Assembly: GCF_013112485.1 (NCBI RefSeq)
Contig: NZ_JABFHG010000003.1
Location: forward strand, 124,001-188,000
Reading direction: 5' to 3'
Length of the DNA: 64,000 nucleotides
DNA from: Roseicella sp. DB1501
GTDB lineage: Bacteria; Pseudomonadota; Alphaproteobacteria; Acetobacterales; Acetobacteraceae
The translations under genes were made by a program, and so were the position numbers. Shown here piece after piece: positions 1 to 64,000 of the stretch; position 1 is the stretch's first letter, and each line of letters opens with the position of its first letter. Below the pieces are notes generated by a model. The model saw nothing but the letters and a program-made list of their open reading frames with translations. It was not told the DNA's origin and ran no database searches.

Positions 1-509
1 TGCGCGAAGCTGGTGTCGCTCCGGCCGCTCACCTGCCATGCCCCCGTGAGGCCCGGCCGGACCGACATGTAGTCGTCGGCTGCACCCGCCGGCACGTAGT
101 ACTGATCGAGCTCTTCGCGCAGGACGGGACGCGGCCCGACCAGGCTCATCTCGCCGCGCAGCACGTTGATGAGCTGCGGCAGCTCATCGAGGCTCGTGGC
201 GCGCAGGATGCGGCCGATGCGCGTCACCCGCGGATCGGCGCGCAGCTTCCGCCGCTCGTTCCATTCGGCCCGGGCCTGCGGATCGCGCTCGAGCAGGGCC
301 TGCAGCGCCTGCTCGGCATCGATGCGCATGCTCCTGAACTTGAGGCAGCCGAAGACCCGGCCACCGCGGCCGATCCGCCGGTGGACGAAGAATACCGGAC
401 CGCCATCCGCCGCCACGCAGGCAGCAAGCAGCAGGAGCGCAGGCGCCAGAACCAACAGCAGGCCAGCGGCACCGACCACGTCCATTCCGCGCTTCACGGT
501 CGGGCGCAT
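1..509 (-). CDS. Polyprenyl-phosphate sugar-1-phosphate transferase (bacterial sugar transferase family), 3' end outside window
   Basis: The reading frame is open from an ATG at 509 to the left edge (169 residues visible). It reads MRPTVKRGMDVVGAAGLLLV with an N-terminal membrane helix, then the conserved family stretches KFRSMR, TSLDELPQLINVL, RGEMSLVGPRP and RPGLTGAWQVSGRSD. These are the hallmarks of the WcaJ/ExoY/PssY-type transferases that put the first sugar phosphate on undecaprenyl phosphate and so start exopolysaccharide repeat-unit synthesis at the inner membrane. A short GGAAAG lies just before the ATG. The protein looks like the short form: it has no long N-terminal multi-helix domain. 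It lies about 14 kb from the EPS block at 14.6-25.2 kb but plausibly supplies that pathway. The C-terminal end is not visible. Confidence 0.93.
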   Translation of the reverse strand, partial: MRPTVKRGMDVVGAAGLLLVLAPALLLLAACVAADGGPVFFVHRRIGRGGRVFGCLKFRSMRIDAEQALQALLERDPQARAEWNERRKLRADPRVTRIGRILRATSLDELPQLINVLRGEMSLVGPRPVLREELDQYYVPAGAADDYMSVRPGLTGAWQVSGRSDTSFA

Positions 510-1158
510 GGCTTTCCGGAGTCTGTAGTGCCACCGGAGATCTTGTTCTTGCGCCGTGTCGGAGGAGAAAGATGTATCGTGCGTCCAGGAGACTTGCGCC
601 ATTTCTTCCTCAGATCGGCAGGTTTGCTGCGACGCCATATAGCAGCGTATGCTCCCTCGATCAGCAATACACGAAAACCCCATCCCAATAACAAGGACCT
701 CATACACCGCCTAAAGGTTGAGTGACAGCAACCCTTTATCATTCCTCGGTGAGCAAAACGATCCGAGTTAGGACTCTTCACGGTTTCATACTGGTCGCCG
801 CGCGACCTCGCCAAACCACTGACAAGGCCAAGTTCTCACGCAATCACCGCGCAAATCGTTGCCGCCGCGACCTCACGATTACCGGCGGTGCTGCACCGCA
901 AAGGTCTCACTGTGTTGTCAATGCGTGCGGTCGAAGGGCCATGTCATGTCTCGAAAGGTGAACAGCGCCGTTCCACCGAGTGACGGGACTGCGGCGCCAT
1001 CACGCGATCGTGGGAATACAACCACGGGTGATGGCTTGAGAGGTTACGTAATCTTTTCATCGTCTACGATTGCGCTCCTGTAGACTATCTTTGGGCCGCA
1101 GACGACCACCCGTTGGTACCAGGCTCCGTTCCACGCCGCCTGCTACGAGAAGGACCTC
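510..1158. other. Intergenic region between divergent genes
   Basis: About 650 bases, visibly less GC-rich than the flanking genes, with no convincing coding frame. It must hold the promoters of the leftward sugar transferase and the rightward hydroxylase fusion. A perfect 6-bp inverted repeat, GTCTAC-N12-GTAGAC at 1062-1085, lies about 75 bases before the fusion gene start and could be an operator. TTACGTAA-like sequence at 1044-1051 is another small palindrome. No function is shown for either. Confidence 0.5.
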
Positions 1159-3339
1159 ATGACGCAACTTGCAGGTCTGGCCGAGACCATCGCCAGCAAG
1201 CTGACCGGCCCCAACGCCCTCGCTTTCGCCGCCGTGCTGGCGACGAGCCTGATCGCGTCGGTCGCGATGTACCTCTGGTCGCATCCAGGGCCGCGCGATC
1301 TCCGCAACTGGCTGCGCTTCGCCTTCCCGCGCGAGATCCTGACGCATCCCTCGGCCCGGGCGGACCTTTTCTTCTGGGTGACGCGCAAGCTGGTCATGCG
1401 GGTGATGTTCATCCCCGCCTCCGCCAGCGTCATCTTCGTGGTCGGCTACGCCACCGCCTCGCTGCTGAACCATGTGCTGGGCGGCGATTACCACGACGCC
1501 GCGCCGGCAGGTCCCTGGACGATCGTCTTCTTCACGATCACCGGCCTGCTCGCCTACGACCTATCCTATTACCTCTATCACCTCGCCCAGCACAAAATTC
1601 CCATCCTGTGGGAGTTACATAAGGTTCATCATTCGGCCGAGGTCATGGTGGGCATCACCAAGGATCGGATCCATCCGGTTGATGAGCTGATGAACCGGGT
1701 GTGGGACGGCCTCTTCGTCGGCGTCGTCTACGGCGTCTGGTACTACTTCGCCGTCGACCTCGTCGAGGCGACCGTCCTCGGCGTTAGCGTCTACGTGATC
1801 CGCAACATCCTGATGATGGATTTCATCCGGCACACGCATCTGCGCGTCTCCTTCGGGCCTCTCAATGGCGTGATCCTGTGCCCGCACTGGCATCAGCTGC
1901 ATCACAGCGTCAACCCGAAGCACTACGACCGCAATTTCGGCCTGCTGCTTTCGGTCTGGGACCGCATGTTCGGCACCGCCTGCGTGCCGGAACCCAATGA
2001 GCGCTTCGAATTCGGCATCGGGCCGCGCGAGGGACGGGAGTACCAGTCGCTGTACGGGCTCTACATCCTGCCGTTGCGGCGCATGGCGGAAACCGCGCTC
2101 TCCTGGTTCCGTCCGGCACCGCGGGCGCGGCAGGACGGGCTGACGCTCGAAATCGTCCGCGACTCCGCGCGCCTTGATGCGGTGCGGGAGGGCTGGGAGG
2201 CGCTTGAGCGCCGCGCCCAGGCCGATGTCTTCCAGTCGCATGCCTGGATCGCCGCCTGGTGGCGCGGCGGCGGCGAGACGCAGGGCTTCGATCTCCACAT
2301 CGCCCTCGCCTGGCGCGGCGCCGATCTGGTCGGTGTGCTGCCGCTGGTGGTGCAGCGGCGGCGCGGCCTGCGCATGCTCGGCTGGGCCGCGAATGACTGC
2401 ACGGATTATTGTGACGCCCTGCTGGCCCCCGGCCTGGCGGCCCCCACCGTGCTCGAAGCGCTCTGGCGCGAGGTCGAGCGGCAGGGCGGTTTTGACATCG
2501 CCAGCATCAACCATCTGCGGGCGAATGCGGCGGCGCGGGCCTTGCCGTCGCTCAGCCGGCGCGTGCGGCTGCAGCCGGACCGGCGGACCGTGCTGGCCAC
2601 CGGCGTGCGCCTCGATGCCTGGCGCGACTCCGCCGCCTTCTTCCAGGATCTCGGCAAGAAGGGCCGCAACAACGACCTGCGCGGCCGCCGCATCCTCGCC
2701 CAGACCGGGCCGGTGCGCTTCCGCACCGTCGAGGATCCCGCGGAACTCGCGCGGATCGTCGAGCAGATGCGGCTTCTGAAGACCGACTGGCTGAAGCGCG
2801 AGGGCCTGACCTCGCCCCTGCTTCAGGATGACGGCACGCTGCTGCGGGCGCTGATCGATGCGCTGGTGGCGAAGGGCAGCCTCCGGTTGATGGTGCTGGA
2901 GGCGGGTGACCGGCTCGCCGCAGGCCTCGTCAGCATGGTCGAGGGCCGGCGCCTGAGCGGCTTCCTCTCGGCCTTCGACCCCGAGTTCAACCGCGCCTCG
3001 CCCGGCACGCTGATCCTGGTGGACTATATCCGCTGGGCCATCGAGCACGGCTTCACCGAGGTCGACTTCCTGCGCGGCGACGAGAGCTACAAGGGGCGTC
3101 TCGCCAACCGGCAGGAGGTGCTCACCTCCTGCGTCGGGGCCGGCACGCTGCTCGGCCGGATGGCGATCGCGCTCGACCGCGCCCGCGCCGAGCGGCATCG
3201 GCTGCGGGACTGGCTGCAGGCCCGTCGCCAGCGGGCGCCGCAGCCCGCCGGCGAGGCCGGCATGGAGGCCAGCATGGCGCTTGGCGTCGGCGCGCCGCAT
3301 GGCGTGGCCATGTCGGAAGGGACGCACGCGACGCCCTGA
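1159..3339 (+). CDS. Fusion protein: membrane fatty-acid hydroxylase/sterol desaturase + CelD/FemAB-like GNAT acyltransferase
   Basis: A 726-residue protein that joins two unrelated enzymes. Residues about 20-300 are a membrane di-iron hydroxylase of the fatty acid hydroxylase superfamily. They carry several transmembrane helices and the expected histidine clusters H141LAQH145, H154KVHH158 and H245QLHH249, with an extra H225-x-H227. Residues about 335-675 match the GNAT-fold BcsL/CelD acetyltransferase family (Acetyltransf_6, FemAB-like), ending in the typical VDFLRGDESYK segment. The tail after about 690 is low complexity. The family knowledge implies O2-dependent C-hydroxylation of a lipid, plus acyl transfer to an amine or hydroxyl. 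Coupling both on one lipid or glycolipid is inference. The gene is flanked by a sugar transferase gene and the hpnL end of the hopanoid operon. Start ATG 1159 follows GAGAAGGACCTC. A repeat and a hairpin follow the stop codon. Confidence 0.85.
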   Translation: MTQLAGLAETIASKLTGPNALAFAAVLATSLIASVAMYLWSHPGPRDLRNWLRFAFPREILTHPSARADLFFWVTRKLVMRVMFIPASASVIFVVGYATASLLNHVLGGDYHDAAPAGPWTIVFFTITGLLAYDLSYYLYHLAQHKIPILWELHKVHHSAEVMVGITKDRIHPVDELMNRVWDGLFVGVVYGVWYYFAVDLVEATVLGVSVYVIRNILMMDFIRHTHLRVSFGPLNGVILCPHWHQLHHSVNPKHYDRNFGLLLSVWDRMFGTACVPEPNERFEFGIGPREGREYQSLYGLYILPLRRMAETALSWFRPAPRARQDGLTLEIVRDSARLDAVREGWEALERRAQADVFQSHAWIAAWWRGGGETQGFDLHIALAWRGADLVGVLPLVVQRRRGLRMLGWAANDCTDYCDALLAPGLAAPTVLEALWREVERQGGFDIASINHLRANAAARALPSLSRRVRLQPDRRTVLATGVRLDAWRDSAAFFQDLGKKGRNNDLRGRRILAQTGPVRFRTVEDPAELARIVEQMRLLKTDWLKREGLTSPLLQDDGTLLRALIDALVAKGSLRLMVLEAGDRLAAGLVSMVEGRRLSGFLSAFDPEFNRASPGTLILVDYIRWAIEHGFTEVDFLRGDESYKGRLANRQEVLTSCVGAGTLLGRMAIALDRARAERHRLRDWLQARRQRAPQPAGEAGMEASMALGVGAPHGVAMSEGTHATP

Positions 3340-3430
3340 CATGCCCGGGCGGGCGCCGAGACGCGCCCGCCCGGATGTCGCTGCGCAGATCCCGGCGGCG
3401 CCGCTGGCCGGGAGCGCGATGACCCTTCTA

Positions 3431-3531
3431 GACCATGATCCGCTCACACAGGGTCGCGGATTATGGTCCGGGCCGTTGTTTGATCGCGTGATCCACGCTT
3501 TTCGGTGAGTCCACCTCAAGCGATCACGCTC
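3431..3531 (+). repeat. Family-A intergenic palindromic repeat, copy 1 (full length)
   Basis: A roughly 100-base element between two convergent genes. Its first half is a hairpin: GACCATGATCCGC (3431-3443) pairs with GCGGATTATGGTC (3456-3468), with one mismatch. A conserved tail follows: TTTGATCGCGTGA, then TTCGGTGAGTCCACCTCA and AGCGATCACGCT. The same structure recurs at 38321-38420, 59271-59371 (reversed) and 52464-52538 (reversed, shortened), with a remnant at 53932-53981. Confidence 0.85.
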
Positions 3532-3558
3532 CAGCCGCTTGTTTTCGGAGCATCTTCA

Positions 3559-3586
3559 CCCGTCCGAGTGTTTCCACTCGAACGGG
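3559..3586. terminator. Hairpin between convergent genes, likely terminator of the hpn operon
   Basis: CCCGT-c-CGAGTG, loop TTTC, CACTCG-a-ACGGG: a 12-step stem with one mismatch, 8 bases beyond the hpnL stop codon. There is no long T run, so intrinsic termination is only likely. The following ATCTGCTCTAG is shared with the family-B repeat at 8951-8963. Confidence 0.55.
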
Positions 3587-3593
3587 ATCTGCT

Positions 3594-4568
3594 CTAGCCC
3601 AGGCCCGGCGCCGCCGCGGCGATTCGCCGCTCCGCCCAGACCCAGGCCAGCAGCCCCGGCAGGAAGACAATCAGGTCGCGCAGCCGGCGCGCAATGGCGA
3701 GCGCCGCCGCCATCTCCGCCGGCAGGCCGAGCAGCAGGCCGAGGCCGAGGAAGCCCGCCTCCTGCAACCCCAGCGCCCCCGGCACCAGGAAGGCAGCGGA
3801 GGAGACCGCCTGGATCAGCGCCTCGATCGCCAGCGCCTCCGCCATGCCGACGGGGTGGCCGAGGAAATACAGCGCCAGCCAGATCTCGATGGCCCCGGCT
3901 GCCCAGCCGGCGAGCTGCCAGAGGAAGCAGCCGAGGATGGCGCTCCGCACCCGCCAGAGCCGCCGCGTCATCCGGTCGATGCGGGCCGAATGCGATTCGA
4001 GGGCGGGGAAGCGCCCCGCCGCCACCCCGTTCAGCAGCCGCGCCAGGCGCGAGAGGATGTCCGCCCGCTGCGCCAGGATGAAGCCGGCGGCAAGCGCCAG
4101 GCCGCAGAGCATCGCCAGCGCGATCCCGCCCCAGCCGATGCCGGCCCCGGCCCAGGCCAGCAGCGCCAGGCCAAGCAGCGCGAAGATGAGTTGGCTGAGA
4201 ATGGAGATCGCCATATCGACCATCAGGCTGGCCGCGGCCGGGGCGACGGCCACGCCCTCGCCGCGCAGCAGGCGGTAGGAGGCGATCTCGCCGCCGACGC
4301 GGGCCACCGGCAGCAGCCCGTTCACCGATTCCCGGATCCAGACATTCGCCGTCATGGCAGCGAGGGAGGGCCGGCGCCGGTGCGGCAGCAGCAGCCGCCA
4401 GGCATGGCCGTTCAGCGCCATAGAAGGGATATGCGCCAGCGCCGCCAGCACCAGGCCAAGCCCGGCGCTCGCCAGCAGGGCGCCGACCTCGGTGAAGTCC
4501 TGCTGCGCCAGCAGCAGCAGCGCCAGAGCGAGGCCGCCGAGGGCCAGCAACGGGCCGAGGCGGCTCAT
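3594..4568 (-). CDS. hpnL: Hopanoid-associated membrane protein HpnL (UPF0104/flippase-like family)
   Basis: 324 residues with about eight hydrophobic helices and the family signature regions SMALNGHAWRLLLP, GGEIASYRLLRGEG and VPGALGLQEAGFLGLG. The family is related to the membrane half of lysylphosphatidylglycerol synthase/flippases. The assignment to HpnL rests on fold plus position: it is the last gene of hpnI-hpnJ-X-hpnK-hpnL. Its ATG overlaps the hpnK stop codon (ATGA, 4565-4568), so the two are translationally coupled. The role is thought to be handling or transport of hopanoid or head-group intermediates, but no reaction is established. A hairpin at 3559-3586 closes the operon. Confidence 0.85.
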   Translation of the reverse strand: MSRLGPLLALGGLALALLLLAQQDFTEVGALLASAGLGLVLAALAHIPSMALNGHAWRLLLPHRRRPSLAAMTANVWIRESVNGLLPVARVGGEIASYRLLRGEGVAVAPAAASLMVDMAISILSQLIFALLGLALLAWAGAGIGWGGIALAMLCGLALAAGFILAQRADILSRLARLLNGVAAGRFPALESHSARIDRMTRRLWRVRSAILGCFLWQLAGWAAGAIEIWLALYFLGHPVGMAEALAIEALIQAVSSAAFLVPGALGLQEAGFLGLGLLLGLPAEMAAALAIARRLRDLIVFLPGLLAWVWAERRIAAAAPGLG

Positions 4569-5383
4569 GCGGCGAGCATCGTGGCATAGCCGCCGGTCCG
4601 GTGCCGGGCGGCGGCGGCGCGGACGCGCGGATCGGTCAGGGCGGCCAGCTCCTCGGCATAGCGGTAGCCCGGCGCCGCGCCGGGAAAGCCGCCGGCCGTC
4701 GCGGGATGCAGGTAGATCTCGGTCACGCCCGCCGGCAGTTGGGGCAGGATGGCGGCCAGCCGCTTGGTGGTGAAGGCGCCGGTCCAGCGCAGCCCGACCA
4801 CCCGATCCGGCGCCCGCAGCCCATGCCGCGCGGCGAGGCGCCGCAACCAGAGCAGCATGGGCAGAAGCGCCCGCCCGGCGCCGGGCACCAGCGAGGGCGG
4901 TTCCCAGGGGATGCGCACGGCGCGGATGCCCTGCCGCGCCGCCTCGGCGAAGGCGATGCCGGCGATCACCGGGTGCAGGTGGTAGTGCTTGTGCGCATTG
5001 AGGTGGTCGCAGGCGAGGCCGGTCGCGCGGAAGGCGGCGAATTGCGCGGCGATCTCGGCCCGAAGCTGCGCCCGTGCCGCGCCGGAGACGGCGAGCGCGA
5101 GGCCAAGCCCGGCCATGTCGTCGCGGAAGCGGCCATCGGGCCGGACCAGCGCCGGGATGCGGCCGGGCGGCAGGCTCGGAGTGCCGTCGGTGAGCGTCAG
5201 ATGCAGCCCGACCGCGAGGCCCGGATTGCGGCGGGCCAGCGCCACGCCCGCGGCGGCAGCCGGCTCGCCCACCATCAGGCTCGCCGATGTCAGCACGCCC
5301 TCGCGGTGCGCCTGCTCGATGGCGTCGTTCACCTCCGGCGCCAGGCCGAGATCGTCGGCATTGAGGATGACGCGCGCGGTCAT
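4565..5383 (-). CDS. hpnK: HpnK, YdjC-family deacetylase of hopanoid side-chain synthesis
   Basis: 272 residues. The protein begins MTARVILNADDLGLAPEVND, where the NADDLG motif is the metal/catalytic Asp region of the YdjC (chitooligosaccharide deacetylase-like) family. H61 (VGLHLTLTDG) and CDHLNAHKHYHLHP supply the other metal ligands. In characterised hopanoid pathways HpnK deacetylates N-acetylglucosaminyl-bacteriohopanetetrol made by HpnI, before HpnJ forms the cyclitol ether. ATG 5383 is chosen because NADDLG must sit at the N-terminus. A longer in-frame start upstream would overlap the preceding gene and adds non-homologous sequence. The gene lies 40 bases after a PPOX-like gene and overlaps hpnL by 4 bases. 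Confidence 0.9.
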   Translation of the reverse strand: MTARVILNADDLGLAPEVNDAIEQAHREGVLTSASLMVGEPAAAAGVALARRNPGLAVGLHLTLTDGTPSLPPGRIPALVRPDGRFRDDMAGLGLALAVSGAARAQLRAEIAAQFAAFRATGLACDHLNAHKHYHLHPVIAGIAFAEAARQGIRAVRIPWEPPSLVPGAGRALLPMLLWLRRLAARHGLRAPDRVVGLRWTGAFTTKRLAAILPQLPAGVTEIYLHPATAGGFPGAAPGYRYAEELAALTDPRVRAAAARHRTGGYATMLAA

Positions 5384-5423
5384 GGCGCGGCGGATCGCGC
5401 CGGCGGCCGGGAGCGGCAGGCGC

Positions 5424-5972
5424 TCACGCCAGCCCTGTCGGCAGGCCGTCCAGGCTGCGGGCGTTCTTCTTCGTGCGATAATCGGCGAGACCCGCCTCGC
5501 CCTTGCGCCGCGCCCAGTCCTCGAGCGTGCGGCGCTCGCCGACATGCTCGAAGAGCGGCACGCCATAACCGCAGGAGGTCTGCACGAGATCGACCGCGAG
5601 CCGCACGATCTGCCGCGCGCCGGGCACCTCCTCGCCGCCATAGGCCCCGGCGAGGAGCGCGGCATAGGCGTCGCTGCCCCGCCTCAGGCTCTCGCCGCGG
5701 CCATAGAGGCGGAGGATCATGGGCGGCCCGGAAAACGCGCAGAACATCAGCGTCAGCCGGCCATCGGCTGCCAGATGCGCCGCCGTTTCGGCGCCGCTGC
5801 CGGTGCGGTCGAGCCAGCAGACGGCATCGGGGCCGAGCACGCGCAGCGCGGCGCCCTCGCGCGGCGAGAGGTTCACCCGCGCGCCCGGCGCCGCGCTGGC
5901 GGCGAAGAAGATGTGCTGCCGGGCGATGAAGGCGCGGTGCGCTTCCTCGATGCGGGGAAAGCGGCGAGCCAT
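5424..5972 (-). CDS. Pyridoxamine 5'-phosphate oxidase-like flavin-binding protein inside the hopanoid operon
   Basis: 182 residues, starting at ATG 5972 only 11 bases after the hpnJ stop codon and ending 40 bases before hpnK. The sequence has the split-barrel pattern of the PPOX-like family: FIARQHIFFAASA, then RVNLSPREG, VCWLDRTGSGAETAAHL and RLTLMFCAFSGPPMILRLYG. This group is usually annotated as pyridoxamine 5'-phosphate oxidase family protein and binds FMN or another flavin or deazaflavin; the substrate is unknown. It is not one of the named hpn genes, yet spacing and strand place it in the same transcript between the radical SAM enzyme and the deacetylase. A redox or electron-supply role for HpnJ is a hypothesis; simple hitch-hiking is the alternative. 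Confidence 0.82.
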   Translation of the reverse strand: MARRFPRIEEAHRAFIARQHIFFAASAAPGARVNLSPREGAALRVLGPDAVCWLDRTGSGAETAAHLAADGRLTLMFCAFSGPPMILRLYGRGESLRRGSDAYAALLAGAYGGEEVPGARQIVRLAVDLVQTSCGYGVPLFEHVGERRTLEDWARRKGEAGLADYRTKKNARSLDGLPTGLA

Positions 5973-5983
5973 GCGCAGCCGGC

Positions 5984-7447
5984 TCAGGCCGCCGCCTTCT
6001 GCGTGAGCTTCCCTTGGGCGCTGGCCTTCGCCCGCTCGCGCAGGAAGCCGAAGAACTCCACGCCCTCGCGCAGCCGGCGCACCAGCATCTGCCGGTCGCG
6101 GATCATCTCGCCGCAGATCGAGGCGATCTTCGGCGCGCGGAAATAGAAGCGCCGGTAGAAGGTCTCGACGCTGTCGAAGATCTCGGTATGGCTGAGATGC
6201 GGATAGGCGAGCGGCGCGATCTGCACGCCATGCGCATCGACATATTCGGTGTTCGCCGTGTCCAGCCAGCCTTCCTTCGCCGCCTGCTCGAACAGGTGCG
6301 TGCCGGGATAGGGGGCGGCGAGGGAGACCTGCAGCGTGTGCGGGTTGGTCTCGATGGCGAAGCGGATCGTCTCCTCGATCGTCTCCTTCGTCTCGCCGGG
6401 CAGGCCGAGGATGAAAGTGCCGTGGATGGCGATGCCGAGCTCGTGGCAATCCTTGCTGAACTTCTTGGCGACCTCGATCCGCATGCCCTTCTTGATGTTG
6501 TGCAGGATCTGCTGGTTGCCGCTCTCATAGCCGACGAGCAGCAGGCGCAGCCCGCCATCCTTCAGCACCTTCAGCGTCTCGCGCGGCACGTTCGCCTTGG
6601 CGTTGCAGGACCAGGTGACGCCGAGCTTGCCCATCTCGCGCGCGATCGCCTCGGCGCGCGGCAGGTTGTCGGTGAAGGTGTCGTCGTCGAAGAAGATCTC
6701 CTTCAGGCCAGGGAAATTGGCCTTGATGTAGCGGATCTCCTCGATGACGTTCTCGACCGAGCGGGTGCGGTAGCGATGCCCGCCGACGGTCTGCGGCCAG
6801 AGGCAGAAGGTGCAGCGGCTCTTGCAGCCCCGGCCCGTATAGATCGAGACATAGGGATGCTTCAGGTAGCCGATGAAGTACTTCTCGTAGGCGAGGTCGC
6901 GCCGGTAGACAGGCGAGACGAAGGGCAGGCTGTCCATGTCCTCGAGGATCGGCCGGTCCGGGTTGTGGACCACCACGCCCTCGGCATTGCGGTAGCTGAG
7001 CCCCTTGATCGAGGCCCAGTTCTGGTCGTCCGCCACGTCCTTGATGGTGAAGTCGAACTCGTTGCGGGCAACGAAGTCGATCACCGGCGCGTCGCGCAGG
7101 CTCTCGGCCGCCTGCACCGCCACCTTGGCGCCGATCATGCCGACCTTGAGGTTCGGGTTCTCGGCCTTCAGCGCCTCGGCCACCTTCACGTCGGAGGCGA
7201 AGGAGGGGGTCGAGGTGTGCAGCACCACCAGGTCGTGCTGCCGCGCCATCGGCAGCACATCCGCCATGGTCTGGCGATGCGGCGGCGCGTCCACCAGCTT
7301 CGAGCCCTCGATCAGGGCGGCGGGCTGCGCCAGCCAGGTCGGGAACCAGAAGCTCTTGATCTCGCGCTTCGCCTGGTAGCGCGAGCCGGCGCCTCCGTCG
7401 AAGCCGTCGAAGGAAGGCGCCTGGAGGAACAGGGTCCGCATCGTCAC
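5984..7447 (-). CDS. hpnJ: HpnJ, B12-binding-type radical SAM enzyme of hopanoid cyclitol-ether synthesis
   Basis: 487 residues. The N-terminal part (about 1-180) resembles the cobalamin-binding-like half of this radical SAM class. The Fe-S motif C208-KSR-C212-TF-C215 follows in YTGRGCKSRCTFC, and then the SAM-barrel segments EIFFDDDTFTDN and LLVGYESGNQQIL. HpnJ is required to rearrange the glucosamine ring of the hopanoid head group into the cyclitol ether. The 5' end has GTG 7447 with AAGGG nine bases upstream and ATG 7441 two codons later; either gives the same mature sequence. The gene sits 66 bases after hpnI and 11 bases before the PPOX-like gene. Confidence 0.93.
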   Translation of the reverse strand: MTMRTLFLQAPSFDGFDGGAGSRYQAKREIKSFWFPTWLAQPAALIEGSKLVDAPPHRQTMADVLPMARQHDLVVLHTSTPSFASDVKVAEALKAENPNLKVGMIGAKVAVQAAESLRDAPVIDFVARNEFDFTIKDVADDQNWASIKGLSYRNAEGVVVHNPDRPILEDMDSLPFVSPVYRRDLAYEKYFIGYLKHPYVSIYTGRGCKSRCTFCLWPQTVGGHRYRTRSVENVIEEIRYIKANFPGLKEIFFDDDTFTDNLPRAEAIAREMGKLGVTWSCNAKANVPRETLKVLKDGGLRLLLVGYESGNQQILHNIKKGMRIEVAKKFSKDCHELGIAIHGTFILGLPGETKETIEETIRFAIETNPHTLQVSLAAPYPGTHLFEQAAKEGWLDTANTEYVDAHGVQIAPLAYPHLSHTEIFDSVETFYRRFYFRAPKIASICGEMIRDRQMLVRRLREGVEFFGFLRERAKASAQGKLTQKAAA

Positions 7448-7513
7448 TGGCTATCGCCCTTCATCATGCCTCGACATCACTCCCGGCAGGGCCGGCCCCG
7501 CATCGGACCGCCA

Positions 7514-8710
7514 TCATCCTGCCGAAACCATCGTGCCGTCGGGGCGCATCCGGTACCGCCGGCCTTGCCACGTCACCGTGCCGCGGGCCAGCCCAAAGGC
7601 CCATATAGCGAAAGACAGGCCGTCGCGCAGGGGCAGCAGCGCGAGCCGCGCCGGACTGAGGCGGCGCTGCAACGCCTGGTCGACCCGAAGCGCCAGCGCC
7701 AGCCGCGCCAGCGCCGCCAGCGCCAGCGCCGCCCAGCCCGCCGGAGCCAGGGCGGCGGGCAGCAGCAGCATGGTCAGCCCTCCCCAGGCGAGCGGGAAGG
7801 TCACCCCCATCCCGGCATAGCCGCCCGGATCGAGCAGCCGCAGCGTCCGCGCCCAGCGCAGCTCGTGCCGCGCCAGCGCGCCCGGCCCCGGCTCGGTCAT
7901 GACGTGCCCCGGCAGCACCGGCGCCACCACCACCCGGAGGCCGAGCCGGCGCACCGCCGCGCCGAGGGCGTGGTCGTCGGCCAGCAGCTCGGACAGCGCC
8001 GCGAAGCCGCCGATCCGCTTCAGCGTCTCCGCCCGCAGCGCCATGGTCGCGCCGTAGCAGCCATTGGCCCGGCCCATCGCCTCGCCCAGCGCGGCATGGG
8101 GCAGGAATTGCCAGTCGATCCAGAGCGCCGCGAGGCGCGACCACAGCCCGGCATCGCCCGCCTCGCCCCGGTAGAGGCAGGTCACCAGCCCCACCGCAGG
8201 ATCGGCCAGCGGCGCGGTCACCGCGGTCAGCCAGTACCGCGGCACCAGCATGTCCGCATCGGCGACCACCAGCACCTCGTGCCGCGCCAGGCCCTCGAGG
8301 TTCACGAGCTGCGAGACCTTGCGGTTGGCCCCGTGCAGCCGCGGGTCGCGGATCAGCCGCGCCGGTATCGCGGGGGCGGCGGCCATCGCCGCCTCGGCCA
8401 GCGCGGCCGCCGGGTCCGCCGGGTCGCGCACGGCGAAGAGCACCTCGAAGGGCGCGGCATGGCGCTGCGCCAGGGTCGAGGCCAGCGCCCCCTCCAGCCC
8501 CGGCTCGCGGCCATGCAGCGGCTTCAGGATGCTCGCCGCGAGGGCCGGGCCGGTGGCCAGAGGGGTGACCGGAGGGGTGACCGGAGGGGTGACGGGCGGG
8601 GTCGCGGCCAGCCGCGCCACGGCGCGCGCCGCGAGCAGCGCCGTCACGCTGCCGGCAAGCGCCGCCAGCCCGGCAAGCAGGCCGAGGATCCCGAACAGAA
8701 GCTCCGTCAT
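7514..8710 (-). CDS. hpnI: HpnI, hopanoid glycosyltransferase (ceramide-glucosyltransferase-like GT family 2/21)
   Basis: 398 residues. An N-terminal membrane helix (5-32) is followed by a Pro/Thr/Val linker encoded by a 12-base tandem repeat. The GT domain has SILKPLHGREP, the metal-binding D-A-D of VVADADMLVP, LLADDHALG and the R-x-x-RW motif in HELRWARTLR, all typical of ceramide glucosyltransferase-like enzymes. Two to three C-terminal helices follow. HpnI transfers N-acetylglucosamine to bacteriohopanetetrol. This is the first gene of the hpnI-J-X-K-L unit; mlaA starts divergently 285 bases away, with repeats in between. Confidence 0.92.
   Translation of the reverse strand: MTELLFGILGLLAGLAALAGSVTALLAARAVARLAATPPVTPPVTPPVTPLATGPALAASILKPLHGREPGLEGALASTLAQRHAAPFEVLFAVRDPADPAAALAEAAMAAAPAIPARLIRDPRLHGANRKVSQLVNLEGLARHEVLVVADADMLVPRYWLTAVTAPLADPAVGLVTCLYRGEAGDAGLWSRLAALWIDWQFLPHAALGEAMGRANGCYGATMALRAETLKRIGGFAALSELLADDHALGAAVRRLGLRVVVAPVLPGHVMTEPGPGALARHELRWARTLRLLDPGGYAGMGVTFPLAWGGLTMLLLPAALAPAGWAALALAALARLALALRVDQALQRRLSPARLALLPLRDGLSFAIWAFGLARGTVTWQGRRYRMRPDGTMVSAG
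8562..8597. repeat. Tandem 12-base repeat within hpnI
   Basis: Three consecutive 12-base units, GGGGTGACCGGA twice and a variant third unit. On the coding strand they encode (V-T-P-P) repeats at HpnI residues 38-50. Because the unit is a multiple of three, slippage would change linker length without breaking the frame. The repeat lies between the N-terminal membrane helix and the catalytic domain. Confidence 0.85.
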
Positions 8711-8758
8711 GAAATTTCAGCACCACCCAACATCGCGGCGCGGCCCCGGCCTGCGTTA

Positions 8759-8962
8759 CAGCGCATTGACCCTGGCCGGAAGCGCGGCATGCGCCCTATC
8801 CCGTTGTACGCAGAGCAGAGTCGCGCGTCCGGGCGTTCGCGCCCTGCTGCGACCCGCTCCACAGCGGATGGCGTTCAAGAATGCACGCTGCTCCGCTGTA
8901 GCCTGTTGTTTTCAGAGCAGATTCGCGCGTCCGGGCGTTCGCGCCCTTCCGCGATCTGCTCT
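8759..8962. repeat. Family-B intergenic palindromic repeat, two tandem copies
   Basis: Two diverged head-to-tail copies of about 100 bases fill the hpnI-mlaA divergent region (8759-8862 and 8863-8962). Each has an AGCGCATT/AATGCGCT-type hairpin remnant, then a CCNGTTGT-n-CAGAGCAG segment, then a palindrome built on AGAGCAGAT-CGCG and its complement, with the inner hairpin GGGCG-TTCG-CGCCC. The second copy is the better preserved: AGAGCAGAT at about 8914 pairs with ATCTGCTCT at 8954-8962. The family recurs at 61658-61735. Since the copies sit between divergent genes, both promoters must lie in or beside them. Confidence 0.75.
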
Positions 8963-8995
8963 AGGGTGCCGCTCCCGCCGCCGAGTCCCTGCCGC

Positions 8996-10021
8996 ATGAC
9001 GCCCCCCCACATCGCCCTTCTCAGCCTTGGCTTGCTCCTCGCCGCCTGCGCGCAGCAGACGAGCACGGAGCGGACGAGCCCGCAGCCGGCGGACGCGCGC
9101 CCGGCCGGCCCGCCGCAGCAGGCTGCGCAAGGGGGTATGGAGAGGGGCGTGCAGCCGGGCAAGCCGTCGGTCGCCGCGGCGGCGCCGGTGGCCAGCCAGC
9201 CGACCGATCCGTCCGATCCCTTCGAGGTGACGAACCGCCGCATCCTCGCCTTCAACTTCACCATGGACGACGCGCTGTTCAAGCCGGTCGCCGAGGGGTA
9301 CCGGGCGGTACTGGGGCCCTGGCCGCGGGCGCGCATCCACAACGTGCTGGAGAACATCAACGAGCCGGTGGTCGCGGCGAACCGCCTGCTGCAGGGCCGG
9401 CCGATCGAGGCCGGCACGTCCTTCATGCGCTTCGTCATCAACACCACGCTCGGGATCGGCGGGATGTTCGACTTGGCGCCGATCGGTGGTCCGCCGAAGC
9501 AGATCGCGGATTTTGGCCAGACCCTGGCGCACTGGGGGCTGCCGGACGGGCCCTATCTGATGGTGCCGATGATAGGGCCCTCGAACCCGCGCGACTTCGC
9601 CGGCATGGTTGCCGACGGCTTCATCAACCCGCTCAGCTACACCATGTCGGTCGGCGCCAATCTCGGCATTCTGGCCGGCACCGGACTCGACCAACGGGAA
9701 CGCAACATCGAGGCGATCGACGAGCTGCGCTCCGGCTCCCTCGACGTCTATGCCCGGCTGCGCAGCCTCTGGCGGCAGAACCGCGATGCCGAGCTGGGCC
9801 GGGCCACCGAAATGGATCCTGAACTGCTGGAGGATCCTGGCGCCGCCGCTCCGGCGGTGGCCCCGCGCCCGGTTCGCCGGCCGAGCGCGAGCGCCGTGCG
9901 GCCGCAGGCGAAACGGGCACCGGCGCAGCCGGTGGTTCGGACGGCGCGTGCGGCCAAGAAGGCGGCGCCGGCTGCGGCGCCGCAACGAATCGCCGCCGGA
10001 CGGCAGCGGCCGGGCGCCTGA
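8996..10021 (+). CDS. mlaA: MlaA/VacJ-family outer-membrane lipoprotein
   Basis: 341 residues. The lipobox LLLAACAQ (lipid-modified C18) follows the ATG at 8996. The MlaA core starts at DPFEVTNRRILAFNFTMD and contains FVINTTLGIGGMFDLA, FGQTLAHWGLPDGPYL and the terminal VDG/ADGF region. A basic, Ala/Pro-rich tail of about 70 residues after EDPGAAAP is an extension beyond the usual family length. MlaA removes mislocalised phospholipid from the outer leaflet of the outer membrane and passes it to the periplasmic carrier MlaC. Its place beside hpnI, together with an MlaC-like HpnM elsewhere in the window, hints that hopanoid and phospholipid traffic are connected. The gene ends in an unusually Ala/Arg-rich stretch. 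Confidence 0.92.
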   Translation: MTPPHIALLSLGLLLAACAQQTSTERTSPQPADARPAGPPQQAAQGGMERGVQPGKPSVAAAAPVASQPTDPSDPFEVTNRRILAFNFTMDDALFKPVAEGYRAVLGPWPRARIHNVLENINEPVVAANRLLQGRPIEAGTSFMRFVINTTLGIGGMFDLAPIGGPPKQIADFGQTLAHWGLPDGPYLMVPMIGPSNPRDFAGMVADGFINPLSYTMSVGANLGILAGTGLDQRERNIEAIDELRSGSLDVYARLRSLWRQNRDAELGRATEMDPELLEDPGAAAPAVAPRPVRRPSASAVRPQAKRAPAQPVVRTARAAKKAAPAAAPQRIAAGRQRPGA

Positions 10022-10086
10022 ACGCCGGCTCAGGCAGCTGATCGATCCCGCGACGGCCACAAGCCGGTGCGGGACCGATCGGTACA

Positions 10087-10341
10087 TCAGTGCGACGTGT
10101 TGTCCTGCTGTGGCTGTGCGGATTGCTGCTGCTTCTGCGCCGCCTGCTTCTCGGCCTTGTGCCGCTCGTGCGTGCCGAGCGCGCAACCCGCGGCAGCGCC
10201 CGCGACACCATGGCCACTGCCGACCATATGGCCGGCGACGGCGCCGGCGGCACCGTATTTGAGGCACCCCCCCTTCTCCGCCAGGGCCGGCGCGGTGCCG
10301 GCGGCCAGGGCAAGGAGGGCGGCGAACATGATGTTGCGCAT
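10087..10341 (-). CDS. Small secreted protein with glycine-zipper-like segment
   Basis: 84 residues. A clear Sec signal peptide (MRNIMFAALLALAAGTAPALA, cleavage after ALA) is followed by KYGAAGAVAGHMVGSGHG and VAGAAAGCALG. These Gly/Ala repeats at every fourth residue look like a glycine-zipper membrane or oligomer segment. A hydrophilic Gln/Lys-rich tail of about 25 residues (EKQAAQKQQQSAQPQQ) follows. Two cysteines may pair. Function unknown. The gene is convergent with mlaA, 65 bases away. Short length and high GC lower confidence slightly, but the signal peptide and zipper pattern argue for a real gene. Confidence 0.72.
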   Translation of the reverse strand: MRNIMFAALLALAAGTAPALAEKGGCLKYGAAGAVAGHMVGSGHGVAGAAAGCALGTHERHKAEKQAAQKQQQSAQPQQDNTSH

Positions 10342-10449
10342 GATCCAGTCTCCGGTTGCTGCGGCATGACAACGTCGCCGCGCCTGGCCGGTTGGACCGC
10401 ATCCCCCGAGATCCGCGCATTGCCGGGGCGCCTGCCCGCCATGGAACCC

Positions 10450-10477
10450 GGGCGGAGCCGACCGAACGGCTCCGCCC
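10450..10477. terminator. Perfect 11-bp hairpin downstream of the 10512-11426 gene
   Basis: GGGCGGAGCCG-ACCGAA-CGGCTCCGCCC, a perfect inverted repeat 35 bases past the stop codon of the minus-strand membrane protein gene. No T run follows, but the stem strength fits transcription termination or 3'-end protection. Confidence 0.6.
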
Positions 10478-10511
10478 AGGAGGCTTTCGGCCCGCGATGC
10501 GGGGGCCGGGT

Positions 10512-11426
10512 TCAGGCGTAGCGGCGCGCCGCCACCGTGTTCCGGGTACCGACGCGGGCGCCGAGCACCGCGGCGACGGCGCCGAGCAGCATGGCCGCGA
10601 AGACCCAGTAGGCCGCGACGGCGCCGGCCGTCGCCGTGGCATCCGCCGCCTCGCGGGCCCGGGTCTCGGCTTCCTGCAGGGTCTGGTTGGCTTGGGCTTC
10701 CACCTGCTGCAAGCGGCGCGACGCTTCCTCCGGCGGGATGTTGTACTCGGTGGCGACGAGCCGGCTGAGGCGGTCGCGGTCGCCCTGGTCGAGATTGCCG
10801 CCGGTCACCCTGCGGGTCAGGAGCTGGGCGATCTCGGCATTGCGCTGGTCGCTGGTCATCTGCGCCGGGTCGCCGCCGGTGCGCAGCGCGTTCTGGGCGC
10901 GTTCGGCAAGCTGCTTGGGATCGACCCGCTGCGCCACCTGCCCAGCCGGGCCGGCCGCGGCCGAAGCGGCATTCCCCGCACCCTGCATCAGCCCACCGAT
11001 CACCGAGGACGCGCCCTGCGCCGTGGTGCTGGCCGCGCCGGCGATGGCGTTTCCGAGCAGGACCGCCGAGAGCAGGAAGCCGACTGCCCAGACCGAGAGG
11101 CCGTGCAGCACGCTGTCGGTCACATCCGCCGAGCCGGAGAGGCGCGCGGCGACATAGCCGCCGGTGGCAAGGCCGATGAGGTTGGCGACCAGCAGCCAGA
11201 TGCCGGCGCCGATGCTGAAGGCGGATGCGCCGGGCGTGCTGCCGGCGGTGGCATCGACGGTGCTGGCACCGATGGCCACGCCGAGGATGTTCAGCATCGT
11301 CCCAACGGCGACGGCGACGACGCCGCCGGCGAAGACCGCACCCCAGGAGATGCGGCTTGGCAGGGCCGGCCCGCCGTCCGGCACGGCGGTGCCGAAGCTG
11401 GCGGCGCCAGTTGTCGGTGTAGGCAT
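10512..11426 (-). CDS. Membrane protein of unknown function (PhnA-like in Roseomonas-type annotations)
   Basis: 304 residues from ATG 11426, which follows CCGGAGGTCGCCACC, a strong ribosome site. The N-terminal half has three to four helices (RISWGAVFAGGVVAVAVG, GIWLLVANLIGLATGGYVAA, SVWAVGFLLSAVLLGNAIAG). A hydrophilic, charged region of about 110 residues with coiled-coil-like sequence (SRRLQQVEAQANQTLQEAET) follows, then a final helix near the C-terminus (GAVAAYWVFAAMLLGAVAAV). This layout resembles small alphaproteobacterial membrane proteins of no known function. It is divergent from tauE with about 200 bases between. Confidence 0.75.
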   Translation of the reverse strand: MPTPTTGAASFGTAVPDGGPALPSRISWGAVFAGGVVAVAVGTMLNILGVAIGASTVDATAGSTPGASAFSIGAGIWLLVANLIGLATGGYVAARLSGSADVTDSVLHGLSVWAVGFLLSAVLLGNAIAGAASTTAQGASSVIGGLMQGAGNAASAAAGPAGQVAQRVDPKQLAERAQNALRTGGDPAQMTSDQRNAEIAQLLTRRVTGGNLDQGDRDRLSRLVATEYNIPPEEASRRLQQVEAQANQTLQEAETRAREAADATATAGAVAAYWVFAAMLLGAVAAVLGARVGTRNTVAARRYA

Positions 11427-11629
11427 GGTGGCGACCTCCGGTTGTGTTACTGCCGCAAAACGCCCATCCGGGCCGCCGGTTTGGTGCACCAGCATATGAC
11501 CAGCCGGCATGTCCGCCGGGCCACGCTGTGGCCTGACTGCACCGTCCCCGGTGATTTCGGCCTTGCCCCTGCCGCGGCCCCGGTCCAAACCCGGCCTGAG
11601 CCCGCCCCGCTGCTGATCCGGAACATGCG

Positions 11630-12538
11630 ATGCAGGTCTATCTGCCGATCGCCGAGATGTCGGTGGATGCCTTTCTCCTCATGGCCATCGGGTTCGGCGT
11701 CGGCTGGCTCTCGGGCCTGTTCGGTGTGGGCGGCGGCTTCCTGCTGACGCCGCTGCTGCTGCTCATCGGCATTCCCTCGCCCGTCGCCGTTGCCTCCGGC
11801 GCCAACCAGACCCTCGGCGCCTCCGTCTCCGGCCTGATCGCGCAGTGGCGGCGCGGCAATGTCGATGCGAAGATGGGTGCGGTGCTGCTTGTCGGCGGCT
11901 TCGCCGGCTCGGTGCTCGGCGTGCAGCTCTTCGCGCTGCTGCGCCGCATCGGCCAGGTCGACCTCGCCGTCTCGGTCTTTTACGTGGTGGTGCTCGGCAC
12001 CGTCGGCGGGCTGATGGTGATGGAGAGCGTGCGGGCGATTCGCCGCCGCCGCAGCGCCACCCGGCGCAAGCTGCACGCGCATACCTGGATGCACGGGCTG
12101 CCGCTGAAGACGCGCTTCCGCAAGTCGCGACTCTACATCTCCGTCATCCCGCCCTTCCTGATCGGCGCCGGCATCGGCCTGCTCTCGGCGGTGATGGGGG
12201 TGGGCGGCGGCTTCATGCTGGTGCCGGCCATGATCTACCTGTTGGGAATGCCGACCTCGGTGGTGATCGGCACCTCGCTCTTCCAGGTGGTCTTCGTCGC
12301 CGCCAATGTGACGCTGCTGGCCGCGGTGCAGCTCGGCACGGTGGATGTGCTGCTGACCCTGCTGCTGCTGGTCGGCGGCGTCGCCGGGGCGCAATTCGGC
12401 GCCTCCATGGGCACGCGGCTGCGAGGCGAGGAGACCCGGGCGCTGCTCGGCCTGCTCGTGCTCGGCGTCGCGCTCAGCCTGCTCTGGGGGCTGCTGCGGC
12501 GGCCGGAGAACCTCTTCAGCGCCGGCCCGGCATGGTGA
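11630..12538 (+). CDS. TauE/SafE-family anion exporter
   Basis: 302 residues, about eight membrane helices. The internal repeat of the family is seen as two GVGGGF loops: SGLFGVGGGFLLTPLLLL near residue 30 and SAVMGVGGGFMLVPAMIYLL near residue 195. Members export sulfite, sulfoacetate or related organosulfur anions across the inner membrane; the actual substrate is not known here. The stop codon overlaps the next gene by 7 bases, and that gene (TIGR02186) is a known genomic partner of this subfamily in alphaproteobacteria. ATG 11630 is chosen; another ATG 5 bases earlier is out of frame. Confidence 0.9.
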   Translation: MQVYLPIAEMSVDAFLLMAIGFGVGWLSGLFGVGGGFLLTPLLLLIGIPSPVAVASGANQTLGASVSGLIAQWRRGNVDAKMGAVLLVGGFAGSVLGVQLFALLRRIGQVDLAVSVFYVVVLGTVGGLMVMESVRAIRRRRSATRRKLHAHTWMHGLPLKTRFRKSRLYISVIPPFLIGAGIGLLSAVMGVGGGFMLVPAMIYLLGMPTSVVIGTSLFQVVFVAANVTLLAAVQLGTVDVLLTLLLLVGGVAGAQFGASMGTRLRGEETRALLGLLVLGVALSLLWGLLRRPENLFSAGPAW

Positions 12539-13284
12539 TGCGCCGCATCCTGGCGGGGGCGCTGCTGGGCCTGGCCCTCGCCGGTGCCGCCCGGGCGCAG
12601 GAGCAGCCGCTCGTCGCCGCCCTCTCGCGCACCGATATCGAGGTGACCACCGGCTTCACCGGCGCCTCGCTCGTCGTCTTCGGCAGCACCGAGCAGCCGA
12701 TCGGGCCGGGCGGCGACGAGGTGATCGTCGTCGCCCGCGGCCCGACGCGGCCGGTGGTGGTGCGGCGGAAGGTCGCGGTCGCCGGCCTGATCTGGGTGAA
12801 CGGCCCCTCCGCCCGCTTCGCCGGGGTGCCGGGCTATTACGTGCTCGCCGGCACCCGGCCGGCCTGGCAGATCCTGCCGGAGGACCAGCGGCAGCGGCAC
12901 GCCCTCGGGCTCGACGCGCTGCCGCTGGCCAGCACCGGCGCCCGCTCGCCCGCCTTCCGCCGGGCGCTGCTGGAACTCGAGCGCGATTCCGGCCTCTGGA
13001 TCGAGGACAGCACGCCGGTCGAGATCGCCGGCAGCCGGTTGTTCTTCGTCCGCCTGCCGCTGCCCGCCGAGGTGCCGACCGGCGATTACCGGGTGGAGGT
13101 GCTGCTCGTCCGCTCCCGCCAGATCATCGCGCGGGAGGATCTGCTCTTCCGCGTCGACCGAGTTGGCGCCGCGGACCGCATCGCGACCGTCGCGCAGGTC
13201 CAGCCCTTGCTCTACGGTCTGGCCTGCATCGCCGTCGCCGCCCTGGCCGGGTGGCTTGGCAGCGTGCTGTTCCGGAGGGGCTGA
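12532..13284 (+). CDS. TIGR02186-family membrane-anchored periplasmic protein
   Basis: 250 residues. The N-terminal signal peptide (MVMRRILAGALLGLALAGAARAQ) is followed by a beta-rich periplasmic region starting LVAALSRTDIEVTTGFTGAS and containing GPTRPVVVRRKVAVAGLIWVN. A C-terminal helix (LLYGLACIAVAALAGWLGSV) is followed by a short basic tail. This matches the conserved hypothetical family TIGR02186, nearly always beside TauE/SafE, suggesting a periplasmic accessory of the exporter. It overlaps tauE upstream (ATG at 12532 or 12538) and shares one base with the usp start downstream, so the three genes form one translationally coupled operon. Confidence 0.85.
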   Translation: MVMRRILAGALLGLALAGAARAQEQPLVAALSRTDIEVTTGFTGASLVVFGSTEQPIGPGGDEVIVVARGPTRPVVVRRKVAVAGLIWVNGPSARFAGVPGYYVLAGTRPAWQILPEDQRQRHALGLDALPLASTGARSPAFRRALLELERDSGLWIEDSTPVEIAGSRLFFVRLPLPAEVPTGDYRVEVLLVRSRQIIAREDLLFRVDRVGAADRIATVAQVQPLLYGLACIAVAALAGWLGSVLFRRG

Positions 13285-13784
13285 TGGGCGCGACCGCAGC
13301 GGAGACTGCCGCCACCGCCAAGCGGGACCGGGTCTTCCTGGTCGTCGTCGACGACAGCGAGGAGCGCGAGGTGGCGCTGCGCTATGCCTGCCTGCGCGCC
13401 CGCAACGGCGGCGGGCGGGTGGCGCTGCTGCGGGTCCTCGAGACGGCCGACATGATTGAATGGGCCGGGGTCGGCGTGCTGATGGCCGAGGAGCGGCGGG
13501 AGGAGGCGGAGAAGCTGCTCTCCGGCCTCGGCGCGCAGGTGCAGGAGATCACCGGCGGGCTGCCCATCGTCCTGATCCGCGAGGGCGATCCACGCGACGA
13601 GCTGCTCGCCCTGCTCGAGGAGGATCCGCGGATCTCCATCCTGGTCCTGGCCTCGGCCGCCACCGGCAGCGGGCCGGGACCGCTGATCTCGGCCCTCACC
13701 GGGCGCTATGCCAGCCGGGTGCGGGTGCCGCTGACCATCGTGCCGGGCGGGCTGGATGACAAGGAGCTCGAGCGGGTGACCTGA
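13284..13784 (+). CDS. Universal stress protein (UspA family)
   Basis: 166 residues. The UspA fold is visible as RVFLVVVDDSEEREVALRYA at the N-terminus and the ATP-binding-type C-terminal motif ISILVLASAATGSGPGPLIS...RVRVPLTIVPGG. The glycine pattern G-x2-G-x9-G(S/T) is only partly kept, so ATP binding is uncertain. The ATG overlaps the preceding stop codon (TGATG) and has GGAGGGG upstream. It is the last gene of the tauE-TIGR02186-usp unit; function probably stress-related and soluble. Confidence 0.87.
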   Translation: MGATAAETAATAKRDRVFLVVVDDSEEREVALRYACLRARNGGGRVALLRVLETADMIEWAGVGVLMAEERREEAEKLLSGLGAQVQEITGGLPIVLIREGDPRDELLALLEEDPRISILVLASAATGSGPGPLISALTGRYASRVRVPLTIVPGGLDDKELERVT

Positions 13785-14014
13785 TGCCGGGTCTCCGGTC
13801 GCCGGGCGCAAACCTGCGGTTTGCCGAGGCCTTCGCGCCATAAGGCGCAGGGCCCCGCTCGGAGCCTCGGACCGGTCAGGCGACCGGCCCGCTGGTATGA
13901 GGCGGCCCGCGGCGTCCCGCATGCGCGCAGCGCGCCCGTCGCATGGCCGCAGCCTTGCGCAGCGGGGGGAACCCGACCAATTTGGTCCGGAAAGTCCGAC
14001 GCCAGGATGCGAGC

Positions 14015-14575
14015 ATGTTCATCGAGACCGAAGGCACCCCGAACCCCGCGACGCTGAAGTTCCTTCCGGGCCGGGAGGTGATGGGGGATCGCGGCACGGC
14101 GGATTTCGCCTCGCCCGAAGCGGCGCTGCGCAGCCCCCTTGCGACCCGGCTCTTCGCCCTGCCGGGCGTGGCGAGGGTGTTCCTCGGCGGCGATTTCGTG
14201 ACCGTGACCGAGGATGGGGAGCAGGGCTGGGGAGCGCTGAAGGCCCAGGTGCTCGGCGCCCTGATGGACCATTTCGTCTCCGGCCTGCCGGTGCTCGAGG
14301 CCGGCGGGGAGGAGGGCGAGGACGATTACGACCCAGATGACGCCGAGGTGGTGGAACAGATCAAGGAGTTGCTTGATACGCGCGTCCGCCCGGCCGTGGC
14401 CGGTGACGGCGGGGACATCGTCTTCCGCGGCTACCGGGATGGCATCGTGCGGCTGCACCTGCAGGGCGCCTGCTCGGGCTGCCCTTCCTCCCGCGCCACC
14501 CTGAAGCACGGGGTGGAGAACATGCTCCGGCACTACGTGCCGGAAGTGGTGGCGGTGGAGCAGGTGGAGGCCTGA
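14015..14575 (+). CDS. Nfu-type Fe-S cluster carrier (NifU C-terminal domain protein)
   Basis: 186 residues from ATG 14015. The N-terminal Nfu domain begins MFIETEGTPNPATLKFLPG and the C-terminal NifU-like domain carries the cluster-binding C-x-x-C in QGACSGCPSS. Two cysteines from each of two subunits hold a 4Fe-4S cluster for delivery to apo-enzymes. This architecture is the mitochondrial/alphaproteobacterial NFU1 type and is of normal length. Upstream ORF extension lacks homology. The window also holds a radical SAM enzyme (HpnJ) that would need clusters, but no specific link is implied. It is convergent with the next gene, 26 bases away. Confidence 0.93.
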   Translation: MFIETEGTPNPATLKFLPGREVMGDRGTADFASPEAALRSPLATRLFALPGVARVFLGGDFVTVTEDGEQGWGALKAQVLGALMDHFVSGLPVLEAGGEEGEDDYDPDDAEVVEQIKELLDTRVRPAVAGDGGDIVFRGYRDGIVRLHLQGACSGCPSSRATLKHGVENMLRHYVPEVVAVEQVEA

Positions 14576-14601
14576 GGTCCAGCAAGCGAGGCGGCGGCGA
14601 G

Positions 14602-16185
14602 TCAGCCGCCACGGCGCCGACGGTTGCGCTTGAAGTCTGCCACCTCGAAGCCGCTGCCACGGCCATAGGTGTGGAGGCCGGTATAGCCGCGCGGCGCGGC
14701 ATGGTGGGCGACCACCGTCTCGCGGTACCGCTCCCGCGACAATTCCTGGACCTCGCACCAGACCAACCCGGCGCCGTAGGAGGCCGTGCAGTCCTGAGCC
14801 GGCCGGAAGAGCCGCCCTTCCCACTCGACCAGCGGCCCCGCCGGCCGCGCGGTGCCGGGATCGAGCTTCACTGGATTGCCGGGATGCGGCACCCAGGGTC
14901 CTTCGAGCCGCTCACTGCTGAAGAGCGACAGCGTGTCGTGCGAGCAGCTGCCATATTCGGTCACCGCCGCGAACATCCACCACAGGCCAGTGCCGCGATC
15001 GAAATGCAGGGTGGTGTCGGCGGCTTCGATATCCTCAAGCAGCACCGAGCGCAGGCGCCAGCGATCGGGGAAGCGCTCCGCCTCCCAGAGCTGGATGGTG
15101 CGGTTCTCGCTGGATTCCGGGATCATCAGCACATCCTCGCCGACCCGGAAGACGAAGGGATAGGAGAGGTGGTAAGGCAGGGTCAGCGTCTCGACTGGCG
15201 CGCTGGCACGGCCCTCGGCATCGAGCACGACATGGCTGATCCGGCCGCGATGCGTCGCGTAGTCGTAATCCTCGAAGAAAATCGCCGTCACGTCCCCATG
15301 CGCGAAGATCACGGGGTCGGCGTAGAAGCGATCCGGGCTAGATTCGAGGATGCGGAAGCTCGCGGCATCGAGGGAGAGATCGAGCGGTGAGCCGGCACCC
15401 TGCTGCCGCCGATAGCCGAAGCACCAATCCTCGTAGCGCAGCAGAGGCTTGGTGAACTGCCGGCCGAATTTGGGCAGGGTGGCGGAGGCCAAGCGGCGCG
15501 GCCAGTAACCGGCGGCCGGCAGGCCGGCATCCGGATCGGGCAGCGGTGTCGGCTCCGGCAGCGGCCGGCCGGTCAGCAGATGCTCGGCGGCCAGGCAGAG
15601 CAGGGTGACGGCGCGGCCGAGGATGCTGTCGAGCGCATGCCCGAGCGCGTCGCGCTGCGGCACGGCGAGCCGTGCCCCGAGCAGCAGCCGGCTGGCCTCC
15701 GGCGTGCTGAGCAGCACGCCGAGATGCGGCGCCTCGCCGGCGAGCAGCGGCGCGGCGAGGCCGCCGGTCTCGAAGCGCCCGTGATGGAGCGGCGAAAGGG
15801 TCCAGGCTGTCCGCAGACTGTCTGGCAGGGATTTTGGATCCCGCCCGGTGGCGTTGACGACCAGCGCCGTCGGCGCGACGGCCGCGGCGGGCGGCAAGGC
15901 CGCCGTCGGCATCCAGGCGGCGAGGTCCTGCGCCGTGGTGCCGAAGAGGCGGCGCTCCATCGGCTCGGAGGGCAGGGGCAGTTCGGCCGGCAGCGGCACC
16001 GGCGAGCGCAGGAGGCGGACCGGCACGGACAGCCGCTGCCCGAGGGCTTCGGCGAGGCGCGGCAGCCAGGCCCGCATCCGGTCGGACGGCGCGAGGAGAA
16101 TGACTTCACCCGGTGCGGCGGCCTGGTGTGGCATCGGGCCGCTGGCCAGGGCGTCGCCGGCGAGGCGCGTGGCAGGCCCGCTCAT
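14602..16185 (-). CDS. Putative glycan-active protein with five-bladed-propeller-like domain (GINT1 N-terminal-like)
   Basis: About 527 residues from ATG 16185 (TTG 16230 and ATG 16134 are alternatives; none has a good ribosome site). The N-terminal 240 residues are not recognised with confidence; they resemble the N-terminal half of formyltransferase-like EPS proteins. The C-terminal 280 residues carry repeated blades with sugar-active-type stretches: RFYADPVIFAHGD, FFEDYDYATHRG, PYHLSYPFVFRVGEDVLMIPES and WWMFAAVTEYGS. They end at RPAQDCTASYG. This resembles the propeller domain found in glucosamine inositolphosphorylceramide transferase-like and GH43/GH32-like proteins. Catalysis is not shown. 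It is the last gene of the EPS block and probably modifies or assembles the polymer. Confidence 0.65.
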   Translation of the reverse strand: MSGPATRLAGDALASGPMPHQAAAPGEVILLAPSDRMRAWLPRLAEALGQRLSVPVRLLRSPVPLPAELPLPSEPMERRLFGTTAQDLAAWMPTAALPPAAAVAPTALVVNATGRDPKSLPDSLRTAWTLSPLHHGRFETGGLAAPLLAGEAPHLGVLLSTPEASRLLLGARLAVPQRDALGHALDSILGRAVTLLCLAAEHLLTGRPLPEPTPLPDPDAGLPAAGYWPRRLASATLPKFGRQFTKPLLRYEDWCFGYRRQQGAGSPLDLSLDAASFRILESSPDRFYADPVIFAHGDVTAIFFEDYDYATHRGRISHVVLDAEGRASAPVETLTLPYHLSYPFVFRVGEDVLMIPESSENRTIQLWEAERFPDRWRLRSVLLEDIEAADTTLHFDRGTGLWWMFAAVTEYGSCSHDTLSLFSSERLEGPWVPHPGNPVKLDPGTARPAGPLVEWEGRLFRPAQDCTASYGAGLVWCEVQELSRERYRETVVAHHAAPRGYTGLHTYGRGSGFEVADFKRNRRRRGG

Positions 16186-16315
16186 GCGGCAGGCGTGGTC
16201 AAGCGGGCATCGGCCCGCAGCATCGTCCAAGACATGTCGCTGCCCCTTCCCTCAGTAGCCTCACGATGGATGCGGGAGATATCGCGATGCGGATGCTGCT
16301 GGATGGGCCTCGTGG

Positions 16316-17053
16316 TCAGGCGCGGTGGATGCGTGGGCGGGGCAGGGACGGCCGGTTCAGGCGCATCGGCCGGAGCTTCTGCAGGGTCTGCTTCAACCGC
16401 AGGCGGAGCATCATGCGCAGCGACATGTCGCCGAGCCAGGTGCCCTCCCAGTGATGGATGCAGAGGGTCCGCGGCGAGATGTTCGACTGCAGCGGCTTCT
16501 GCTTCAGGACAGTGGAGCTGTAGGGATTATACGGATAGAAATAATCCTCCGGCAGCACCAATGCATCGTCGAAGCGATGCGTGGCCAGGAGGCGCGTCAC
16601 CATCTCGGGCAGCGGCTCGAAGCTCAGGGTGCCCGAGGCGGCCTCGGCATCGAGCTGCTCAAGGGCAAGCTTGAGGAAGCGATGGCCCTTCACCGCGCCG
16701 ATGACGCCAGCGCCGACACTGTCCGGCAGCTGCAGGCCGATGAAGAAGCGCGCGTCGAGGAGTTGGTCGAAGGGCTTCAGGGCCTCGACATCGGTATCGA
16801 GGTAAATGCCGCCATGCTCGTAGAGCACCTTCAGCCGCACGTAATCCGCCACGAAGGCAAATTTCCGCTGCCGGTAGGCCATGTCGATATAGGGGATGGA
16901 CCGATCGAGGCGCGTCTCGGTCCAGGCCTCGACCGTGTAGTCGGGCATGACCGCGCGCCACGTCTCCAGGCAATGCCGGCTGAGTTCGCTGATCGGGGAG
17001 CCGCCGAACCAACAATAATGTATCACCTTCGGGATACCGTTATCGTGTGTCAT
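16316..17053 (-). CDS. GT32-like glycosyltransferase (capsular/OCH1-like), copy A
   Basis: 245 residues. IPKVIHYCWFGGSP at the N-terminus, FAFVADYVRLKVLYEHGGIYLD and the metal-binding D-T-D of GIYLDTDVEAL are diagnostic of the Gly_transf_sug (PF04488) family of nucleotide-sugar transferases. GHRFLKLALEQL and the C-terminal IHHWEGTWLGDMSLRMMLR complete the fold. GGAGGCAAGG stands before ATG 17053. It is a paralogue of the next minus-strand gene upstream, with about half of residues identical by eye. The substrate sugar is unknown. 390 bases separate the two, so this copy may have its own promoter. Confidence 0.9.
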   Translation of the reverse strand: MTHDNGIPKVIHYCWFGGSPISELSRHCLETWRAVMPDYTVEAWTETRLDRSIPYIDMAYRQRKFAFVADYVRLKVLYEHGGIYLDTDVEALKPFDQLLDARFFIGLQLPDSVGAGVIGAVKGHRFLKLALEQLDAEAASGTLSFEPLPEMVTRLLATHRFDDALVLPEDYFYPYNPYSSTVLKQKPLQSNISPRTLCIHHWEGTWLGDMSLRMMLRLRLKQTLQKLRPMRLNRPSLPRPRIHRA

Positions 17054-17444
17054 CCGGCCTTGCCTCCCCCGACATCCGTCAATCCTCTTGGTGCAGCGCG
17101 CATAGGCGATATGTCCCGCATATTTGCCATTATAGGTTTCGCAGCGGGACGCGCATCTAAACTCACCTGTACTGATCTCATAATTACGTTACATGATTGG
17201 TAAGATATCCAAACTGCATCTTTCCGGCTGATTGGCACAAGCACATTACGGGCAGCCCAACCCAGTATTACGGAACGATATTGGGTCAGGAAATGACGCC
17301 GGTTGCGAAGACACCACACGGTGAGGCGGGCCAGCCGACCATTCATCGATGCGCGAGGCAACACCTCCCGGCCGTTGGCCGCCTCGCTTCTTCAACGCCG
17401 TCACCGGATTGCAGCAGGGCCAGGCTGATGCTCGCTGGCCGGTC
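17054..17444. other. Intergenic region between the two GT32 paralogues
   Basis: 390 bases with no supported gene. An AT-richer core around 17157-17215 contains ATAATTACGTTACATGATTGG, whose ACGTTACAT is shared with the palindrome at 21669-21683 in the same gene block. Likely promoter region for the downstream (leftward) gene pair. Confidence 0.45.
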
Positions 17445-18173
17445 TCAGGCGCTGAGGTGCTGGAACCGCAGGCTCGCCTTCCGCAGCGCGTTCTTGAGGC
17501 GCAGACCGACCATCATGCGCAGCGACATATCGCCGAGCCAGGTGCCTTCCCAGTGATGGATGCAGTAGGTCTTCGCCGAGATGTTGCACTGGAGCGGCTT
17601 CTTGCGCAGCGTCACCTCGCTATAGGGATTGTAGGGGTAGAAGTAATCCTCGGGGAAAATGTTCAGATCCTGGTGGCCATGCGACGCGACCAGCTCCGTC
17701 ACCAGCTCCGGCAAGGGCTGGAAGGTGAGCTTCCCCGTCATCGCCTCCTTGTCGAGGGCCTCCATCAGCAGGCGCAGGAAGGGATGCCCCTTGGCGCCGC
17801 CAATCACGCTGACGCCAACGCTGCCCGGCGATTGCAGGCCGAAGAACAGCGAGAGAGGCAGCAGCTCGTCCATCGACTGGACCGCTTCGATATCGGTGTC
17901 GAGATAGATGCCGCCGACATCGTAGAGGATCCGCAGTCGCATGTAGTCGGCGACGAAGGCGAATTTCTTCAGCTTGTACGCCGCTGCCACATAAGGGCTG
18001 TTGAGATCGAGCGCATTCTCGTCCCAGCGTCGGATCTCGTAGCCCGGCATGATGTCGCGCCAGGTCTGCAGGCAGCGCTGGCTGAGGCTGCTCAAAGGCG
18101 AGCCACCATACCAGCAGTAATGGATCTGCCGCGGGATTTGCTCCTGTTGAGCGGCGTGGTTTTCAGTGTTCAC
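17445..18173 (-). CDS. GT32-like glycosyltransferase (capsular/OCH1-like), copy B
   Basis: 242 residues if begun at GTG 18173, which has GAGGGG nine bases upstream. Motifs match copy A: IPRQIHYCWYGGSPLSSLSQ, FAFVADYMRLRILYDVGGIY, the D-T-D in YLDTDIEAV, FPEDYFYPYNPYSEV and IHHWEGTWLGDMSLRMM. In-frame alternative starts exist at ATG 18215 and ATG 18275. The latter overlaps the stop codon of the flippase gene (ATGA), but translation from it would cross a run of ten G bases before the conserved domain. The true start therefore decides whether the gene could vary by slippage. The gene is in the EPS block and transfers an unknown sugar. Confidence 0.88.
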   Translation of the reverse strand: MNTENHAAQQEQIPRQIHYCWYGGSPLSSLSQRCLQTWRDIMPGYEIRRWDENALDLNSPYVAAAYKLKKFAFVADYMRLRILYDVGGIYLDTDIEAVQSMDELLPLSLFFGLQSPGSVGVSVIGGAKGHPFLRLLMEALDKEAMTGKLTFQPLPELVTELVASHGHQDLNIFPEDYFYPYNPYSEVTLRKKPLQCNISAKTYCIHHWEGTWLGDMSLRMMVGLRLKNALRKASLRFQHLSA

Positions 18174-18230
18174 TTCACCATTCCCCTCGAAACGGACGTA
18201 GCCGGCAGACCTCATGTCCTGCCTGACGCT

Positions 18231-18240
18231 CCCCCCCCCC
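18231..18240. repeat. Ten-base homopolymer (C10 on +, G10 on coding strand)
   Basis: A run of ten identical bases lies between the coupled start (18275) and the internal starts (18215, 18173) of GT32 copy B. Such tracts mutate by slippage and are also a frequent place for sequencing errors. With the present length, the frame from 18275 is open into the glycosyltransferase. Confidence 0.9.
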
Positions 18241-18271
18241 TTCGGCTTGCGCCGAGGCCAATTATGCTTCG

Positions 18272-19735
18272 TCATTCCACCGGGAATGCGGTCCTGCCGC
18301 CTCGCAGGGTCGCGACGGTCTGGCTGATCTGCTGCCAGCGCGTCGCCGACATGATCGCTCCGTAGAAGATTGCCCCAAGTACGACGCCGACAGCAAGCAT
18401 GAGCGGTGCCGGCATGGTCGGGACGACCTTGGAGAGACACAGGATCACGAAGCCGCCCATGGCGAGCGACACGGCCAGGCATTGCGCGAGGGCACCGACG
18501 AAGCTTCGGATCCGGATGCCGAGGCAGGCGCGGAGCAGGACGGCATAGGTCGCCGCGACAAGCGATTCCCGGACCAGCAGCGCAAGGGCGATGCCGAGGA
18601 TGCCGAAGACGGCCATCGTCGCCAGCAACACGGCGCCGATCACGGCCGCCGCCATCTCGACGACGAGATAGAGCTTGGCGCGGCCGATCGCCGAGATGGC
18701 GGTGCCCGACATGATATTGAGCGCCAACGGGATGCCGCCGAGGGAGAGGAGCTGCAACAGCAATTCGCTCTGGCCCCAGGTCTTGCCGAAGAGCACGTGC
18801 ACGGCCTGCGGCGCGACGGCGGCGAGGCCGACAAAGGCCGGGAAGGCGACGAAGGCCAACCCCTCGAGGCTGCGGAGGAAATTCGTCCGCAGCTGCACCG
18901 GATTGCCCTGCAGCCTCGTATAGGTGACGAAGAACAGCTTCGAGGCCGGCGCCAGCAGCGTCGAGCCGACGGATTCGAAGATGCGCGCCGCGAGCTGATA
19001 GGCGCCGAGCACATCCGGCCCCCAGAGCCAGGCGATCAGCAGCCGGTCCATCTGGTTGCGGAGGAAGAAGGCGATCCGCTGGCCGCCGATCGCCGCGCAA
19101 TAGCCGTAGAGTTCGGTGACATGCCGGCGGGAGAAGCGGCCGACCGGCTGGCGGATGGCGCAGGCCAGGGCACCGGCGGCATAGACCACCTTCTCGGTGA
19201 GGAAGTAGGCGACGAGCGACCAGATGCCCCAGCCGAGCAGCATCAGCACAACGCCGATGGCGCAGCCCGACACCGCGCCCACCACCTGCAGCAGCGAGAT
19301 GAGATGGAAACGCGCCTGCCGCCGCAGCGTGCCGACATGCGCCGAGGCGATGCAGAGCAACGCGACGCTGCCGATCATCCAGGGCAGCACATGCGCCAGC
19401 TGCGGCACGGAGAACAGCGTCGCCAGGGGGCCCGAGGCGAGCACGCCGAGGAGCGTGAAGAGGGCCGCCAGCGCCGTCGCCATGCCGATGGCGGCGCCCA
19501 TATGCCCGTCTTCGAGCACGGCGCGCTGGACCACCGTCTCCGAGACCGCGTCGAAGACGCCGTATTCCAGCGCCAGCACCAGGGCGCTGGCCAAGGCGAA
19601 GACGCCGATCTCATCCGGCGCCAGCAGCCGCGCGGCCATGATGTAGAGGACCAGCGTCGATGCCTGACGCACCCAGGCCGCAGCCGATGACGACAGCAGG
19701 CCGGTCAGGACCTGCCGTGTCGAGATCGTGGTCAC
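18272..19735 (-). CDS. Polysaccharide/lipid-linked oligosaccharide flippase (Wzx-like, MOP superfamily)
   Basis: 487 residues beginning at GTG 19735 (MTTISTRQVLTGLLSSS). About twelve to fourteen helices with the MOP-family pattern: QASTLVLYIMAARLLAPDEIG, FALASALVLALEYGVFDAVS and GPDVLGAYQLAARIFE. Wzx-type proteins move undecaprenyl-linked repeat units across the inner membrane for polymerisation. It stands between a GT4 gene and two GT32 genes, which supports the role. The stop codon overlaps a potential downstream start by 4 bases. The next gene upstream ends 455 bases away, so a promoter may lie between. Confidence 0.9.
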   Translation of the reverse strand: MTTISTRQVLTGLLSSSAAAWVRQASTLVLYIMAARLLAPDEIGVFALASALVLALEYGVFDAVSETVVQRAVLEDGHMGAAIGMATALAALFTLLGVLASGPLATLFSVPQLAHVLPWMIGSVALLCIASAHVGTLRRQARFHLISLLQVVGAVSGCAIGVVLMLLGWGIWSLVAYFLTEKVVYAAGALACAIRQPVGRFSRRHVTELYGYCAAIGGQRIAFFLRNQMDRLLIAWLWGPDVLGAYQLAARIFESVGSTLLAPASKLFFVTYTRLQGNPVQLRTNFLRSLEGLAFVAFPAFVGLAAVAPQAVHVLFGKTWGQSELLLQLLSLGGIPLALNIMSGTAISAIGRAKLYLVVEMAAAVIGAVLLATMAVFGILGIALALLVRESLVAATYAVLLRACLGIRIRSFVGALAQCLAVSLAMGGFVILCLSKVVPTMPAPLMLAVGVVLGAIFYGAIMSATRWQQISQTVATLRGGRTAFPVE

Positions 19736-20189
19736 GCCGTCACCCGCCGCACCATGCCTGCATCCACCCTCATCCCTGGGTCATCCTCTGCCGCATGCCC
19801 TGCTCTGCCATCTCCGCGCATCCGATGACCGATCCGCGTCCCGCAGCCAGATCCGCATGGGCAGACGCCACCGCTTCCACCCGCTCCGGACCGCCTTGTC
19901 CCCGGCGAGACCGGAACATCAAGCGGCATTCCTGCTGCCCTGATCCGCGCTTCGATGCGTCGTGAAGGCCACTGCGACCATTCCACCTACAGGCATGACA
20001 GGCCCATATGCGGGTATCCAAGTCAATTCACCAGGTCAGGCCTCGCCCAAGGGTGAGGTCAACACGCCTGCGATTCGCGTCAGCGTCGATGCCGACGACG
20101 AGAGAACTCAATCCGACGCCCGAAATGGGCAAGGATGCGGCGACCGCAAGCCAGTCGCCCATCCCCGCCCGACCGCGTCTCACGCAGGG
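19736..20189. other. Intergenic region, flippase to GT4
   Basis: 454 bases without a supported gene on either strand. The frames that are open here lack homology and codon bias. Nothing more than a possible promoter for the flippase gene can be said. Confidence 0.45.
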
Positions 20190-21482
20190 TCACGTCGCAT
20201 CGATCGTGGCGGTGCGCCAGGACGGGCGGGAGGGCGTGGCGGCTTCATAGACCGAGAGGATGTCCTCCACCATCTGCTGCACGCCGGCGGTCTCGCGGCG
20301 CGGCTGCCGTGCCGATTCCGCCATCGCCTCGCGCTGGGCGCCATCCGTCACGAGGGTGGCGAGACATGCGCCGAAGCGATCGACATCCTCGACCGGCACG
20401 CAATAGCCGTTATGTCCGTCGAGGATGAGGTCGGAGGCGCTGCCGGTCGCGGTGGTGATGACCGGCAGGCCGGCCGCCATTGCCTCCAGCAGGCTGTAGC
20501 TCGCCGCCTCGTAGCGGCTCGGCATGGCGAAGATGTCGAAGGCGCGCAGCAGCGGCTCCGCCGGGCGGGCGCCGAGCCAGAGCACCTTGGCGCCGATGCC
20601 GAGCGTCTCGGCCTGGCGCCGCGCCGCGGAGGCCAGTTCGCCATCGCCGATGACCACCAGCCGCGCCGGGGCCTCGGCCGGGACGCGGGCGAAGCAGTCG
20701 AGCAGCCGGTCGATGCCCTTCTGCTCGCTGAGCCGGCCGACGAAGCCGATGGCGACCTCCTCGTCGCGCAGGCCGATCTGCTGCCGCGCCGCCTCGCGCG
20801 GCAGGCAATTCGGCTCGCCGACCGTGTTCGGCACCAGGGCGAGGCGCGTGTCGCGGATGCCGAGGCGGCGGCATTCCTCGAACTCGGCCCGGCTGACGGC
20901 GATGATCTTGTCGGTCAGCCAGGACAGCGAGACCTCCGCCGTCTGATAGAGCTGCCGCATCCGCGGCGAGAGGTTCGGCGACATGGTGTAGATCGCGTGC
21001 GGCGTGTAGACGACGCGCGCGCCGAGACCGCTGGCGGCGAAGCGCGCCAGCAGCCCCGCCTTCGAGCTATGGCAATGCACGACGTCGAAGGGCCCGTGCT
21101 CGCGCATCACCCGACGCACCGCGAGCACCGCCTTGGCATCGGCCGGGTGCGGCCGGCTGCGCATCGTCACCACGCTCTGCCGCACATTGGGCAGGCGCGC
21201 GAGACGCTCGGTGAACACGCGGTCGCAACGACCCGAGGAATACACCACATGAACCTCGCAGCCCCGCTGCAGCAGGCCCTCCGTCAGGTCGAGCACGTGC
21301 CGGCCCACGCCGGTCGCCGCGCATTCCACGACCTGCAGGATGCGCGGCGGACGGCAGGCTTCCGCCGCGCTCGACTGCAGGCGCCGTGCCTCGGCCCGCC
21401 CGGCCCGGTCGGCCTGCGACGTCCTGAGCAACCAAGCCGCCGGAAGGGCGCGATCGGCGCGCACATCCATCATCCTTGCCAT
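20190..21482 (-). CDS. Glycosyltransferase family 4
   Basis: 430 residues from ATG 21482 (GGGGA seven bases upstream; a longer in-frame start at 21572 exists). N-terminal donor-proximal domain: PPRILQVVECAATGVGRHVL, which has the GTGGAARH-like Gly-rich loop, then FDVVHCHSSKAGLLARFAA and VVYTPHAIYTMSP. C-terminal domain: IGFVGRLSEQKGIDRLL, LVVIGDGEL and the E-x7-E motif in SRYEAASYSLLEAMAAGLPV. These are typical of retaining GT-B enzymes that extend the lipid-linked repeat unit. It belongs to the EPS block; the linkage formed is unknown. About 970 bases of non-coding DNA lie upstream. Confidence 0.92.
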   Translation of the reverse strand: MARMMDVRADRALPAAWLLRTSQADRAGRAEARRLQSSAAEACRPPRILQVVECAATGVGRHVLDLTEGLLQRGCEVHVVYSSGRCDRVFTERLARLPNVRQSVVTMRSRPHPADAKAVLAVRRVMREHGPFDVVHCHSSKAGLLARFAASGLGARVVYTPHAIYTMSPNLSPRMRQLYQTAEVSLSWLTDKIIAVSRAEFEECRRLGIRDTRLALVPNTVGEPNCLPREAARQQIGLRDEEVAIGFVGRLSEQKGIDRLLDCFARVPAEAPARLVVIGDGELASAARRQAETLGIGAKVLWLGARPAEPLLRAFDIFAMPSRYEAASYSLLEAMAAGLPVITTATGSASDLILDGHNGYCVPVEDVDRFGACLATLVTDGAQREAMAESARQPRRETAGVQQMVEDILSVYEAATPSRPSWRTATIDAT

Positions 21483-22458
21483 CACACTATCCCCGCGATC
21501 ACTGAGCGAGCGAGCTCGTCCAAGCCACAATCGCGCCGCATTTGGACTGCCGGACTGTATTCGCCACAACAAACAATAACTTTACCGCTTTCAACTAACA
21601 GCAACAATAATCAGCGGTTGAGGGGTCGCTAGCCTGCACAAGTATAACGAAATCACGCGAACTGAAGTGATGTACGTTACATCTCTGTGACCAGACGTGA
21701 CGAACCTCGAATCCAAACCGCACGGATAAAGCTCTCCCAAGAGTCTTGCACCTCATGGTTGAAAGGCGCTCCGGTTTTCACCTGTTGCGTCATGCGCTGA
21801 GAATCGTTGCTGTGATGAAGGTGACCGCCCGGCCCACGGCTCCCTTCCATATCCCGCGGCGGCGCCCTACGCCGCTACAACCACGGCCCCGCTCACCAGT
21901 TGCCGCGTCCGCCATCCCGTCACCCGACGGAGCGGGGACAGTCACGCGAAGTTCGGACGATTCCTCCGCATTGCGCAGACTGCCATGTTGGCGCGGCGGC
22001 AAACGACTTGCACCCTGTCCATCTCTGGCGGCATGCGAACCGCGGCAAGCTGGTCGTGCACCGGATGCCTCCTACGGCGTGTGCGCCTCTCTCCTCATGA
22101 TTTCGGCATGGCGTGCCATCCAGCAGCCTGCCGCCGCGCATCCCGCGCAGACAAACCCGAGCTTGTCGCCCACCGGCATGCCTGAGCTTGGCAGTGACAC
22201 GGCTTGGCACCGATTCTCTCGCGCAGCGTGCCGGTCAGGTCAATGCAATTGCTGCACTGCAACCGATGCCAATCGTGTTAGCGGAACCTCTTAAGGACGT
22301 GATGTCACATCGCGCCATAAAGCGTTATCCCCACGGCGCAAGCCGGCGAGACGTTTCGAACCTGTGGCGGGGCCGCGCGGTTCATGCCCTGGTCAGGCCA
22401 AGCGATTGCAAAGCCTCGCTGCCCGATCGGCGGCGTCCAGCCGATCGGGCTCTGCCGC
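21483..22458. other. Long intergenic region in the EPS block
   Basis: About 975 bases with no gene I can support; it is the longest such stretch in the window. The part nearest the GT4 gene (21540-21720) is AT-rich for this genome and is the likely promoter. A perfect inverted repeat GATGTA-CGT-TACATC lies at 21669-21683, and GATGT-C-ACATC lies at 22301-22311. Both could bind a regulator. Small open frames on both strands (60-180 codons) have no recognisable domains. Confidence 0.5.
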
Positions 22459-23934
22459 CTATGCCATCCGGCGCCGGAGCTGCGCATCGATGGCAGGCGG
22501 CGCTTGGCGCGGCGTGCCGGGCGCCGGGCGGCGCGGCTGCATCGGCAGCCCGAGCCCGATGCCCATGGCGATCCAGCCGCCGAAGAAGCGGAAGCTGTCG
22601 ATGCTGAGCCCGAGCAGCAGCACACCCAGCAAGGTCATGCCCACGGCGAAATGCATGTCGCGCAGGCTGGCGTCGAGCGCCTGGTTACGCGCGCTGCGGA
22701 AGGCCCGCAGGGTCAGCGTGCCGATGAAGCCGAGCCAGACGAGGTAGCCGAGGATCCCGGTTTCCGACAGCAGGCGCGCATGGATCGAGTAGCTCGGTGG
22801 CCACTTGATGTTACCGTCGTCGATGTATTCGCGCACCTCCCAGCTGCGGAGATCATCGGCCCGGATGTAATCGGGATAATGATAGCCGAACTGGCCGAAG
22901 CCCACGCCGAGGAGCGGCCGTGACCGGAACATGGACAAGGCGGAGCGGATGCCGACCGAGCGGGTGATGTTCGAGGTGTTCTCGTCGCTGTCGGTCTCGA
23001 TCGGCTTCGGCGTGCCGTACTCGATGAGGTTCGTCACCAGGGTGGCGGTGCTCTGGTAGAAGCCGGTATTGCCGGCGAGGAGCACGACCGCCACGCCGAG
23101 CCCGGCCAGGGCATAGACCACCTTGTCCATCCGCGACTGGGCATGGGCCCAGAAGACGATGACGAACTGGATGCCGACCACGAGCATCGCCGTGCGGGAC
23201 TGGGCGAGGATGACCAGGACGAGGGCCAGCGGCGCGTAGAAGCGCGAGGCGTTGCGCTCACCTGGCAGCCGGACGACGGCGAAGGGCAGGAAAAAGCTCA
23301 GCAGCGCGCCCGCCCAGGAGACCTCGAAGGCCGTCATGCGGAGCCGTTCCACGTAGACCGGGCCGGAATCCGAGTGGATGACGTTCGCAAGCGCCGTGTG
23401 GATATCCGTCAGCCCCGGCACCGAGTACCAGGAGGCGAACTCCAGCACGCCCATGAACGCCATCACCAGGATGGCGCCGCGCGCGCCCTTCACTACGGCG
23501 GTGACCATGCCGATCCGCGCGACCCGGTAGTAGACGATGATGATCAGGACGCCGAAGGCGAGGATCATGCTCTGGGTGAGGATGCGCCCGACGCCGGAAC
23601 GGCCCTTGAAGAAGGCGTTCGAGATCTCGCCGAAATTCATGGCGATGCCGGCGAGCACGACGAGGCTGAAGGCCAGGACGAAGCGCGCCACCGGCTGCGG
23701 GATCTCGAGCCCGCCCTCCCAGAGCATCAGGCGCAGCATGAGGATCGGCAGGATCAGGATGAACGCGTCGTGCGCGATCTCACCCAGCGGCAGGAACTCG
23801 ACGAGGTCGTTGAAGGCGACCAGCACAATGGAGAGGGCGATCAGCGCCGCGGTCACGCCGGTGCGGGCCGCCGGCCTGGCCTGCGGTTGGGAGCGTGCGA
23901 GCGGCGGGCGCATTGCCCCGAGTTCTATGGCCAA
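22459..23934 (-). CDS. O-antigen ligase/polymerase family protein (Wzy_C-like)
   Basis: 491 residues from TTG 23934 (GGAG eight bases upstream) or 484 from ATG 23913. About eleven helices, a large periplasmic loop (residues about 320-400: PKPIETDSDENTSNITRSVG, GVGFGQFGYHYPDYIRADDL) and the conserved H-x-R-L-L-S-E-T-G-I-LGY segment (SIHARLLSETGILGYLVWLG). This segment is typical of the O-antigen ligase/WaaL/Wzy superfamily, which joins or polymerises lipid-linked glycans at the outer face of the inner membrane. Together with the flippase it suggests a Wzx/Wzy-type EPS route, though no chain-length regulator or export protein (Wzc/Wza) is in the window. Confidence 0.88.
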   Translation of the reverse strand: MAIELGAMRPPLARSQPQARPAARTGVTAALIALSIVLVAFNDLVEFLPLGEIAHDAFILILPILMLRLMLWEGGLEIPQPVARFVLAFSLVVLAGIAMNFGEISNAFFKGRSGVGRILTQSMILAFGVLIIIVYYRVARIGMVTAVVKGARGAILVMAFMGVLEFASWYSVPGLTDIHTALANVIHSDSGPVYVERLRMTAFEVSWAGALLSFFLPFAVVRLPGERNASRFYAPLALVLVILAQSRTAMLVVGIQFVIVFWAHAQSRMDKVVYALAGLGVAVVLLAGNTGFYQSTATLVTNLIEYGTPKPIETDSDENTSNITRSVGIRSALSMFRSRPLLGVGFGQFGYHYPDYIRADDLRSWEVREYIDDGNIKWPPSYSIHARLLSETGILGYLVWLGFIGTLTLRAFRSARNQALDASLRDMHFAVGMTLLGVLLLGLSIDSFRFFGGWIAMGIGLGLPMQPRRPAPGTPRQAPPAIDAQLRRRMA

Positions 23935-24087
23935 GGCTGATCTCCGACGCTGAAGGCGAGGTCGCTGTCCGCGGGCATGGTCTCTGCGGGCATGGTCAGC
24001 AGGCTGGCCGCCGGGCGAGGCGGGTCGGCATGGCCGACCACGCTGCCGCCTGGTGGCGGTGCTCCGGCCGCAGGGGCCGGAGGCAGA

Positions 24088-25200
24088 TCATGGCGCTGCG
24101 GCCACCGGATCCACCCGGGGGCGTGGCCGCTGCTGCCGTAGCAGCAGCAGGATCGGCTTCTCGAGCGCGTAATAGACGGCGATGGAGACGCCCATGGCGA
24201 AGATGCTCGCCGCGATCACGAAAGCCCAAGGGTCGTCGATACGCAGCCAGCGCCAGAGGATGGCGAAGATGTTGATCGAGAAGGGGTGCGACAGGTAGAG
24301 CGAGTAGGAGGCGTCGCCCCCGAGGCGCAGCCACCGCCCGATCGGACCGATCCGGGCCGGCTGGCTGCCCAGGATCAGGCCGGCGGCCAGCAGCAGGCTC
24401 GGCAACCCGTTGCGGATCAGGCGGGATGGCGTCTCGAAGGGTGCGCGGTCCGGCGCGATATGCGCCATGGCCGAGAAGCCGAAGGCAATCGTCAGCACGA
24501 CCGCAGCGCCGACCAGCAGGGCGCGCGTCGGCATCGGCAGCCGCCAGCCTCTGGAATAGAGCATGGCCAGGCCGATGCCGAGGAGGAACTCCAGGATGAT
24601 CGGGCTGCCCCAGAAGTGCAGCGGCCAGACCGTGGCGGGCACGAGCATGCCAAGCAGGATCAGGCCGGCGAAGGCGGCCAGCAGGACGGCGATGCCGGTC
24701 TTCCGCTCGAAGCGCAGGGCCAGGGCGAAGACGGCGTAGAACAGCATCTCGAAATTCAGGGTCCAGCCAAGGGCGAGGACCGGCAGCAACTCGCCCGAAG
24801 GGCCAGGCCAGGGCAGGAAGAAGAAGGAGGCGATGATGTGCTGCGGGCTGGACATGCCGGCGGTGACGCGCCCCGGCATCAGGGTCAGCGCCGCGATCAT
24901 CGCCAGGGTGAAGCACCAGTAGAGCGGCACCACGCGCAGGATGCGGCGGCTCATGAACTTGCCCGGCGCGCCGCGGCGACCGAATTCGTCCTTGCCGATC
25001 AGGTACATGATGAAGCCGCTGATGATGAAGAACAGGTCGACGCCCATTCCCCAGTCGATCGCCGACAGCAGGCCGAAGGTATCCGGCCTGGCATAGCCCA
25101 GCTCCATCGCCTCATGCTGGACATGGCCGAACAGGACCACGCTGGCGGCGATGAAGCGCAGCACCTGCACGTTGTGTAAGATGGATCGCGGCTCTGTCAT
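24088..25200 (-). CDS. Membrane acyltransferase family 3 (OafA/YrhL-like)
   Basis: 370 residues from ATG 25200. About ten helices; the N-terminal family motif is present (ILHNVQVLRFIAASVVLFGH, with conserved R and H) and so is FFIISGFIMY further on. These proteins O-acylate sugars on membrane-linked or periplasmic glycans. As the first gene of the leftward EPS block it likely adds acetyl or succinyl groups to the polymer. The 490-base region to the divergent glycosidase gene carries the promoters of both. Confidence 0.9.
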   Translation of the reverse strand: MTEPRSILHNVQVLRFIAASVVLFGHVQHEAMELGYARPDTFGLLSAIDWGMGVDLFFIISGFIMYLIGKDEFGRRGAPGKFMSRRILRVVPLYWCFTLAMIAALTLMPGRVTAGMSSPQHIIASFFFLPWPGPSGELLPVLALGWTLNFEMLFYAVFALALRFERKTGIAVLLAAFAGLILLGMLVPATVWPLHFWGSPIILEFLLGIGLAMLYSRGWRLPMPTRALLVGAAVVLTIAFGFSAMAHIAPDRAPFETPSRLIRNGLPSLLLAAGLILGSQPARIGPIGRWLRLGGDASYSLYLSHPFSINIFAILWRWLRIDDPWAFVIAASIFAMGVSIAVYYALEKPILLLLRQQRPRPRVDPVAAAP

Positions 25201-25687
25201 CGACGTCTCTGAGCAGTGGCAGCCATGTCGATGCGTGTGCCACAGGCACAATCACTCCGACAATGACGCGCTGCGTGATTCCATGTCACGTTCAGTCTCC
25301 CTGCATGAACGGCGCGTGATGGCCGGCTCGTGCCCGCGCCGACGCGACGGTTCAGCATCCCGTGAGAACCGGCTTCCCGGGGCCATGCCATTGCCGCCAT
25401 GCCCGTCGCGCCCGGTGGGCTTGGACGCGAGGGCGCTGGGCAGAGGCAGCATCAACCATGGATGGACGGCGGGGGGCTGGAGCGGAGGTCATGGGTGGCC
25501 AGCGGACAGTCCGGGTCCGGAAGAATAAGCGATCACCGCACCGACAGCAAAATTATTGATTGACAATGATCATAACTGATCCGTGATTTTTTCTTTGTGG
25601 TTGTAAAATCGTCGTGTTAGTCGTGCTGGAGCCTGAGTTATTCAACCATAAGTGGAAGCTCAGGCCTTCCAACGGAGGCAAACACGC
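25201..25687. other. Divergent promoter region, acyltransferase / glycosidase
   Basis: 487 bases, no gene. The right part (25540-25640) is AT-rich and contains TTGACA (25560-25565) followed at 17-18 bases only by a poor -10 match, so a sigma70-type promoter is possible but not firm. A leader hairpin lies at 25628-25670 immediately before the glycosidase ribosome site. Confidence 0.45.
25628..25670 (+). promoter_or_regulatory. 5' leader hairpin before the RTX-type glycosidase gene
   Basis: GCCTGAG (25631-25637) pairs with CTCAGGC (25659-25665). Three further pairs extend the base across a 2-base bulge, around a 21-base AT-rich loop. The stem ends 3-4 bases before the GGAGG ribosome site (25674-25678), where it could affect translation. 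Confidence 0.5.
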
Positions 25688-28300
25688 ATGGCAGTTTCCT
25701 CGACCCTGGGCTCGCTCGGCTTCGCCACGCCGCTCGGCGAGCTGACGGGAGGCACCGATGCCCAGCTGGCCGCCGAGCTGGCGGACTACAAGGCAGCCGG
25801 CGCGACCTGGGTCCGTACCGATTTCTGGTGGGACCTGGTGAAGCCGACCGCCAATGGCGGCTATGACTGGTCGACCCTCGATCGGGTGGTGAACGCAGCG
25901 AACGCCCAGGGACTGAAGGTGATCGGCGAGCTGCTCGGCCTGCCCTCCTGGGTCATCAACAGCGGCGGCGTCGCGGGCAATGTCTCGGCCTATGCCGGCT
26001 TCGCCAAGGCCGCCGCCGAGCATTTCGGCGACAAGGTCGACTACTGGGAAGTCTGGAACGAGCAGAACCTCTCCGGCTTCTGGGGCGGCCAGCCCGACGC
26101 CGCGGCCTATACCCAGATCCTCAAGGCCGCCTACACCGCCATCAAATCCGTCGATGCCGACGACTTCGTCATCTCCGGTGGCCTCTCCCCCGCCCCGGAT
26201 TCAGGCAGCGGCTGGCAGAGCGCCGTCTCCTTCCTGCAGCAGATGTACGCCAACGGCGCCGCGGACTATTTCGATGCCCTCGGCTTCCACCCCTATTCCT
26301 GGCCGCTCATGCCGAACAACACGGCATCCTGGAACGGCTTCCAGATCATGCAGACCGGCATCCGCGACCTGATGGTCGCCAACGGCGATGCCGACAAGCA
26401 GATCTGGATGACCGAGTTCGGCGCCCCGACCGATGGCGGCAGCGGCGCCGTCAGCGAGGCCGACCAGGCCACGATGCTGCAGCAGGCCATCACCTTCCAG
26501 CAGAACACCGCCTGGGCCGGCCCGCTCCTCTACTACTCCTACCAGGATCGCGGCAGCGGCAGCTGGTCCGGCTACTCCACCGAGAGCTTCTTCGGCCTCA
26601 TCCGCACCGATGGCTCGCACAAGGCCGCCTACGACGTGTTCAAGAACGGCGCCGGAACCATAACCCCCGGTACGGACACCACGCCGATCACCAAGACCCT
26701 CGGCAGCGGCAGCGACACGCTGGTGCTGAAGATCTCGCAGGAAGCCTATCAGGGCAGCGCGCAATACACCATCGCGGTGGTCGACGGCAAGCAGATCGGC
26801 GACACCCAGACCGCCGGCGCCCTCTACAAGAGCGGCGATGACACCATCACCGTGAAGGGCGACTGGGGCGCGGGCAACCACACCGTGACCGTGACCTTCC
26901 TCAACGACATCTGGGGCGGCTCCGCCGACAAGGACCGCAACCTGCATGTCGACGGCATCACCTTCAACAACACCGCGCTCGCCAGCGGCACCGCGACGCT
27001 CGGTGCGAACGGCCCGGCCAACTTCACCTTCACCAAGGCCGCGGTCGATACCAACGGCGCCATCACCAAGACCCTCGGCACCGGCAGCGACACGCTGGTG
27101 CTGAAGATCTCGCAGGAAGCCTATCAGGGCAGCGCGCAATACACCATCGCGGTCGACGGCAAGCAGATCGGCGACACCCAGACCGCCGGCGCCCTCTACA
27201 AGAGCGGCGATGACACCATCACCGTGAAGGGCGACTGGGGCGCGGGCAACCACACCGTGACCGTGACCTTCCTCAACGATATCTGGGGCGGCTCCGCCGA
27301 CAAGGACCGCAACCTGCATGTCGACGGCATCACCTTCAACGGCACCGCGCTCGCCAGCGGCACCGCGACGCTCGGCGCGAACGGCCCGGCCAACTTCACC
27401 TTCGCCAAATCCTCTGGCACGAGCAACGATACCGCGCCGGCCATGCAGTTCGGCACCGTCGGAACCTGGGGGCAGGACAGCAAGGTCTCGGAGAGCCACC
27501 TCACCTATGGCGGCCAGGACTACCACGCCTTCCGCGCCACCGCCTCCTGGGGCACGGTCGACACCGTGAAATCCGCGCCGGCCAGCTGGGCGGCGACGAA
27601 CAACACGCATCTCGCGGTCGACAATTTCAAGCAGGTGCAGCTCGATCTCCGCGCGGCGGGCAGCACCGGGCTCGACGTCATGGCGGTCGCCGCGAAGGGC
27701 GGCGCCATCACGACCGGCAATGGTAACGACCTCATCACCTGGCTGGCCCATACCGATGCCTCGGGCTCGGGCAACACCATGCTCATCACCACCGGGTCCG
27801 GCAACGACACCGTCAAGGTCACCGCGGCCAGCGTCTCCACGCTCGATCAGTACGATACGAGCAACAATGGCAGCCTGTTCAACGCTGGTTACAACGGCAA
27901 ATACTCAACCGCCGATGTCTATGTCGGCCCTGGCACCGACACCGTCACCGTGGAGGGCACCGTCCGCCTGGTGCTGCATGCCGGCGCCGGCGCGGTGACG
28001 GCGACGGGCGGGGCTGCCTCCGACAGCTTCTTCCTCGGCAAGGGCACGGCCGACCTGACCGGCGGCGTCGGCAACGACCTCTACATCATCACCCAGGACA
28101 GCGGCCATGCGGTGATCGAGGACTTCGCCTCGGGCAGCGACAAGCTGCGCTTCACGGGCATCGCCTCGGGCAGCGTGACCACCAGGCTGGCGACCGAGAA
28201 CGGCGTCTCCGGCCTCAAGGTCACCTATGACTCGGCCGGCGACAACGTCTTCCTCGCGCATGTGACGAAGATCGCCGCCGCCGACATGGTCTTCGCCTGA
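25688..28300 (+). CDS. Secreted clan GH-A glycosidase with two carbohydrate-binding modules and RTX-like C-terminus
   Basis: 870 residues with no Sec signal. The catalytic (beta/alpha)8 domain spans residues 1-320. The general acid/base is E125 in YWEVWNEQN and the nucleophile is E243 in WMTEFGAPTDGG. This is the arrangement of clan GH-A, and the fold resembles PslG-type (GH39-like) polysaccharide endoglycosidases. Residues about 334-451 and 459-574 are two near-identical Ca-dependent CBM36/60-like modules (each with GSDTLVLKISQEAYQGSAQY, NDIWGGSADKDRNLHVDGI). The last 300 residues have Gly/Asp-rich repeats (TGSGNDTV, GGVGNDLY) ending in a hydrophobic tail, as in type I secretion substrates. 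It lies beside the EPS block, so release or trimming of its own EPS is plausible. No type I exporter is in the window. GGAGG precedes the ATG. Confidence 0.88.
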   Translation: MAVSSTLGSLGFATPLGELTGGTDAQLAAELADYKAAGATWVRTDFWWDLVKPTANGGYDWSTLDRVVNAANAQGLKVIGELLGLPSWVINSGGVAGNVSAYAGFAKAAAEHFGDKVDYWEVWNEQNLSGFWGGQPDAAAYTQILKAAYTAIKSVDADDFVISGGLSPAPDSGSGWQSAVSFLQQMYANGAADYFDALGFHPYSWPLMPNNTASWNGFQIMQTGIRDLMVANGDADKQIWMTEFGAPTDGGSGAVSEADQATMLQQAITFQQNTAWAGPLLYYSYQDRGSGSWSGYSTESFFGLIRTDGSHKAAYDVFKNGAGTITPGTDTTPITKTLGSGSDTLVLKISQEAYQGSAQYTIAVVDGKQIGDTQTAGALYKSGDDTITVKGDWGAGNHTVTVTFLNDIWGGSADKDRNLHVDGITFNNTALASGTATLGANGPANFTFTKAAVDTNGAITKTLGTGSDTLVLKISQEAYQGSAQYTIAVDGKQIGDTQTAGALYKSGDDTITVKGDWGAGNHTVTVTFLNDIWGGSADKDRNLHVDGITFNGTALASGTATLGANGPANFTFAKSSGTSNDTAPAMQFGTVGTWGQDSKVSESHLTYGGQDYHAFRATASWGTVDTVKSAPASWAATNNTHLAVDNFKQVQLDLRAAGSTGLDVMAVAAKGGAITTGNGNDLITWLAHTDASGSGNTMLITTGSGNDTVKVTAASVSTLDQYDTSNNGSLFNAGYNGKYSTADVYVGPGTDTVTVEGTVRLVLHAGAGAVTATGGAASDSFFLGKGTADLTGGVGNDLYIITQDSGHAVIEDFASGSDKLRFTGIASGSVTTRLATENGVSGLKVTYDSAGDNVFLAHVTKIAAADMVFA
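26687..27409 (+). repeat. Near-identical tandem duplication of a CBM-coding segment
   Basis: Two copies, starting at 26687 and 27062 (period 375 bases), each about 350 bases. By eye they are almost identical at DNA level. Copy 1 carries one extra GTG codon (AVVDGKQ versus AVDGKQ). Such identity, including synonymous positions, means recent duplication or ongoing gene conversion. Confidence 0.9.
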
Positions 28301-28638
28301 GTCGACCCTGTGCCTTCCCGCCGGGCCCGCAGGCCCGGCGGCGCCTCTCGCCCGGTCGGGACCTGCCATGGGTCGCGGCCGGGCGTTATCCTGTCCGGAC
28401 ACGAGCGCTTGTGCCATGCCGGGCCGGCAAGGCTTGGACAGCGGCGGAAAACCGGCCACATCTCAAGGGGATCGCGGCGCCGGGCGCGGCCCGCCGGCCT
28501 TCGGGCCAGGCCGCCGCGCTGGGCGTTGCCGCTTCCCTGGCCGGTCCGCCCGACGCGACAATGGCGTGTCGGTACGGAACGGCAGGCTGTCGCGACCGCT
28601 CCACCGGCACGGGACGACGACGCGGACGGAGGAGCAAG
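28301..28638. other. Intergenic region between the two glycosidase genes
   Basis: 338 bases. Apart from the strong hairpin at 28319-28340 nothing recognisable is present; open frames here lack domain signals. The ribosome site GGAGGAG of the next gene is at its right end. Confidence 0.5.
28319..28340 (+). terminator. Perfect 9-bp hairpin after the RTX-type glycosidase gene
   Basis: CGCCGGGCC-CGCA-GGCCCGGCG, 19 bases beyond the stop codon. No U run follows, so it is a likely but unproven terminator. Confidence 0.6.
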
Positions 28639-29730
28639 ATGCGACGCGCACTGATCAAGGGCTGTCTTGCCAGCCTCCTGGCCGGGCCGGCCTTGGCCCA
28701 GACCCGGCAGAAGGCCGCGCCGGCGCCGGCCGCCGCGGCCGGGAAGCGGGTCGAGCTCGGCCTGGCAACGCCGCTGCAGGACCTGCTGGGAAATTCGCCC
28801 TCGGACATGCAGCAGCAGATCGCCGACTATGCGCGGCTCGGCGCCACCTGGCTGCGCACCGATTTCTGGTGGGACCACATCCAGCCCTATCGCCGGCCGA
28901 TCTACGACTTCGACAAGTTCGAGGCCATCGTGACCGCGGCGAAGCGGCATGGTCTCGAGGTCCTGGCCGAGCTGCACGGCATGCCTTCCTTCGTCGCCGA
29001 TAGCGGCGGCATGGGCTTCGAGGGCAACCGCAGCGCCTATATCGACTACGCGCTGGCCACCGCCCGCCGCTTCCGCGGCCGGATCCGCTACTGGGAGATC
29101 TGGAACGAGCCGAACCTGCAGGACATCTGGGGCAGCCCGCCGAACGCGGCGCTTTACACCCGCGTCATGCGCGACACCTACACGGCGCTGAAGCGCGAAT
29201 TCCCCGATTGCTTCATCGTCTCGGGCGGCCTGTCCCCGGCGCCGGAGACGGCCCGAGACCATACCGGCGCCATCGACTTCGTGAAGGGGATGTATGCGAG
29301 CGGCGGCAAGGGGCATTTCGACGCCCTCGGCTTCCACCCCTATTCCTGGCCCCTCACGCCGCGGGACGCGGTGCCCTGGAATGGCTGGGACATCATGGAG
29401 CGCAACATTCGCCAGATCATGGTCGAGCAGGGCGACGGCGAGAAGAAGATCTGGCTGACCGAATTCGGCGCCCCGACCGATGGCGGCAAGAACGCCGTCT
29501 CGCCGGAAGCCCAGGCCGAGATCCTCCGCCAGGCGATCGACCGCGTCAGCCGCGAGCCCTGGGCCGGGCCGATCTTCTGGTACTCCTACCGCGACAAGGG
29601 CGGCAGCCGCACGGATACCGAGAACTGGTTCGGCCTGGTCGGCCCGCGCGGCGAGCGCAAGCCGGCCTACGACCTGTTCCGCACCACCGGCGCCGCGGGC
29701 AGGCAGGAGAAGCCGCGGCCGCAGCGCTGA
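28639..29730 (+). CDS. Sec-secreted clan GH-A glycosidase (single-domain paralogue)
   Basis: 363 residues from ATG 28639 with GGAGGAG directly upstream. A signal peptide ends near ALA20-Q. The catalytic domain aligns along its whole length with the N-terminal domain of the preceding protein: the GLATPLQDLL, LGATWLRTDFWWDH, FIVSGGLSPAP and FDALGFHPYSWPL segments are shared. Acid/base E157 (YWEIWNEPN) and nucleophile E275 (WLTEFGAPTDGG) are kept. It lacks CBM and RTX parts, so it should act in the periplasm or outside through a different exit route. A periplasmic glycosidase in a Wzx/Wzy-type locus often removes mis-localised polymer, as proposed for PslG-like enzymes. Its substrate is unknown. 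Confidence 0.9.
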   Translation: MRRALIKGCLASLLAGPALAQTRQKAAPAPAAAAGKRVELGLATPLQDLLGNSPSDMQQQIADYARLGATWLRTDFWWDHIQPYRRPIYDFDKFEAIVTAAKRHGLEVLAELHGMPSFVADSGGMGFEGNRSAYIDYALATARRFRGRIRYWEIWNEPNLQDIWGSPPNAALYTRVMRDTYTALKREFPDCFIVSGGLSPAPETARDHTGAIDFVKGMYASGGKGHFDALGFHPYSWPLTPRDAVPWNGWDIMERNIRQIMVEQGDGEKKIWLTEFGAPTDGGKNAVSPEAQAEILRQAIDRVSREPWAGPIFWYSYRDKGGSRTDTENWFGLVGPRGERKPAYDLFRTTGAAGRQEKPRPQR

Positions 29731-29767
29731 GCCCGCCCCGGTCCTCGCATTGGCCTCCGCACTGGCA

Positions 29768-30646
29768 TCAGCGCCAGTAGAGCAGCGGGAACCACTGCTC
29801 GAGATGCCGCAGCACCGCCGGGGCGATCGCCGCGTCGAGCGCGGCGGCGCCCGCCGCGACATCCGCCGCCCGGTCGGCGGTGCGCGGCACCTCGATCGGC
29901 GGCAGGAAGCAGGCCTCGAAGCGCGGGTCGCCCGCCGGCCCGGGCAGGCGCAGCGCATAGCCCGGCAGGATCGCCGCGCCCGCCAGCCGGGCCAGCTTCA
30001 CCGCCTGCACGAGGTTGCCGCCGAGCGGCTCCGCCCGGCCGAGGCGCGGCGCCATCACCCGGCCCTCGGTGACCTCGTCCACCAGCATGTAGAGCGCCTC
30101 GCGGCCCTCGCGCACCGCCCGCAGCGCCGGCCAGGTCGCCTCGCGGCCGAGCGGCAGCAGGCGCGCCCCGGCACGCAGGCGCTCGCGCACCAGGAGCTGG
30201 CCGCGGAACTCGGCCGCCGGCGGCGGGTCGTGCACCACCGCGACCGGGATGCCGAGCCGATGCGCCGCCAGGCCGAGGATCTCCCAATTGCCCAGATGCA
30301 GCCCGGCGACGATCACCGGCCGCCGGTCCCGGTGCAGCGCCAGCAGCGTCGCCTCGCCCCGCGTCGTCACCCGCCCCTCGTCGTGCAGGCGGATGTAGCA
30401 AGGGACCTCGCAGGCGGTGCGGGTGGTCGCATCCCATAGCGCCGCGACCGTCGCGTCCGGGGCGAGGTCCGGCCGCAGCCGCGGCACCGCCGCCCGCGCC
30501 ATGGCGTCCAGCCGCGGATAAAGTTTTGGTGCCACATGCCGGGCGATGGCCCCGGCCAGCGCCTGACCGGCCGGCGTCGGCAGGTGCCGCATGGCCGCGA
30601 CGACGCTGCGGTCGAAGCCGCCCACCAGCCAGCGGCGCGGTGTCAT
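29768..30646 (-). CDS. LpxL/HtrB-like lysophospholipid acyltransferase
   Basis: 292 residues starting at ATG 30646, which overlaps the P450 stop codon by 4 bases (ATGA). The catalytic H-x4-E motif is seen in GLHLGNWEILG, followed by RERLRAGARLLPLGREA and MLVDEVTEGRV. The length and layout are those of the lipid A late acyltransferase superfamily, which includes enzymes for other lipids such as ornithine lipids. It acts at the inner face of the inner membrane, transferring acyl groups from acyl-ACP. The tight coupling to a cytochrome P450 suggests a shared lipid substrate, which is inference. Confidence 0.85.
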   Translation of the reverse strand: MTPRRWLVGGFDRSVVAAMRHLPTPAGQALAGAIARHVAPKLYPRLDAMARAAVPRLRPDLAPDATVAALWDATTRTACEVPCYIRLHDEGRVTTRGEATLLALHRDRRPVIVAGLHLGNWEILGLAAHRLGIPVAVVHDPPPAAEFRGQLLVRERLRAGARLLPLGREATWPALRAVREGREALYMLVDEVTEGRVMAPRLGRAEPLGGNLVQAVKLARLAGAAILPGYALRLPGPAGDPRFEACFLPPIEVPRTADRAADVAAGAAALDAAIAPAVLRHLEQWFPLLYWR

Positions 30647-32004
30647 CGCGGCGTCAGCAGCATCGGCAGGGTCTCGCCCGGCCGCAGGGTCAGCCGACAG
30701 ACCGGGAAGACCTGGGCGCCCGGGGCGAGGCGCAGATGGAAGGCGGGCAGCAGCGTCGCCAGCACGATCACCGCCTCGGCGAGGCCGAAGCCCATGCCGG
30801 TGCAGACCCGCGGGCCGAGGCTGAAGGGGACGTAGGCATGGCGCGGCCGCTCCGGGCCGCCGGGCAGGAAGCGGTCGGGCAGGAACTGGTCCGGCCAGCG
30901 CCACCAGCGCCGGTGCCGGTGCAGCAGCCAGGGCACCACCATGACAAGGTCGCCGGGCCGCACCGCATGGCCGCCGATCTCGATCGCCTCCTGCGCCTGC
31001 CGCGCCAGCAGGGGTACTGGGGGGTAGAGACGCAGTGTCTCCTCGACCACGGCGCGGAGGAAGGGCAGGCGCGGCAGATCGTCCCAGCCGGCGGCGCGGC
31101 CGCCGAGGGCGCGCGCCTCGGCCACCGCCCGCGTCTCCGCCGCCGGCGCCTGGGAAAGCAGGTAGAAGGCCCAGGCCAGCGCGTTGGCCGTGGTCTCGTG
31201 CCCGGCCATGAAGAGCGTCGCCGCCTCGTTGCGGAAGGCGGTCGCATCCATCGGCCGGCCGCTGCCCGGCAGCGCCGCCTCGGCCATGGCGCGGATCAGC
31301 GAGGTCTCGCCGCCCTGCATGGCCTCCTGCACCAGCCCCTCGATCACGTCGTGGATGCGCCGCACCTCCGCGGTCACGCCGCCGCGCCGCCGCGGCAGCC
31401 AGTCCGGCAGGCCGAGCACGCTGAACAGGTCGAGATGCCCGATCCGCGCCTGGTAGCGGGCGAAGGCCTGCACCACCGTCGCCGCCGCCTCGCCGCCGAG
31501 GCGCCGGCCGAAGAGGGTGCGGCAGATCACCTCGGCCGCGAGCTGGCCCATGGCGGCGAGCAGGTCGATCGGCTGCCCGGCCGGCCGCGCCCGCCAGGCC
31601 TCGCGGAACTCCGCGGCGACCTCGGTCATCACCGGGGTGAGGGAGGCAAGGCGCGAGGGATGGGTGACGGCGGCGACCACCCGCCGCCGCTCCTTCCAGA
31701 CCAGCCCGTCCGAGATGAACAGCCCGTCGCCCAGCAGCGGCTCCAGCGCGTGGCGCATCTGCGGGCTCTTCCGCTCCAGCGCCGCGTGCTGGTCGATGAA
31801 GGCGTCCTGCACGCTGTCCGGGCTGTTGCAGATGAGGATCCGCCGCGCCAGCAGCCGCGTCGGGATGATCTCCTGCTCGAAATGCGCGTCCAGCCAGACC
31901 TCGAGGAAGCTCCGCCGCGCCCGCCGCAGCAGCTCGGGCAGCGGCAGGCGGGTTTTCGGGCGCTCGGGATAGGGCGGGATGAAGAAGCCGGACACGCTGT
32001 TCAT
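30643..32004 (-). CDS. Cytochrome P450 coupled to an acyltransferase
   Basis: 453 residues, full length. Heme-ligand C401 lies in FSLGPRVCTGMGF, the I-helix oxygen-binding motif is MAGHETTAN, and the K-helix ExxR is EETLRLYPP. No N-terminal membrane anchor is obvious, so the protein is probably soluble and needs separate ferredoxin and reductase, not found nearby. The sequence resembles the CYP4/CYP102-like branch that hydroxylates fatty acyl or alkyl chains more than the short-chain bacterial CYP type at 47085-48302. Its stop codon overlaps the downstream acyltransferase start, and its start lies next to a decayed SDR gene. Confidence 0.9.
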   Translation of the reverse strand: MNSVSGFFIPPYPERPKTRLPLPELLRRARRSFLEVWLDAHFEQEIIPTRLLARRILICNSPDSVQDAFIDQHAALERKSPQMRHALEPLLGDGLFISDGLVWKERRRVVAAVTHPSRLASLTPVMTEVAAEFREAWRARPAGQPIDLLAAMGQLAAEVICRTLFGRRLGGEAAATVVQAFARYQARIGHLDLFSVLGLPDWLPRRRGGVTAEVRRIHDVIEGLVQEAMQGGETSLIRAMAEAALPGSGRPMDATAFRNEAATLFMAGHETTANALAWAFYLLSQAPAAETRAVAEARALGGRAAGWDDLPRLPFLRAVVEETLRLYPPVPLLARQAQEAIEIGGHAVRPGDLVMVVPWLLHRHRRWWRWPDQFLPDRFLPGGPERPRHAYVPFSLGPRVCTGMGFGLAEAVIVLATLLPAFHLRLAPGAQVFPVCRLTLRPGETLPMLLTPR

Positions 32005-32034
32005 TCGCGAAGGACACGCAGCGGCGCGAAGCTC

Positions 32035-32322
32035 TGGCGCACCGGCAGCACGGCGCGGGTCATGTAGAGCAGGCCTTTTACCTTGGTATCGACCATGGCC
32101 TCCCCATCATCCAGCCAAGTGGACGGCGCCGGTTCCAGCCCGCGAGCCAGGCTGGCATTGTTCACCAATAGGTCGATTTCGGCAAAGCCCGCAGGTAAGG
32201 CGTCGATCGCTCCTTCCATCGTCGTGCGATCGGCGACCAGCACCCTTGGCCCCGAGCTTGGCCCTGGGGCGGTGGGCGATGGCGAGGCCGCAGCCGACCG
32301 TCGCGCCGGTGACGAGGGGCAT
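32035..32322 (-). pseudogene. Decayed short-chain dehydrogenase (YdfG-like) remnant
   Basis: Read on the minus strand, 32322-32240 encodes MPLVTGATVGCGLAIAHR, a recognisable but eroded Rossmann start (normally TGASSGxG). After a frame shift, a second frame encodes VLVADRTTMEGAIDALPAGF, then EIDLLVNNASLARGLEPA and AMVDTKVKGLLYMTRAVLPV. These correspond to the NNAG and DTNVKG regions of the YdfG/serine 3-dehydrogenase family. The catalytic S-Y-K half is missing. It covers only about the first 110 residues of a 250-residue enzyme, with at least one frameshift and a 3' truncation. It lies just upstream of the P450 gene. Confidence 0.82.
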
Positions 32323-32526
32323 CCTTCTCGGCTGCGTGATGCCCAGGCCAGACCCGGAGGGTTGAAAAGCCTTACAAAGTGTCCATTATCCGGCGCGTCG
32401 GCCGGCGTTGCAGACCGTCGCAAGACGGCGCGTCCGGTGAAAACGGACCCAAATTGAGCCGACGCGTGCCTTCGTCCATCGGTGCGCACTGCTATGGGTG
32501 CTGAGCCGTGCGCCTCCCATCCCGGC

Positions 32527-33678
32527 ATGTTGGGGGCTGAATCTGTGGTTTCTGGGAATGCGGCGCGGCGTTGGCTCGGCATGCTGGCCTTGGCCTCGCT
32601 CGTGCTGACGATGGCTGCCCGAGCGGCTGAGGGGCCGGTCAGCGACATTCTCATCCCGATGGATGAGCGGCGCGCCCGCGCCGCCGGCATCGATGTCACC
32701 CGCGTGCAGGCGGAGGCCGGGACGGCGCAGACCATGCTGCCCGGCACCGTGGCGGTGCCGCCGCAGCAGCTGCGGATCGTCGCCGCCCCGGCGGCCGGTC
32801 TGGTCGAGAGCGTGCTGGTCGCGCCGAACGAGCCGGTGAAGGCCGGCGAGGCGCTCGCCCGGCTGCGCAGCACTGACCTGCTGGAGGCGCAGCGCACCTA
32901 TCTGCAGGCCCTCTCGGCCGAGGAGCTGGCGAAGCAGCGCCTGGCGCGCGACGAGCAGATGTACCGCGAGCGGATCATCGCCGAGCGGCGCCTGCTGACC
33001 ACGCGCGCCGACCACGAATTCGCCCGCACCAACCTGCAGGAGCGCGAGCAGATGCTCTCGCTCCTCGGCATGGCGGCGAGCGACGTGGCGGCGCTGCGCA
33101 AGAGCCGGCGCATGGCCGCCGCGCTCACCGTCACCGCGCCCGAGGACGGCGTGGTGCTCGAGACCCGGACCAGCGCCGGCGAGCGCGTCGCCGCCTCGGC
33201 CCCGCTGTTCTCCATCGCCCGGCTGAAGCCGCTCTGGGTCAACCTGCAGGTGCCGCTGCCGCAGGCGATGGTGATCGAGCCCGGCACGCGGATGAGCATC
33301 CCCGGCACCGCCGCGCAGGGCGAGGTCATCCGCCTCGGCCGCAGCGTCGATCCGGCGACGCAGAGCGTGACCGCGGTGGTCGAGGTCTCGGACGGGGCGG
33401 AGATGCTGCGCCCGGGCCAGGTGGTGACCGCCGCCGTCGCGCTGCGCCCGAACGGCACGCCGCAATGGAGCGTGCCGGCCGGGGCGGTGGTGCGGCATGC
33501 CGGCCGCTCCTGGGTCTTCGTCAGATCCGCCGACGGCTTCCGCGCCAAGCCGGTGACGGTGATCTCGGAATCCCCGAGCAACACCTCGATCCGGGCCGGA
33601 CTGACGTTGGACGACCAGGTCGCCACCCGCGGCATCCTGACCCTGCTCGCCGAACTCACCGAAGTCTACGGGGGCTGA
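32527..33678 (+). CDS. Efflux RND periplasmic adaptor subunit (CusB/CzcB-like)
   Basis: About 383 residues from ATG 32527; earlier in-frame starts (GTG 32482, ATG 32494) and GTG 32545 are possible. The hydrophobic signal segment is RRWLGMLALASLVLTMAARA. The adaptor pattern is complete: a barrel-sandwich hybrid half (RIVAAPAAGLVESVLVAPNE, VKAGEALARL), an alpha-helical hairpin (residues about 115-165), the second half (LTVTAPEDGVVLETRTSAGE) and a beta-barrel/membrane-proximal part ending at ELTEVYGG. It links the inner-membrane pump to the outer-membrane channel. Six bases separate it from the pump gene. No Met-rich metal-binding N-terminus typical of E. coli CusB is evident. Confidence 0.9.
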   Translation: MLGAESVVSGNAARRWLGMLALASLVLTMAARAAEGPVSDILIPMDERRARAAGIDVTRVQAEAGTAQTMLPGTVAVPPQQLRIVAAPAAGLVESVLVAPNEPVKAGEALARLRSTDLLEAQRTYLQALSAEELAKQRLARDEQMYRERIIAERRLLTTRADHEFARTNLQEREQMLSLLGMAASDVAALRKSRRMAAALTVTAPEDGVVLETRTSAGERVAASAPLFSIARLKPLWVNLQVPLPQAMVIEPGTRMSIPGTAAQGEVIRLGRSVDPATQSVTAVVEVSDGAEMLRPGQVVTAAVALRPNGTPQWSVPAGAVVRHAGRSWVFVRSADGFRAKPVTVISESPSNTSIRAGLTLDDQVATRGILTLLAELTEVYGG

Positions 33679-33684
33679 ACCGCC

Positions 33685-36600
33685 ATGCTCGGACGTCTCG
33701 TCGAGCTGGCGCTGCGCCAGCGGTTGATCGTGCTCATCGTCACCCTCGGGCTGATCGTCTGGGGCGTCGATTCCTATCGCAAGCTGCCCATCGACGCCTT
33801 CCCTGATGTCTCGCCGACGCAGGTTCTGGTGGCGATGCAGGCGCCCGGCCTGCCGCCCGAGGAGCTGGAGGCGCAGGTCACCAACCCGATCGAGATCGCC
33901 ATGCGCGGCATCCCGAACCTGGTCGGGATCCGCTCCATCACGCGCTACGCCATCGCGCTGATGACCTTCGAATTCGCCCCCGGCACGGACGTCTACTGGG
34001 CCCGCACCCAGGTCGACCAGCGGCTGGACGACCTGGAATCGCAGCTCCCGGACGGGATCTCGGGGGGGCTCGCGCCGGTGGTCACGCCGCTTGGCGAGAT
34101 GCTGATGTTCACCCTCGAGGGCGGCAGCATCTCGCCCATGGCGCGGCGGACCATCCTCGACTGGGTGATCCGCCCGCAGCTCCGCGGCCTGCCCGGCATC
34201 GCCGACGTGAACACCCTCGGCGGCTTCGTCCGCACCTATGAGGTCGCGCCCGACCCGGCGGCGATGGCGGCGCGCGGCATCACCACCGAGATGCTGGCCA
34301 ACGCGCTCGGCGAGAACAACCGCAACGACGGCGCCGGCCGGGTGCGGGACGGCGAGGAGGCGCTGCTGGTGCGCGCCGAGGGCCGCATCCGCAACCTCGA
34401 CGACATCCGCCACATCGTCGTCGCCGCCCACCCGACCGGCGTGGTGCGGGTCTCCGACGTCGCCGATGTCCGCTTCGGGGCGCTGGCGCGCAATGGCGTC
34501 GTCACCCGCGACGGCGAGGGCGAGGCGGTCTGGGGCATCGTGCTCGGCATCCGCGGCGCCAATGCCAAGACGGTGGTCAACAACGCCAAGGCGAAACTGG
34601 CGGAGATCCAGAAGACCCTGCCCGAGGGCGTGAAGATCGACATCTTCTACGACCGGAACGACCTGATCGAGAAGGCGGTCTGGACCGTGCAGAAGGTCCT
34701 GCTGGAGGCGATCGCCCTCGTCGTCGTGCTGCTGATCCTCTTCCTCGGCAACCTGCGCGCCGCCCTCGTCGTCTCGCTCTCCCTGCCGCTAGCGGTGCTC
34801 GGCACCTTCGGCATCATGCGCATGACCGGCATCTCGGCCAACATCATGTCGCTCGGCGGCCTCGCCATCGCCATCGGCCTGCTGGTGGACTGCGCCGTCG
34901 TCATCGTCGAGAACACGGCGCACAAGCTCGGCACCGCGCATGGACGGGCCGACTATCTCGGCCGCATGCGCATCACCGCCGAGGCGGTGCGCGAGGTCGC
35001 CGTGCCGCTGGTCTCGGGCGTCATCATCATCATCACCGTCTTCCTGCCGCTGCTCTCGCTGCAGGGGCTGGAGGGGCGGCTCTTCGCGCCGGTCGCGCTG
35101 ACCATCGCCTTCGCCCTCTGCTCGGCGCTGTTCATCTCGCTCACCTTCGTCCCGGCCCTGGCCGCGACGCTGCTCAAGGTCGGCGGCCATGCGCGGGAGC
35201 CCTGGCTGGTGCGACTGCTGCACCGGGTCTACGACCCCTTCCTCGGCTGGGCGATGCGCAACCCGTTCAAGGTCGGCGCGGCGGCGCTGGCCGGGCTGGT
35301 GCTGGCGGGCTTCCTCTTCACCCGCATCGGCTCCACCTTCATGCCGGTGATGGACGAGGGCACGCCGGTCATCACCGTGCGCAAGCACCCGACGATCAAC
35401 GTCGAATCCGCCGCCGCGACCGACCTGGTGATCCAGCAGCAGATCATGGCCGCGGTGCCGGAAGTGCGCGGCATGATGGGTCGCGCCGGCGCCGACGAGA
35501 TCGGCATCGACCCGGTCGGGCTGAACGACAGCGACCACTTCCTCGACATCAAGCCGCGCTCCGAGTGGCGCGAGCCGAAGAACCCCGATTTCGTCGTCAA
35601 CGAGCTCCGCAAGGTGCTCGACCACATCCCGGGCATCAGCTACGCGATCAACCAGCCGATCGACATGCGGGTGCAGGAGATGATCATCGGCGCCCGCGGC
35701 GACGTGGTGATCAAGGTATTCGGCTACTCCATCCCCGAGCTCAACCGGATCGCGACCGAGATCGAGAAGGTGGTCGAGGGCATCCAGGGCTCCTCGGAGG
35801 TCTTCGCCCTGCGCAACGAGGGCATGAAGTACCTCAAGGTCGCCATCGACCGCTTCAATGTCGGGCGGCTCGGCCTCAACGTCCGGGACGTGCAGCAGGC
35901 GCTGCGCGTCTGGGTGGATGGCCGCGACCTTGGCATCGTGCTCGAGCAGGAGCGCCGCATCCCGCTGGTGCTGCGCGGCGAGGGCAGCCTGCGCCGCTCG
36001 GCGGCCGATCTCTCCCGCGTCATGCTGGCCCTGCCCGGCGGCCGCACCGTCGCCCTCTCGCAGGTGGCGAAGATCACCGAGGAGGAAGGGCCGATCCAGG
36101 TGATCCGCGAGGGCACGCAGCGCTACGCCACCATCCTCTCCAACGTCCGCGGCCGCGACCTGGTCGGCTTCGTCGCCGAGGCGCAGGCGGCGGTCGCGCA
36201 GCAGGTGAAGCTGCCGGCGGGCTACCGGCTGGAATGGGGCGGGCAGTTCGAGAACCAGCAGCGCGCCTCGGCGCGGCTGGCCATCGTCGTGCCCATCGCC
36301 CTCGCCCTCATCTTCCTGCTGCTCTACTTCACCTTCAACTCGGTGCGGGAGGCATTGCTGGTCTTCTGCAACGTGCCCTTCGCGGCCATCGGCGGCGTCA
36401 TCGGCCTCTATGTCTCGGGCGAGTTCCTCTCCGTCCCCGCCTCGGTCGGCTTCATCGCGCTCATCGGCATCGCGGTGCTGAATGGCGTGGTGCTGATCTC
36501 CTATATCAACCGCCTGATTGCCGAGACCGGGCTCGGCCTGCAGGAGGCGGTGCTGGAGGGCGCGAAGCGGCGCATGACGCCGGTGACGCTGACCGCGACC

Positions 36601-36867
36601 ATCGCCGCCTTCGGCCTCGTGCCCTTCCTCTTCGCCGAGGGGCCGGGCTCCGAGATCCAGCGGCCGCTCGCCGTCGTCGTCATCGGCGGGTTGGTGACCG
36701 CGACCGTCCTCACCCTGGTGCTGCTGCCGATCCTCTACGCCCGCTTCGCGGTCCGGGGCGGCGCGTCGGACGAGACGGCGGACCCGCCCTCCTCGGCTGC
36801 CGCCGACGGGACGCCGCTGCCGCCGCCACCCTCGGCCGCCAGCCACCAGCCGGTGGTGGCGAAGTAA
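33685..36867 (+). CDS. Heavy-metal efflux RND pump (CusA/CzcA family)
   Basis: 1060 residues, the normal size, with 12 helices and two large periplasmic loops. N-terminal RLIVLIVTLGLIVWGVDSYR and YRKLPIDAFPDVSPTQV are HME-RND signatures. In TM4 the proton-relay region reads GGLAIAIGLLVD402, matching the CusA form (single Asp) rather than the CzcA form with an extra DFG aspartate. This suggests monovalent Cu/Ag-type transport, but the methionine triad of CusA was not verified. Middle of the operon adaptor-pump-TolC; the only likely regulator in the window (HxlR) is 20 kb away, so regulation is not visible. Confidence 0.92.
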   Translation: MLGRLVELALRQRLIVLIVTLGLIVWGVDSYRKLPIDAFPDVSPTQVLVAMQAPGLPPEELEAQVTNPIEIAMRGIPNLVGIRSITRYAIALMTFEFAPGTDVYWARTQVDQRLDDLESQLPDGISGGLAPVVTPLGEMLMFTLEGGSISPMARRTILDWVIRPQLRGLPGIADVNTLGGFVRTYEVAPDPAAMAARGITTEMLANALGENNRNDGAGRVRDGEEALLVRAEGRIRNLDDIRHIVVAAHPTGVVRVSDVADVRFGALARNGVVTRDGEGEAVWGIVLGIRGANAKTVVNNAKAKLAEIQKTLPEGVKIDIFYDRNDLIEKAVWTVQKVLLEAIALVVVLLILFLGNLRAALVVSLSLPLAVLGTFGIMRMTGISANIMSLGGLAIAIGLLVDCAVVIVENTAHKLGTAHGRADYLGRMRITAEAVREVAVPLVSGVIIIITVFLPLLSLQGLEGRLFAPVALTIAFALCSALFISLTFVPALAATLLKVGGHAREPWLVRLLHRVYDPFLGWAMRNPFKVGAAALAGLVLAGFLFTRIGSTFMPVMDEGTPVITVRKHPTINVESAAATDLVIQQQIMAAVPEVRGMMGRAGADEIGIDPVGLNDSDHFLDIKPRSEWREPKNPDFVVNELRKVLDHIPGISYAINQPIDMRVQEMIIGARGDVVIKVFGYSIPELNRIATEIEKVVEGIQGSSEVFALRNEGMKYLKVAIDRFNVGRLGLNVRDVQQALRVWVDGRDLGIVLEQERRIPLVLRGEGSLRRSAADLSRVMLALPGGRTVALSQVAKITEEEGPIQVIREGTQRYATILSNVRGRDLVGFVAEAQAAVAQQVKLPAGYRLEWGGQFENQQRASARLAIVVPIALALIFLLLYFTFNSVREALLVFCNVPFAAIGGVIGLYVSGEFLSVPASVGFIALIGIAVLNGVVLISYINRLIAETGLGLQEAVLEGAKRRMTPVTLTATIAAFGLVPFLFAEGPGSEIQRPLAVVVIGGLVTATVLTLVLLPILYARFAVRGGASDETADPPSSAAADGTPLPPPPSAASHQPVVAK

Positions 36868-36872
36868 CCACC

Positions 36873-38300
36873 ATGCGACGCTCTCTCCCGGGTTTGGCCT
36901 TCCTCGCCCTGGCCGGCGCCACGGCGCTGCTGGCCACCGATCCCCGCGGCGCGCTGGCGCAGCAGACGCCGCTGTCGCGGCCGCCGCTCCCGACCTTTCC
37001 CGAGGCCGGCAACCCCTCGACGCGCATCCTGCCCCCCGTGGTGCGGCCGCCGCCCGAGACCCCCCCCAAGGCGCCGCCCAACCGCCGCGCGCAGCGCAGC
37101 CATCCGAGGCCGGCTCCGGCTCCGGCGGCGGCCGTGCGCAACGCGCCGGCGGAGGCGGCCGGCCTCGCCGAGGATCTCGATGCCGCGCTCGCCATCGATG
37201 CCGGGGCGCGGGCGATCCGCGGCCAGCGCGACGCGGTGCGCTCGCGCGACGCCCAGGTCCGCTCGCCCATCGCCGGCTCGCCGGCCATCGGCAGCTCCTT
37301 CCGCTCCGACACGCGCGGCCCGCGCCTGGCCAATGAATGGGATGTCGAGATCGGCGCCCCGCTCTGGCTGCCCGGCCAGCGCAGCGCCCTCGCCGGCACG
37401 GTCAATGCCGGTGTCGAGGAGCAGGAGCGCCGCTTCGCGCTCCGCCGGCTCGAGCTCGCCGCGCAGCTCCGCGACGCCTTCTGGGCGGTCGGCCTGGCCG
37501 AGCGCGAATGGGGCGTGACGCGCGACCGGCTCGCCACCGCGCGCGACATCGGCCGCGACGTGCAGCGCCGCGTCGAGCTCGGCGATATCCCGGCGACCGA
37601 GGCGCTGCTGGCCCGCAACGAGGAGCTGACCGCCGAGTTCGAGCTCGCCCGCGCCGAGGCGGCGGTGGCCGCCGCCCGCGCCGCCTACCGCACGCTGACC
37701 GGCGGCAGCGAGGCCGCCTTCGAGGCGGGCGGCCGCACGCCGAGGCCGCTCGCCGGCCCGGCGAATGGCGAGGCGCATCCGGCGATCCGTGCCGCCGAGG
37801 CGGCGCTCGCCACCGCCGAGGCGCGCGCCAGGCTGGTGGCGGCGACGCCGATCGACAATCCCGAGCTCGGCCTCTTCACTCGCGGCCAGGGCGGGCCGCT
37901 GACCGAGAACGGCACCTCGCTCGGCCTCCGCGTCCGCATCCCGCTGCCGACCGAGGCGCGCAACGCGCCGCGGCGGGCGGATGCCGAGGCGGAGCGCACG
38001 CGGGCCGAGGGCGAGCTGCTGCAGGCGCGCCGCCTGGTGGAGGGCGAGGTCCGGCTGGCCCGTCTCGCCCTTGCCGCGTCCGAGCGGGCGCGGCAGCTCG
38101 CGGCCGACCGGCGCGAGGTGGCGGAGCGCCAGCTCGCCGCCGGGCGCACCGCCTTCCGCTCGGGCGAGATCGGCGCCTTCGACCTCTTCCGCATCCGGCA
38201 GCTGCAGATCGAGGCGGCGGCGGTGGATGCGCGGGCGGAGGTCGAGGTCGGCCGGGCGCGCAGCCGGCTGAACCAGGCGCTCGGCCTGGCGCCCGGCTGA
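36873..38300 (+). CDS. TolC-family outer-membrane efflux protein
   Basis: 475 residues. The signal peptide (MRRSLPGLAFLALAGATALL, ending near ALAQQ) is followed by a proline-rich linker of about 60 residues (residues 33-90). The OEP repeats follow: LEDL-type helices, VRSRDAQVRSPIAGSP, LAAQLRDAFWAVGLAEREWG and a second half with VRIPLPTEARNAPRRADAEA and SGEIGAFDLFRIRQLQIEAA. It supplies the outer-membrane duct for the pump; the start is 6 bases after the pump's stop codon. The long Pro-rich segment before the barrel domain is not usual in CusC and may be a periplasmic or surface-exposed spacer. Confidence 0.88.
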   Translation: MRRSLPGLAFLALAGATALLATDPRGALAQQTPLSRPPLPTFPEAGNPSTRILPPVVRPPPETPPKAPPNRRAQRSHPRPAPAPAAAVRNAPAEAAGLAEDLDAALAIDAGARAIRGQRDAVRSRDAQVRSPIAGSPAIGSSFRSDTRGPRLANEWDVEIGAPLWLPGQRSALAGTVNAGVEEQERRFALRRLELAAQLRDAFWAVGLAEREWGVTRDRLATARDIGRDVQRRVELGDIPATEALLARNEELTAEFELARAEAAVAAARAAYRTLTGGSEAAFEAGGRTPRPLAGPANGEAHPAIRAAEAALATAEARARLVAATPIDNPELGLFTRGQGGPLTENGTSLGLRVRIPLPTEARNAPRRADAEAERTRAEGELLQARRLVEGEVRLARLALAASERARQLAADRREVAERQLAAGRTAFRSGEIGAFDLFRIRQLQIEAAAVDARAEVEVGRARSRLNQALGLAPG

Positions 38301-38320
38301 GGCTGGGCAGCACCCGCCCT

Positions 38321-38420
38321 GGACCATGATCCGCCCGCACAGGGTCGCGGATCATGGTCCAGGCCGCTGTTTGATCGCGTGAGTCTCGCCTTCGGTGGTC
38401 CACCTCAGGCGATCACGCTC
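38321..38420 (+). repeat. Family-A intergenic palindromic repeat, copy 2 (full length)
   Basis: A perfect 14-bp stem, GGACCATGATCCGC (38321-38334) and GCGGATCATGGTCC (38347-38360), followed by the conserved TTTGATCGCGTGA, TTCGGTGG and CACCTCAGGCGATCACGCTC. It fills the space between the convergent tolC-like and lipoprotein genes and runs into the latter's stop codon. Confidence 0.88.
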
Positions 38421-39565
38421 TACCGCACGAGGCGCAGCGTCCCGGTGCTCGGGATCTCGCCGGCCGATTTCTGCAGGTTCAGCAGCTCGGCGGTCAGCGC
38501 CAGGACCGAGAGGGTCATGTCCTCCCGGTCGTCCTGCGCCGCCACCCACCAATGCTGGCCGCGATACTCGACCGCGAAGCGCGGGCGCGGCGGCGGCGCG
38601 GGCCAGAGGCGGAAGAGGCGCGGCGTCGCCTCGCCGACGCGGATCCGGTAGGGCCGGCCCGCCTCCTCCCGCCGCTGCACCGCGCCGAGATAGCGCATCA
38701 GCTCGTCCACCGAGCGGAGATACCAGCCGAAGCCAGGCGCCGCGGCATGGCCCGGGGTGATGGCCGGGTCCGCCACCTCCTCCGCGGTGCAGGGATTGCC
38801 GGCCTGCGCCATGGGCGAGATCTGCGGCGCCTCGTTGTCCATCGCCAGCGCCTGGTAGCGCCCGTCCGGCCCGGCGACGCAGAGGGCGAGCTGCCCGACC
38901 GGGCGGTAGATGCGCCAGCCCGGCCCGTCCGGGCGCAGCGAGATGCCGGGCTGGCGCAGCTCGGCCAGCACCTCGGGCGCTGCCGCCTGCGCCGCGGTGA
39001 GGCGCGGGCCGAGCGGGACGAGGCGGGTATAACCGTTGAATTGCAGGCGCCCGTAGCGCGTCAGGCGCTCGACCATGGCGGCGAACTCCTCCGCCGAGGG
39101 GCTTTCCGGGTCGTTCGGGATGCTGCGGCCGCCCGGCCCCTCGTCGAAGCGCGCGACCAGCAGGTGCAGCAGCAGAGGATCCGGCAGGCCGCGATCGGCG
39201 AGCAGGCGGAACAGCGCCGGGTCGATCGGCCGCAGCAGCCCGCGGGCGAATTCCTGGCGGTCGAGCGGGCCGATGTCGAAGCTCGGATTGGTGGCGACGA
39301 GGCCGGCCGGCTGCACGCCGTTGTTCACCGCCGTCAGGTCGTAGCCGATGCCGGCCGAGAGGGTGAAGGCGCCGTGGATGGCGCCGATGGTGGTGAAGTG
39401 CAGCGGCGCCCGGTCGCGCGCCCGCAGCAGGTTCAGCACCAGCAACGTGTCGGTCGCCACCTCGACGCTGTGGTTGTAGTCGATGCTGTGCGCGCCGATC
39501 GCGCCCGAGAGGGAGCAGCCCGGAAGGCCGAGGGCGAGCAGCGCGGCGCCGAGGCGGCCCCACAT
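38420..39565 (-). CDS. Uncharacterised lipoprotein in the hopanoid locus
   Basis: 381 residues from ATG 39565 (GTG 39601 is an alternative). The lipobox is LALGLPGC, so the mature protein is a lipid-anchored periplasmic/outer-membrane protein. The rest has no family I recognise: SIDYNHSVEVATDTLLVLNL, FTLSAGIGYDLTAVNNG and a C-terminal part ending in RFAVEYRGQHWWVAAQDD, SVLALTAELLNLQKSAGEIP. Similar DUF-type lipoproteins occur across proteobacteria with unknown roles. The gene starts about 40 bases after hpnM on the same strand, so the two are probably co-transcribed. That makes it a candidate partner in hopanoid movement between membranes. Confidence 0.8.
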   Translation of the reverse strand: MWGRLGAALLALGLPGCSLSGAIGAHSIDYNHSVEVATDTLLVLNLLRARDRAPLHFTTIGAIHGAFTLSAGIGYDLTAVNNGVQPAGLVATNPSFDIGPLDRQEFARGLLRPIDPALFRLLADRGLPDPLLLHLLVARFDEGPGGRSIPNDPESPSAEEFAAMVERLTRYGRLQFNGYTRLVPLGPRLTAAQAAAPEVLAELRQPGISLRPDGPGWRIYRPVGQLALCVAGPDGRYQALAMDNEAPQISPMAQAGNPCTAEEVADPAITPGHAAAPGFGWYLRSVDELMRYLGAVQRREEAGRPYRIRVGEATPRLFRLWPAPPPRPRFAVEYRGQHWWVAAQDDREDMTLSVLALTAELLNLQKSAGEIPSTGTLRLVR

Positions 39566-39605
39566 CAGGATGGGGCCGGCCGGTCCCGGCGCGCACGGCA
39601 CAGGC

Positions 39606-40232
39606 TCAGCCCCGGAGCAGCGCCTGCGTCCGCCGCTGCAGCTCGGCCGTCAGCCGCGGCGCGCCGCCTTCGCGCAGCAGGGTGGTGAACTCGGCGCGGC
39701 GGCTGGCCAGCTCGCTGACCGTGCCGCTCAGATAGACATCGACCACGCGCCAGGCGCCGCCCGCGTTGCGCAACCGGTAGTTCAGCGCCACCGGCTCGTC
39801 GCGCGGCCGGACCAGCATGGAGCGCACGAGCCGGTCGCCGTTCGACAGCTCGCTCTCGCCCTCCATGCGGAAGCTCTCCCCGGCATAGCCGTCGAAGCGG
39901 TTGGCGAAGGTGGCGATCGACCATTCGGAGAAGGCGCGGATCAGCGCCTCCTGCTCGGCCGGCGCGATCTGGGTCCAGGCCGGGCCGATGGAGATGCGGG
40001 TCATCGCCGGCAGGTCGAAGGCCGTGCCCATGGCCGGGGTCAGCCGCTGCATGCGGCCGCGGATGCCGAGGCGCTGGGCATTGCGCATGATGTCGAGCAG
40101 CACCGCGTGGAAGCCCTCGATCACCGCGGTGGGCGAGCCCGCCGCGGCCTGGGCCAGGGCGGGGCGCGTCCGGGCGGCGAGCGGCAGCAGCGCGGCGGCG
40201 AGGAACAGGGGGCGGCGGGGAAGGGGGCGCAT
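39606..40232 (-). CDS. hpnM: HpnM, MlaC/Ttg2-like periplasmic hopanoid-associated protein
   Basis: 208 residues. The N-terminal signal peptide (MRPLPRRPLFLAAALLPLAA, ending near ALAQA) precedes an MlaC-like fold: AVIEGFHAVLLDIMRNAQRL, FDLPAMTRISIGPAWTQIAP, EALIRAFSEWSIATFANRFD and WRVVDVYLSGTVSELASRRA. Members bind a lipid in the periplasm; HpnM is the hopanoid-cluster version. It is divergent from hpnA with about 96 bases between, and followed by an unknown lipoprotein gene. Its probable outer-membrane counterpart MlaA is 30 kb away in this window, next to hpnI. Confidence 0.9.
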   Translation of the reverse strand: MRPLPRRPLFLAAALLPLAARTRPALAQAAAGSPTAVIEGFHAVLLDIMRNAQRLGIRGRMQRLTPAMGTAFDLPAMTRISIGPAWTQIAPAEQEALIRAFSEWSIATFANRFDGYAGESFRMEGESELSNGDRLVRSMLVRPRDEPVALNYRLRNAGGAWRVVDVYLSGTVSELASRRAEFTTLLREGGAPRLTAELQRRTQALLRG

Positions 40233-40328
40233 GCCGCGGGGCTTACCACGCCGTCCGGCCGGGCGGCGACGGGGCCGCGGATCAAGCCGGCTGGAAATGT
40301 GGCCCCGGCCGGGCCACAACCCGGACCC

Positions 40329-41369
40329 ATGACATCCTCTGGACCGAACGAGGCGCCGCCGCCCGGCGGGGGCGCCGGGCGGGAGCGCGTGATGCTGACC
40401 GGCGGGACCGGCTTCCTCGGCTCCGCCATCGCCCGCGCCCTGGCGGCGGCGGGGCATGCGGTGCGGGTCCTGGCCCGGCCCGGCACGCCGCGCGACGTGC
40501 TGGCGGGCGTGCCGGTGGAATTCGCGCCCGGCGACCTGACCGATGCCGCCTCCCTCGCCGCCGCGGCGCGGGGCTGCGACGCGCTCATCCACTGCGCCGC
40601 CGATTATCGCATCTGGGTGCCCGACCCGGCGCGCATGACGGCGGTGAACGTCGCCGGCACCGAGGCAGTGATGCGAGCGGCACAGGCCGCCGGCTGCCGG
40701 CGCGTCGTGCATGTCTCCTCCGTCGCCACGCTCCGGCCGCGCGCCGATGGCCGGCCGGCGACCGAGGCGGATGCCGCCCGGCCGGAGGAGGCGATCGGCC
40801 CCTACAAGCGCAGCAAGACCGAGGCGGAGCGGCTGGTCGAGCGGCTGGTGGCCGAGGCCGGGCTGCCGGCGGTGATCGTCAACCCCTCCACCCCGATCGG
40901 GCCGCGCGACCGCCGGCCGACCCCGACCGGCCGCGTCATCCTGGAGGCGGCGCGTGGGAAGATGCCGGCTTATGTCGATACCGGGCTGAACCTCGTGCAT
41001 GTCGAGGACGTCGCCGCCGGCTGCGTCGCGGCGCTGCGGCGGGGCGCGGTCGGCGAGCGGCACATCCTGGGCGGCGAGGACGTGCCGCTCGGCGCGCTGC
41101 TCGGCCATATCGCCGGGCTGTTCGGCCGCCGGGCGCCGGTGCGGCTGCCGCGCGCGCCGCTCTGGCCGCTGGCGCTCGCCGCCGAGGCCTCGGCGCGGGT
41201 GACGGGGCGGGAGCCGATGCTGACCCGCGACGGGCTGCGCATGGCCGGCCACCACATGTACTTCGCCTCGGCCAAGGCGGAGCGGGTGCTTGGCTACCGC
41301 GCCCGGCCTTGGCAGGAGGGCGTGGCGGATGCCCTCGCCTGGTTCCGCGCCGAGGGCATGCTGCGATGA
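40329..41369 (+). CDS. hpnA: HpnA, hopanoid-associated sugar epimerase (extended SDR)
   Basis: 346 residues from ATG 40329; ATG 40392 has a better ribosome site (GGGAG) but would remove part of the first beta strand. The NAD-binding motif GGTGFLGSAIARAL, the CDALIHCAADYRIW region, the catalytic Y-K in YKRSKTEAERLV and NPSTPIGPRDRRPTPTGR match the HpnA family. The exact reaction is unproven. The gene overlaps hpnB by ATGA and opens the rightward operon hpnA-hpnB-shc-hpnG. Confidence 0.93.
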   Translation: MTSSGPNEAPPPGGGAGRERVMLTGGTGFLGSAIARALAAAGHAVRVLARPGTPRDVLAGVPVEFAPGDLTDAASLAAAARGCDALIHCAADYRIWVPDPARMTAVNVAGTEAVMRAAQAAGCRRVVHVSSVATLRPRADGRPATEADAARPEEAIGPYKRSKTEAERLVERLVAEAGLPAVIVNPSTPIGPRDRRPTPTGRVILEAARGKMPAYVDTGLNLVHVEDVAAGCVAALRRGAVGERHILGGEDVPLGALLGHIAGLFGRRAPVRLPRAPLWPLALAAEASARVTGREPMLTRDGLRMAGHHMYFASAKAERVLGYRARPWQEGVADALAWFRAEGMLR

Positions 41370-42541
41370 CGCTCTGGATCGCCCTGGCCGCTTGCCTTGC
41401 CTGGGCGGTGCTGCTGCTCGGCCGCGGCTTCTTCTGGCTGGCGCGCAACGACGACCGCGACGCCGCCCGCCTGCCCGACCCGCCATCCTGGCCGCGCGTC
41501 GCCGCCGTGGTTCCGGCGCGCGACGAGGCGGCGACGATCGGCGCGACCGTCGCCTCGCTGCTTGCCCAGGACTATCCGGGAGAGTTCCGGCTGGTGGTGG
41601 TGGATGACCGCTCCACCGACGGCACCGGCGAGGCCGCGCGGGCCGCCGCCGCCGGCGACCCGCGGCTGACCGTGCTGCGCGGCGGCCCGCGGGCGCCGGG
41701 CTGGACCGGCAAGCTCTGGGCGCTGGAGCAGGGGCTCGGGGCGGCGCTCGCCGAGACGCCCAATGCGACACCCGATGGGGCGCCGGACTACCTGCTGCTC
41801 ACCGACGCCGATATCCGCCACGCGCCGGACAGCCTGCGGATGCTGGTCCGCCGTGCCGCCGCCGAGCGGCGGGTGCTGGTCTCGCTGATGGCGCGGCTGC
41901 GCTGCGAGAGCCCGGCCGAGCGCTGGCTGATCCCGGCCTTCATCTTCTTCTTCCAGATGCTCTACCCCTTCCGCTGGTCGAACGACCCGCGCGCCCGCAC
42001 CGCCGCCGCGGCCGGCGGCTGCGTGCTGCTGGAGCGCGCGGCCTTCCAGCGCGCCGGCGGCCTGGCGCCGATTCGCGGCGCCCTGATCGACGATTGCGCC
42101 CTGGCGCGGCGGATGAAGGCGGTGGGGCCGATCTGGACCGGGCTGACGGAGCGGGTGGAGAGCCTCCGCCCCTATGAGACGGTGGGGCCGATCCGCCGCA
42201 TGGTCGCCCGCACCGCCTATGCCCAGCTCGGCTACCGGCTGGTGGCGCTGGCCGGGATGATGCTGGCGCTGGCGCTGGTCTTCCTGGCGCCGCCGTTGCT
42301 GGCGCTGCTGGCCGATGGCCTGGCGGCGCTGCTCGGGGGCCTGGCCTGGCTCGCCATGGCTGTGGCTTTCGCGCCGACATTGCGGCGATTCGGCCTCTCG
42401 CCCCTGCGCGGCCTGCTCCTGCCGGGCATCGCCGCCACCTACATGGCGTTCACGCTGGACTCGGCCCTGGCCGAGTGGCGTGGCCGTGGCGGCATGTGGA
42501 AAGGAGAGGCCGGGCCGCGGACTGATCCGGGACCAGTGTGA
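41366..42541 (+). CDS. hpnB: HpnB, hopanoid-associated glycosyltransferase
   Basis: 391 residues. An N-terminal anchor helix (LWIALAACLAWAVLLLGRGF) is followed by a GT2 catalytic domain: VAAVVPARDEAATIGATVAS, VVDDRSTDGTGE, the metal-binding D-A-D of LLTDADIRHAP and a C-terminal Q/R-x-x-R-like region (RRMVARTAYAQLGYRLV). Two or three C-terminal helices follow. It is the HpnB type found next to hpnA. Its ATG overlaps the hpnA stop codon. The gene immediately after is shc; the squalene-synthesis genes hpnC, hpnD and hpnE usually placed between are absent. Confidence 0.92.
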   Translation: MTLWIALAACLAWAVLLLGRGFFWLARNDDRDAARLPDPPSWPRVAAVVPARDEAATIGATVASLLAQDYPGEFRLVVVDDRSTDGTGEAARAAAAGDPRLTVLRGGPRAPGWTGKLWALEQGLGAALAETPNATPDGAPDYLLLTDADIRHAPDSLRMLVRRAAAERRVLVSLMARLRCESPAERWLIPAFIFFFQMLYPFRWSNDPRARTAAAAGGCVLLERAAFQRAGGLAPIRGALIDDCALARRMKAVGPIWTGLTERVESLRPYETVGPIRRMVARTAYAQLGYRLVALAGMMLALALVFLAPPLLALLADGLAALLGGLAWLAMAVAFAPTLRRFGLSPLRGLLLPGIAATYMAFTLDSALAEWRGRGGMWKGEAGPRTDPGPV

Positions 42542-42639
42542 CCTCGCACCAAGGCACAGTGCCGCATTAAAGTCGCACCATATGCCGAGCCGGTCTTCGC
42601 AAGCGCGAAGAACGGACGTATGCGATCTGGAATGGCGCC

Positions 42640-44772
42640 ATGCCGCATCGGCGCAGCCCTCCTCGCGGGGCGGGCACGACGGGGCTGGCAAGGAGTATGT
42701 TCGCGTTGTCGAAAATGCAGGACCTTGCCGCGGCAGCGGCGCGGCCGGACTTCGCTCTCGCCGAGGGGTTGATCGAGGGCCATTCCGGGACCGCTCTCGA
42801 TTCCGCTATCGGGCGCGCTACCGACCACCTCCTGCGCTGCCAGCAGGCGGATGGCCACTGGGTGTTCGAGCTGGAGGCGGATGCCACCATCCCGGCCGAG
42901 TACATCATGCTGCGGCGCTTCTTCGGCCGGCGCGATCCGGCGCGGGAGGCGCGGATCGGCCGCTATCTCCGCCGCATCCAGGCGCAGGAGACCAGGACCG
43001 CCGGCGGCGGCTGGCCGCTCTTCCATGGCGGGCCGCTCGACGTTTCCTGCTCGGTGAAGGCCTATTTCGCGCTGCGCCTGATCGGCGACGCGCCGGAGGC
43101 GCCGCATATGGCGCGCGCCCGAGCGGCGATCCTCGCCGCCGGCGGGGCGGAGCGGAGCAACGTCTTCACCCGCGCGACCCTGGCGCTGTTCGGCGAGGTG
43201 CCCTGGCATGCCGTGCCGGTGATGCCGCCCGAGATCTGCCTGCTGCCGCGCTGGTTCCCCTTCCATCTCTCCAAGGTCAGCTACTGGGCGCGCACCGTGC
43301 TGGTGCCGCTGACGGTGGTGATGGCGCGCCGGCCGACGCCCCTGGTGCCGACCGGCGTCTCGCTGCGCGAGCTGTTCCGCACGCCGCCCGAGCGGGTGCG
43401 CCGCTGGCCCGGCGGGGCGCATGCCGCCGAGCCCTGGAAGACGCTGTTCGCCGCGCTGGACTGGGTGCTGCAGCGGACCCAGCACCACTTCCCGGCCGGG
43501 GCCCGCGCCCGGGCCGAGGCGAAGGCGGAGGCCTTCGTGACTGAGCGGCTGAACGGCGAGGACGGGCTCGGCGCCATCTACCCCGCCATGGCCAACGCCA
43601 TCTGGATGTATCACTGCCTCGGCGTGCCGGAGGACGACCCGCGCGTGGTCACCGCCTGGTCGGCGGTCGAGAAGCTGGTACTGGACCGGCCCGAGGCCGG
43701 CACGCCGGAGGAGAATCCCGGCGAGAGCTACGTCCAGCCCTGCCTCTCGCCCATCTGGGACACCGCCCTGGTCAGCCATGCGCTGCTCGAGACCGGCGAT
43801 CCCCGGGCCGAGGCGGCGGTCACTCGCGGCCTGTCCTGGCTGCTCGACCGGCAGATCACCGATGTCGCCGGCGACTGGGCCGAGGCGCGGCCGGGTGTGG
43901 CGCCGGGCGGCTGGGCTTTCCAATACGCCAACCCGCATTACCCAGATGTGGACGACACCGCCGTGGTGGTGCTCGCCCTCGACCGGGCGGAGCGGCAGAT
44001 CGGGCCGGCCGGCCGCCGGATGGCCGAGGCGGTCTCCCGCGCCACGAACTGGGTGGTCGGCATGCAGTCGAAGGGCGGCGGCTGGGGCGCCTTCGATGCC
44101 GACAACACCCATCACCACCTGAACTCCATCCCCTTCGCCGACCATGGCGCGCTGCTCGACCCGCCGACCAGCGACGTCTCCGGCCGCTGCCTCGCCATGC
44201 TGGCGCAGCTCGGCCATGGGCCGGACCACCCGGCGGTGCGATCGGCGATCGACTACATGCTGGCCGAGCAGGAGCCGGATGGGTCCTGGTACGGCCGCTG
44301 GGGCGTGAATTACGTCTACGGCACCTGGTCGGCGCTGACGGCGCTGAACGCCGCCGGCTTGGCGCCCGAGCATCCGGCCATGCGCAAGGCCGTCGCCTGG
44401 CTGAAGGCGCGGCAGAACGCGGATGGCGGCTGGGGCGAGGACGGCTTCACCTATCCGCGCTGCGGCGGCACCCGCGCCGATACCGATCTCGCCATGGGGC
44501 CGAGCACGGCGAGCCAGACCGCCTGGGCGCTGCTGGCGCTGATGGCGGCCGGCGCGGTGGACGACCCGGCAGTGGAGCGCGGCGCGCAGTGGCTGATGCG
44601 CCAGCAGCGCGCCGATGGCGACTGGCCTGAGGAGGATTATACCGGCACGGGTTTCCCGCGAGTCTTCTACCTCCGCTACCATGGCTATGCCCGGCTGTTC
44701 CCGCTCTGGGCACTGGCGCGGCTGCGCAACCTGCGACGGGGCAATTCGCGGCAGGTGATGCACGGGCTCTGA
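42640..44772 (+). CDS. shc: Squalene-hopene cyclase
   Basis: Up to 710 residues. The catalytic acid motif D436-V-D-D439 lies in YPDVDDTAVVVL, and several QW repeats (QQADGHW, QAQETRTAGGGW, QSKGGGWGAFD, QEPDGSWYGRWG, QNADGGWGED) stabilise the alpha/alpha barrels. It cyclises squalene to hopene and diplopterol in one step at the membrane surface. The start is unclear: ATG 42640 lacks a ribosome site, while AAGGAG (42690-42695) sits just before ATG 42697 and ten bases before an in-frame TTG at 42706, so the real protein may be about 20 residues shorter. It lies 98 bases after hpnB and is followed by hpnG. Confidence 0.96.
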   Translation: MPHRRSPPRGAGTTGLARSMFALSKMQDLAAAAARPDFALAEGLIEGHSGTALDSAIGRATDHLLRCQQADGHWVFELEADATIPAEYIMLRRFFGRRDPAREARIGRYLRRIQAQETRTAGGGWPLFHGGPLDVSCSVKAYFALRLIGDAPEAPHMARARAAILAAGGAERSNVFTRATLALFGEVPWHAVPVMPPEICLLPRWFPFHLSKVSYWARTVLVPLTVVMARRPTPLVPTGVSLRELFRTPPERVRRWPGGAHAAEPWKTLFAALDWVLQRTQHHFPAGARARAEAKAEAFVTERLNGEDGLGAIYPAMANAIWMYHCLGVPEDDPRVVTAWSAVEKLVLDRPEAGTPEENPGESYVQPCLSPIWDTALVSHALLETGDPRAEAAVTRGLSWLLDRQITDVAGDWAEARPGVAPGGWAFQYANPHYPDVDDTAVVVLALDRAERQIGPAGRRMAEAVSRATNWVVGMQSKGGGWGAFDADNTHHHLNSIPFADHGALLDPPTSDVSGRCLAMLAQLGHGPDHPAVRSAIDYMLAEQEPDGSWYGRWGVNYVYGTWSALTALNAAGLAPEHPAMRKAVAWLKARQNADGGWGEDGFTYPRCGGTRADTDLAMGPSTASQTAWALLALMAAGAVDDPAVERGAQWLMRQQRADGDWPEEDYTGTGFPRVFYLRYHGYARLFPLWALARLRNLRRGNSRQVMHGL

Positions 44773-45027
44773 CGCCGCCGCGGGGACGCATCTCGTCAAT
44801 TGGTGCGGTCCCGGCTTCCTCGACGGCGCCGCGGCAGGCGGTGGGCGGTGGACCTGGGACCTAAGCCCTTGCTCGGCAAGCCCTGGCACCATGGCGCGGC
44901 GGCGGGCGTGGCGCCGGGCCACACTCCGCGGATTGCGGCGACATTGTGAATTTCCGCCTGCCCGGCAACGCGCGTGACCTCTATATACTTTCCAGCAACA
45001 TCACTTCCCGGAGACGAATTGCCGCCC

Positions 45028-45684
45028 ATGACCCTCTCCTCGATCCTTGCCGTCGTGGGCATGCGGTCCGAGGCGGCGCTGCTGCCGCGCGAGATGCCGG
45101 TCATCGTCAGCGGCGGCGATCCGGCGCGGCTGCGCGAATTGCTGCGCGCGGCGCCCGAGGGGCTGGCGGGCGTGCTGAGCTTCGGCATCGCGGGCGGGCT
45201 CGACCCGACCCTCACCTGCGGCGACCTCGTCGTCGCCACGCGGGTGCGCGGCGCGGGCGGCGCCTATGCCGCCGATCCGCGCTGGTCGGCGGCGCTGGCG
45301 CGGCATTGCGGCGCGCGGCTCGGCATGGTGGCCGGCAGCCCCGCCGTGGTCGGCGAGCCGGCGCGCAAGCGGGTGCTGCGGGCGGCGACCGGCGCCATCG
45401 TGGTGGACCTGGAAACCGAGGCGGCGGCCGCCTTCGCTGCCTCCCGCGGGCTGCCCTTCGCGGCGCTGCGGGCGGTGGCGGACACTGCCGAGGAGGTGCT
45501 GCCGCGCGCCGCCGCGGTCGGCCTCACCCGCGACGGCCGCCCCGCGGCGGGAAAGGTCGCACTCGCCCTGCTGCGCCAGCCGCAGGAATTGCCGGCGCTG
45601 CTGACCGTCGCGCGGCGGAGCCGGGTGGCGTTGCAGGCGCTCGGCGGCGCGCGGGATGCGGTGCGCCAGGCCTGCGCCGCCTGA
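45028..45684 (+). CDS. hpnG: HpnG, adenosylhopane nucleosidase/phosphorylase
   Basis: 218 residues from ATG 45028, preceded by GGAGA. Nucleoside phosphorylase-type segments are visible: MTLSSILAVVGMRSEAALLP, AGVLSFGIAGGLDPTLTCGD, VVDLETEAAAAFAASRGLPF and ALRAVADTAEEVLP. HpnG removes adenine from adenosylhopane, the C35 product of HpnH, to give ribosylhopane. HpnH itself is not in the window. It is the last gene of the hpnA-hpnB-shc-hpnG row, 255 bases after shc. Confidence 0.92.
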   Translation: MTLSSILAVVGMRSEAALLPREMPVIVSGGDPARLRELLRAAPEGLAGVLSFGIAGGLDPTLTCGDLVVATRVRGAGGAYAADPRWSAALARHCGARLGMVAGSPAVVGEPARKRVLRAATGAIVVDLETEAAAAFAASRGLPFAALRAVADTAEEVLPRAAAVGLTRDGRPAAGKVALALLRQPQELPALLTVARRSRVALQALGGARDAVRQACAA

Positions 45685-45790
45685 AGCGGCGGCCGGCCAC
45701 ATTCTGCCATGCGCTGAGGGCGGGAGACGCCGCCCAGCCCCGCATCCGGGGTATCTGCGTCGCCATGGCCGACCGGGTTAGGCTGCCGCC

Positions 45791-47014
45791 ATGTCCTCGG
45801 TCCTGACCGCCGCCCCCGCCACCGTCGCCCCGGTCTCTCCGCCCGTCACGCCGGTCGAGCCGTTGCCGCGCATGCCCTGGGCGCTGCTGGCGGCGGCCTG
45901 CCTCGGCATGTTCGCCGCCTCCTCCTCAGGCACCACGCGGGCGCCCTTCCTCATCGTCATGGCGCGCGATCTCGGCACCTCGCTGCCGCTTATCGCCAAC
46001 CTGATGGCGCTGACCTCCATCGCCTGGGGCGCCGCCTCGCTCTGCGCCGGCGCCGGGTCGGACCGCTGGGGCCGGCGGCCCTTCCTGGTCGGCGGGCCGG
46101 TAGGGCTCGCCCTCTGCATGGCCGGGGTCTCGACCGCGGAGAGCTATCTGGGGGCCGCCAGCTGGGCGACGCTCGCCGGCGCCTGCGCCGGGGCCTTCAC
46201 CGGCGTGCTGATGGCCGAGGCCTCGGCCCGCACGGTGGACCGCCAGCGCGGCCGGGCGCTGGGCTGGGTGATGGCCGGGCAGTCGCTGACCTTGCTGGTC
46301 GGCGTGCCCATGGCGGCGGCGATCGGCGAGCTGGTCGGCTGGCGCGGCGTCAATCTCTGCGTCGCGGCCCTCGCCCTGCTCGCCGCGCTAGGCCTGTTCC
46401 TGACGACGCTGCGGCCGGTGGACGGGCCGCGCGCGGCGGGGCAGCCGGCACCGCGTCTCTCGGCCGCGCTGTCGCCGCGGGTGCTGAACCTGCTCGCCAT
46501 GGGGGTGGCCGAGCGCATCTGCTACGGGCTGACGGCGGTCTATTTCGCCACCTTCCTGCAATCCACCTATGGCCTCGGCCTCGGGCAGGTAGCGCTGCCG
46601 CTGGCGCTCTTCGCGCTCGGCAACATCGCCGGCACCATCCTCGGCGGCCAGCTCGCCGACCGGCTGGGCAACCGCATGCTGACCTTCGCCATCGCCATGG
46701 CGGGCTCGGCCTTCGTCGCGCTCGCGCTCTTCGGCTGGACGCCGACGCTCGAGGCCAGCGTGGCGCTCGGCTTCGCCTATGTCCTCGTCAACGCCATCGC
46801 CCGGCCGAGCCTGATGGCGGCGCTGGCCAATGTGCCGGACGAGGTGCGGGGCACGGTGCTCGGGCTCAACGTCACCTCGGCGAGCTTCGGCTGGCTCGGC
46901 GCCGCCTCGCTCGGCGGCTGGATGATGGCGGAGTTCGGCTTCGCCGGCTTCGGCCCGCTCGCCGCCGGGGTCGCCCTGTTCGGCGCCGCGCTGGCGGTGA
47001 TCGGGCGGCGCTGA
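45791..47014 (+). CDS. MFS transporter
   Basis: 407 residues, twelve helices. The MFS loop 2-3 motif appears as GAGSDRWGRRPFLVGG and the second-half equivalent as GGQLADRLGNRMLTF. The N-terminal 25 residues are Pro/Ala/Val-rich and hydrophilic. The family covers drug and small-molecule exporters; no substrate can be named. It is 107 bases after hpnG and convergent with a P450 gene. Confidence 0.9.
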   Translation: MSSVLTAAPATVAPVSPPVTPVEPLPRMPWALLAAACLGMFAASSSGTTRAPFLIVMARDLGTSLPLIANLMALTSIAWGAASLCAGAGSDRWGRRPFLVGGPVGLALCMAGVSTAESYLGAASWATLAGACAGAFTGVLMAEASARTVDRQRGRALGWVMAGQSLTLLVGVPMAAAIGELVGWRGVNLCVAALALLAALGLFLTTLRPVDGPRAAGQPAPRLSAALSPRVLNLLAMGVAERICYGLTAVYFATFLQSTYGLGLGQVALPLALFALGNIAGTILGGQLADRLGNRMLTFAIAMAGSAFVALALFGWTPTLEASVALGFAYVLVNAIARPSLMAALANVPDEVRGTVLGLNVTSASFGWLGAASLGGWMMAEFGFAGFGPLAAGVALFGAALAVIGRR

Positions 47015-47027
47015 CGGCAGCCGGCAG

Positions 47028-47064
47028 GGACGCGACGGCCCGGGCAAGCCGGAGGTTCGCGTCC
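47028..47064. terminator. Hairpin between convergent MFS and P450 genes
   Basis: GGACGCGA (47028-47035) pairs perfectly with TCGCGTCC (47057-47064) around a 21-base loop that can form a short inner CCGG stem. The position suggests a bidirectional terminator. Confidence 0.55.
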
Positions 47065-47084
47065 GGCGCCCGAGGGCCAACAGG

Positions 47085-48302
47085 TCAGCCCAGCCGCACC
47101 GGCAGGTGCAGGAAGCCGCGGAAGCGGGCCCGGCCGCCGCGCACCGGCGGCGCGGCGGGCGCATAGCGGGGAAAGCGGGCGAGGAAGCGGCCGATCGCCA
47201 CCCGTCCCTCCAGCCGCGCCAGGGCGAGGCCGGCGCATTGATGCGGGCCGGCGGCGAAGGCGAGGTGGCGGTTCGGGCTGCGGGCGACATCGAAGCGCTC
47301 GGGATCGGCGACATGCGCCGGGTCGCGGTTGGCCGCGCCGATGCAGAGGGTGACGAGCGTGCCGCGCGTCACCGCGACGCCGCCGATCTCGCAATCCGCC
47401 GCGACGCCGCGATTGCCGAGCTGGTTCGAGCTCTCGAAGCGCAGCACCTCCTCGACCGCGCTGCCGATCAGCCCGGGCTCGGCCAGCAGCCGGGCCTTCT
47501 CGGCCGGGAAGCGCAGCAGCGCCTCGAGCCCGTTGCCGATCAGGTTGGTGGTGGTCTCGTGCCCGGCATTGAGGAGGAAGATGCAATTGTGCAGCAGCTC
47601 CGCCTCACTCAGCCGCTCGCCATCCGCCTCGCCGCCGATCAGCCGGGTGAGCACATCGGTTGCCGGATCGCCCGGCGCCGCCCGCCGGCGCGCGACCAGG
47701 CCGCGGAGGTAGGCGAGGAAGGCGGTGACGGCGGCATTGCCGCGCGCCGCGGCCTCCGGCGTCAGCACCGGCTCCAGCGCGCCGAGGATGGCCAGCGACC
47801 AGCCGCGCAGCGGCCCGCGCTCCTCCGGCGGCACGCCGAGCAGGGTGCCGATCACCTCGATCGGGATCGCCGCCGCGTAATCCTCGATCAGGTCCGCCTC
47901 GCCGCGGCGCGCCATGGCATCCAGCAGGCGATCGACCAGGGCGATGAGGGCGGGCTCCATCCCGGCGATGGCGCGCGGCGTGAGCGCGCCGGTGATCAGC
48001 CGCCGGACGCGGCCGTGCAGCGGCGCGTCGTTGAAGACGAGGCTGGTCGTGTGGTGCTCGTAGAGCGGCGTCGCACCGTATTTCGGGGCGAATTCGGCGT
48101 GCTTGTCGGAGGTGAAGGTCCGCGTGTCGCGATAGACCCGGTCGAGATCGGTCCAGCGGGTGAGGAAGAGCGAGCCGTCGGGCATGCGCCGCACCGGCCA
48201 CCGCTCCCGCAGCAGCCGGTAGACCGGGTAGGGGTCCTCGTAGAAGGCGGGCGGCAGCGCGCGCAGGTCGAAGCCCGCCGCCATCGCCTCCGGCGTGGCC
48301 AT
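47085..48302 (-). CDS. Cytochrome P450 (bacterial soluble type)
   Basis: 405 residues, full length. Heme ligand C356 lies in FAAGPHQCAGLALARLE, the I-helix motif is LNAGHETTTNLIGNG, and the ExxR is EEVLRFESS. The N-terminus FYEDPYPVYRLLRERWPVRR and the short length are typical of class I bacterial P450s fed by a ferredoxin. The start is 3 bases after the AtuA-small gene's stop codon, so they are co-transcribed. Terpenoid or fatty-acid hydroxylation feeding the AtuA route is a guess from context. Confidence 0.92.
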   Translation of the reverse strand: MATPEAMAAGFDLRALPPAFYEDPYPVYRLLRERWPVRRMPDGSLFLTRWTDLDRVYRDTRTFTSDKHAEFAPKYGATPLYEHHTTSLVFNDAPLHGRVRRLITGALTPRAIAGMEPALIALVDRLLDAMARRGEADLIEDYAAAIPIEVIGTLLGVPPEERGPLRGWSLAILGALEPVLTPEAAARGNAAVTAFLAYLRGLVARRRAAPGDPATDVLTRLIGGEADGERLSEAELLHNCIFLLNAGHETTTNLIGNGLEALLRFPAEKARLLAEPGLIGSAVEEVLRFESSNQLGNRGVAADCEIGGVAVTRGTLVTLCIGAANRDPAHVADPERFDVARSPNRHLAFAAGPHQCAGLALARLEGRVAIGRFLARFPRYAPAAPPVRGGRARFRGFLHLPVRLG

Positions 48303-48305
48303 GGC

Positions 48306-48647
48306 TCAGCCCGGCGCCAGCTCGCGCGGCACGGCGACGGTCAGCGACAGCAGGCGGAAGGAGTTGGTCTTGCCGTGGCCGTCGAGGTTGAGGCTGCCAT
48401 TCACCCCGCCTTCCAGCACGTCGTCGACGACGAAGTTGAAGGCCTGCAGCCGCGGCAGGTCGTAGCGCGTCACCCGCGTTGCGCCGCGGTGCCGGAACAG
48501 CTCCAGCACCCGCGCCTCCGTCACCTGCTCGGCCAGCAGCGGCCAGAGCCGCGGGTCGTAGGGCATCAGCGAGAGGTTGCAGCGGTTGCCCTTGTCCCCG
48601 GCCCGGCTATGCGCGACCGCGTGCAGCGGCAGCTCGATCCTGTCCAT
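48306..48647 (-). CDS. AtuA-related small protein (C-terminal AtuA-like domain)
   Basis: 113 residues from ATG 48647 (GAGGGG upstream). The sequence MDRIELPLHAVAHSRAGDKG, NRCNLSLMPYDPRLWPLLAE and FVVDDVLEGGVNGSLNLDGH matches the small ferredoxin-fold-like domain that forms the C-terminal part of acyclic-terpene utilisation protein AtuA, here a separate gene. Its partner, the large DUF1446-type domain, is at 49120-50535, same strand but separated by an opposite-strand gene. The function in terpene or short-chain acid catabolism is inferred from the family. Confidence 0.88.
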   Translation of the reverse strand: MDRIELPLHAVAHSRAGDKGNRCNLSLMPYDPRLWPLLAEQVTEARVLELFRHRGATRVTRYDLPRLQAFNFVVDDVLEGGVNGSLNLDGHGKTNSFRLLSLTVAVPRELAPG

Positions 48648-48759
48648 GCGCCCCTCTTGTGGAACCATTCACATGAAACTAAGTTAATCTTCGTGTAAGG
48701 CAAACGACAGGTGCGGCATCGGGCCGCGCCACCTGCCTGCAGGAGATCGGATCCTACCC

Positions 48760-49116
48760 ATGTTCATGCGACGCCTGCCCCTTCCGGCCCTCGCCCTGGC
48801 TGCCCTGTTCGGCGGCGCGACGGTGCCGCTCGCGGCAGACGCCTATCCGCGGCTCTCGGGCGGCGATGACGACCAGCAGGTCACCTATGGCGGCATGCCG
48901 GGCGATACCATCGTCGGCGGCGCCGTCGCCGGCATCGAGGGCGGTGGCCGCAAGCAGACCGGCTATACGGCCGCGCCCGGCGGCCAAGCCCGCGAGGGCC
49001 GCATCGGCGTGCTGCTCGGCGGCGGCCCGGATGCCGTCGTGCGCTATCTCGATGGCCAGCCGCATCGCTGGGCCGGCACCCCGGCCGATATCGACGAGCG
49101 CGGCCATGGCGGCTGA
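48760..49116 (+). CDS. Small secreted protein of unknown function
   Basis: 118 residues from ATG 48760. Signal peptide MFMRRLPLPALALAALFGGA, cleavage near PLAADA. The mature part is Gly-rich and polar, without a known domain (RLSGGDDDQQVTYGGMPGDT, GRIGVLLGGGPDAVVRYLDG). It lies opposite in orientation between the two AtuA genes, ending 3 bases from the large one. A good signal peptide supports reality; function unknown. Confidence 0.72.
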   Translation: MFMRRLPLPALALAALFGGATVPLAADAYPRLSGGDDDQQVTYGGMPGDTIVGGAVAGIEGGGRKQTGYTAAPGGQAREGRIGVLLGGGPDAVVRYLDGQPHRWAGTPADIDERGHGG

Positions 49117-49119
49117 GGC

Positions 49120-50535
49120 CTAAACGGCCCGGGAGGTGGCGCCCGCCACCTCCTGTCCCGCCATCTCGCGCGCCGCGCGGGTGACCACCCGCGTCGGCAC
49201 GCGCTCGCGCAGCACCAGATAGCTGCGCGTCAGGATGCGGGGCGTCACCCGCCAGCGGGCGCCGCCCGTCCCGGCGGTGCCGCAGCAGAGCAACGCCAGC
49301 ACCTCCCGCGAGGCCTGGTCCACCGCATCCCGGTCATTGCCTTCCGCGGCGAGGCGGATGCGTACCTCCGGCGGCTCCGGCCCCCGATATGCCCGCCACA
49401 GCGCGCCATCGTCGCTGTCATGCACTGAGGCGACGCCGATGAGATCGACGCGCACCCGGACCGGCAGGCCACGCATCTCCATCCGCCGCAGCAGCACATC
49501 CGCCGTCGCCCGCGCCCGCGCCAGCGCGTTCGGCCCGGCGACCGAGACCTCGCCCTCGCCGAGCCAGGTGCCCTCGAAGCAGGCGGTCACCTTCAGCGTG
49601 TCCGGCGCCGGATGCCCGGCGAGGCCATGCACCGCGACGCGGTCCTTTCCCACCTGCTCCACCGAGCAGCCGGAGATGTCGAGCACCACGTCGGGCGTGA
49701 TGTAGCGCGAGGGATCGTGCAACTCGTAGAGAAGCTGCTCCTTCACCGTGCGCAGGTCGACGATCCCGCCGGTATCCTCGGGCTTGGTGATGACCAGCCC
49801 GCCCTCCGCCGTCACCTCGGCGATCGGGAAGCCGATGTTCCAGGGATCAGGGATGTCCTTGCAGCCGGGGTCCCAGAAGACGCCGCCGGTCACCTGGCTG
49901 CCGCATTCCAGCAGATGCCCGCAGGCGGCGCCGAGGGCGAGCTTCTCCCAGTCCTCGAAGGACCAGCCGAAATGGTGGACCAGCGGCGCGATGGCGAGCG
50001 CCGGGTCCGAGGTGCGGCCGGCCACCACCACATCGGCGCCCTGCCGCAGCGCCTCCACCAGTGGCCCGGCGCCGATATAGGCATTGGCCGAGACCAGTCG
50101 CGCCGACTTCATGTCGAGGCTGTCATCGGCCTCGTGCACCGGCAGCTGGTCGAGCGCGATGGAGGCGGTGACGTCGTCGCCGGTGACCACCGCGATGCGG
50201 CAGTCCGGCAGGCCGAGCCGCAGCGCCAGCCGCGCCACCAGCCGCCCGGCGGCCGCCGGGTTGGCAGCACCGAAATTGCCGAGGATCGGGATGCGGTGCG
50301 CCACGCAATCGGCGAGGATCGGCTCCAGCAGCCGCTCCAGCATCGGCTCGTAGCCGAGCTCCGGGTCGCGCCGCCGCTCGAGCTGGGCCAGCGCCACGGT
50401 GCGCTCGCCGAGCGTCTCGAAGAACATCGCCGCCGGCAGGCCGCGGGCGATCAGGCTGCGCACGACCGGGATCGGCGCATCGACGCGGTCGCCGGAAAAG
50501 CCGCCGCCATTGCCGACGAGGAAGGTGTTGCTCAT
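49120..50535 (-). CDS. AtuA-family acyclic terpene utilisation protein (DUF1446), large domain only
   Basis: 471 residues. The start MSNTFLVGNGGGFSGDRVDA and the segments NFGAANPAAAGRLVARLA, DMKSARLVSANAYIGAGPLV, VVAGRTSDPALAIAPLVHHF and CGHLLECGSQVTGGVFWDPG are typical of the DUF1446 part of AtuA. The small C-terminal domain seen in longer AtuA proteins is missing here and encoded separately at 48306-48647. AtuA belongs to pathways degrading citronellol/geraniol-type acyclic terpenoids or methyl-branched acids; the biochemical role is not established. Confidence 0.9.
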   Translation of the reverse strand: MSNTFLVGNGGGFSGDRVDAPIPVVRSLIARGLPAAMFFETLGERTVALAQLERRRDPELGYEPMLERLLEPILADCVAHRIPILGNFGAANPAAAGRLVARLALRLGLPDCRIAVVTGDDVTASIALDQLPVHEADDSLDMKSARLVSANAYIGAGPLVEALRQGADVVVAGRTSDPALAIAPLVHHFGWSFEDWEKLALGAACGHLLECGSQVTGGVFWDPGCKDIPDPWNIGFPIAEVTAEGGLVITKPEDTGGIVDLRTVKEQLLYELHDPSRYITPDVVLDISGCSVEQVGKDRVAVHGLAGHPAPDTLKVTACFEGTWLGEGEVSVAGPNALARARATADVLLRRMEMRGLPVRVRVDLIGVASVHDSDDGALWRAYRGPEPPEVRIRLAAEGNDRDAVDQASREVLALLCCGTAGTGGARWRVTPRILTRSYLVLRERVPTRVVTRAAREMAGQEVAGATSRAV

Positions 50536-50674
50536 GGGCGTGTCCGGGTCCTCCGCCGCGAATGGGGTCCTGCCGCGCCGAGCGGGCGCCGGCGGCCATC
50601 GTCCCGGCCATCATCCCCTTCGCCTGCCCGCCGGGCAACGCCCCGGGGTAATGCCTTGGGGCGACGCCGCGGCT

Positions 50675-51076
50675 TCAGGGCGTGATCTCGACCCGGAGGC
50701 GGAAGCGTCGCGCCGGCGCCGCCGGCTCCCAGGGCCGGCGATAGGCGAGAAGCAGCGTCTCGCTGCCGGCGCCCGTCGCGGTGAAGTCGAAGACCTGCGT
50801 CTCGGTTCCGCCCGGCCGCAGGCCCTCCGGCGACTCGACCCGCTGGCCGTCCAGCCGCAGCAGCCCGGGTGACGGATCGGGCGCCCAGGAATAGCCGGTG
50901 CCGAGCTGGGCCGGCAGGCGGAGCTGCAACTGGCCACCGACCCGGAGCGCGACGGTTGCGCCGTCCTGGTCGGGCGAGACGACGACCATCTGGGACGCCT
51001 CCTGCGTCGCGGCCTGGCATCCCGCGGCCCCCAGGGCCGCCGCGACGGTGTGCAGCAGCACAGCGCGCCTTTCCAT
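50675..51076 (-). CDS. Chagasin-like (I42) cysteine-protease inhibitor lipoprotein
   Basis: 133 residues. The signal ends in a lipobox (ALGAAGC, C20), so it is a lipoprotein. The mature domain shows the three inhibitor loops of the chagasin/I42 family in order: LGTGYSW at 58-64 (normally N-P-T-T-G-Y/F-x-W), GG at 89-90 in RPGGTETQVF, and RPW at 114-116. These loops wedge into the active-site cleft of papain-type proteases. It is divergent from a papain-family gene 166 bases away, an inhibitor/target pair. It likely protects the periplasm or cell surface from its own or foreign cysteine proteases. Confidence 0.85.
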   Translation of the reverse strand: MERRAVLLHTVAAALGAAGCQAATQEASQMVVVSPDQDGATVALRVGGQLQLRLPAQLGTGYSWAPDPSPGLLRLDGQRVESPEGLRPGGTETQVFDFTATGAGSETLLLAYRRPWEPAAPARRFRLRVEITP

Positions 51077-51242
51077 GTCTCGTTACTCCTGTCCGGCCGG
51101 CCAGGCCGAAGGGTCGCCAATGGCGGCTTTCCGTCAGGGGGGCGCCCATCCTCGGCTGTCCGGGCCGGTGATTCCAGCATGTGTCCCGCCCGCGGCGTGA
51201 GGGGCCGCGGATCGGCGGACCATGCCAGGAGGAGGACACTGC

Positions 51243-52463
51243 ATGCAGAACGGTACGGTCCGAAACCCAGTCCGGATTGGCATCGCGGGCCTCTGCGCCG
51301 CGATCCTCGGCCTCGCGGGGGCGCGCGGCCAGCCCGCCTCTCCCGCCACGACGCAGGCGATCGCGCCGGCCGAGGTGCGCCGCATCCTGTCCTTCTCGCC
51401 CCAGGACGCGGTGGCGCGCGAGCAGGCGCTCTCGCCGGAGATCCGGGACAGGCTGGCCAGCATCCGCGCCCAGGTGGAGCAGCAGGGCGGCCGCTTCAGC
51501 GTCGGCTATACGCCGGCCCTCGAATTGCCGCTCGAAGTGCTCGCCGGCACCCGCATCCCGCGGTCGCAGCCGGGGATCGCGGCGACGGTCAACCGGCGCG
51601 CGGCGGCGCTCCGGAGCATCGACGTCGAGAGCGCGCGCCTCGGGCGGGTCGACCTCTCGAAGCTGCTGGCCGCCTGCTCGCCGCGGGCCGCGGCCTTCGA
51701 CTGGCGGCGGAGCGGCAAGGTGACGCCGGTGAAGGCGCAGAGCTGCGGCACCTGCTGGGACTTCACCGCCATGGGTGCCTATGAGGGCAGCTACGCCATC
51801 CGCAACGGCGCGCAGATCGACACCTCCGAGCAGCACATCCTGAACTGCGCCGGCGCCGGCACCTGCGCGGGCGGCTGGTGGATGCCGGTCTATGACTACA
51901 TGCTGACGCATGGCGCGGCCCATGAGCAGAGCGCGCCCTTCACCGGCGATGACCACCAGGCCTGCCCGGGCAGCATCGCCACTCCCTTCCGGGCGGCGAG
52001 CTGGGGTTTCGTCGCCAATGATGTCGGCACCATCCCGACGGTGCAGGCGATCAAGCAGGCGCTGTGCGCGCATGGGCCGCTCGCCACCGCGCTGCAGGCG
52101 ACGCCGGCCTTCCAGGCCTATGACAGCACCGATGCGGTGTTCGACGAGAGCAGCCAGCATTTCGACTGGATCAACCACGGCGTCGTCATCATCGGCTGGG
52201 ACGATGCGAAGCGCGCCTGGCTGATCAAGAATTCCTGGGGGCCTGCCTGGGGCGGGACCGGCGGCTTCGGCACCGAACGGGGCTATGCCTGGGTCGCGTG
52301 GAATTCCAACAACATCGGCATCGCCACGGCCTGGGTGGATGCGGTCAGCACCCGCTTCGCATTGCGGCCCGAGTGGTTGCAGAAGATGAAGCAGCTCGAC
52401 CTGAAGGTGCAGCCTCTGCCGCGCCCGGAGCCGCCGAACCCGATCCTGCGGCCCAACGGCTAG
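51243..52463 (+). CDS. Secreted papain-family (C1) cysteine protease
   Basis: 406 residues from ATG 51243, with AGGAGGAGGA just upstream. A signal segment (RIGIAGLCAAILGLAGARGQ) is followed by a pro-like region of about 100 residues and then the mature C1 domain. Gln166 (oxyanion hole) and catalytic Cys171 lie in VKAQSCGTCWDF, His312 in DWINHGVVIIGWDD and Asn330 in LIKNSWGPAWGGTG. All four key residues are intact, so it should be active. The C-terminal tail of about 60 residues after the domain is hydrophilic and Pro-rich (LPRPEPPNPILRPNG). C1 peptidases are uncommon in bacteria. The divergent inhibitor gene supports a controlled secreted role. Confidence 0.92.
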   Translation: MQNGTVRNPVRIGIAGLCAAILGLAGARGQPASPATTQAIAPAEVRRILSFSPQDAVAREQALSPEIRDRLASIRAQVEQQGGRFSVGYTPALELPLEVLAGTRIPRSQPGIAATVNRRAAALRSIDVESARLGRVDLSKLLAACSPRAAAFDWRRSGKVTPVKAQSCGTCWDFTAMGAYEGSYAIRNGAQIDTSEQHILNCAGAGTCAGGWWMPVYDYMLTHGAAHEQSAPFTGDDHQACPGSIATPFRAASWGFVANDVGTIPTVQAIKQALCAHGPLATALQATPAFQAYDSTDAVFDESSQHFDWINHGVVIIGWDDAKRAWLIKNSWGPAWGGTGGFGTERGYAWVAWNSNNIGIATAWVDAVSTRFALRPEWLQKMKQLDLKVQPLPRPEPPNPILRPNG

Positions 52464-52538
52464 AGCGTGATCGCCTGAGGCGGACTCACCGAAAAGCGTG
52501 AATCACGCGCTCAAACAACGGCCTGGACCATGGTCCAG
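52464..52538 (-). repeat. Family-A intergenic repeat, copy 3 (reversed, shortened)
   Basis: Immediately after the protease stop codon: GAGCGTGATCGCCTGAGG, then CGGACTCACCGAAAAGCGTG and CTCAAACAACGGCCT. The palindromic half is reduced to GGACCATGGTCC; the loop with CCGC...GCGG is lost. Here it lies between two genes read in the same direction. Confidence 0.82.
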
Positions 52539-52749
52539 GAATGGGTCGCAACCGGCCGGGAATGGCCGGCAGGGGGAGGCCCCGATACGGTTGCGCATCG
52601 GGGCCATCGCCATGCGCCGAGGTTGCCGTCCTGGCGAAGCGCCGCCCGACCGGGGTCCGGTCCCGGGGAGCGCCGGCGAAGCTGATCGCGCCATGGCAGA
52701 CCCGGCCCATGCCGGGCGCTACACTGGCCTGCCGACCCGGAGGGTTCCC

Positions 52750-53922
52750 ATGCCCGTCATCAACCGCATCGCCGCCCTCGCGCCCGAGATGACCGAATGG
52801 CGCCAGGACTTCCACGCCCATCCCGAGCTCGGCTTCGAGGAGCGGCGGACCAGCGACATCGTCGCGCGCAAGCTCGAATCCTGGGGCATCGAGGTGCATC
52901 GCGGCCTCGCCACCACCGGGCTGGTCGGCGTGCTGCGCAACGGCAGCGGCACCCGCAGCATCGGGCTGCGCGCCGACATGGACTGCCTGCCGATGACCGA
53001 GCAGAACGACGTCCCGCATCGCTCGACCGTGCCCGGCCGGATGCATGCCTGCGGCCATGACGGGCATACCGCGACCCTGCTCGGCGCCGCCCGCTACCTG
53101 GCGGAGACGCGGAATTTCGACGGCACGGTGCATTTCATCTTCCAGCCGGCCGAGGAGGGCGGCGGCGGCGGCCAGGTCATGGTGCAGGAGGGGCTGTTCG
53201 AGCGCTTCCCCTGCGATGCCGTCTACGGCATCCACAACGATCCGACCCTGCCGCTCGGTGAGGCGAAGGTGGTGCCGGGCACGGTGCTGGCCGCCTCCGA
53301 CCGCGTCTCGATCACCATCCGCGGCATCGGCGGCCATGCGGCGCGGCCGCATGTGGCGGTCGACCCGGTGCTGGTCGGCGCGCATGTGCTGGTGGCGCTG
53401 CAGGGGCTGGTGTCGCGGCGGACCGATCCGCTGGACAGCGCGGTGCTGAGCATCACCATGTTCCAGGCCGGCAGCGCCATGAACGTCATCCCCGACGCGG
53501 CCGAGCTGAAGGGCACCGTCCGCACCCTGCGGCCGGAGACGCGCGACATGATGGAGCGGTTGATCGCCCGCGTCGCCGAGAGCACGGCGGCGGCGCATGA
53601 GGCGGAGGCGGAGGTCGTCTACACCCGGCTCTACCCGCCGACGGTGAACCACCCGGAAGAGACCGCCCGCGCCGCCCAGGCGGCGGCGCGGGTGCTGGGG
53701 GCGGCGAAGGTGATCGGCGACGCGCCGCCGATCATGGGCGGCGAGGATTTCTCCTTCATGCTGCTCGCCCGCCCCGGCGCCTTCGTCATGATAGGCCAGA
53801 AGGAGGCGGATCGCGGCGACGTGCCGGTGCATCACCCGCGCTACGACTTCAACGACGCCATGCTGCCGGTCGGCGCCAGCTACTTCGCCACGCTGGTCGA
53901 GCAGGAGCTGCCGCGGGGCTGA
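52750..53922 (+). CDS. M20-family amidohydrolase/carboxypeptidase (HipO-like)
   Basis: 390 residues from ATG 52750. The motifs of this zinc-dependent family are intact: FHAHPELGFEERRTS, GLRADMDCLPM, the metal-binding HACGHDGHTATLLGAA, the catalytic Glu pair in FQPAEEGGGGG, and the C-terminal metal ligand region PIMGGEDFSFML. Such enzymes hydrolyse N-acyl amino acids such as hippurate or indole-acetyl conjugates in the cytoplasm; the substrate is unknown here. No ribosome site is prominent. It is 286 bases after the protease gene and convergent with a 3-hydroxyacyl-CoA dehydrogenase. Confidence 0.92.
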   Translation: MPVINRIAALAPEMTEWRQDFHAHPELGFEERRTSDIVARKLESWGIEVHRGLATTGLVGVLRNGSGTRSIGLRADMDCLPMTEQNDVPHRSTVPGRMHACGHDGHTATLLGAARYLAETRNFDGTVHFIFQPAEEGGGGGQVMVQEGLFERFPCDAVYGIHNDPTLPLGEAKVVPGTVLAASDRVSITIRGIGGHAARPHVAVDPVLVGAHVLVALQGLVSRRTDPLDSAVLSITMFQAGSAMNVIPDAAELKGTVRTLRPETRDMMERLIARVAESTAAAHEAEAEVVYTRLYPPTVNHPEETARAAQAAARVLGAAKVIGDAPPIMGGEDFSFMLLARPGAFVMIGQKEADRGDVPVHHPRYDFNDAMLPVGASYFATLVEQELPRG

Positions 53923-53931
53923 AGCATCCTC

Positions 53932-53981
53932 TGGTCGCGTGATGCACGCCTATCGGCGATGTCGCCGCAAGCGATCACGCG
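53932..53981 (+). repeat. Family-A repeat remnant, copy 5
   Basis: A degenerate 50-base piece containing TCGCGTGATGCACGCC, TATCGGCGATGTCGCC and AAGCGATCACGC. This is the tail half of the family-A element without the GGACCATGATCCGC hairpin. It lies between convergent genes. Confidence 0.65.
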
Positions 53982-53986
53982 CCCGC

Positions 53987-54925
53987 TCACCCCTCCCGCC
54001 GCAGCAGTTCCAGCGCCGCGAGCAGCATCCGCTCGTAGCGCTCGCGCGCCGCCTTCGCGCTTTCCGGCGTCCACTCCCAGAAGCCCTCGCCGGTCTTGGC
54101 GCCGAGCTTCCCCGCCTCGACCAGCCGGGTGATGGTCGGGCCCGGCGTGGCGCGGTTGCAGAGCGAGGGATAGATCGTCGCCTGCGCCGCGAGCTGCGTC
54201 TCCAGCCCCGCCAGCTCCTTCTGCAGGATCGGCCCGGCGCCCATGATGCGCATGCCGAAGGTGAAGCGCACCGCCTTGTCCACATCCTCGGGCGAGGCCA
54301 GGCCCTCATCCAGCGCGTTGAAGGCCTCGCGCACCATGGCGTGCTGGATGCGGTTGGCGAGGAAGCCCGGCACGTCGCGCGCGACCCGGATCGGCACCCG
54401 GCCGAGGCCCGCCATGATCTCCGCCAGCCGCTCGCAGGCGGCGTCCTCGGTATGCTCGCCCTTCACCACCTCGACGCCGGGCACCAGATGCGCCGGCAGG
54501 AAGAAGTGCAGGTTGGCCATGCGGTCGCGCGTCGCGCAGCCCTCGGCGATGTCGGTGATGCGGAAGCCGGAGGCGTTGCTGGCCACCGGGATGCCCGCCG
54601 GCACCAGCCGGTCGAGCGCGGCGAAGACCTGGCGCTTGAGGTCGAGCCGCTCCGGCACCGCCTCGATCACCGCTTCGGCGTCGTTGAAGCCGACATCCTC
54701 CATAGCCGCGACGAGGTCGAGCGCGTCCACCCGCGCCGGCGGCGCGCCGAGCTGCGAGAGCGAGAGGGCGACGCGGTCGAGCCGCGCCGGCCAGCTCGCG
54801 CGGTCGGGCTCCACCGCCGTCACCCGCCAGCCCCCGGCCAGGAAGATGGCGGCGATGTCGCAGCCCATCAGGCCGAAGCCGATGATGGCGGCGTGCCGCT
54901 GCGGCGGCTCGGGATCCGTTGGCAT
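53987..54925 (-). CDS. 3-hydroxyacyl-CoA dehydrogenase family protein
   Basis: 312 residues. The N-terminal Rossmann fold has GFGLMGCDIAAIFLAGG and the acidic end of beta 2 (VEPD). EAVIEAVPERLDLKRQVFAA, SNASGFRIT and the catalytic His/Asn region of NLHFFLPAHLVPGVEVVKGE follow, with VARDVPGFLANRIQHAMVRE and the C-terminal domain around GLASPEDVDKAVRFTFGMRI. The protein is the single-function length (not the large bifunctional FadB). It oxidises 3-hydroxyacyl-CoA or related 3-hydroxy acids with NAD; lambda-crystallin-like members act on sugar acids, an alternative. Confidence 0.9.
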   Translation of the reverse strand: MPTDPEPPQRHAAIIGFGLMGCDIAAIFLAGGWRVTAVEPDRASWPARLDRVALSLSQLGAPPARVDALDLVAAMEDVGFNDAEAVIEAVPERLDLKRQVFAALDRLVPAGIPVASNASGFRITDIAEGCATRDRMANLHFFLPAHLVPGVEVVKGEHTEDAACERLAEIMAGLGRVPIRVARDVPGFLANRIQHAMVREAFNALDEGLASPEDVDKAVRFTFGMRIMGAGPILQKELAGLETQLAAQATIYPSLCNRATPGPTITRLVEAGKLGAKTGEGFWEWTPESAKAARERYERMLLAALELLRREG

Positions 54926-55022
54926 GGATGGCGTTCCTCCTAGTTCCGGACGCTATAGAGCGTGATCGGCCCGGGGGAAATCGCGGGACATCGCCAGCGG
55001 CGGGGTCGCGCCGCCGCCCCGC

Positions 55023-56387
55023 TCAGCCGGACCAGTTGCCCGGCCGCACCGCCGCCGCGGTGATGGCGCCATAGGCGGTGATGCCGAGCGCGACGGCGAG
55101 GAACTGCCCCGGCAGGCCGAGGCCGAGCACATCCGCCAGCAGCCAGCCACCGCCGACCGCGAGCGTGATGCGCGACACCGCCGCCACCACCGGCCAACGC
55201 ATCCGCCCCGCACCCATGGCGGCGAAGTAGAGCGCCATGCCGACGCCGAAGCCGGGCAGGGCCCAGCCGATGATGGCGAGCGCCTCGGTCGCGATCGCCA
55301 CCACCGCCGGATCGCCGCTGAAGGCGCGCGCCGTCGCGCCGGGGAAGAGCGCGACGCCGAAGCCGACGCTCGCCGTGACGGCCAGGGCCAGCAGCGCGCC
55401 TGACCAGGCGGTGCGCCGCGCCGTTGCCCAGTCGCCGCCGCCGACCGCCCGGCCGACCAGCGCGGTCAGCGCCGAGCCGACGCCGAAGGCGAGCGGCACC
55501 ATCAGGAATTCCAGCCGCGCCGAGACGCCATAGGCGGCGACCGCGGCGGCGCCATGCGCGGCGATGCGGGCGGTCACCAGGATGGTGGTGAGATTGGCGA
55601 TGGTCGCCATGACGCAGGCGATCAGCCCGACCGAGAGGATGCGGCCGAAGAGCGCCGCCTGCAGCCGGATGCGCAGCGTCGGGCGGAAGCCGGCGCCGCC
55701 GCGCAGCACCACCGCGGCCATGCCGAGCGTCGCCACCGTCATCATCGCCGCGAAGGCGATGCCGGCACCGGCGAGGCCGAACCCGGCCGGCTCCATCAGC
55801 GCCCAGGCGAGCGGCGGATAGCCGAGCCAGGCGAGCAGCAGCACGCGCGAGGCCAGCGCATGCCGCCCGCCGCCGCGCAGCACCGAGGCGAGGGTATTGG
55901 CCAGCCAGGCCGGGATGGCGCCGAGGCCGAAGAGCCAGGCGCAATAGGCCGCCGCCGCCTCGGCCGCCTCCGGCCCGCCGATCAGGCCGAGGATCTCGCG
56001 CGGGAAGCCGGCCAGCAGCACGGCATAGGCGAGGCCGAAGCCGAGGGCGATGACCACGGCGTGCAGCACTAGCGCCGAGGCCTCCTCCCGCCGCTGCGCC
56101 CCGAGGGCCCGGGCGATGGCCGAGACCACGCCGCCGCCCATCGCCCCCGTCGACATCTGCTGCAGCAGCAGGGCGAAGGGCAGCACCACCGCCCAGCCGG
56201 CCAGCGCCGCGGTGCCCTGCCGCGCGGCCAGCCAGGGCTCGAAGAGTTGGCAGAGCGACTGCACCGCGGCGACCAGCGTGGTCGGGGCGGCGAGCTGCAG
56301 CACGCGGCGTAGCAGGACGGAGAGGGGCGGCGACGCGGCGGCGGCCGTCGCGGGGGCGGCCGGGGCCGCGATGGCGGCGTCAGCCAT
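55023..56387 (-). CDS. MATE-family efflux transporter
   Basis: 454 residues from ATG 56387. About twelve helices in two homologous halves; LRRVLQLAAPTTLVAAVQSL opens the first half, with RQGTAALAGWAVVLPFALLL and MGGGVVSAIARALGAQRREE following. The protein exports drugs or cationic compounds by Na+ or H+ antiport. The start lies 8 bases inside the end of the HxlR-type regulator gene, so the two are co-expressed and the pump is presumably under that regulator. Confidence 0.9.
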   Translation of the reverse strand: MADAAIAAPAAPATAAAASPPLSVLLRRVLQLAAPTTLVAAVQSLCQLFEPWLAARQGTAALAGWAVVLPFALLLQQMSTGAMGGGVVSAIARALGAQRREEASALVLHAVVIALGFGLAYAVLLAGFPREILGLIGGPEAAEAAAAYCAWLFGLGAIPAWLANTLASVLRGGGRHALASRVLLLAWLGYPPLAWALMEPAGFGLAGAGIAFAAMMTVATLGMAAVVLRGGAGFRPTLRIRLQAALFGRILSVGLIACVMATIANLTTILVTARIAAHGAAAVAAYGVSARLEFLMVPLAFGVGSALTALVGRAVGGGDWATARRTAWSGALLALAVTASVGFGVALFPGATARAFSGDPAVVAIATEALAIIGWALPGFGVGMALYFAAMGAGRMRWPVVAAVSRITLAVGGGWLLADVLGLGLPGQFLAVALGITAYGAITAAAVRPGNWSG

Positions 56388-56883
56388 GCGCGGCCTCCCC
56401 GCCGAAGCGCGCGCGCGTGGCGCGGCCGGCGCCGGGTCCGGGCAGCACGCGGACATCCTCCGGCCGCAGCGCCCGGCCATCGGCGCCGAGCGGTCGGGGC
56501 GCCTCGACCGGGCGGCCCGTCGCCGCTTCCTGCAGCAGCACCAGCGGCCCCTCCGGCCCGGTCATCCAGCGATCCGCCCAGGCCTTCAGCGCGACATAGA
56601 CGGGGAAGAAGTCGCGGCCCCTCTCGGTGAGGCGGTATTCGTGCCGGGCGCCGGGGCTCTTCGGATCGCCGAGCGGCACCCGCTCCAGCAGCCCGTGCTC
56701 GGTCAGGTCGCGCAGCCGGGCGGCGAGGATGTTGGGGGCGATGCCGAGATGCCGCTCGAAGGCATCGAAGCGCGTGGTGCCGTAGAAGGCCTCGCGCAGG
56801 ACCAGCATGGCCCAGCGCTCCCCGAGCACCGCCATGGAGCGGGCGACGGGGCAGCGCATCCGCAGGAAATCGGTGCGGCTCAT
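56380..56883 (-). CDS. HxlR-family winged-helix transcriptional regulator
   Basis: 167 residues. MRCPVARSMAVLGERWAMLV, LREAFYGTTRFDAFERHLGI, NILAARLRDLTEHGLLERVP and YRLTERGRDFFPVYVALKAW make the HxlR DNA-binding domain with its conserved N-terminal Cys (C11). That residue is redox- or electrophile-sensed in some members. The C-terminal 60 residues are longer than usual and Pro/Gly-rich. It overlaps the MATE gene. Two strong palindromes and one weaker one lie 17 to 75 bases before its start codon, fitting autoregulation. Confidence 0.92.
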   Translation of the reverse strand: MSRTDFLRMRCPVARSMAVLGERWAMLVLREAFYGTTRFDAFERHLGIAPNILAARLRDLTEHGLLERVPLGDPKSPGARHEYRLTERGRDFFPVYVALKAWADRWMTGPEGPLVLLQEAATGRPVEAPRPLGADGRALRPEDVRVLPGPGAGRATRARFGGEAAHG

Positions 56884-56900
56884 GGACGGGCTTCCTCTTG

Positions 56901-56958
56901 GCTTGCGTCATGCAAGCATCAAAGCTTGCGACTTGCAAGCTGCTTCCCCGCCGCAAGC
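56901..56958 (-). promoter_or_regulatory. Triple operator repeat upstream of the HxlR-MATE operon
   Basis: GCTTGC-N5-GCAAGC occurs at 56901-56917 and 56924-56940 (the second extended to AGCTTGC-N5-GCAAGCT). A one-mismatch copy (GCTTCC-N5-GCAAGC) follows at 56942-56958. Start-to-start distances are 23 and 18 bases. The sites sit in the promoter of the regulator gene and are the probable binding sites of the HxlR-type protein. Confidence 0.8.
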
Positions 56959-57110
56959 CAACCGTCCGTCTCTCCCCCTCAAGCGCCTGCTGGAACCGTC
57001 GCCACCCGTTGCCCTGCCGCGGCTTCGCCGCGGCGGGCTGTGACGGATCAAGGGTCAGGAGCGAATGGCGGGGCCCCCGCGACGGCGCGTAGCGACGTCG
57101 TGGGGAGCTG

Positions 57111-58037
57111 TCAGTCCTGCCGGGCGAGCGCGGCGAGCCCGACCATCGCCGCATCCGGGCGCATGATGATCCAGGCGGGGATCGGCTCCAGCCAGCCGCA
57201 GAAGCGACCCTTCGCCTCGAAGCGCTGGCGGAAGCGCGAGGCGGCGATGAATTCCGGGAAGCGCGGGCAGATGCCGCCGCCGACATAGACGCCGCCGCGC
57301 GCGCCGTAGAGCAGCGCCAGGTCGCCGGCGACGCCGCCGAGCGCGGCGCAGAAGATCTCGAGCGCCTCGCGGCAGACCGGGCACTCGCCCGCCAGCGCCC
57401 GGGCGGTGATCGCCGCCGCCTCGAGTTCCGGGCCGCCGCCGCCATCGAGCGCGACCAGCGCCGCATGGATGTTCTCGATCCCCTGGCCGGAGAGCAGCCG
57501 CTCCGCCGAGACATGGCCGAAGCGGCCGCGCAGCCACTCGATCACCGCCGCCTCGCGCGGGTCGTGCGCGGCGATGCTGGAATGGCCGCCCTCGGTCACC
57601 AGCACCCGGTCCGGCGGCAGGAAGGCGCCGACGCCGAGCCCGGTGCCGGGGCCGAGCACCGCGAGTGGCGCCCCCGGTTCGGCCTGCGCGCCGCCGAGCG
57701 GGAAGAGGTCCTCCCCCGCCAGGTCCGGCAGCGAGGCGGACAGCGCCGCGAAGTCGTTCACCACCCGAACGCGGGGGATGCCGAGGGCCGCGGCGATCTC
57801 CGCCCCGTCGACCACCCAGCCGCGATTGGTCAGCGTGACCCGGTTGTCCTGGACCGGGCCGGCCACGGCGAAGACCGCCGCCACCGGCCGCGGCCGGTCG
57901 ATGAGATAGCCGGCGGCCGCCTCGGCGATGCTGTCGACCTCGTCCAGCGCCAGCCGCAGCGGCGGGGTGTAGGTCCGGCCGTCGAACAGCGCGAAGCGGG
58001 CATTGGTGCCGCCGATATCGGCGATGAGCGTGTTCAT
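57111..58037 (-). CDS. glk: Glucokinase
   Basis: 308 residues. Phosphate-binding DIGGTNARFALFDG at the N-terminus, the catalytic Asp in VVNDFAALSASLPDL, the adenosine motif GPGTGLGVGAFLP and EGGHSSIAAHDPREAAVIEW are all of the Glk (proteobacterial) type. It phosphorylates glucose with ATP, feeding glycolysis or the Entner-Doudoroff route. It is a single gene, divergent from an enolase-superfamily gene 122 bases away. Confidence 0.93.
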   Translation of the reverse strand: MNTLIADIGGTNARFALFDGRTYTPPLRLALDEVDSIAEAAAGYLIDRPRPVAAVFAVAGPVQDNRVTLTNRGWVVDGAEIAAALGIPRVRVVNDFAALSASLPDLAGEDLFPLGGAQAEPGAPLAVLGPGTGLGVGAFLPPDRVLVTEGGHSSIAAHDPREAAVIEWLRGRFGHVSAERLLSGQGIENIHAALVALDGGGGPELEAAAITARALAGECPVCREALEIFCAALGGVAGDLALLYGARGGVYVGGGICPRFPEFIAASRFRQRFEAKGRFCGWLEPIPAWIIMRPDAAMVGLAALARQD

Positions 58038-58159
58038 GCGCCCTTTCTACCGTGCCTGGGGAGCCGAGGCGACGATCCCGCGCGGTGGCGCGCCGGGCAC
58101 GGTGCCACTACCGTCGCCGCAAGGCCCCCAAAGGGAAGGCCAGCAGGAGGAACGCCGCC

Positions 58160-59269
58160 ATGAGGATCGACCGGGTCTCGCTCACCCTCTTCGCCTGGGA
58201 CGGCATCCCGCCGACCCGCTACCACGCCGCCTCGCGCATGGAGACGGGCTCCTCCGCCCTCGGCCTGCTCAGCATCGGCACCGATGCCGGGCTGACCGGC
58301 CATGCCTTCCTCGGCTCGGCGACGCATACGGCGGCGAATGACGGGCCGGGTCTGATCCGTTTCCTCAAGCCGCTGCTCATGGGCCGCGACCCGCTGGAGC
58401 GCGAGGCGATCAACGCGAAGCTCTGGCCCTTCTCGCGCCTGGTCTCGGTGCGCTCCATCGGCGCGGTGGACGTCGCGCTCTGGGACCTGGCGGGGAAGGC
58501 GGCGGGGATGCCGATCCACCGGCTGCTCGGCACCTGCCGCCACGCCATCCCGGCCTATGCCAGCTCGCAGGTGCTGGACGGCGCCGAGGCCTATGCCGAG
58601 GAGGCGGTCGCCTTCCGCGAGGCCGGCTGGGCCGCCTACAAGATCCACCCGCCGCAGCACCCCGCCACCGACATCAAGGTCTGCGAGGCGGCGCGCCGCG
58701 CCGTCGGCGACGACTTCCCGCTGATGCTCGATTCCACCTGGTCCTACGACTTCCCGGCCGCGCTGCGGGTCGGCCGCGCCATCGAGCGGCTCGGCTTCCT
58801 CTGGTACGAGGACCCGCTGCACGACCAGGACATCACCAACTACGTCAAGCTGCGGCAGAAGCTCGATATCCCGATCATGGCGACGGAATACCCGGCCGCC
58901 GGGCTGGAGAGCTACGCGCCCTGGATCATGCTGCAGGCGACCGACTATCTGCGCGGCGACGTCGCGGTGAAGGGCGGCATCACCACGCTGCTGAAGACCG
59001 CGCATCTCGCTGAGGCCTTCCGTATGACCTACGAGATCCACCACGGCGGCAACAGCCTGAACAACCTGGCGAACCTGCATGTCGCCTGCGCCATCCGCAA
59101 CACCACCTATTTCGAGGTGCTGCTGCCCGACGGCGCGCATAAATACGGGCTTGCGCAGGAAATCGAGGTAGGGCGCGACGGGATGGTGCAGGCGCCGCAG
59201 GGCCCCGGCCTCGGCGCCGAGATCGATTTCGACCTCATCGCGCGGAAGACGGTGGTGGTGCTGGATTAG
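58160..59269 (+). CDS. Enolase-superfamily enzyme (mandelate racemase/muconate lactonizing-like)
   Basis: 369 residues from ATG 58160 with AGGAGGAA upstream. The capping domain is followed by the barrel. Candidate metal ligands are D191 (LMLDSTWSY), E217 (LWYEDPLHD) and E243 (MATEYPAAG). The general base position reads K161-I-H163 instead of K-x-K, with H294/H295 as the opposite base. Such K-x-H patterns fit some sugar-acid dehydratases; the specific substrate cannot be named. The gene is monocistronic, beside glucokinase, and convergent with the HldE-like gene with a family-A repeat between. Confidence 0.88.
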   Translation: MRIDRVSLTLFAWDGIPPTRYHAASRMETGSSALGLLSIGTDAGLTGHAFLGSATHTAANDGPGLIRFLKPLLMGRDPLEREAINAKLWPFSRLVSVRSIGAVDVALWDLAGKAAGMPIHRLLGTCRHAIPAYASSQVLDGAEAYAEEAVAFREAGWAAYKIHPPQHPATDIKVCEAARRAVGDDFPLMLDSTWSYDFPAALRVGRAIERLGFLWYEDPLHDQDITNYVKLRQKLDIPIMATEYPAAGLESYAPWIMLQATDYLRGDVAVKGGITTLLKTAHLAEAFRMTYEIHHGGNSLNNLANLHVACAIRNTTYFEVLLPDGAHKYGLAQEIEVGRDGMVQAPQGPGLGAEIDFDLIARKTVVVLD

Positions 59270-59270
59270 G

Positions 59271-59371
59271 GCGTGATCGCTTGAGGTGGACTCACCGAAA
59301 GGCGTGACTCACGCGATCAAGCAACGGCCTGGACCATGATCCGCGACCCTGTGTGAGCGGATCATGGTCCA
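59271..59371 (-). repeat. Family-A intergenic palindromic repeat, copy 4 (full length, reversed)
   Basis: GCGTGATCGCTTGAGG, GACTCACCGAAAGGCGTGA, GATCAAGCAACGGCCT, then a perfect 14-bp stem GGACCATGATCCGC (59331-59344) / GCGGATCATGGTCC (59357-59370) around CGACCCTGTGTGA-type loop sequence. It is nearly the exact reverse complement of copy 1. It fills the gap between convergent genes. Confidence 0.88.
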
Positions 59372-59379
59372 GTGCCGGA

Positions 59380-60807
59380 TTAAGCCGCGGTCGGCGCCGC
59401 GACCTCGGGCGTGGCGTTGCGCACCGTGCCGCCCCATTCCTGCACCACTTCGCCGCCCGGCTGGCTGAAGGCGTTGCTGCCCGGGGCCTGCACCAGCACG
59501 TCCGGGCGCAGCAGGCGGATCAGCTCCAGCGGCGTCTCGGCCCCGAAGCGGGCGATCAGGTCGGCGCCCGGCAGCTCCGCCAGCGCCGCCGCCGCGGGAT
59601 CGGCATCGCCGAGCGCCACCACCAGCCGATCGCACCAGCTCCGCGCCCCGGTCACCAGCTCGGCCGCCCCCTCCGCCCCGCGGCAGACCAGGAAGCCAAC
59701 GCGGCAACCGGCGCGGCGCCAGCGCTCCACCCGCTCCGCCGCCTCGGAGCGCGTCACCAGCTTGCGCGTGGCGAGGCGGCCGGGGGTCAGCACCTCGAGG
59801 AACTCGTCCTCCCGCACCACGGTGATGCCGGTCTTGCCGAGCACGATGCCGGCCGCCAGCGCGCCGAGGCGGGCGATGACCGGCATCGGCAGCCCGGCGG
59901 CGAGGCCGGCCGCGGCCACCGCCACCACGGCATCGCCGGCGCCGGACGGATCGACCAGCTCCGCCACGTCGCTCGGCATGTGCTGGACGGTCTCGCCCTC
60001 GGCCTCGCCCTCGATCAGCGTCACGCCCTGCTCGCCGCGCTGGACCATGACCGCGCCGAAGCCGTGCGTGCGGCGCAGCGCGGCGGCGGCGGCGGCGATC
60101 TCCGCCTCGGTGGCGGTGGGCAGGCCGGTCGCCTCGGCCAACTCCTCGATATCGGGCATGATGAGGTCGGCGCCGGCATAGCGCGCATGGTCGCCGCCCT
60201 TCGGATCGACCAGCACCCGCCGCCCGGCGGTGCGCGCCGCGGCGATGAGGCGCGTGGGCGTGTCGCCGGCGAGCACGCCCTTGCGGTAGTCGGAGAGCAC
60301 CATCACCGCGGTCGCCGCGACCGCGTCGCCGGCGATGCGCACCAGCCGGTCGGCGAGGCGCTGGTGGATGGCCGCGGTCTGCTCGTGATCGGCGCGCAGC
60401 AACTGCTGGCCGGTGGCGACGAAGCGGGTCTTGGTCGTGGTGGCGCGGCCGCCCTGCACCAGCAGCCAGGGCTCGACGCCCGGCTGACCGCCGATCAGCC
60501 CGGTGAGGTCGCTGCCGGCCTGGTCGTCGCCCACCACCGAGACGAAGGCGACGGCGGCGCCGAGCGCGGTCAGGTTCCGCACGACATTGCCGGCGCCGCC
60601 GGGCAGCGCCACCTCGCGTTCCACCGACAGAACCGGAACGGGTGCCTCACGGCTCACCCGCTCGACCCGGCCATAGACGTAGCGGTCGAGCATGGCGTCG
60701 CCGACCACCAGGACGGTGCCGCGCTTCAGCTGGCGGACGGCATCGGACAGCACGGCGGGCAACGGACCAGGTGGGCCGGGGCGGGGGGCGGGCGCGGGTC
60801 CGTGCAT
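59380..60807 (-). CDS. hldE: HldE-like ADP-heptose synthesis protein with intact kinase and degenerate nucleotidyltransferase half
   Basis: 475 residues from ATG 60807. Residues 30-345 are a PfkB-type sugar kinase: VLVVGDAMLDRYVYGRVERV, LPGGAGNVVRNLTALGAAVA and the catalytic anion hole/base PSGAGD292. These match HldE/RfaE kinase, which phosphorylates heptose 7-phosphate at C1. The C-terminal half (about 360-475) aligns with the adenylyltransferase domain only in outline (CDRLVVALGDADP, TPLELIRLLRPDVLVQAPGS, WGGTV). It lacks the NGCFD start, the HxGH nucleotide motif and the C-terminal S-T-T region. The kinase is probably functional; the transferase may not be. A separate HldC would then be needed for LPS inner-core heptose. 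Confidence 0.85.
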   Translation of the reverse strand: MHGPAPAPRPGPPGPLPAVLSDAVRQLKRGTVLVVGDAMLDRYVYGRVERVSREAPVPVLSVEREVALPGGAGNVVRNLTALGAAVAFVSVVGDDQAGSDLTGLIGGQPGVEPWLLVQGGRATTTKTRFVATGQQLLRADHEQTAAIHQRLADRLVRIAGDAVAATAVMVLSDYRKGVLAGDTPTRLIAAARTAGRRVLVDPKGGDHARYAGADLIMPDIEELAEATGLPTATEAEIAAAAAALRRTHGFGAVMVQRGEQGVTLIEGEAEGETVQHMPSDVAELVDPSGAGDAVVAVAAAGLAAGLPMPVIARLGALAAGIVLGKTGITVVREDEFLEVLTPGRLATRKLVTRSEAAERVERWRRAGCRVGFLVCRGAEGAAELVTGARSWCDRLVVALGDADPAAAALAELPGADLIARFGAETPLELIRLLRPDVLVQAPGSNAFSQPGGEVVQEWGGTVRNATPEVAAPTAA

Positions 60808-60930
60808 CTCTCTGCGGTAGCGCAGTCGCGGGTCAAGGTGCAAGGCACGGGACCTCGATTCGAAGCGGCAGAGCCTGCCGGCAAAATTGTTGCGCAGGGC
60901 TGACCGTGCCGGCTGCCGACCGATGCCGGC

Positions 60931-61644
60931 TCAGCCGACCAGGAAACGCAGCCGCTGCCCCTCCAGCACCAGGCAGGTGAGCATACCCCCGAAGCAGGCG
61001 CCGGTGTCGATGCCGATGCGGTGCGACCGGATGACCGGCGCCGGCGCCGGGGTGTGCCCGTGCACCACGATCTGCGGCAGGTCGCCGTCGAAGGAGAGGA
61101 AGGGCTCGCGGATCCAGATCAGGTCGAAGGGGTCCTGGCGGTCGAGCGCGACCTCCGGCCGGATGCCGGCATGGACGAAGAGATAGTCGCCCGCCGCCCA
61201 GCGCAGCGGGCAGCGATGCAGCAGCGCCAGATGCGCGGGCGGGATGGCGGCGCGGAAATCCGGGTCCGTGGCCGAGGTGCCGTAGCTGGCCAGCGTCGCC
61301 GCGCCGCCATTCTCCAGCCAGTAGGGCAGCGCATCGGCCGGCGCCCGCGGGTCGCAGGCCTCGCGCATCATGGCCTCGTGGTTGCCGAGCAGCGTCACCA
61401 TCTCGGCGCCCGGCACGGGGGCGGGCGCCAGCAGCCGCTGCAGCACGCCGGCGCTGTCCGCGCCGCGGTCCACGTAGTCGCCGAGATGGACGATCACCAC
61501 CGTGTCCGCCGGACGGTCGCGGGCATCGCGGGCGATCTCGGCATGCAGCCCCGCCAACCGGTCGGCGCAGCCGTGCACGTCGCCGATCGCATAGATGCGG
61601 AGCCCGGGGCGCAGGGCGCCGGGCGCTATCGCGTCCTTAACCAT
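60931..61644 (-). CDS. Metallophosphoesterase (PrpE/ApaH-like serine/threonine-type phosphatase)
   Basis: 237 residues. The metal-binding set is complete: GDVHG near residue 22, LGDYVDRGADSAG, LLGNHEAMM and VVHGHTPAPAP. The length and GDYVDRG form resemble diadenosine tetraphosphatase/protein phosphatase 1-like enzymes of bacteria. Probably cytoplasmic, with nucleotide or phosphoprotein substrates. The gene follows 124 bases upstream of hldE on the same strand, so it may share its transcript; repeat B lies upstream. Confidence 0.88.
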   Translation of the reverse strand: MVKDAIAPGALRPGLRIYAIGDVHGCADRLAGLHAEIARDARDRPADTVVIVHLGDYVDRGADSAGVLQRLLAPAPVPGAEMVTLLGNHEAMMREACDPRAPADALPYWLENGGAATLASYGTSATDPDFRAAIPPAHLALLHRCPLRWAAGDYLFVHAGIRPEVALDRQDPFDLIWIREPFLSFDGDLPQIVVHGHTPAPAPVIRSHRIGIDTGACFGGMLTCLVLEGQRLRFLVG

Positions 61645-61657
61645 CCGGCGCGACCTT

Positions 61658-61735
61658 AGAGCGCATTCGCCCCGACCGGAACGGTGGAATGCGCTCTATC
61701 TCGTTGTTCGCAGAGCAGTTTCATGCTGCCGGGCG
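61658..61735. repeat. Family-B intergenic palindromic repeat, single copy
   Basis: A perfect 11-bp inverted repeat, AGAGCGCATTC (61658-61668) and GAATGCGCTCT (61687-61697), around an 18-base loop. It is followed by ATCTCGTTGTTCGCAGAGCAG, as in the tandem pair at 8759-8962. It lies between divergent genes, 14 bases from the metallophosphatase start. Confidence 0.78.
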
Positions 61736-61812
61736 CGATCGTCTGATCGGATGACGATCACTGAAAACAGGAATTGGGTCCCCCGCCGCGCCGCATCGCG
61801 CAAGGACTGCGC

Positions 61813-62859
61813 ATGACCATGACCATGACCGCTGGCGGCACCGGCATCGCCCTCGCCGCCCTCCCGCCCGCCGGCCTGCTGGGCCTGCGCCAGGTCCCGA
61901 CGCTGCATGCCGCCGTCCTGGCCGCCCTGCCGGCGGCGCAGGGGCGGGCGGCGCTGCTGCTGCCGGACCATCCGCGACTCCGCGCCGGCCTGCCCCGCCG
62001 CCGCATGGCCGAGGCGATCCTGCGGGATGCCGCGGCGATGGGCGGCGGCGGCCTGCTGCGCGCGGCGGGCGGCACGCTGCTGCTCGGCGTCTCGGAGGCG
62101 ACCGGCCGCCGGGCGGCGGCGGCGCTCGGCACGCTGCTCGGCGCGGAGGCGCCGCTGCCGGTCTGGCGGCTACCGCGCGATGCCGATGCGGTGCTGGCCT
62201 GGGCGGCGGCCGAGGTTCCGGCGCCGGATCTCCTGCCCCCGCCGGTGCCCCCCTCTCCCGCATCGTTGCATGCGGCGCTGGAGGCGCTGTCCGCCGAGGC
62301 GGTGCTGCGGGCCGAGACGATCCGGGATGCCGCCGGCGAGCGGCATGGCCAGCGCCTGCGCCTGTCCCGCCGCAGCCTGGCCGCGGCGATCGGCCCGCTC
62401 GCCGCGGATCCCGACCTGCTGGCGCAGGCGATGGAGCGGATGGCGGCGCGGCTGCGCCCCGGCCTCGCCGCCTGGGCCTGCGACCTGCCCGGCCTGCGGC
62501 TGGTGCCGTTGGCGCGGGATGCGCTGCCGGTGCCGGCGCTGCGGCCCGGCGCCGTCGGGGTGCTGCCGCTCGCCGCTGCGGCCGGGCCGGATTTCACCGG
62601 CTTCCAGGCCCGTCTCGCGGAGCGCGGCTGGGCGGTGGCGCTGGAGGGGCTGGAGGCGGCGACGCTCGCCCTGGTCGACCCCGCGGCGCTGCCGGCGGCG
62701 CACCTGCTGTTGCGCTGGTCGCCGGCGCTGGCGGCGCCCGAGCTGACGGAGCGGCTGCGGGCGATCGGCCCGGCGCGGCTGATGCTCGAGGCCGGGGCCG
62801 ATCCCGCGGCGCTGGCCTTCGCCCGCGCCGGCGGCCTGCTGCGGACGGGCGCGGCATGA
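61813..62859 (+). CDS. Degenerate EAL-like protein, first of pair
   Basis: 348 residues beginning MTMTMTAGG, where a repeated ATGACC offers three in-frame starts. No standard domain is obvious. From residue about 150 the pattern follows an EAL fold with weak motifs, for example LRAETIRDAAGERHGQRLRL, FQARLAERGWAVALEGLEAA and LTERLRAIGPARLMLEAGAD. The E-A-L, DDFG and K residues needed for c-di-GMP hydrolysis are not preserved. It probably binds a ligand or a partner rather than cleaving c-di-GMP. It overlaps the next gene by ATGA, so the two are made together. Confidence is high for a gene, low for the fold. Confidence 0.7.
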   Translation: MTMTMTAGGTGIALAALPPAGLLGLRQVPTLHAAVLAALPAAQGRAALLLPDHPRLRAGLPRRRMAEAILRDAAAMGGGGLLRAAGGTLLLGVSEATGRRAAAALGTLLGAEAPLPVWRLPRDADAVLAWAAAEVPAPDLLPPPVPPSPASLHAALEALSAEAVLRAETIRDAAGERHGQRLRLSRRSLAAAIGPLAADPDLLAQAMERMAARLRPGLAAWACDLPGLRLVPLARDALPVPALRPGAVGVLPLAAAAGPDFTGFQARLAERGWAVALEGLEAATLALVDPAALPAAHLLLRWSPALAAPELTERLRAIGPARLMLEAGADPAALAFARAGGLLRTGAA

Positions 62860-64000
62860 CGGCGCTGCGGCCCGCCCCATCCAGGCCGGCCGCCGAGGCG
62901 CGGAGCGCGGCCGATGCGCTGGCGCTGGCGCAGCTCGTGCGCGAGGCCGTCGCCGCCGAGGTGCCGCGCCAGGCGCTGCATCTTCGCCTCTCGCGCCTGG
63001 CGCCGACGCTGCGGCGCGGCCATCACCACCGGCTGCTGCGGGAGGCGTTGGAGCCGGCGCTGCGGCCCCTGCGCAGCCGGCTCTTCGAACTGCCGAATGG
63101 CGACCTCGTCGCCATCGCCCCGCCGGGCGGCCGGCATCTGCGCGATGCCGAGGCGGTGCTGGCGGTGGTGCTGGGCGAGGACATGCTGGCCGATAGCGGG
63201 CTGCACGCCCTGCTCGACCTGCCGCGCGACGCGGCGGCGCTGCTCGCGGCGGTCGAGGCCGCGCTCGGGCCGCCGCCGGCGGCGCCGCTGCCGGCCCTGC
63301 CGCCGGCGGATTTCACGCCGGGCGACCTCGCCTCGCTCGAGCAGGTGCTGCACGCCGCCAGCCTGGCGCGGTTCCTGCGCCCAAGGCCGGTCTGCCGCCT
63401 CGACCGCGGCGCCGAGGCGCCGGAGCCTGCCTGGGAGGAGTGGCGTCTCGCCTGGCCGGAATTGCGCGCGGTGATCGCGCCGGAGGCCGATCCGGCGGCG
63501 GCGCCCTGGCTCGCCCGCCGGCTGCGGCGGCTGCTGGACCGGCGGCTGCTGGCCGAGCTTATGCGGCCTGGGGAGAGGCCCGGCGGGGCGGGGCCGGGCC
63601 CGCTCGGCCTTTGTCTCGCGGCGCGGACGCTGGGGGAGGCGGAGTTCCTCCGCCTCGATGCCCGCCTCGATCCCGCCCTGCGCGCCGCGACGGTGCTGGC
63701 GCTGCCGGCCGAGGATGCGCTGGCGGATGCCGAGGGCTTCGCCTTCGCCCGGGATTTCGCCCGCGCCCGCGGCTACCGCCTCGCGCTCGATCTGCCCGAT
63801 CCGGCGCTGGTGCCGGCATTGCGGCCGGCGCTGTCCCCGGAAGGCGGGGTGGAGCTGCTGCGCCTCGCCTGGTCGCCGGCGCTGGCGGCCCTGGCGCCGG
63901 CGCTGCCGCATGGCCGCGTGGTGCTGACCGGCGCTGACCAGGCGGCGGCAATCGGCTGGGGCTGGGAGGCCGGGGTGACCCTGTTCGAGGGCCGGCTGTT
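62856..64000 (+). CDS. Degenerate EAL-domain protein, second of pair, 3' end outside window
   Basis: The frame is open from ATG 62856 to the right edge (381 residues seen). Helical N-terminal 150 residues, then a stretch that follows EAL order: RPVCRLDRGAEAPEPAWEEW where EAL proteins read Q-P-I-x-D...E-A-L, then LGLCLAARTLGEAEFLRLDA, then FAFARDFARARGYRLALDLP (normal: G-x-x-x-A-L-D-D-F-G) and finally GWGWEAGVTLFEGRLF (normal: G-x-x-x-x-Q-G-Y-L-F). Metal ligands are replaced, so phosphodiesterase activity is unlikely. The pairing with 61813-62859 suggests a two-subunit regulatory or scaffold role. Confidence 0.75.
   Translation, partial: MTALRPAPSRPAAEARSAADALALAQLVREAVAAEVPRQALHLRLSRLAPTLRRGHHHRLLREALEPALRPLRSRLFELPNGDLVAIAPPGGRHLRDAEAVLAVVLGEDMLADSGLHALLDLPRDAAALLAAVEAALGPPPAAPLPALPPADFTPGDLASLEQVLHAASLARFLRPRPVCRLDRGAEAPEPAWEEWRLAWPELRAVIAPEADPAAAPWLARRLRRLLDRRLLAELMRPGERPGGAGPGPLGLCLAARTLGEAEFLRLDARLDPALRAATVLALPAEDALADAEGFAFARDFARARGYRLALDLPDPALVPALRPALSPEGGVELLRLAWSPALAALAPALPHGRVVLTGADQAAAIGWGWEAGVTLFEGRL

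Follow-up and report, generated by a model that had tools for sequence, protein, structure and literature searches.

According to the paper describing it (PMC5362036), HfsK (CC3689) of Caulobacter crescentus is a tandem GNAT protein whose nearest solved homologue is FemX and which modifies the holdfast polysaccharide. The same paper reports that HfsK homologues are linked to exopolysaccharide (EPS) genes, that HfsK appears to be active in its membrane-bound form, that it stayed fully functional when joined to a foreign transmembrane helix, and that a C-terminal extension, tied to c-di-GMP, is needed for membrane binding and activity. HfsK-type GNATs set the cohesiveness of the adhesin, and the paper gives the attached group as not known. 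For the sphingolipids of Caulobacter, PMC11324152 reports that one amide-linked chain is the substrate of both an N-acyltransferase and a separate DesA-type hydroxylase. Searches of open-licence PubMed Central papers turned up no description of a hydroxylase-GNAT pair or fusion, and the main text of PMC11340318 mentions neither hydroxylase nor sterol desaturase, GNAT or HfsK.

Here we describe a gene that is the fused variant of a conserved and apparently undescribed hydroxylase-GNAT pair, tied to EPS genes in about half of its loci. It lies in the window, by which we mean the whole 64,000-nucleotide stretch of Roseicella sp. DB1501 DNA analysed. The open reading frame (1159-3339, + strand) starts with ATG, has no internal stop and counts 726 codons. 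Its parts are as follows.

1159..3339, + strand: fused gene, 726 aa, membrane FA_hydroxylase-type (presumed di-iron) enzyme plus tandem GNAT (open reading frame, Pfam)
1159..2094, + strand: hydroxylase half, residues 1-312, with hydrophobic helices and His clusters (PF04116, invariant His, hydropathy, model)
2095..2142, + strand: linker, about residues 313-328, at the position of the stop/start junction in split relatives
2143..3234, + strand: tandem-GNAT half, about residues 329-692 (GNAT domains about 328-674), predicted FemX fold (PF13480, model)
3148..3234, + strand: Arg-rich C-terminal helix, residues 664-692, extending beyond the FemX-like core (DSSP of the model)

In a Pfam search of the fused protein at E ≤ 0.01, PF04116 and PF13480 were the only matches, and the LPG_synthase_TM domain was not found. 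FA_hydroxylase (PF04116) matches residues 127-273 (E 5.2e-19, 69.4 bits vs a cut-off of 31) and Acetyltransf_6 (PF13480) matches residues 501-645 (E 1.5e-31, 110 bits vs a cut-off of 22). Pfam detects only the second GNAT domain of the C-terminal half, which is a double (tandem) GNAT. The His clusters of the FA_hydroxylase family form a two-iron binding site. Ten motif histidines of the fusion (H141, H145, H154, H157, H158, H172, H225, H245, H248 and H249) are each conserved in 95/95 rows of the subfamily alignment, the window included, and H227 and H255 in 94/95 and 93/95, respectively. The sequence-only reading had claimed a true 726-residue fusion with both halves intact and had proposed a profile search of each half; both profiles score above their cut-offs and the ten histidines are invariant, in agreement with that claim. 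Two NCBIfam comparisons gave weak scores: 51.5 bits between the hydroxylase half and OlsE, which rules out OlsE membership given the equivalog cut-off of 475, and 22.3 bits between the GNAT half and BspF (cut-off 775). The G+C content is 0.63 in the hydroxylase half, 0.72 in the GNAT half and 0.57 in the upstream gap; the window is mostly at 0.66-0.77.

The AlphaFold model of the fusion has a mean pLDDT of 87.5 and a pTM of 0.67, and the ten-residue blocks of residues 331-690 all score 89-98. The alignment used for structure modelling had 69 rows (four of the 72 listed were left out and L128 was added). The GNAT half (residues 331-678) resembles FemX of Weissella (Z 21.8, rmsd 4.1, 304 aligned, 12% identity), FemA (Z 20.0, 8% identity) and the aminoacyltransferase domain of MprF/LPGS (Z 15.7-17.5). 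Initially, this half had been taken as GNAT/FemAB-like; its acyltransferase core is indeed intact, and the assignment is now corrected to a tandem GNAT of predicted FemX fold. The FemX alignments stop at residues 671-678, and the Arg-rich helix 664-692 continues. When the hydroxylase half alone was modelled (pLDDT 89.1), a Foldseek search with it gave no matches at E ≤ 0.001. In a second structure comparison (VIA), the top match was the hydroxylase domain of Scs7p, a sphingolipid fatty-acid hydroxylase; its scores are weak (Z 6.4 and 5.3; rmsd 4.6 over 167 aligned residues at Z 6.4), and unrelated rows reach at most 3.9. The best hit of a whole-protein sequence search of solved structures had an E of 0.092, which is not meaningful.

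A possibility raised at the outset was that the gene is an assembly chimera of two ordinary neighbours. This is ruled out, because Roseicella frigidaeris carries the same fusion (89% identity over 726 aa) and Roseomonas sp. E05 (G227) a more distant fused form (57% identity); these are the fused loci L048 and L051/L128. Comparison of the two Roseicella copies gives dN/dS values of 0.10 for the hydroxylase half, 0.24 for the GNAT half and 0.19 for the linker (residues 310-328), and the tail (residues 681-726; 0.69) is the only loose part. Both halves of the fused protein are thus under purifying selection.

Outside these genomes, the two enzymes are usually encoded by adjacent genes. Genome contigs were scanned with a hydroxylase-led alignment, and the best 80 of 134 loci, ranked on match quality, were kept. 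Hydroxylase and GNAT lie side by side in all 80, split in 78 and fused in 2, a count that is biased toward complete pairs because the best 80 of 134 were kept by match quality. By title, the genera among these best 80 of 134 loci include Mesorhizobium (39), Methylobacterium (15), Bosea (5), Devosia (5) and Rhizobium (3). In 63 of the 77 scored split pairs, start and stop codons overlap by 4 nt (NTGA), and in the other 14 the start codon lies within 15 nt. Locus L052, one of the 78 split loci, was not scored for overlap, its GNAT frame being apparently broken. Only a short GNAT piece was matched there, and at L052:11038-12120, on a plasmid of Rhizobium sp. 32-5/1, parts of the GNAT fall in different frames, which suggests a broken gene or a sequencing error. 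Because the ranking of the 80 loci favours complete pairs, an order sample of 395 genomes was added, in which the two best candidates per genome were scored. A hydroxylase of at least 45% identity was found in 11 of the 395 genomes, and all 11 have the pair, split in 8 and fused in 3. Five of the 11 also carry a second, lone hydroxylase, with the GNAT absent within the fetched 10-12 kb. In a class-wide sample, only 1 of 385 genomes, the window's own, had the hydroxylase half at E ≤ 1e-60. The distribution of this hydroxylase subfamily is patchy. The early assumption that the two enzymes normally act separately is contradicted by these data, as they are neighbours in 78 of the best 80 of 134 loci, mostly as overlapping genes, and fused in the other 2. 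The profile of fused versus separate forms, which the sequence-only reading had proposed, is supplied by the two counts, 78 split against 2 fused among the best 80 of 134 loci and 8 against 3 in the order sample.

The three fused rows form one clade (SH-aLRT support 99) in the hydroxylase tree, which was built from 41 of 95 distinct rows after a 90% identity cut. In the GNAT tree (39 of 94 rows after an 80% identity cut), the lone GNATs of two genomes, G228 and G274, form a clade with the three fused rows (support 99); the branch that nests them beside Roseicella has a support of 86 and was not starred. No hydroxylase of the paired kind is present in G228 and G274, the best match being 36% over half of the domain. 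Perhaps the hydroxylase was lost after fusion in these two genomes, or fusion took place repeatedly, or their GNATs belong to a sister line that was never fused.

The surroundings of the pair often include polysaccharide genes. Genes of eleven polysaccharide families were counted with tblastn probes taken from pair loci, relatives and the window, and 20 regions of 20 kb from Acetobacteraceae genomes only, not genus-matched, served as controls; the pair loci are 4.9-22 kb long, 13 of the 80 being under 18 kb. At least two EPS families lie in the fetched stretch of 43/80 pair loci (best 80 of 134) vs 1/20 controls, and at least one in 45/80 (best 80 of 134) vs 2/20, a contrast that is indicative only because of the origin of the probes, the unmatched controls and the short loci. 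Outside Mesorhizobium, 32 of 41 pair loci have at least two families, and within Mesorhizobium 11 of 39; none of the eleven probed families was found at 28 of the 39 Mesorhizobium loci. In this genus the pair often lies beside M23/YhdP-like genes (18 loci; M23 by Pfam, YhdP below the cut-off) or beside TlyA/DXS-like genes named by eye (10 loci). On plasmids of Shinella sp. HZN7 and of Rhizobium rhizoryzae, one stretch of about 14 kb carries both the pair (annotated as 'sterol desaturase family protein' and 'GNAT family N-acetyltransferase') and genes for GumC, VpsF, glycosyltransferases and a cellulase-family hydrolase. Alphaproteobacterial EPS clusters repeatedly contain the GINT1_N domain (glucosamine inositolphosphorylceramide transferase 1, N-terminal), and one neighbour cluster comprises 23 loci.

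Both halves are also found alone. Four lone-GNAT loci were found, those of G228 and G274 with six EPS families each, and L040 and L042 with none. The G228/G274 operon encodes a priming transferase, a Wzx-type flippase, the GNAT, Gly_transf_sug, GINT1_N, Wzz and GH5; that of Roseomonas sp. E05 encodes a priming transferase, Wzx, the fusion, Gly_transf_sug and GINT1_N, with the fusion in the place of the GNAT. Within this group, every such operon has the GNAT, and the hydroxylase is optional. At five lone-hydroxylase loci (L163-L167, all of one genus), neither the GNAT nor the EPS families were found in the fetched 10-12 kb; therefore, the hydroxylase subfamily can also work elsewhere. Other oxidoreductases are seen nearby. 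In G316 and G386 the gene order is Acyl_transf_3, GT4, GMC oxidoreductase, hydroxylase and GNAT, and a gene for a GMC-type FAD oxidoreductase lies immediately upstream of the pair at three Acetobacteraceae loci (L171:6566-8269, L172:7092-8795 and L173:2573-4276); a further oxidation step by this enzyme is possible. A Pyr_redox/FAD oxidoreductase of the 'GPYGLSLAAHL' type occurs near 4 of the 5 lone hydroxylases (L163, L165, L166 and L167), as well as near one hydroxylase-GNAT pair and one lone GNAT (L172 and L042, respectively), and may serve as electron donor.

The window itself has the following polysaccharide genes.

3..707, - strand: priming sugar transferase (PF02397, E 1.3e-58), divergent neighbour of the fusion, running off the left edge of the window
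L034:11551-13986, outside the window: Wzz-type co-polymerase/ATPase gene, after the priming transferase
14602..16230, - strand: GINT1_N-domain gene of the polysaccharide cluster (PF24793, E 1e-33); the same family adjoins the pair in relatives
16316..18140, - strand: two Gly_transf_sug glycosyltransferase genes (16319-17053 and 17484-18140)
18275-19735, - strand: Wzx-type flippase
20193-21572, - strand: GT4
22462-23934, - strand: Wzy_C
24091-25251, - strand: Acyl_transf_3

The main EPS genes (14.6-25.3 kb) are 11 kb away from the fusion, with the hpn genes in between. The surroundings fit a polysaccharide reading. At 25652-29730, two glycoside-hydrolase-like genes terminate the EPS cluster; one contains two CBM60 stretches, and the other matches GH5 weakly, under the cut-off.

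We consider it somewhat better than an even bet (roughly 55%) that the fusion is a membrane-tethered, HfsK-like modifier of a lipid-linked EPS precursor, coupled to an O2-dependent C-H hydroxylase. In favour are the conserved and mostly overlapping gene pair, the EPS families around it, the lone GNATs in the G228/G274 operon, the predicted FemX fold and the parallel with HfsK; against it speak the 28 Mesorhizobium loci and the five lone-hydroxylase loci at which none of the probed EPS families was found, the lone GNATs L040 and L042, and the 11 kb between the fusion and the main EPS genes of the window. The gene would then be the one-chain version of a two-enzyme module for EPS precursor modification. 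The HfsK/FemX-like GNAT half, an acyl- or aminoacyltransferase using acyl-CoA/ACP or aminoacyl-tRNA as putative donor, would act at the cytoplasmic face of the membrane, its acceptor most likely being an amino or hydroxyl group of the polyprenyl-diphosphate-linked repeat unit begun by the neighbouring priming transferase. The N-terminal di-iron hydroxylase would oxidise a C-H bond of that substrate in a portion buried in the membrane; the simplest candidate is the acyl chain attached by the GNAT, in which case acylation would precede hydroxylation. The product would then be exported through the Wzx/Wzy route, and the benefit of fusion might be tethering or channelling. The chemistry of this scheme has a precedent, since the Caulobacter sphingolipid N-acyltransferase and hydroxylase are reported to share one chain as substrate (PMC11324152).

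The sequence-only reading had proposed a hydroxylated, acylated lipid or lipid-linked sugar as the product, and had noted the position next to the hopanoid head-group operon. It was right that a priming-transferase gene (PF02397) and hopanoid genes are the neighbours, as hpnI, J, K and L were all confirmed. On this view, the fusion might work with hpnI-L, its target being the head group of hopanoids or a sugar linked to them, and hpnL does adjoin it both in the window and in R. frigidaeris. However, the fusion is transcribed in the opposite direction to the hpn genes, and among the best 80 of 134 pair loci hpnI-L match in the fetched stretch of just one, that of R. frigidaeris. Moreover, hpnI-L are also present in G323, a genome of the same genus (HpnL 89%), but there the neighbour of hpnL is an SDR-like gene (named by eye) in place of the fusion; the best match to the hydroxylase half in the G323 genome is merely 30-32% over part of it, and G112, also of this genus, is likewise without the fused hydroxylase. 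Synteny thus speaks against a hopanoid head-group role, which we rejected as very improbable, and the adjacency to hpn appears to be incidental. At L174 of G323, RND-efflux-like genes (named by eye) from the 32-38 kb part of the window adjoin hpnL; the hpn surroundings have therefore undergone rearrangement in this genus. Of the product first proposed, a hydroxylated and acylated lipid-linked sugar remains a reasonable guess; the hopanoid tie was not borne out, as EPS genes recur instead. The original lipid/hopanoid interpretation is therefore largely replaced.

A lipid product could also arise in another way. The module may make a hydroxylated N-acyl membrane lipid, the GNAT acylating an amino lipid head or a sphingoid-like amine and the hydroxylase acting on the amide-linked chain, on the model of CerS and the CC_0202 hydroxylase, as proposed for Caulobacter sphingolipids in PMC11324152. 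Besides this precedent, the low-scoring OlsE match of the hydroxylase half (51.5 bits), the Scs7p match that stands out in structure (Z 6.4) and the Mesorhizobium pairs lying away from EPS genes are consistent with such a lipid. We regard it as unlikely, given that the OlsE score is far under the curated cut-off of 475, that sphingolipid or ornithine-lipid genes were not recognised among the Pfam-scanned neighbour families (a minority of the neighbours), and that EPS genes recur instead. It is also conceivable that the two activities are chemically independent and merely share a promoter or a membrane tether, the GNAT acting on EPS and the hydroxylase on a separate lipid. The GNAT without hydroxylase in G228 and G274 and the hydroxylase without GNAT at L163-L167 favour this view, but the start/stop overlap in 63/77 scored split pairs and the purifying selection on both halves of the fused forms argue against it. 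Pairwise identities of hydroxylase and GNAT are also correlated across loci (r 0.92 over 88 loci), although shared ancestry accounts for much of this. Independence of the two activities is, in our opinion, quite improbable.

If the EPS precursor is the substrate, the module could represent an undescribed EPS decoration: an overlapping gene pair in Hyphomicrobiales and Acetobacterales, fused in Roseicella/Roseomonas, that equips polyprenyl-linked repeat units, before their export, with an acyl or aminoacyl group bearing a hydroxyl. We put this forward tentatively. If true, adhesin chemistry would be made oxygen-responsive by an O2-dependent hydroxylase. The pair occurs in legume symbionts and other plant-associated bacteria (Mesorhizobium, Methylobacterium, Bosea, Devosia), for whose attachment EPS is important, and the fusion offers a single protein for purification and testing. 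As the fused partner of the GNAT is a membrane hydroxylase, the substrate of HfsK-type enzymes should have a hydroxylatable, membrane-embedded part.

Several known proteins share one half or the general layout of the fusion. The membrane part of MprF is an LPG_synthase_TM-type domain. In MprF/lysyl-phosphatidylglycerol synthase, too, a single chain runs from a membrane domain into a cytosolic tandem GNAT, but the membrane part of the fusion is an FA_hydroxylase rather than LPG_synthase_TM. The FemX/FemA peptidoglycan aminoacyltransferases have the same arrangement of two GNAT domains; they differ in sequence, the GNAT half being 12% and 8% identical to them, respectively, and in the alphaproteobacterial EPS context found here. 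OlsE, Scs7p and other FA_hydroxylase or sterol desaturase-like enzymes share PF04116 and the set of His motifs, whereas the hydroxylase described here has a tandem GNAT as fusion or gene partner, frequently within EPS clusters. The likeness to HfsK is in the tandem, FemX-like GNAT half and in the EPS linkage of about half of the pair loci. By its position, the helix 664-692 past the FemX core may be the counterpart of the membrane/c-di-GMP extension of HfsK (PMC5362036). Unlike HfsK, which that paper presents as a soluble protein binding the membrane reversibly under the control of c-di-GMP, the GNAT here is joined to, or gene-coupled with, a membrane hydroxylase. In a sense, nature does the same as the engineered transmembrane anchor in the HfsK experiment of that paper, with an enzyme as the anchor.
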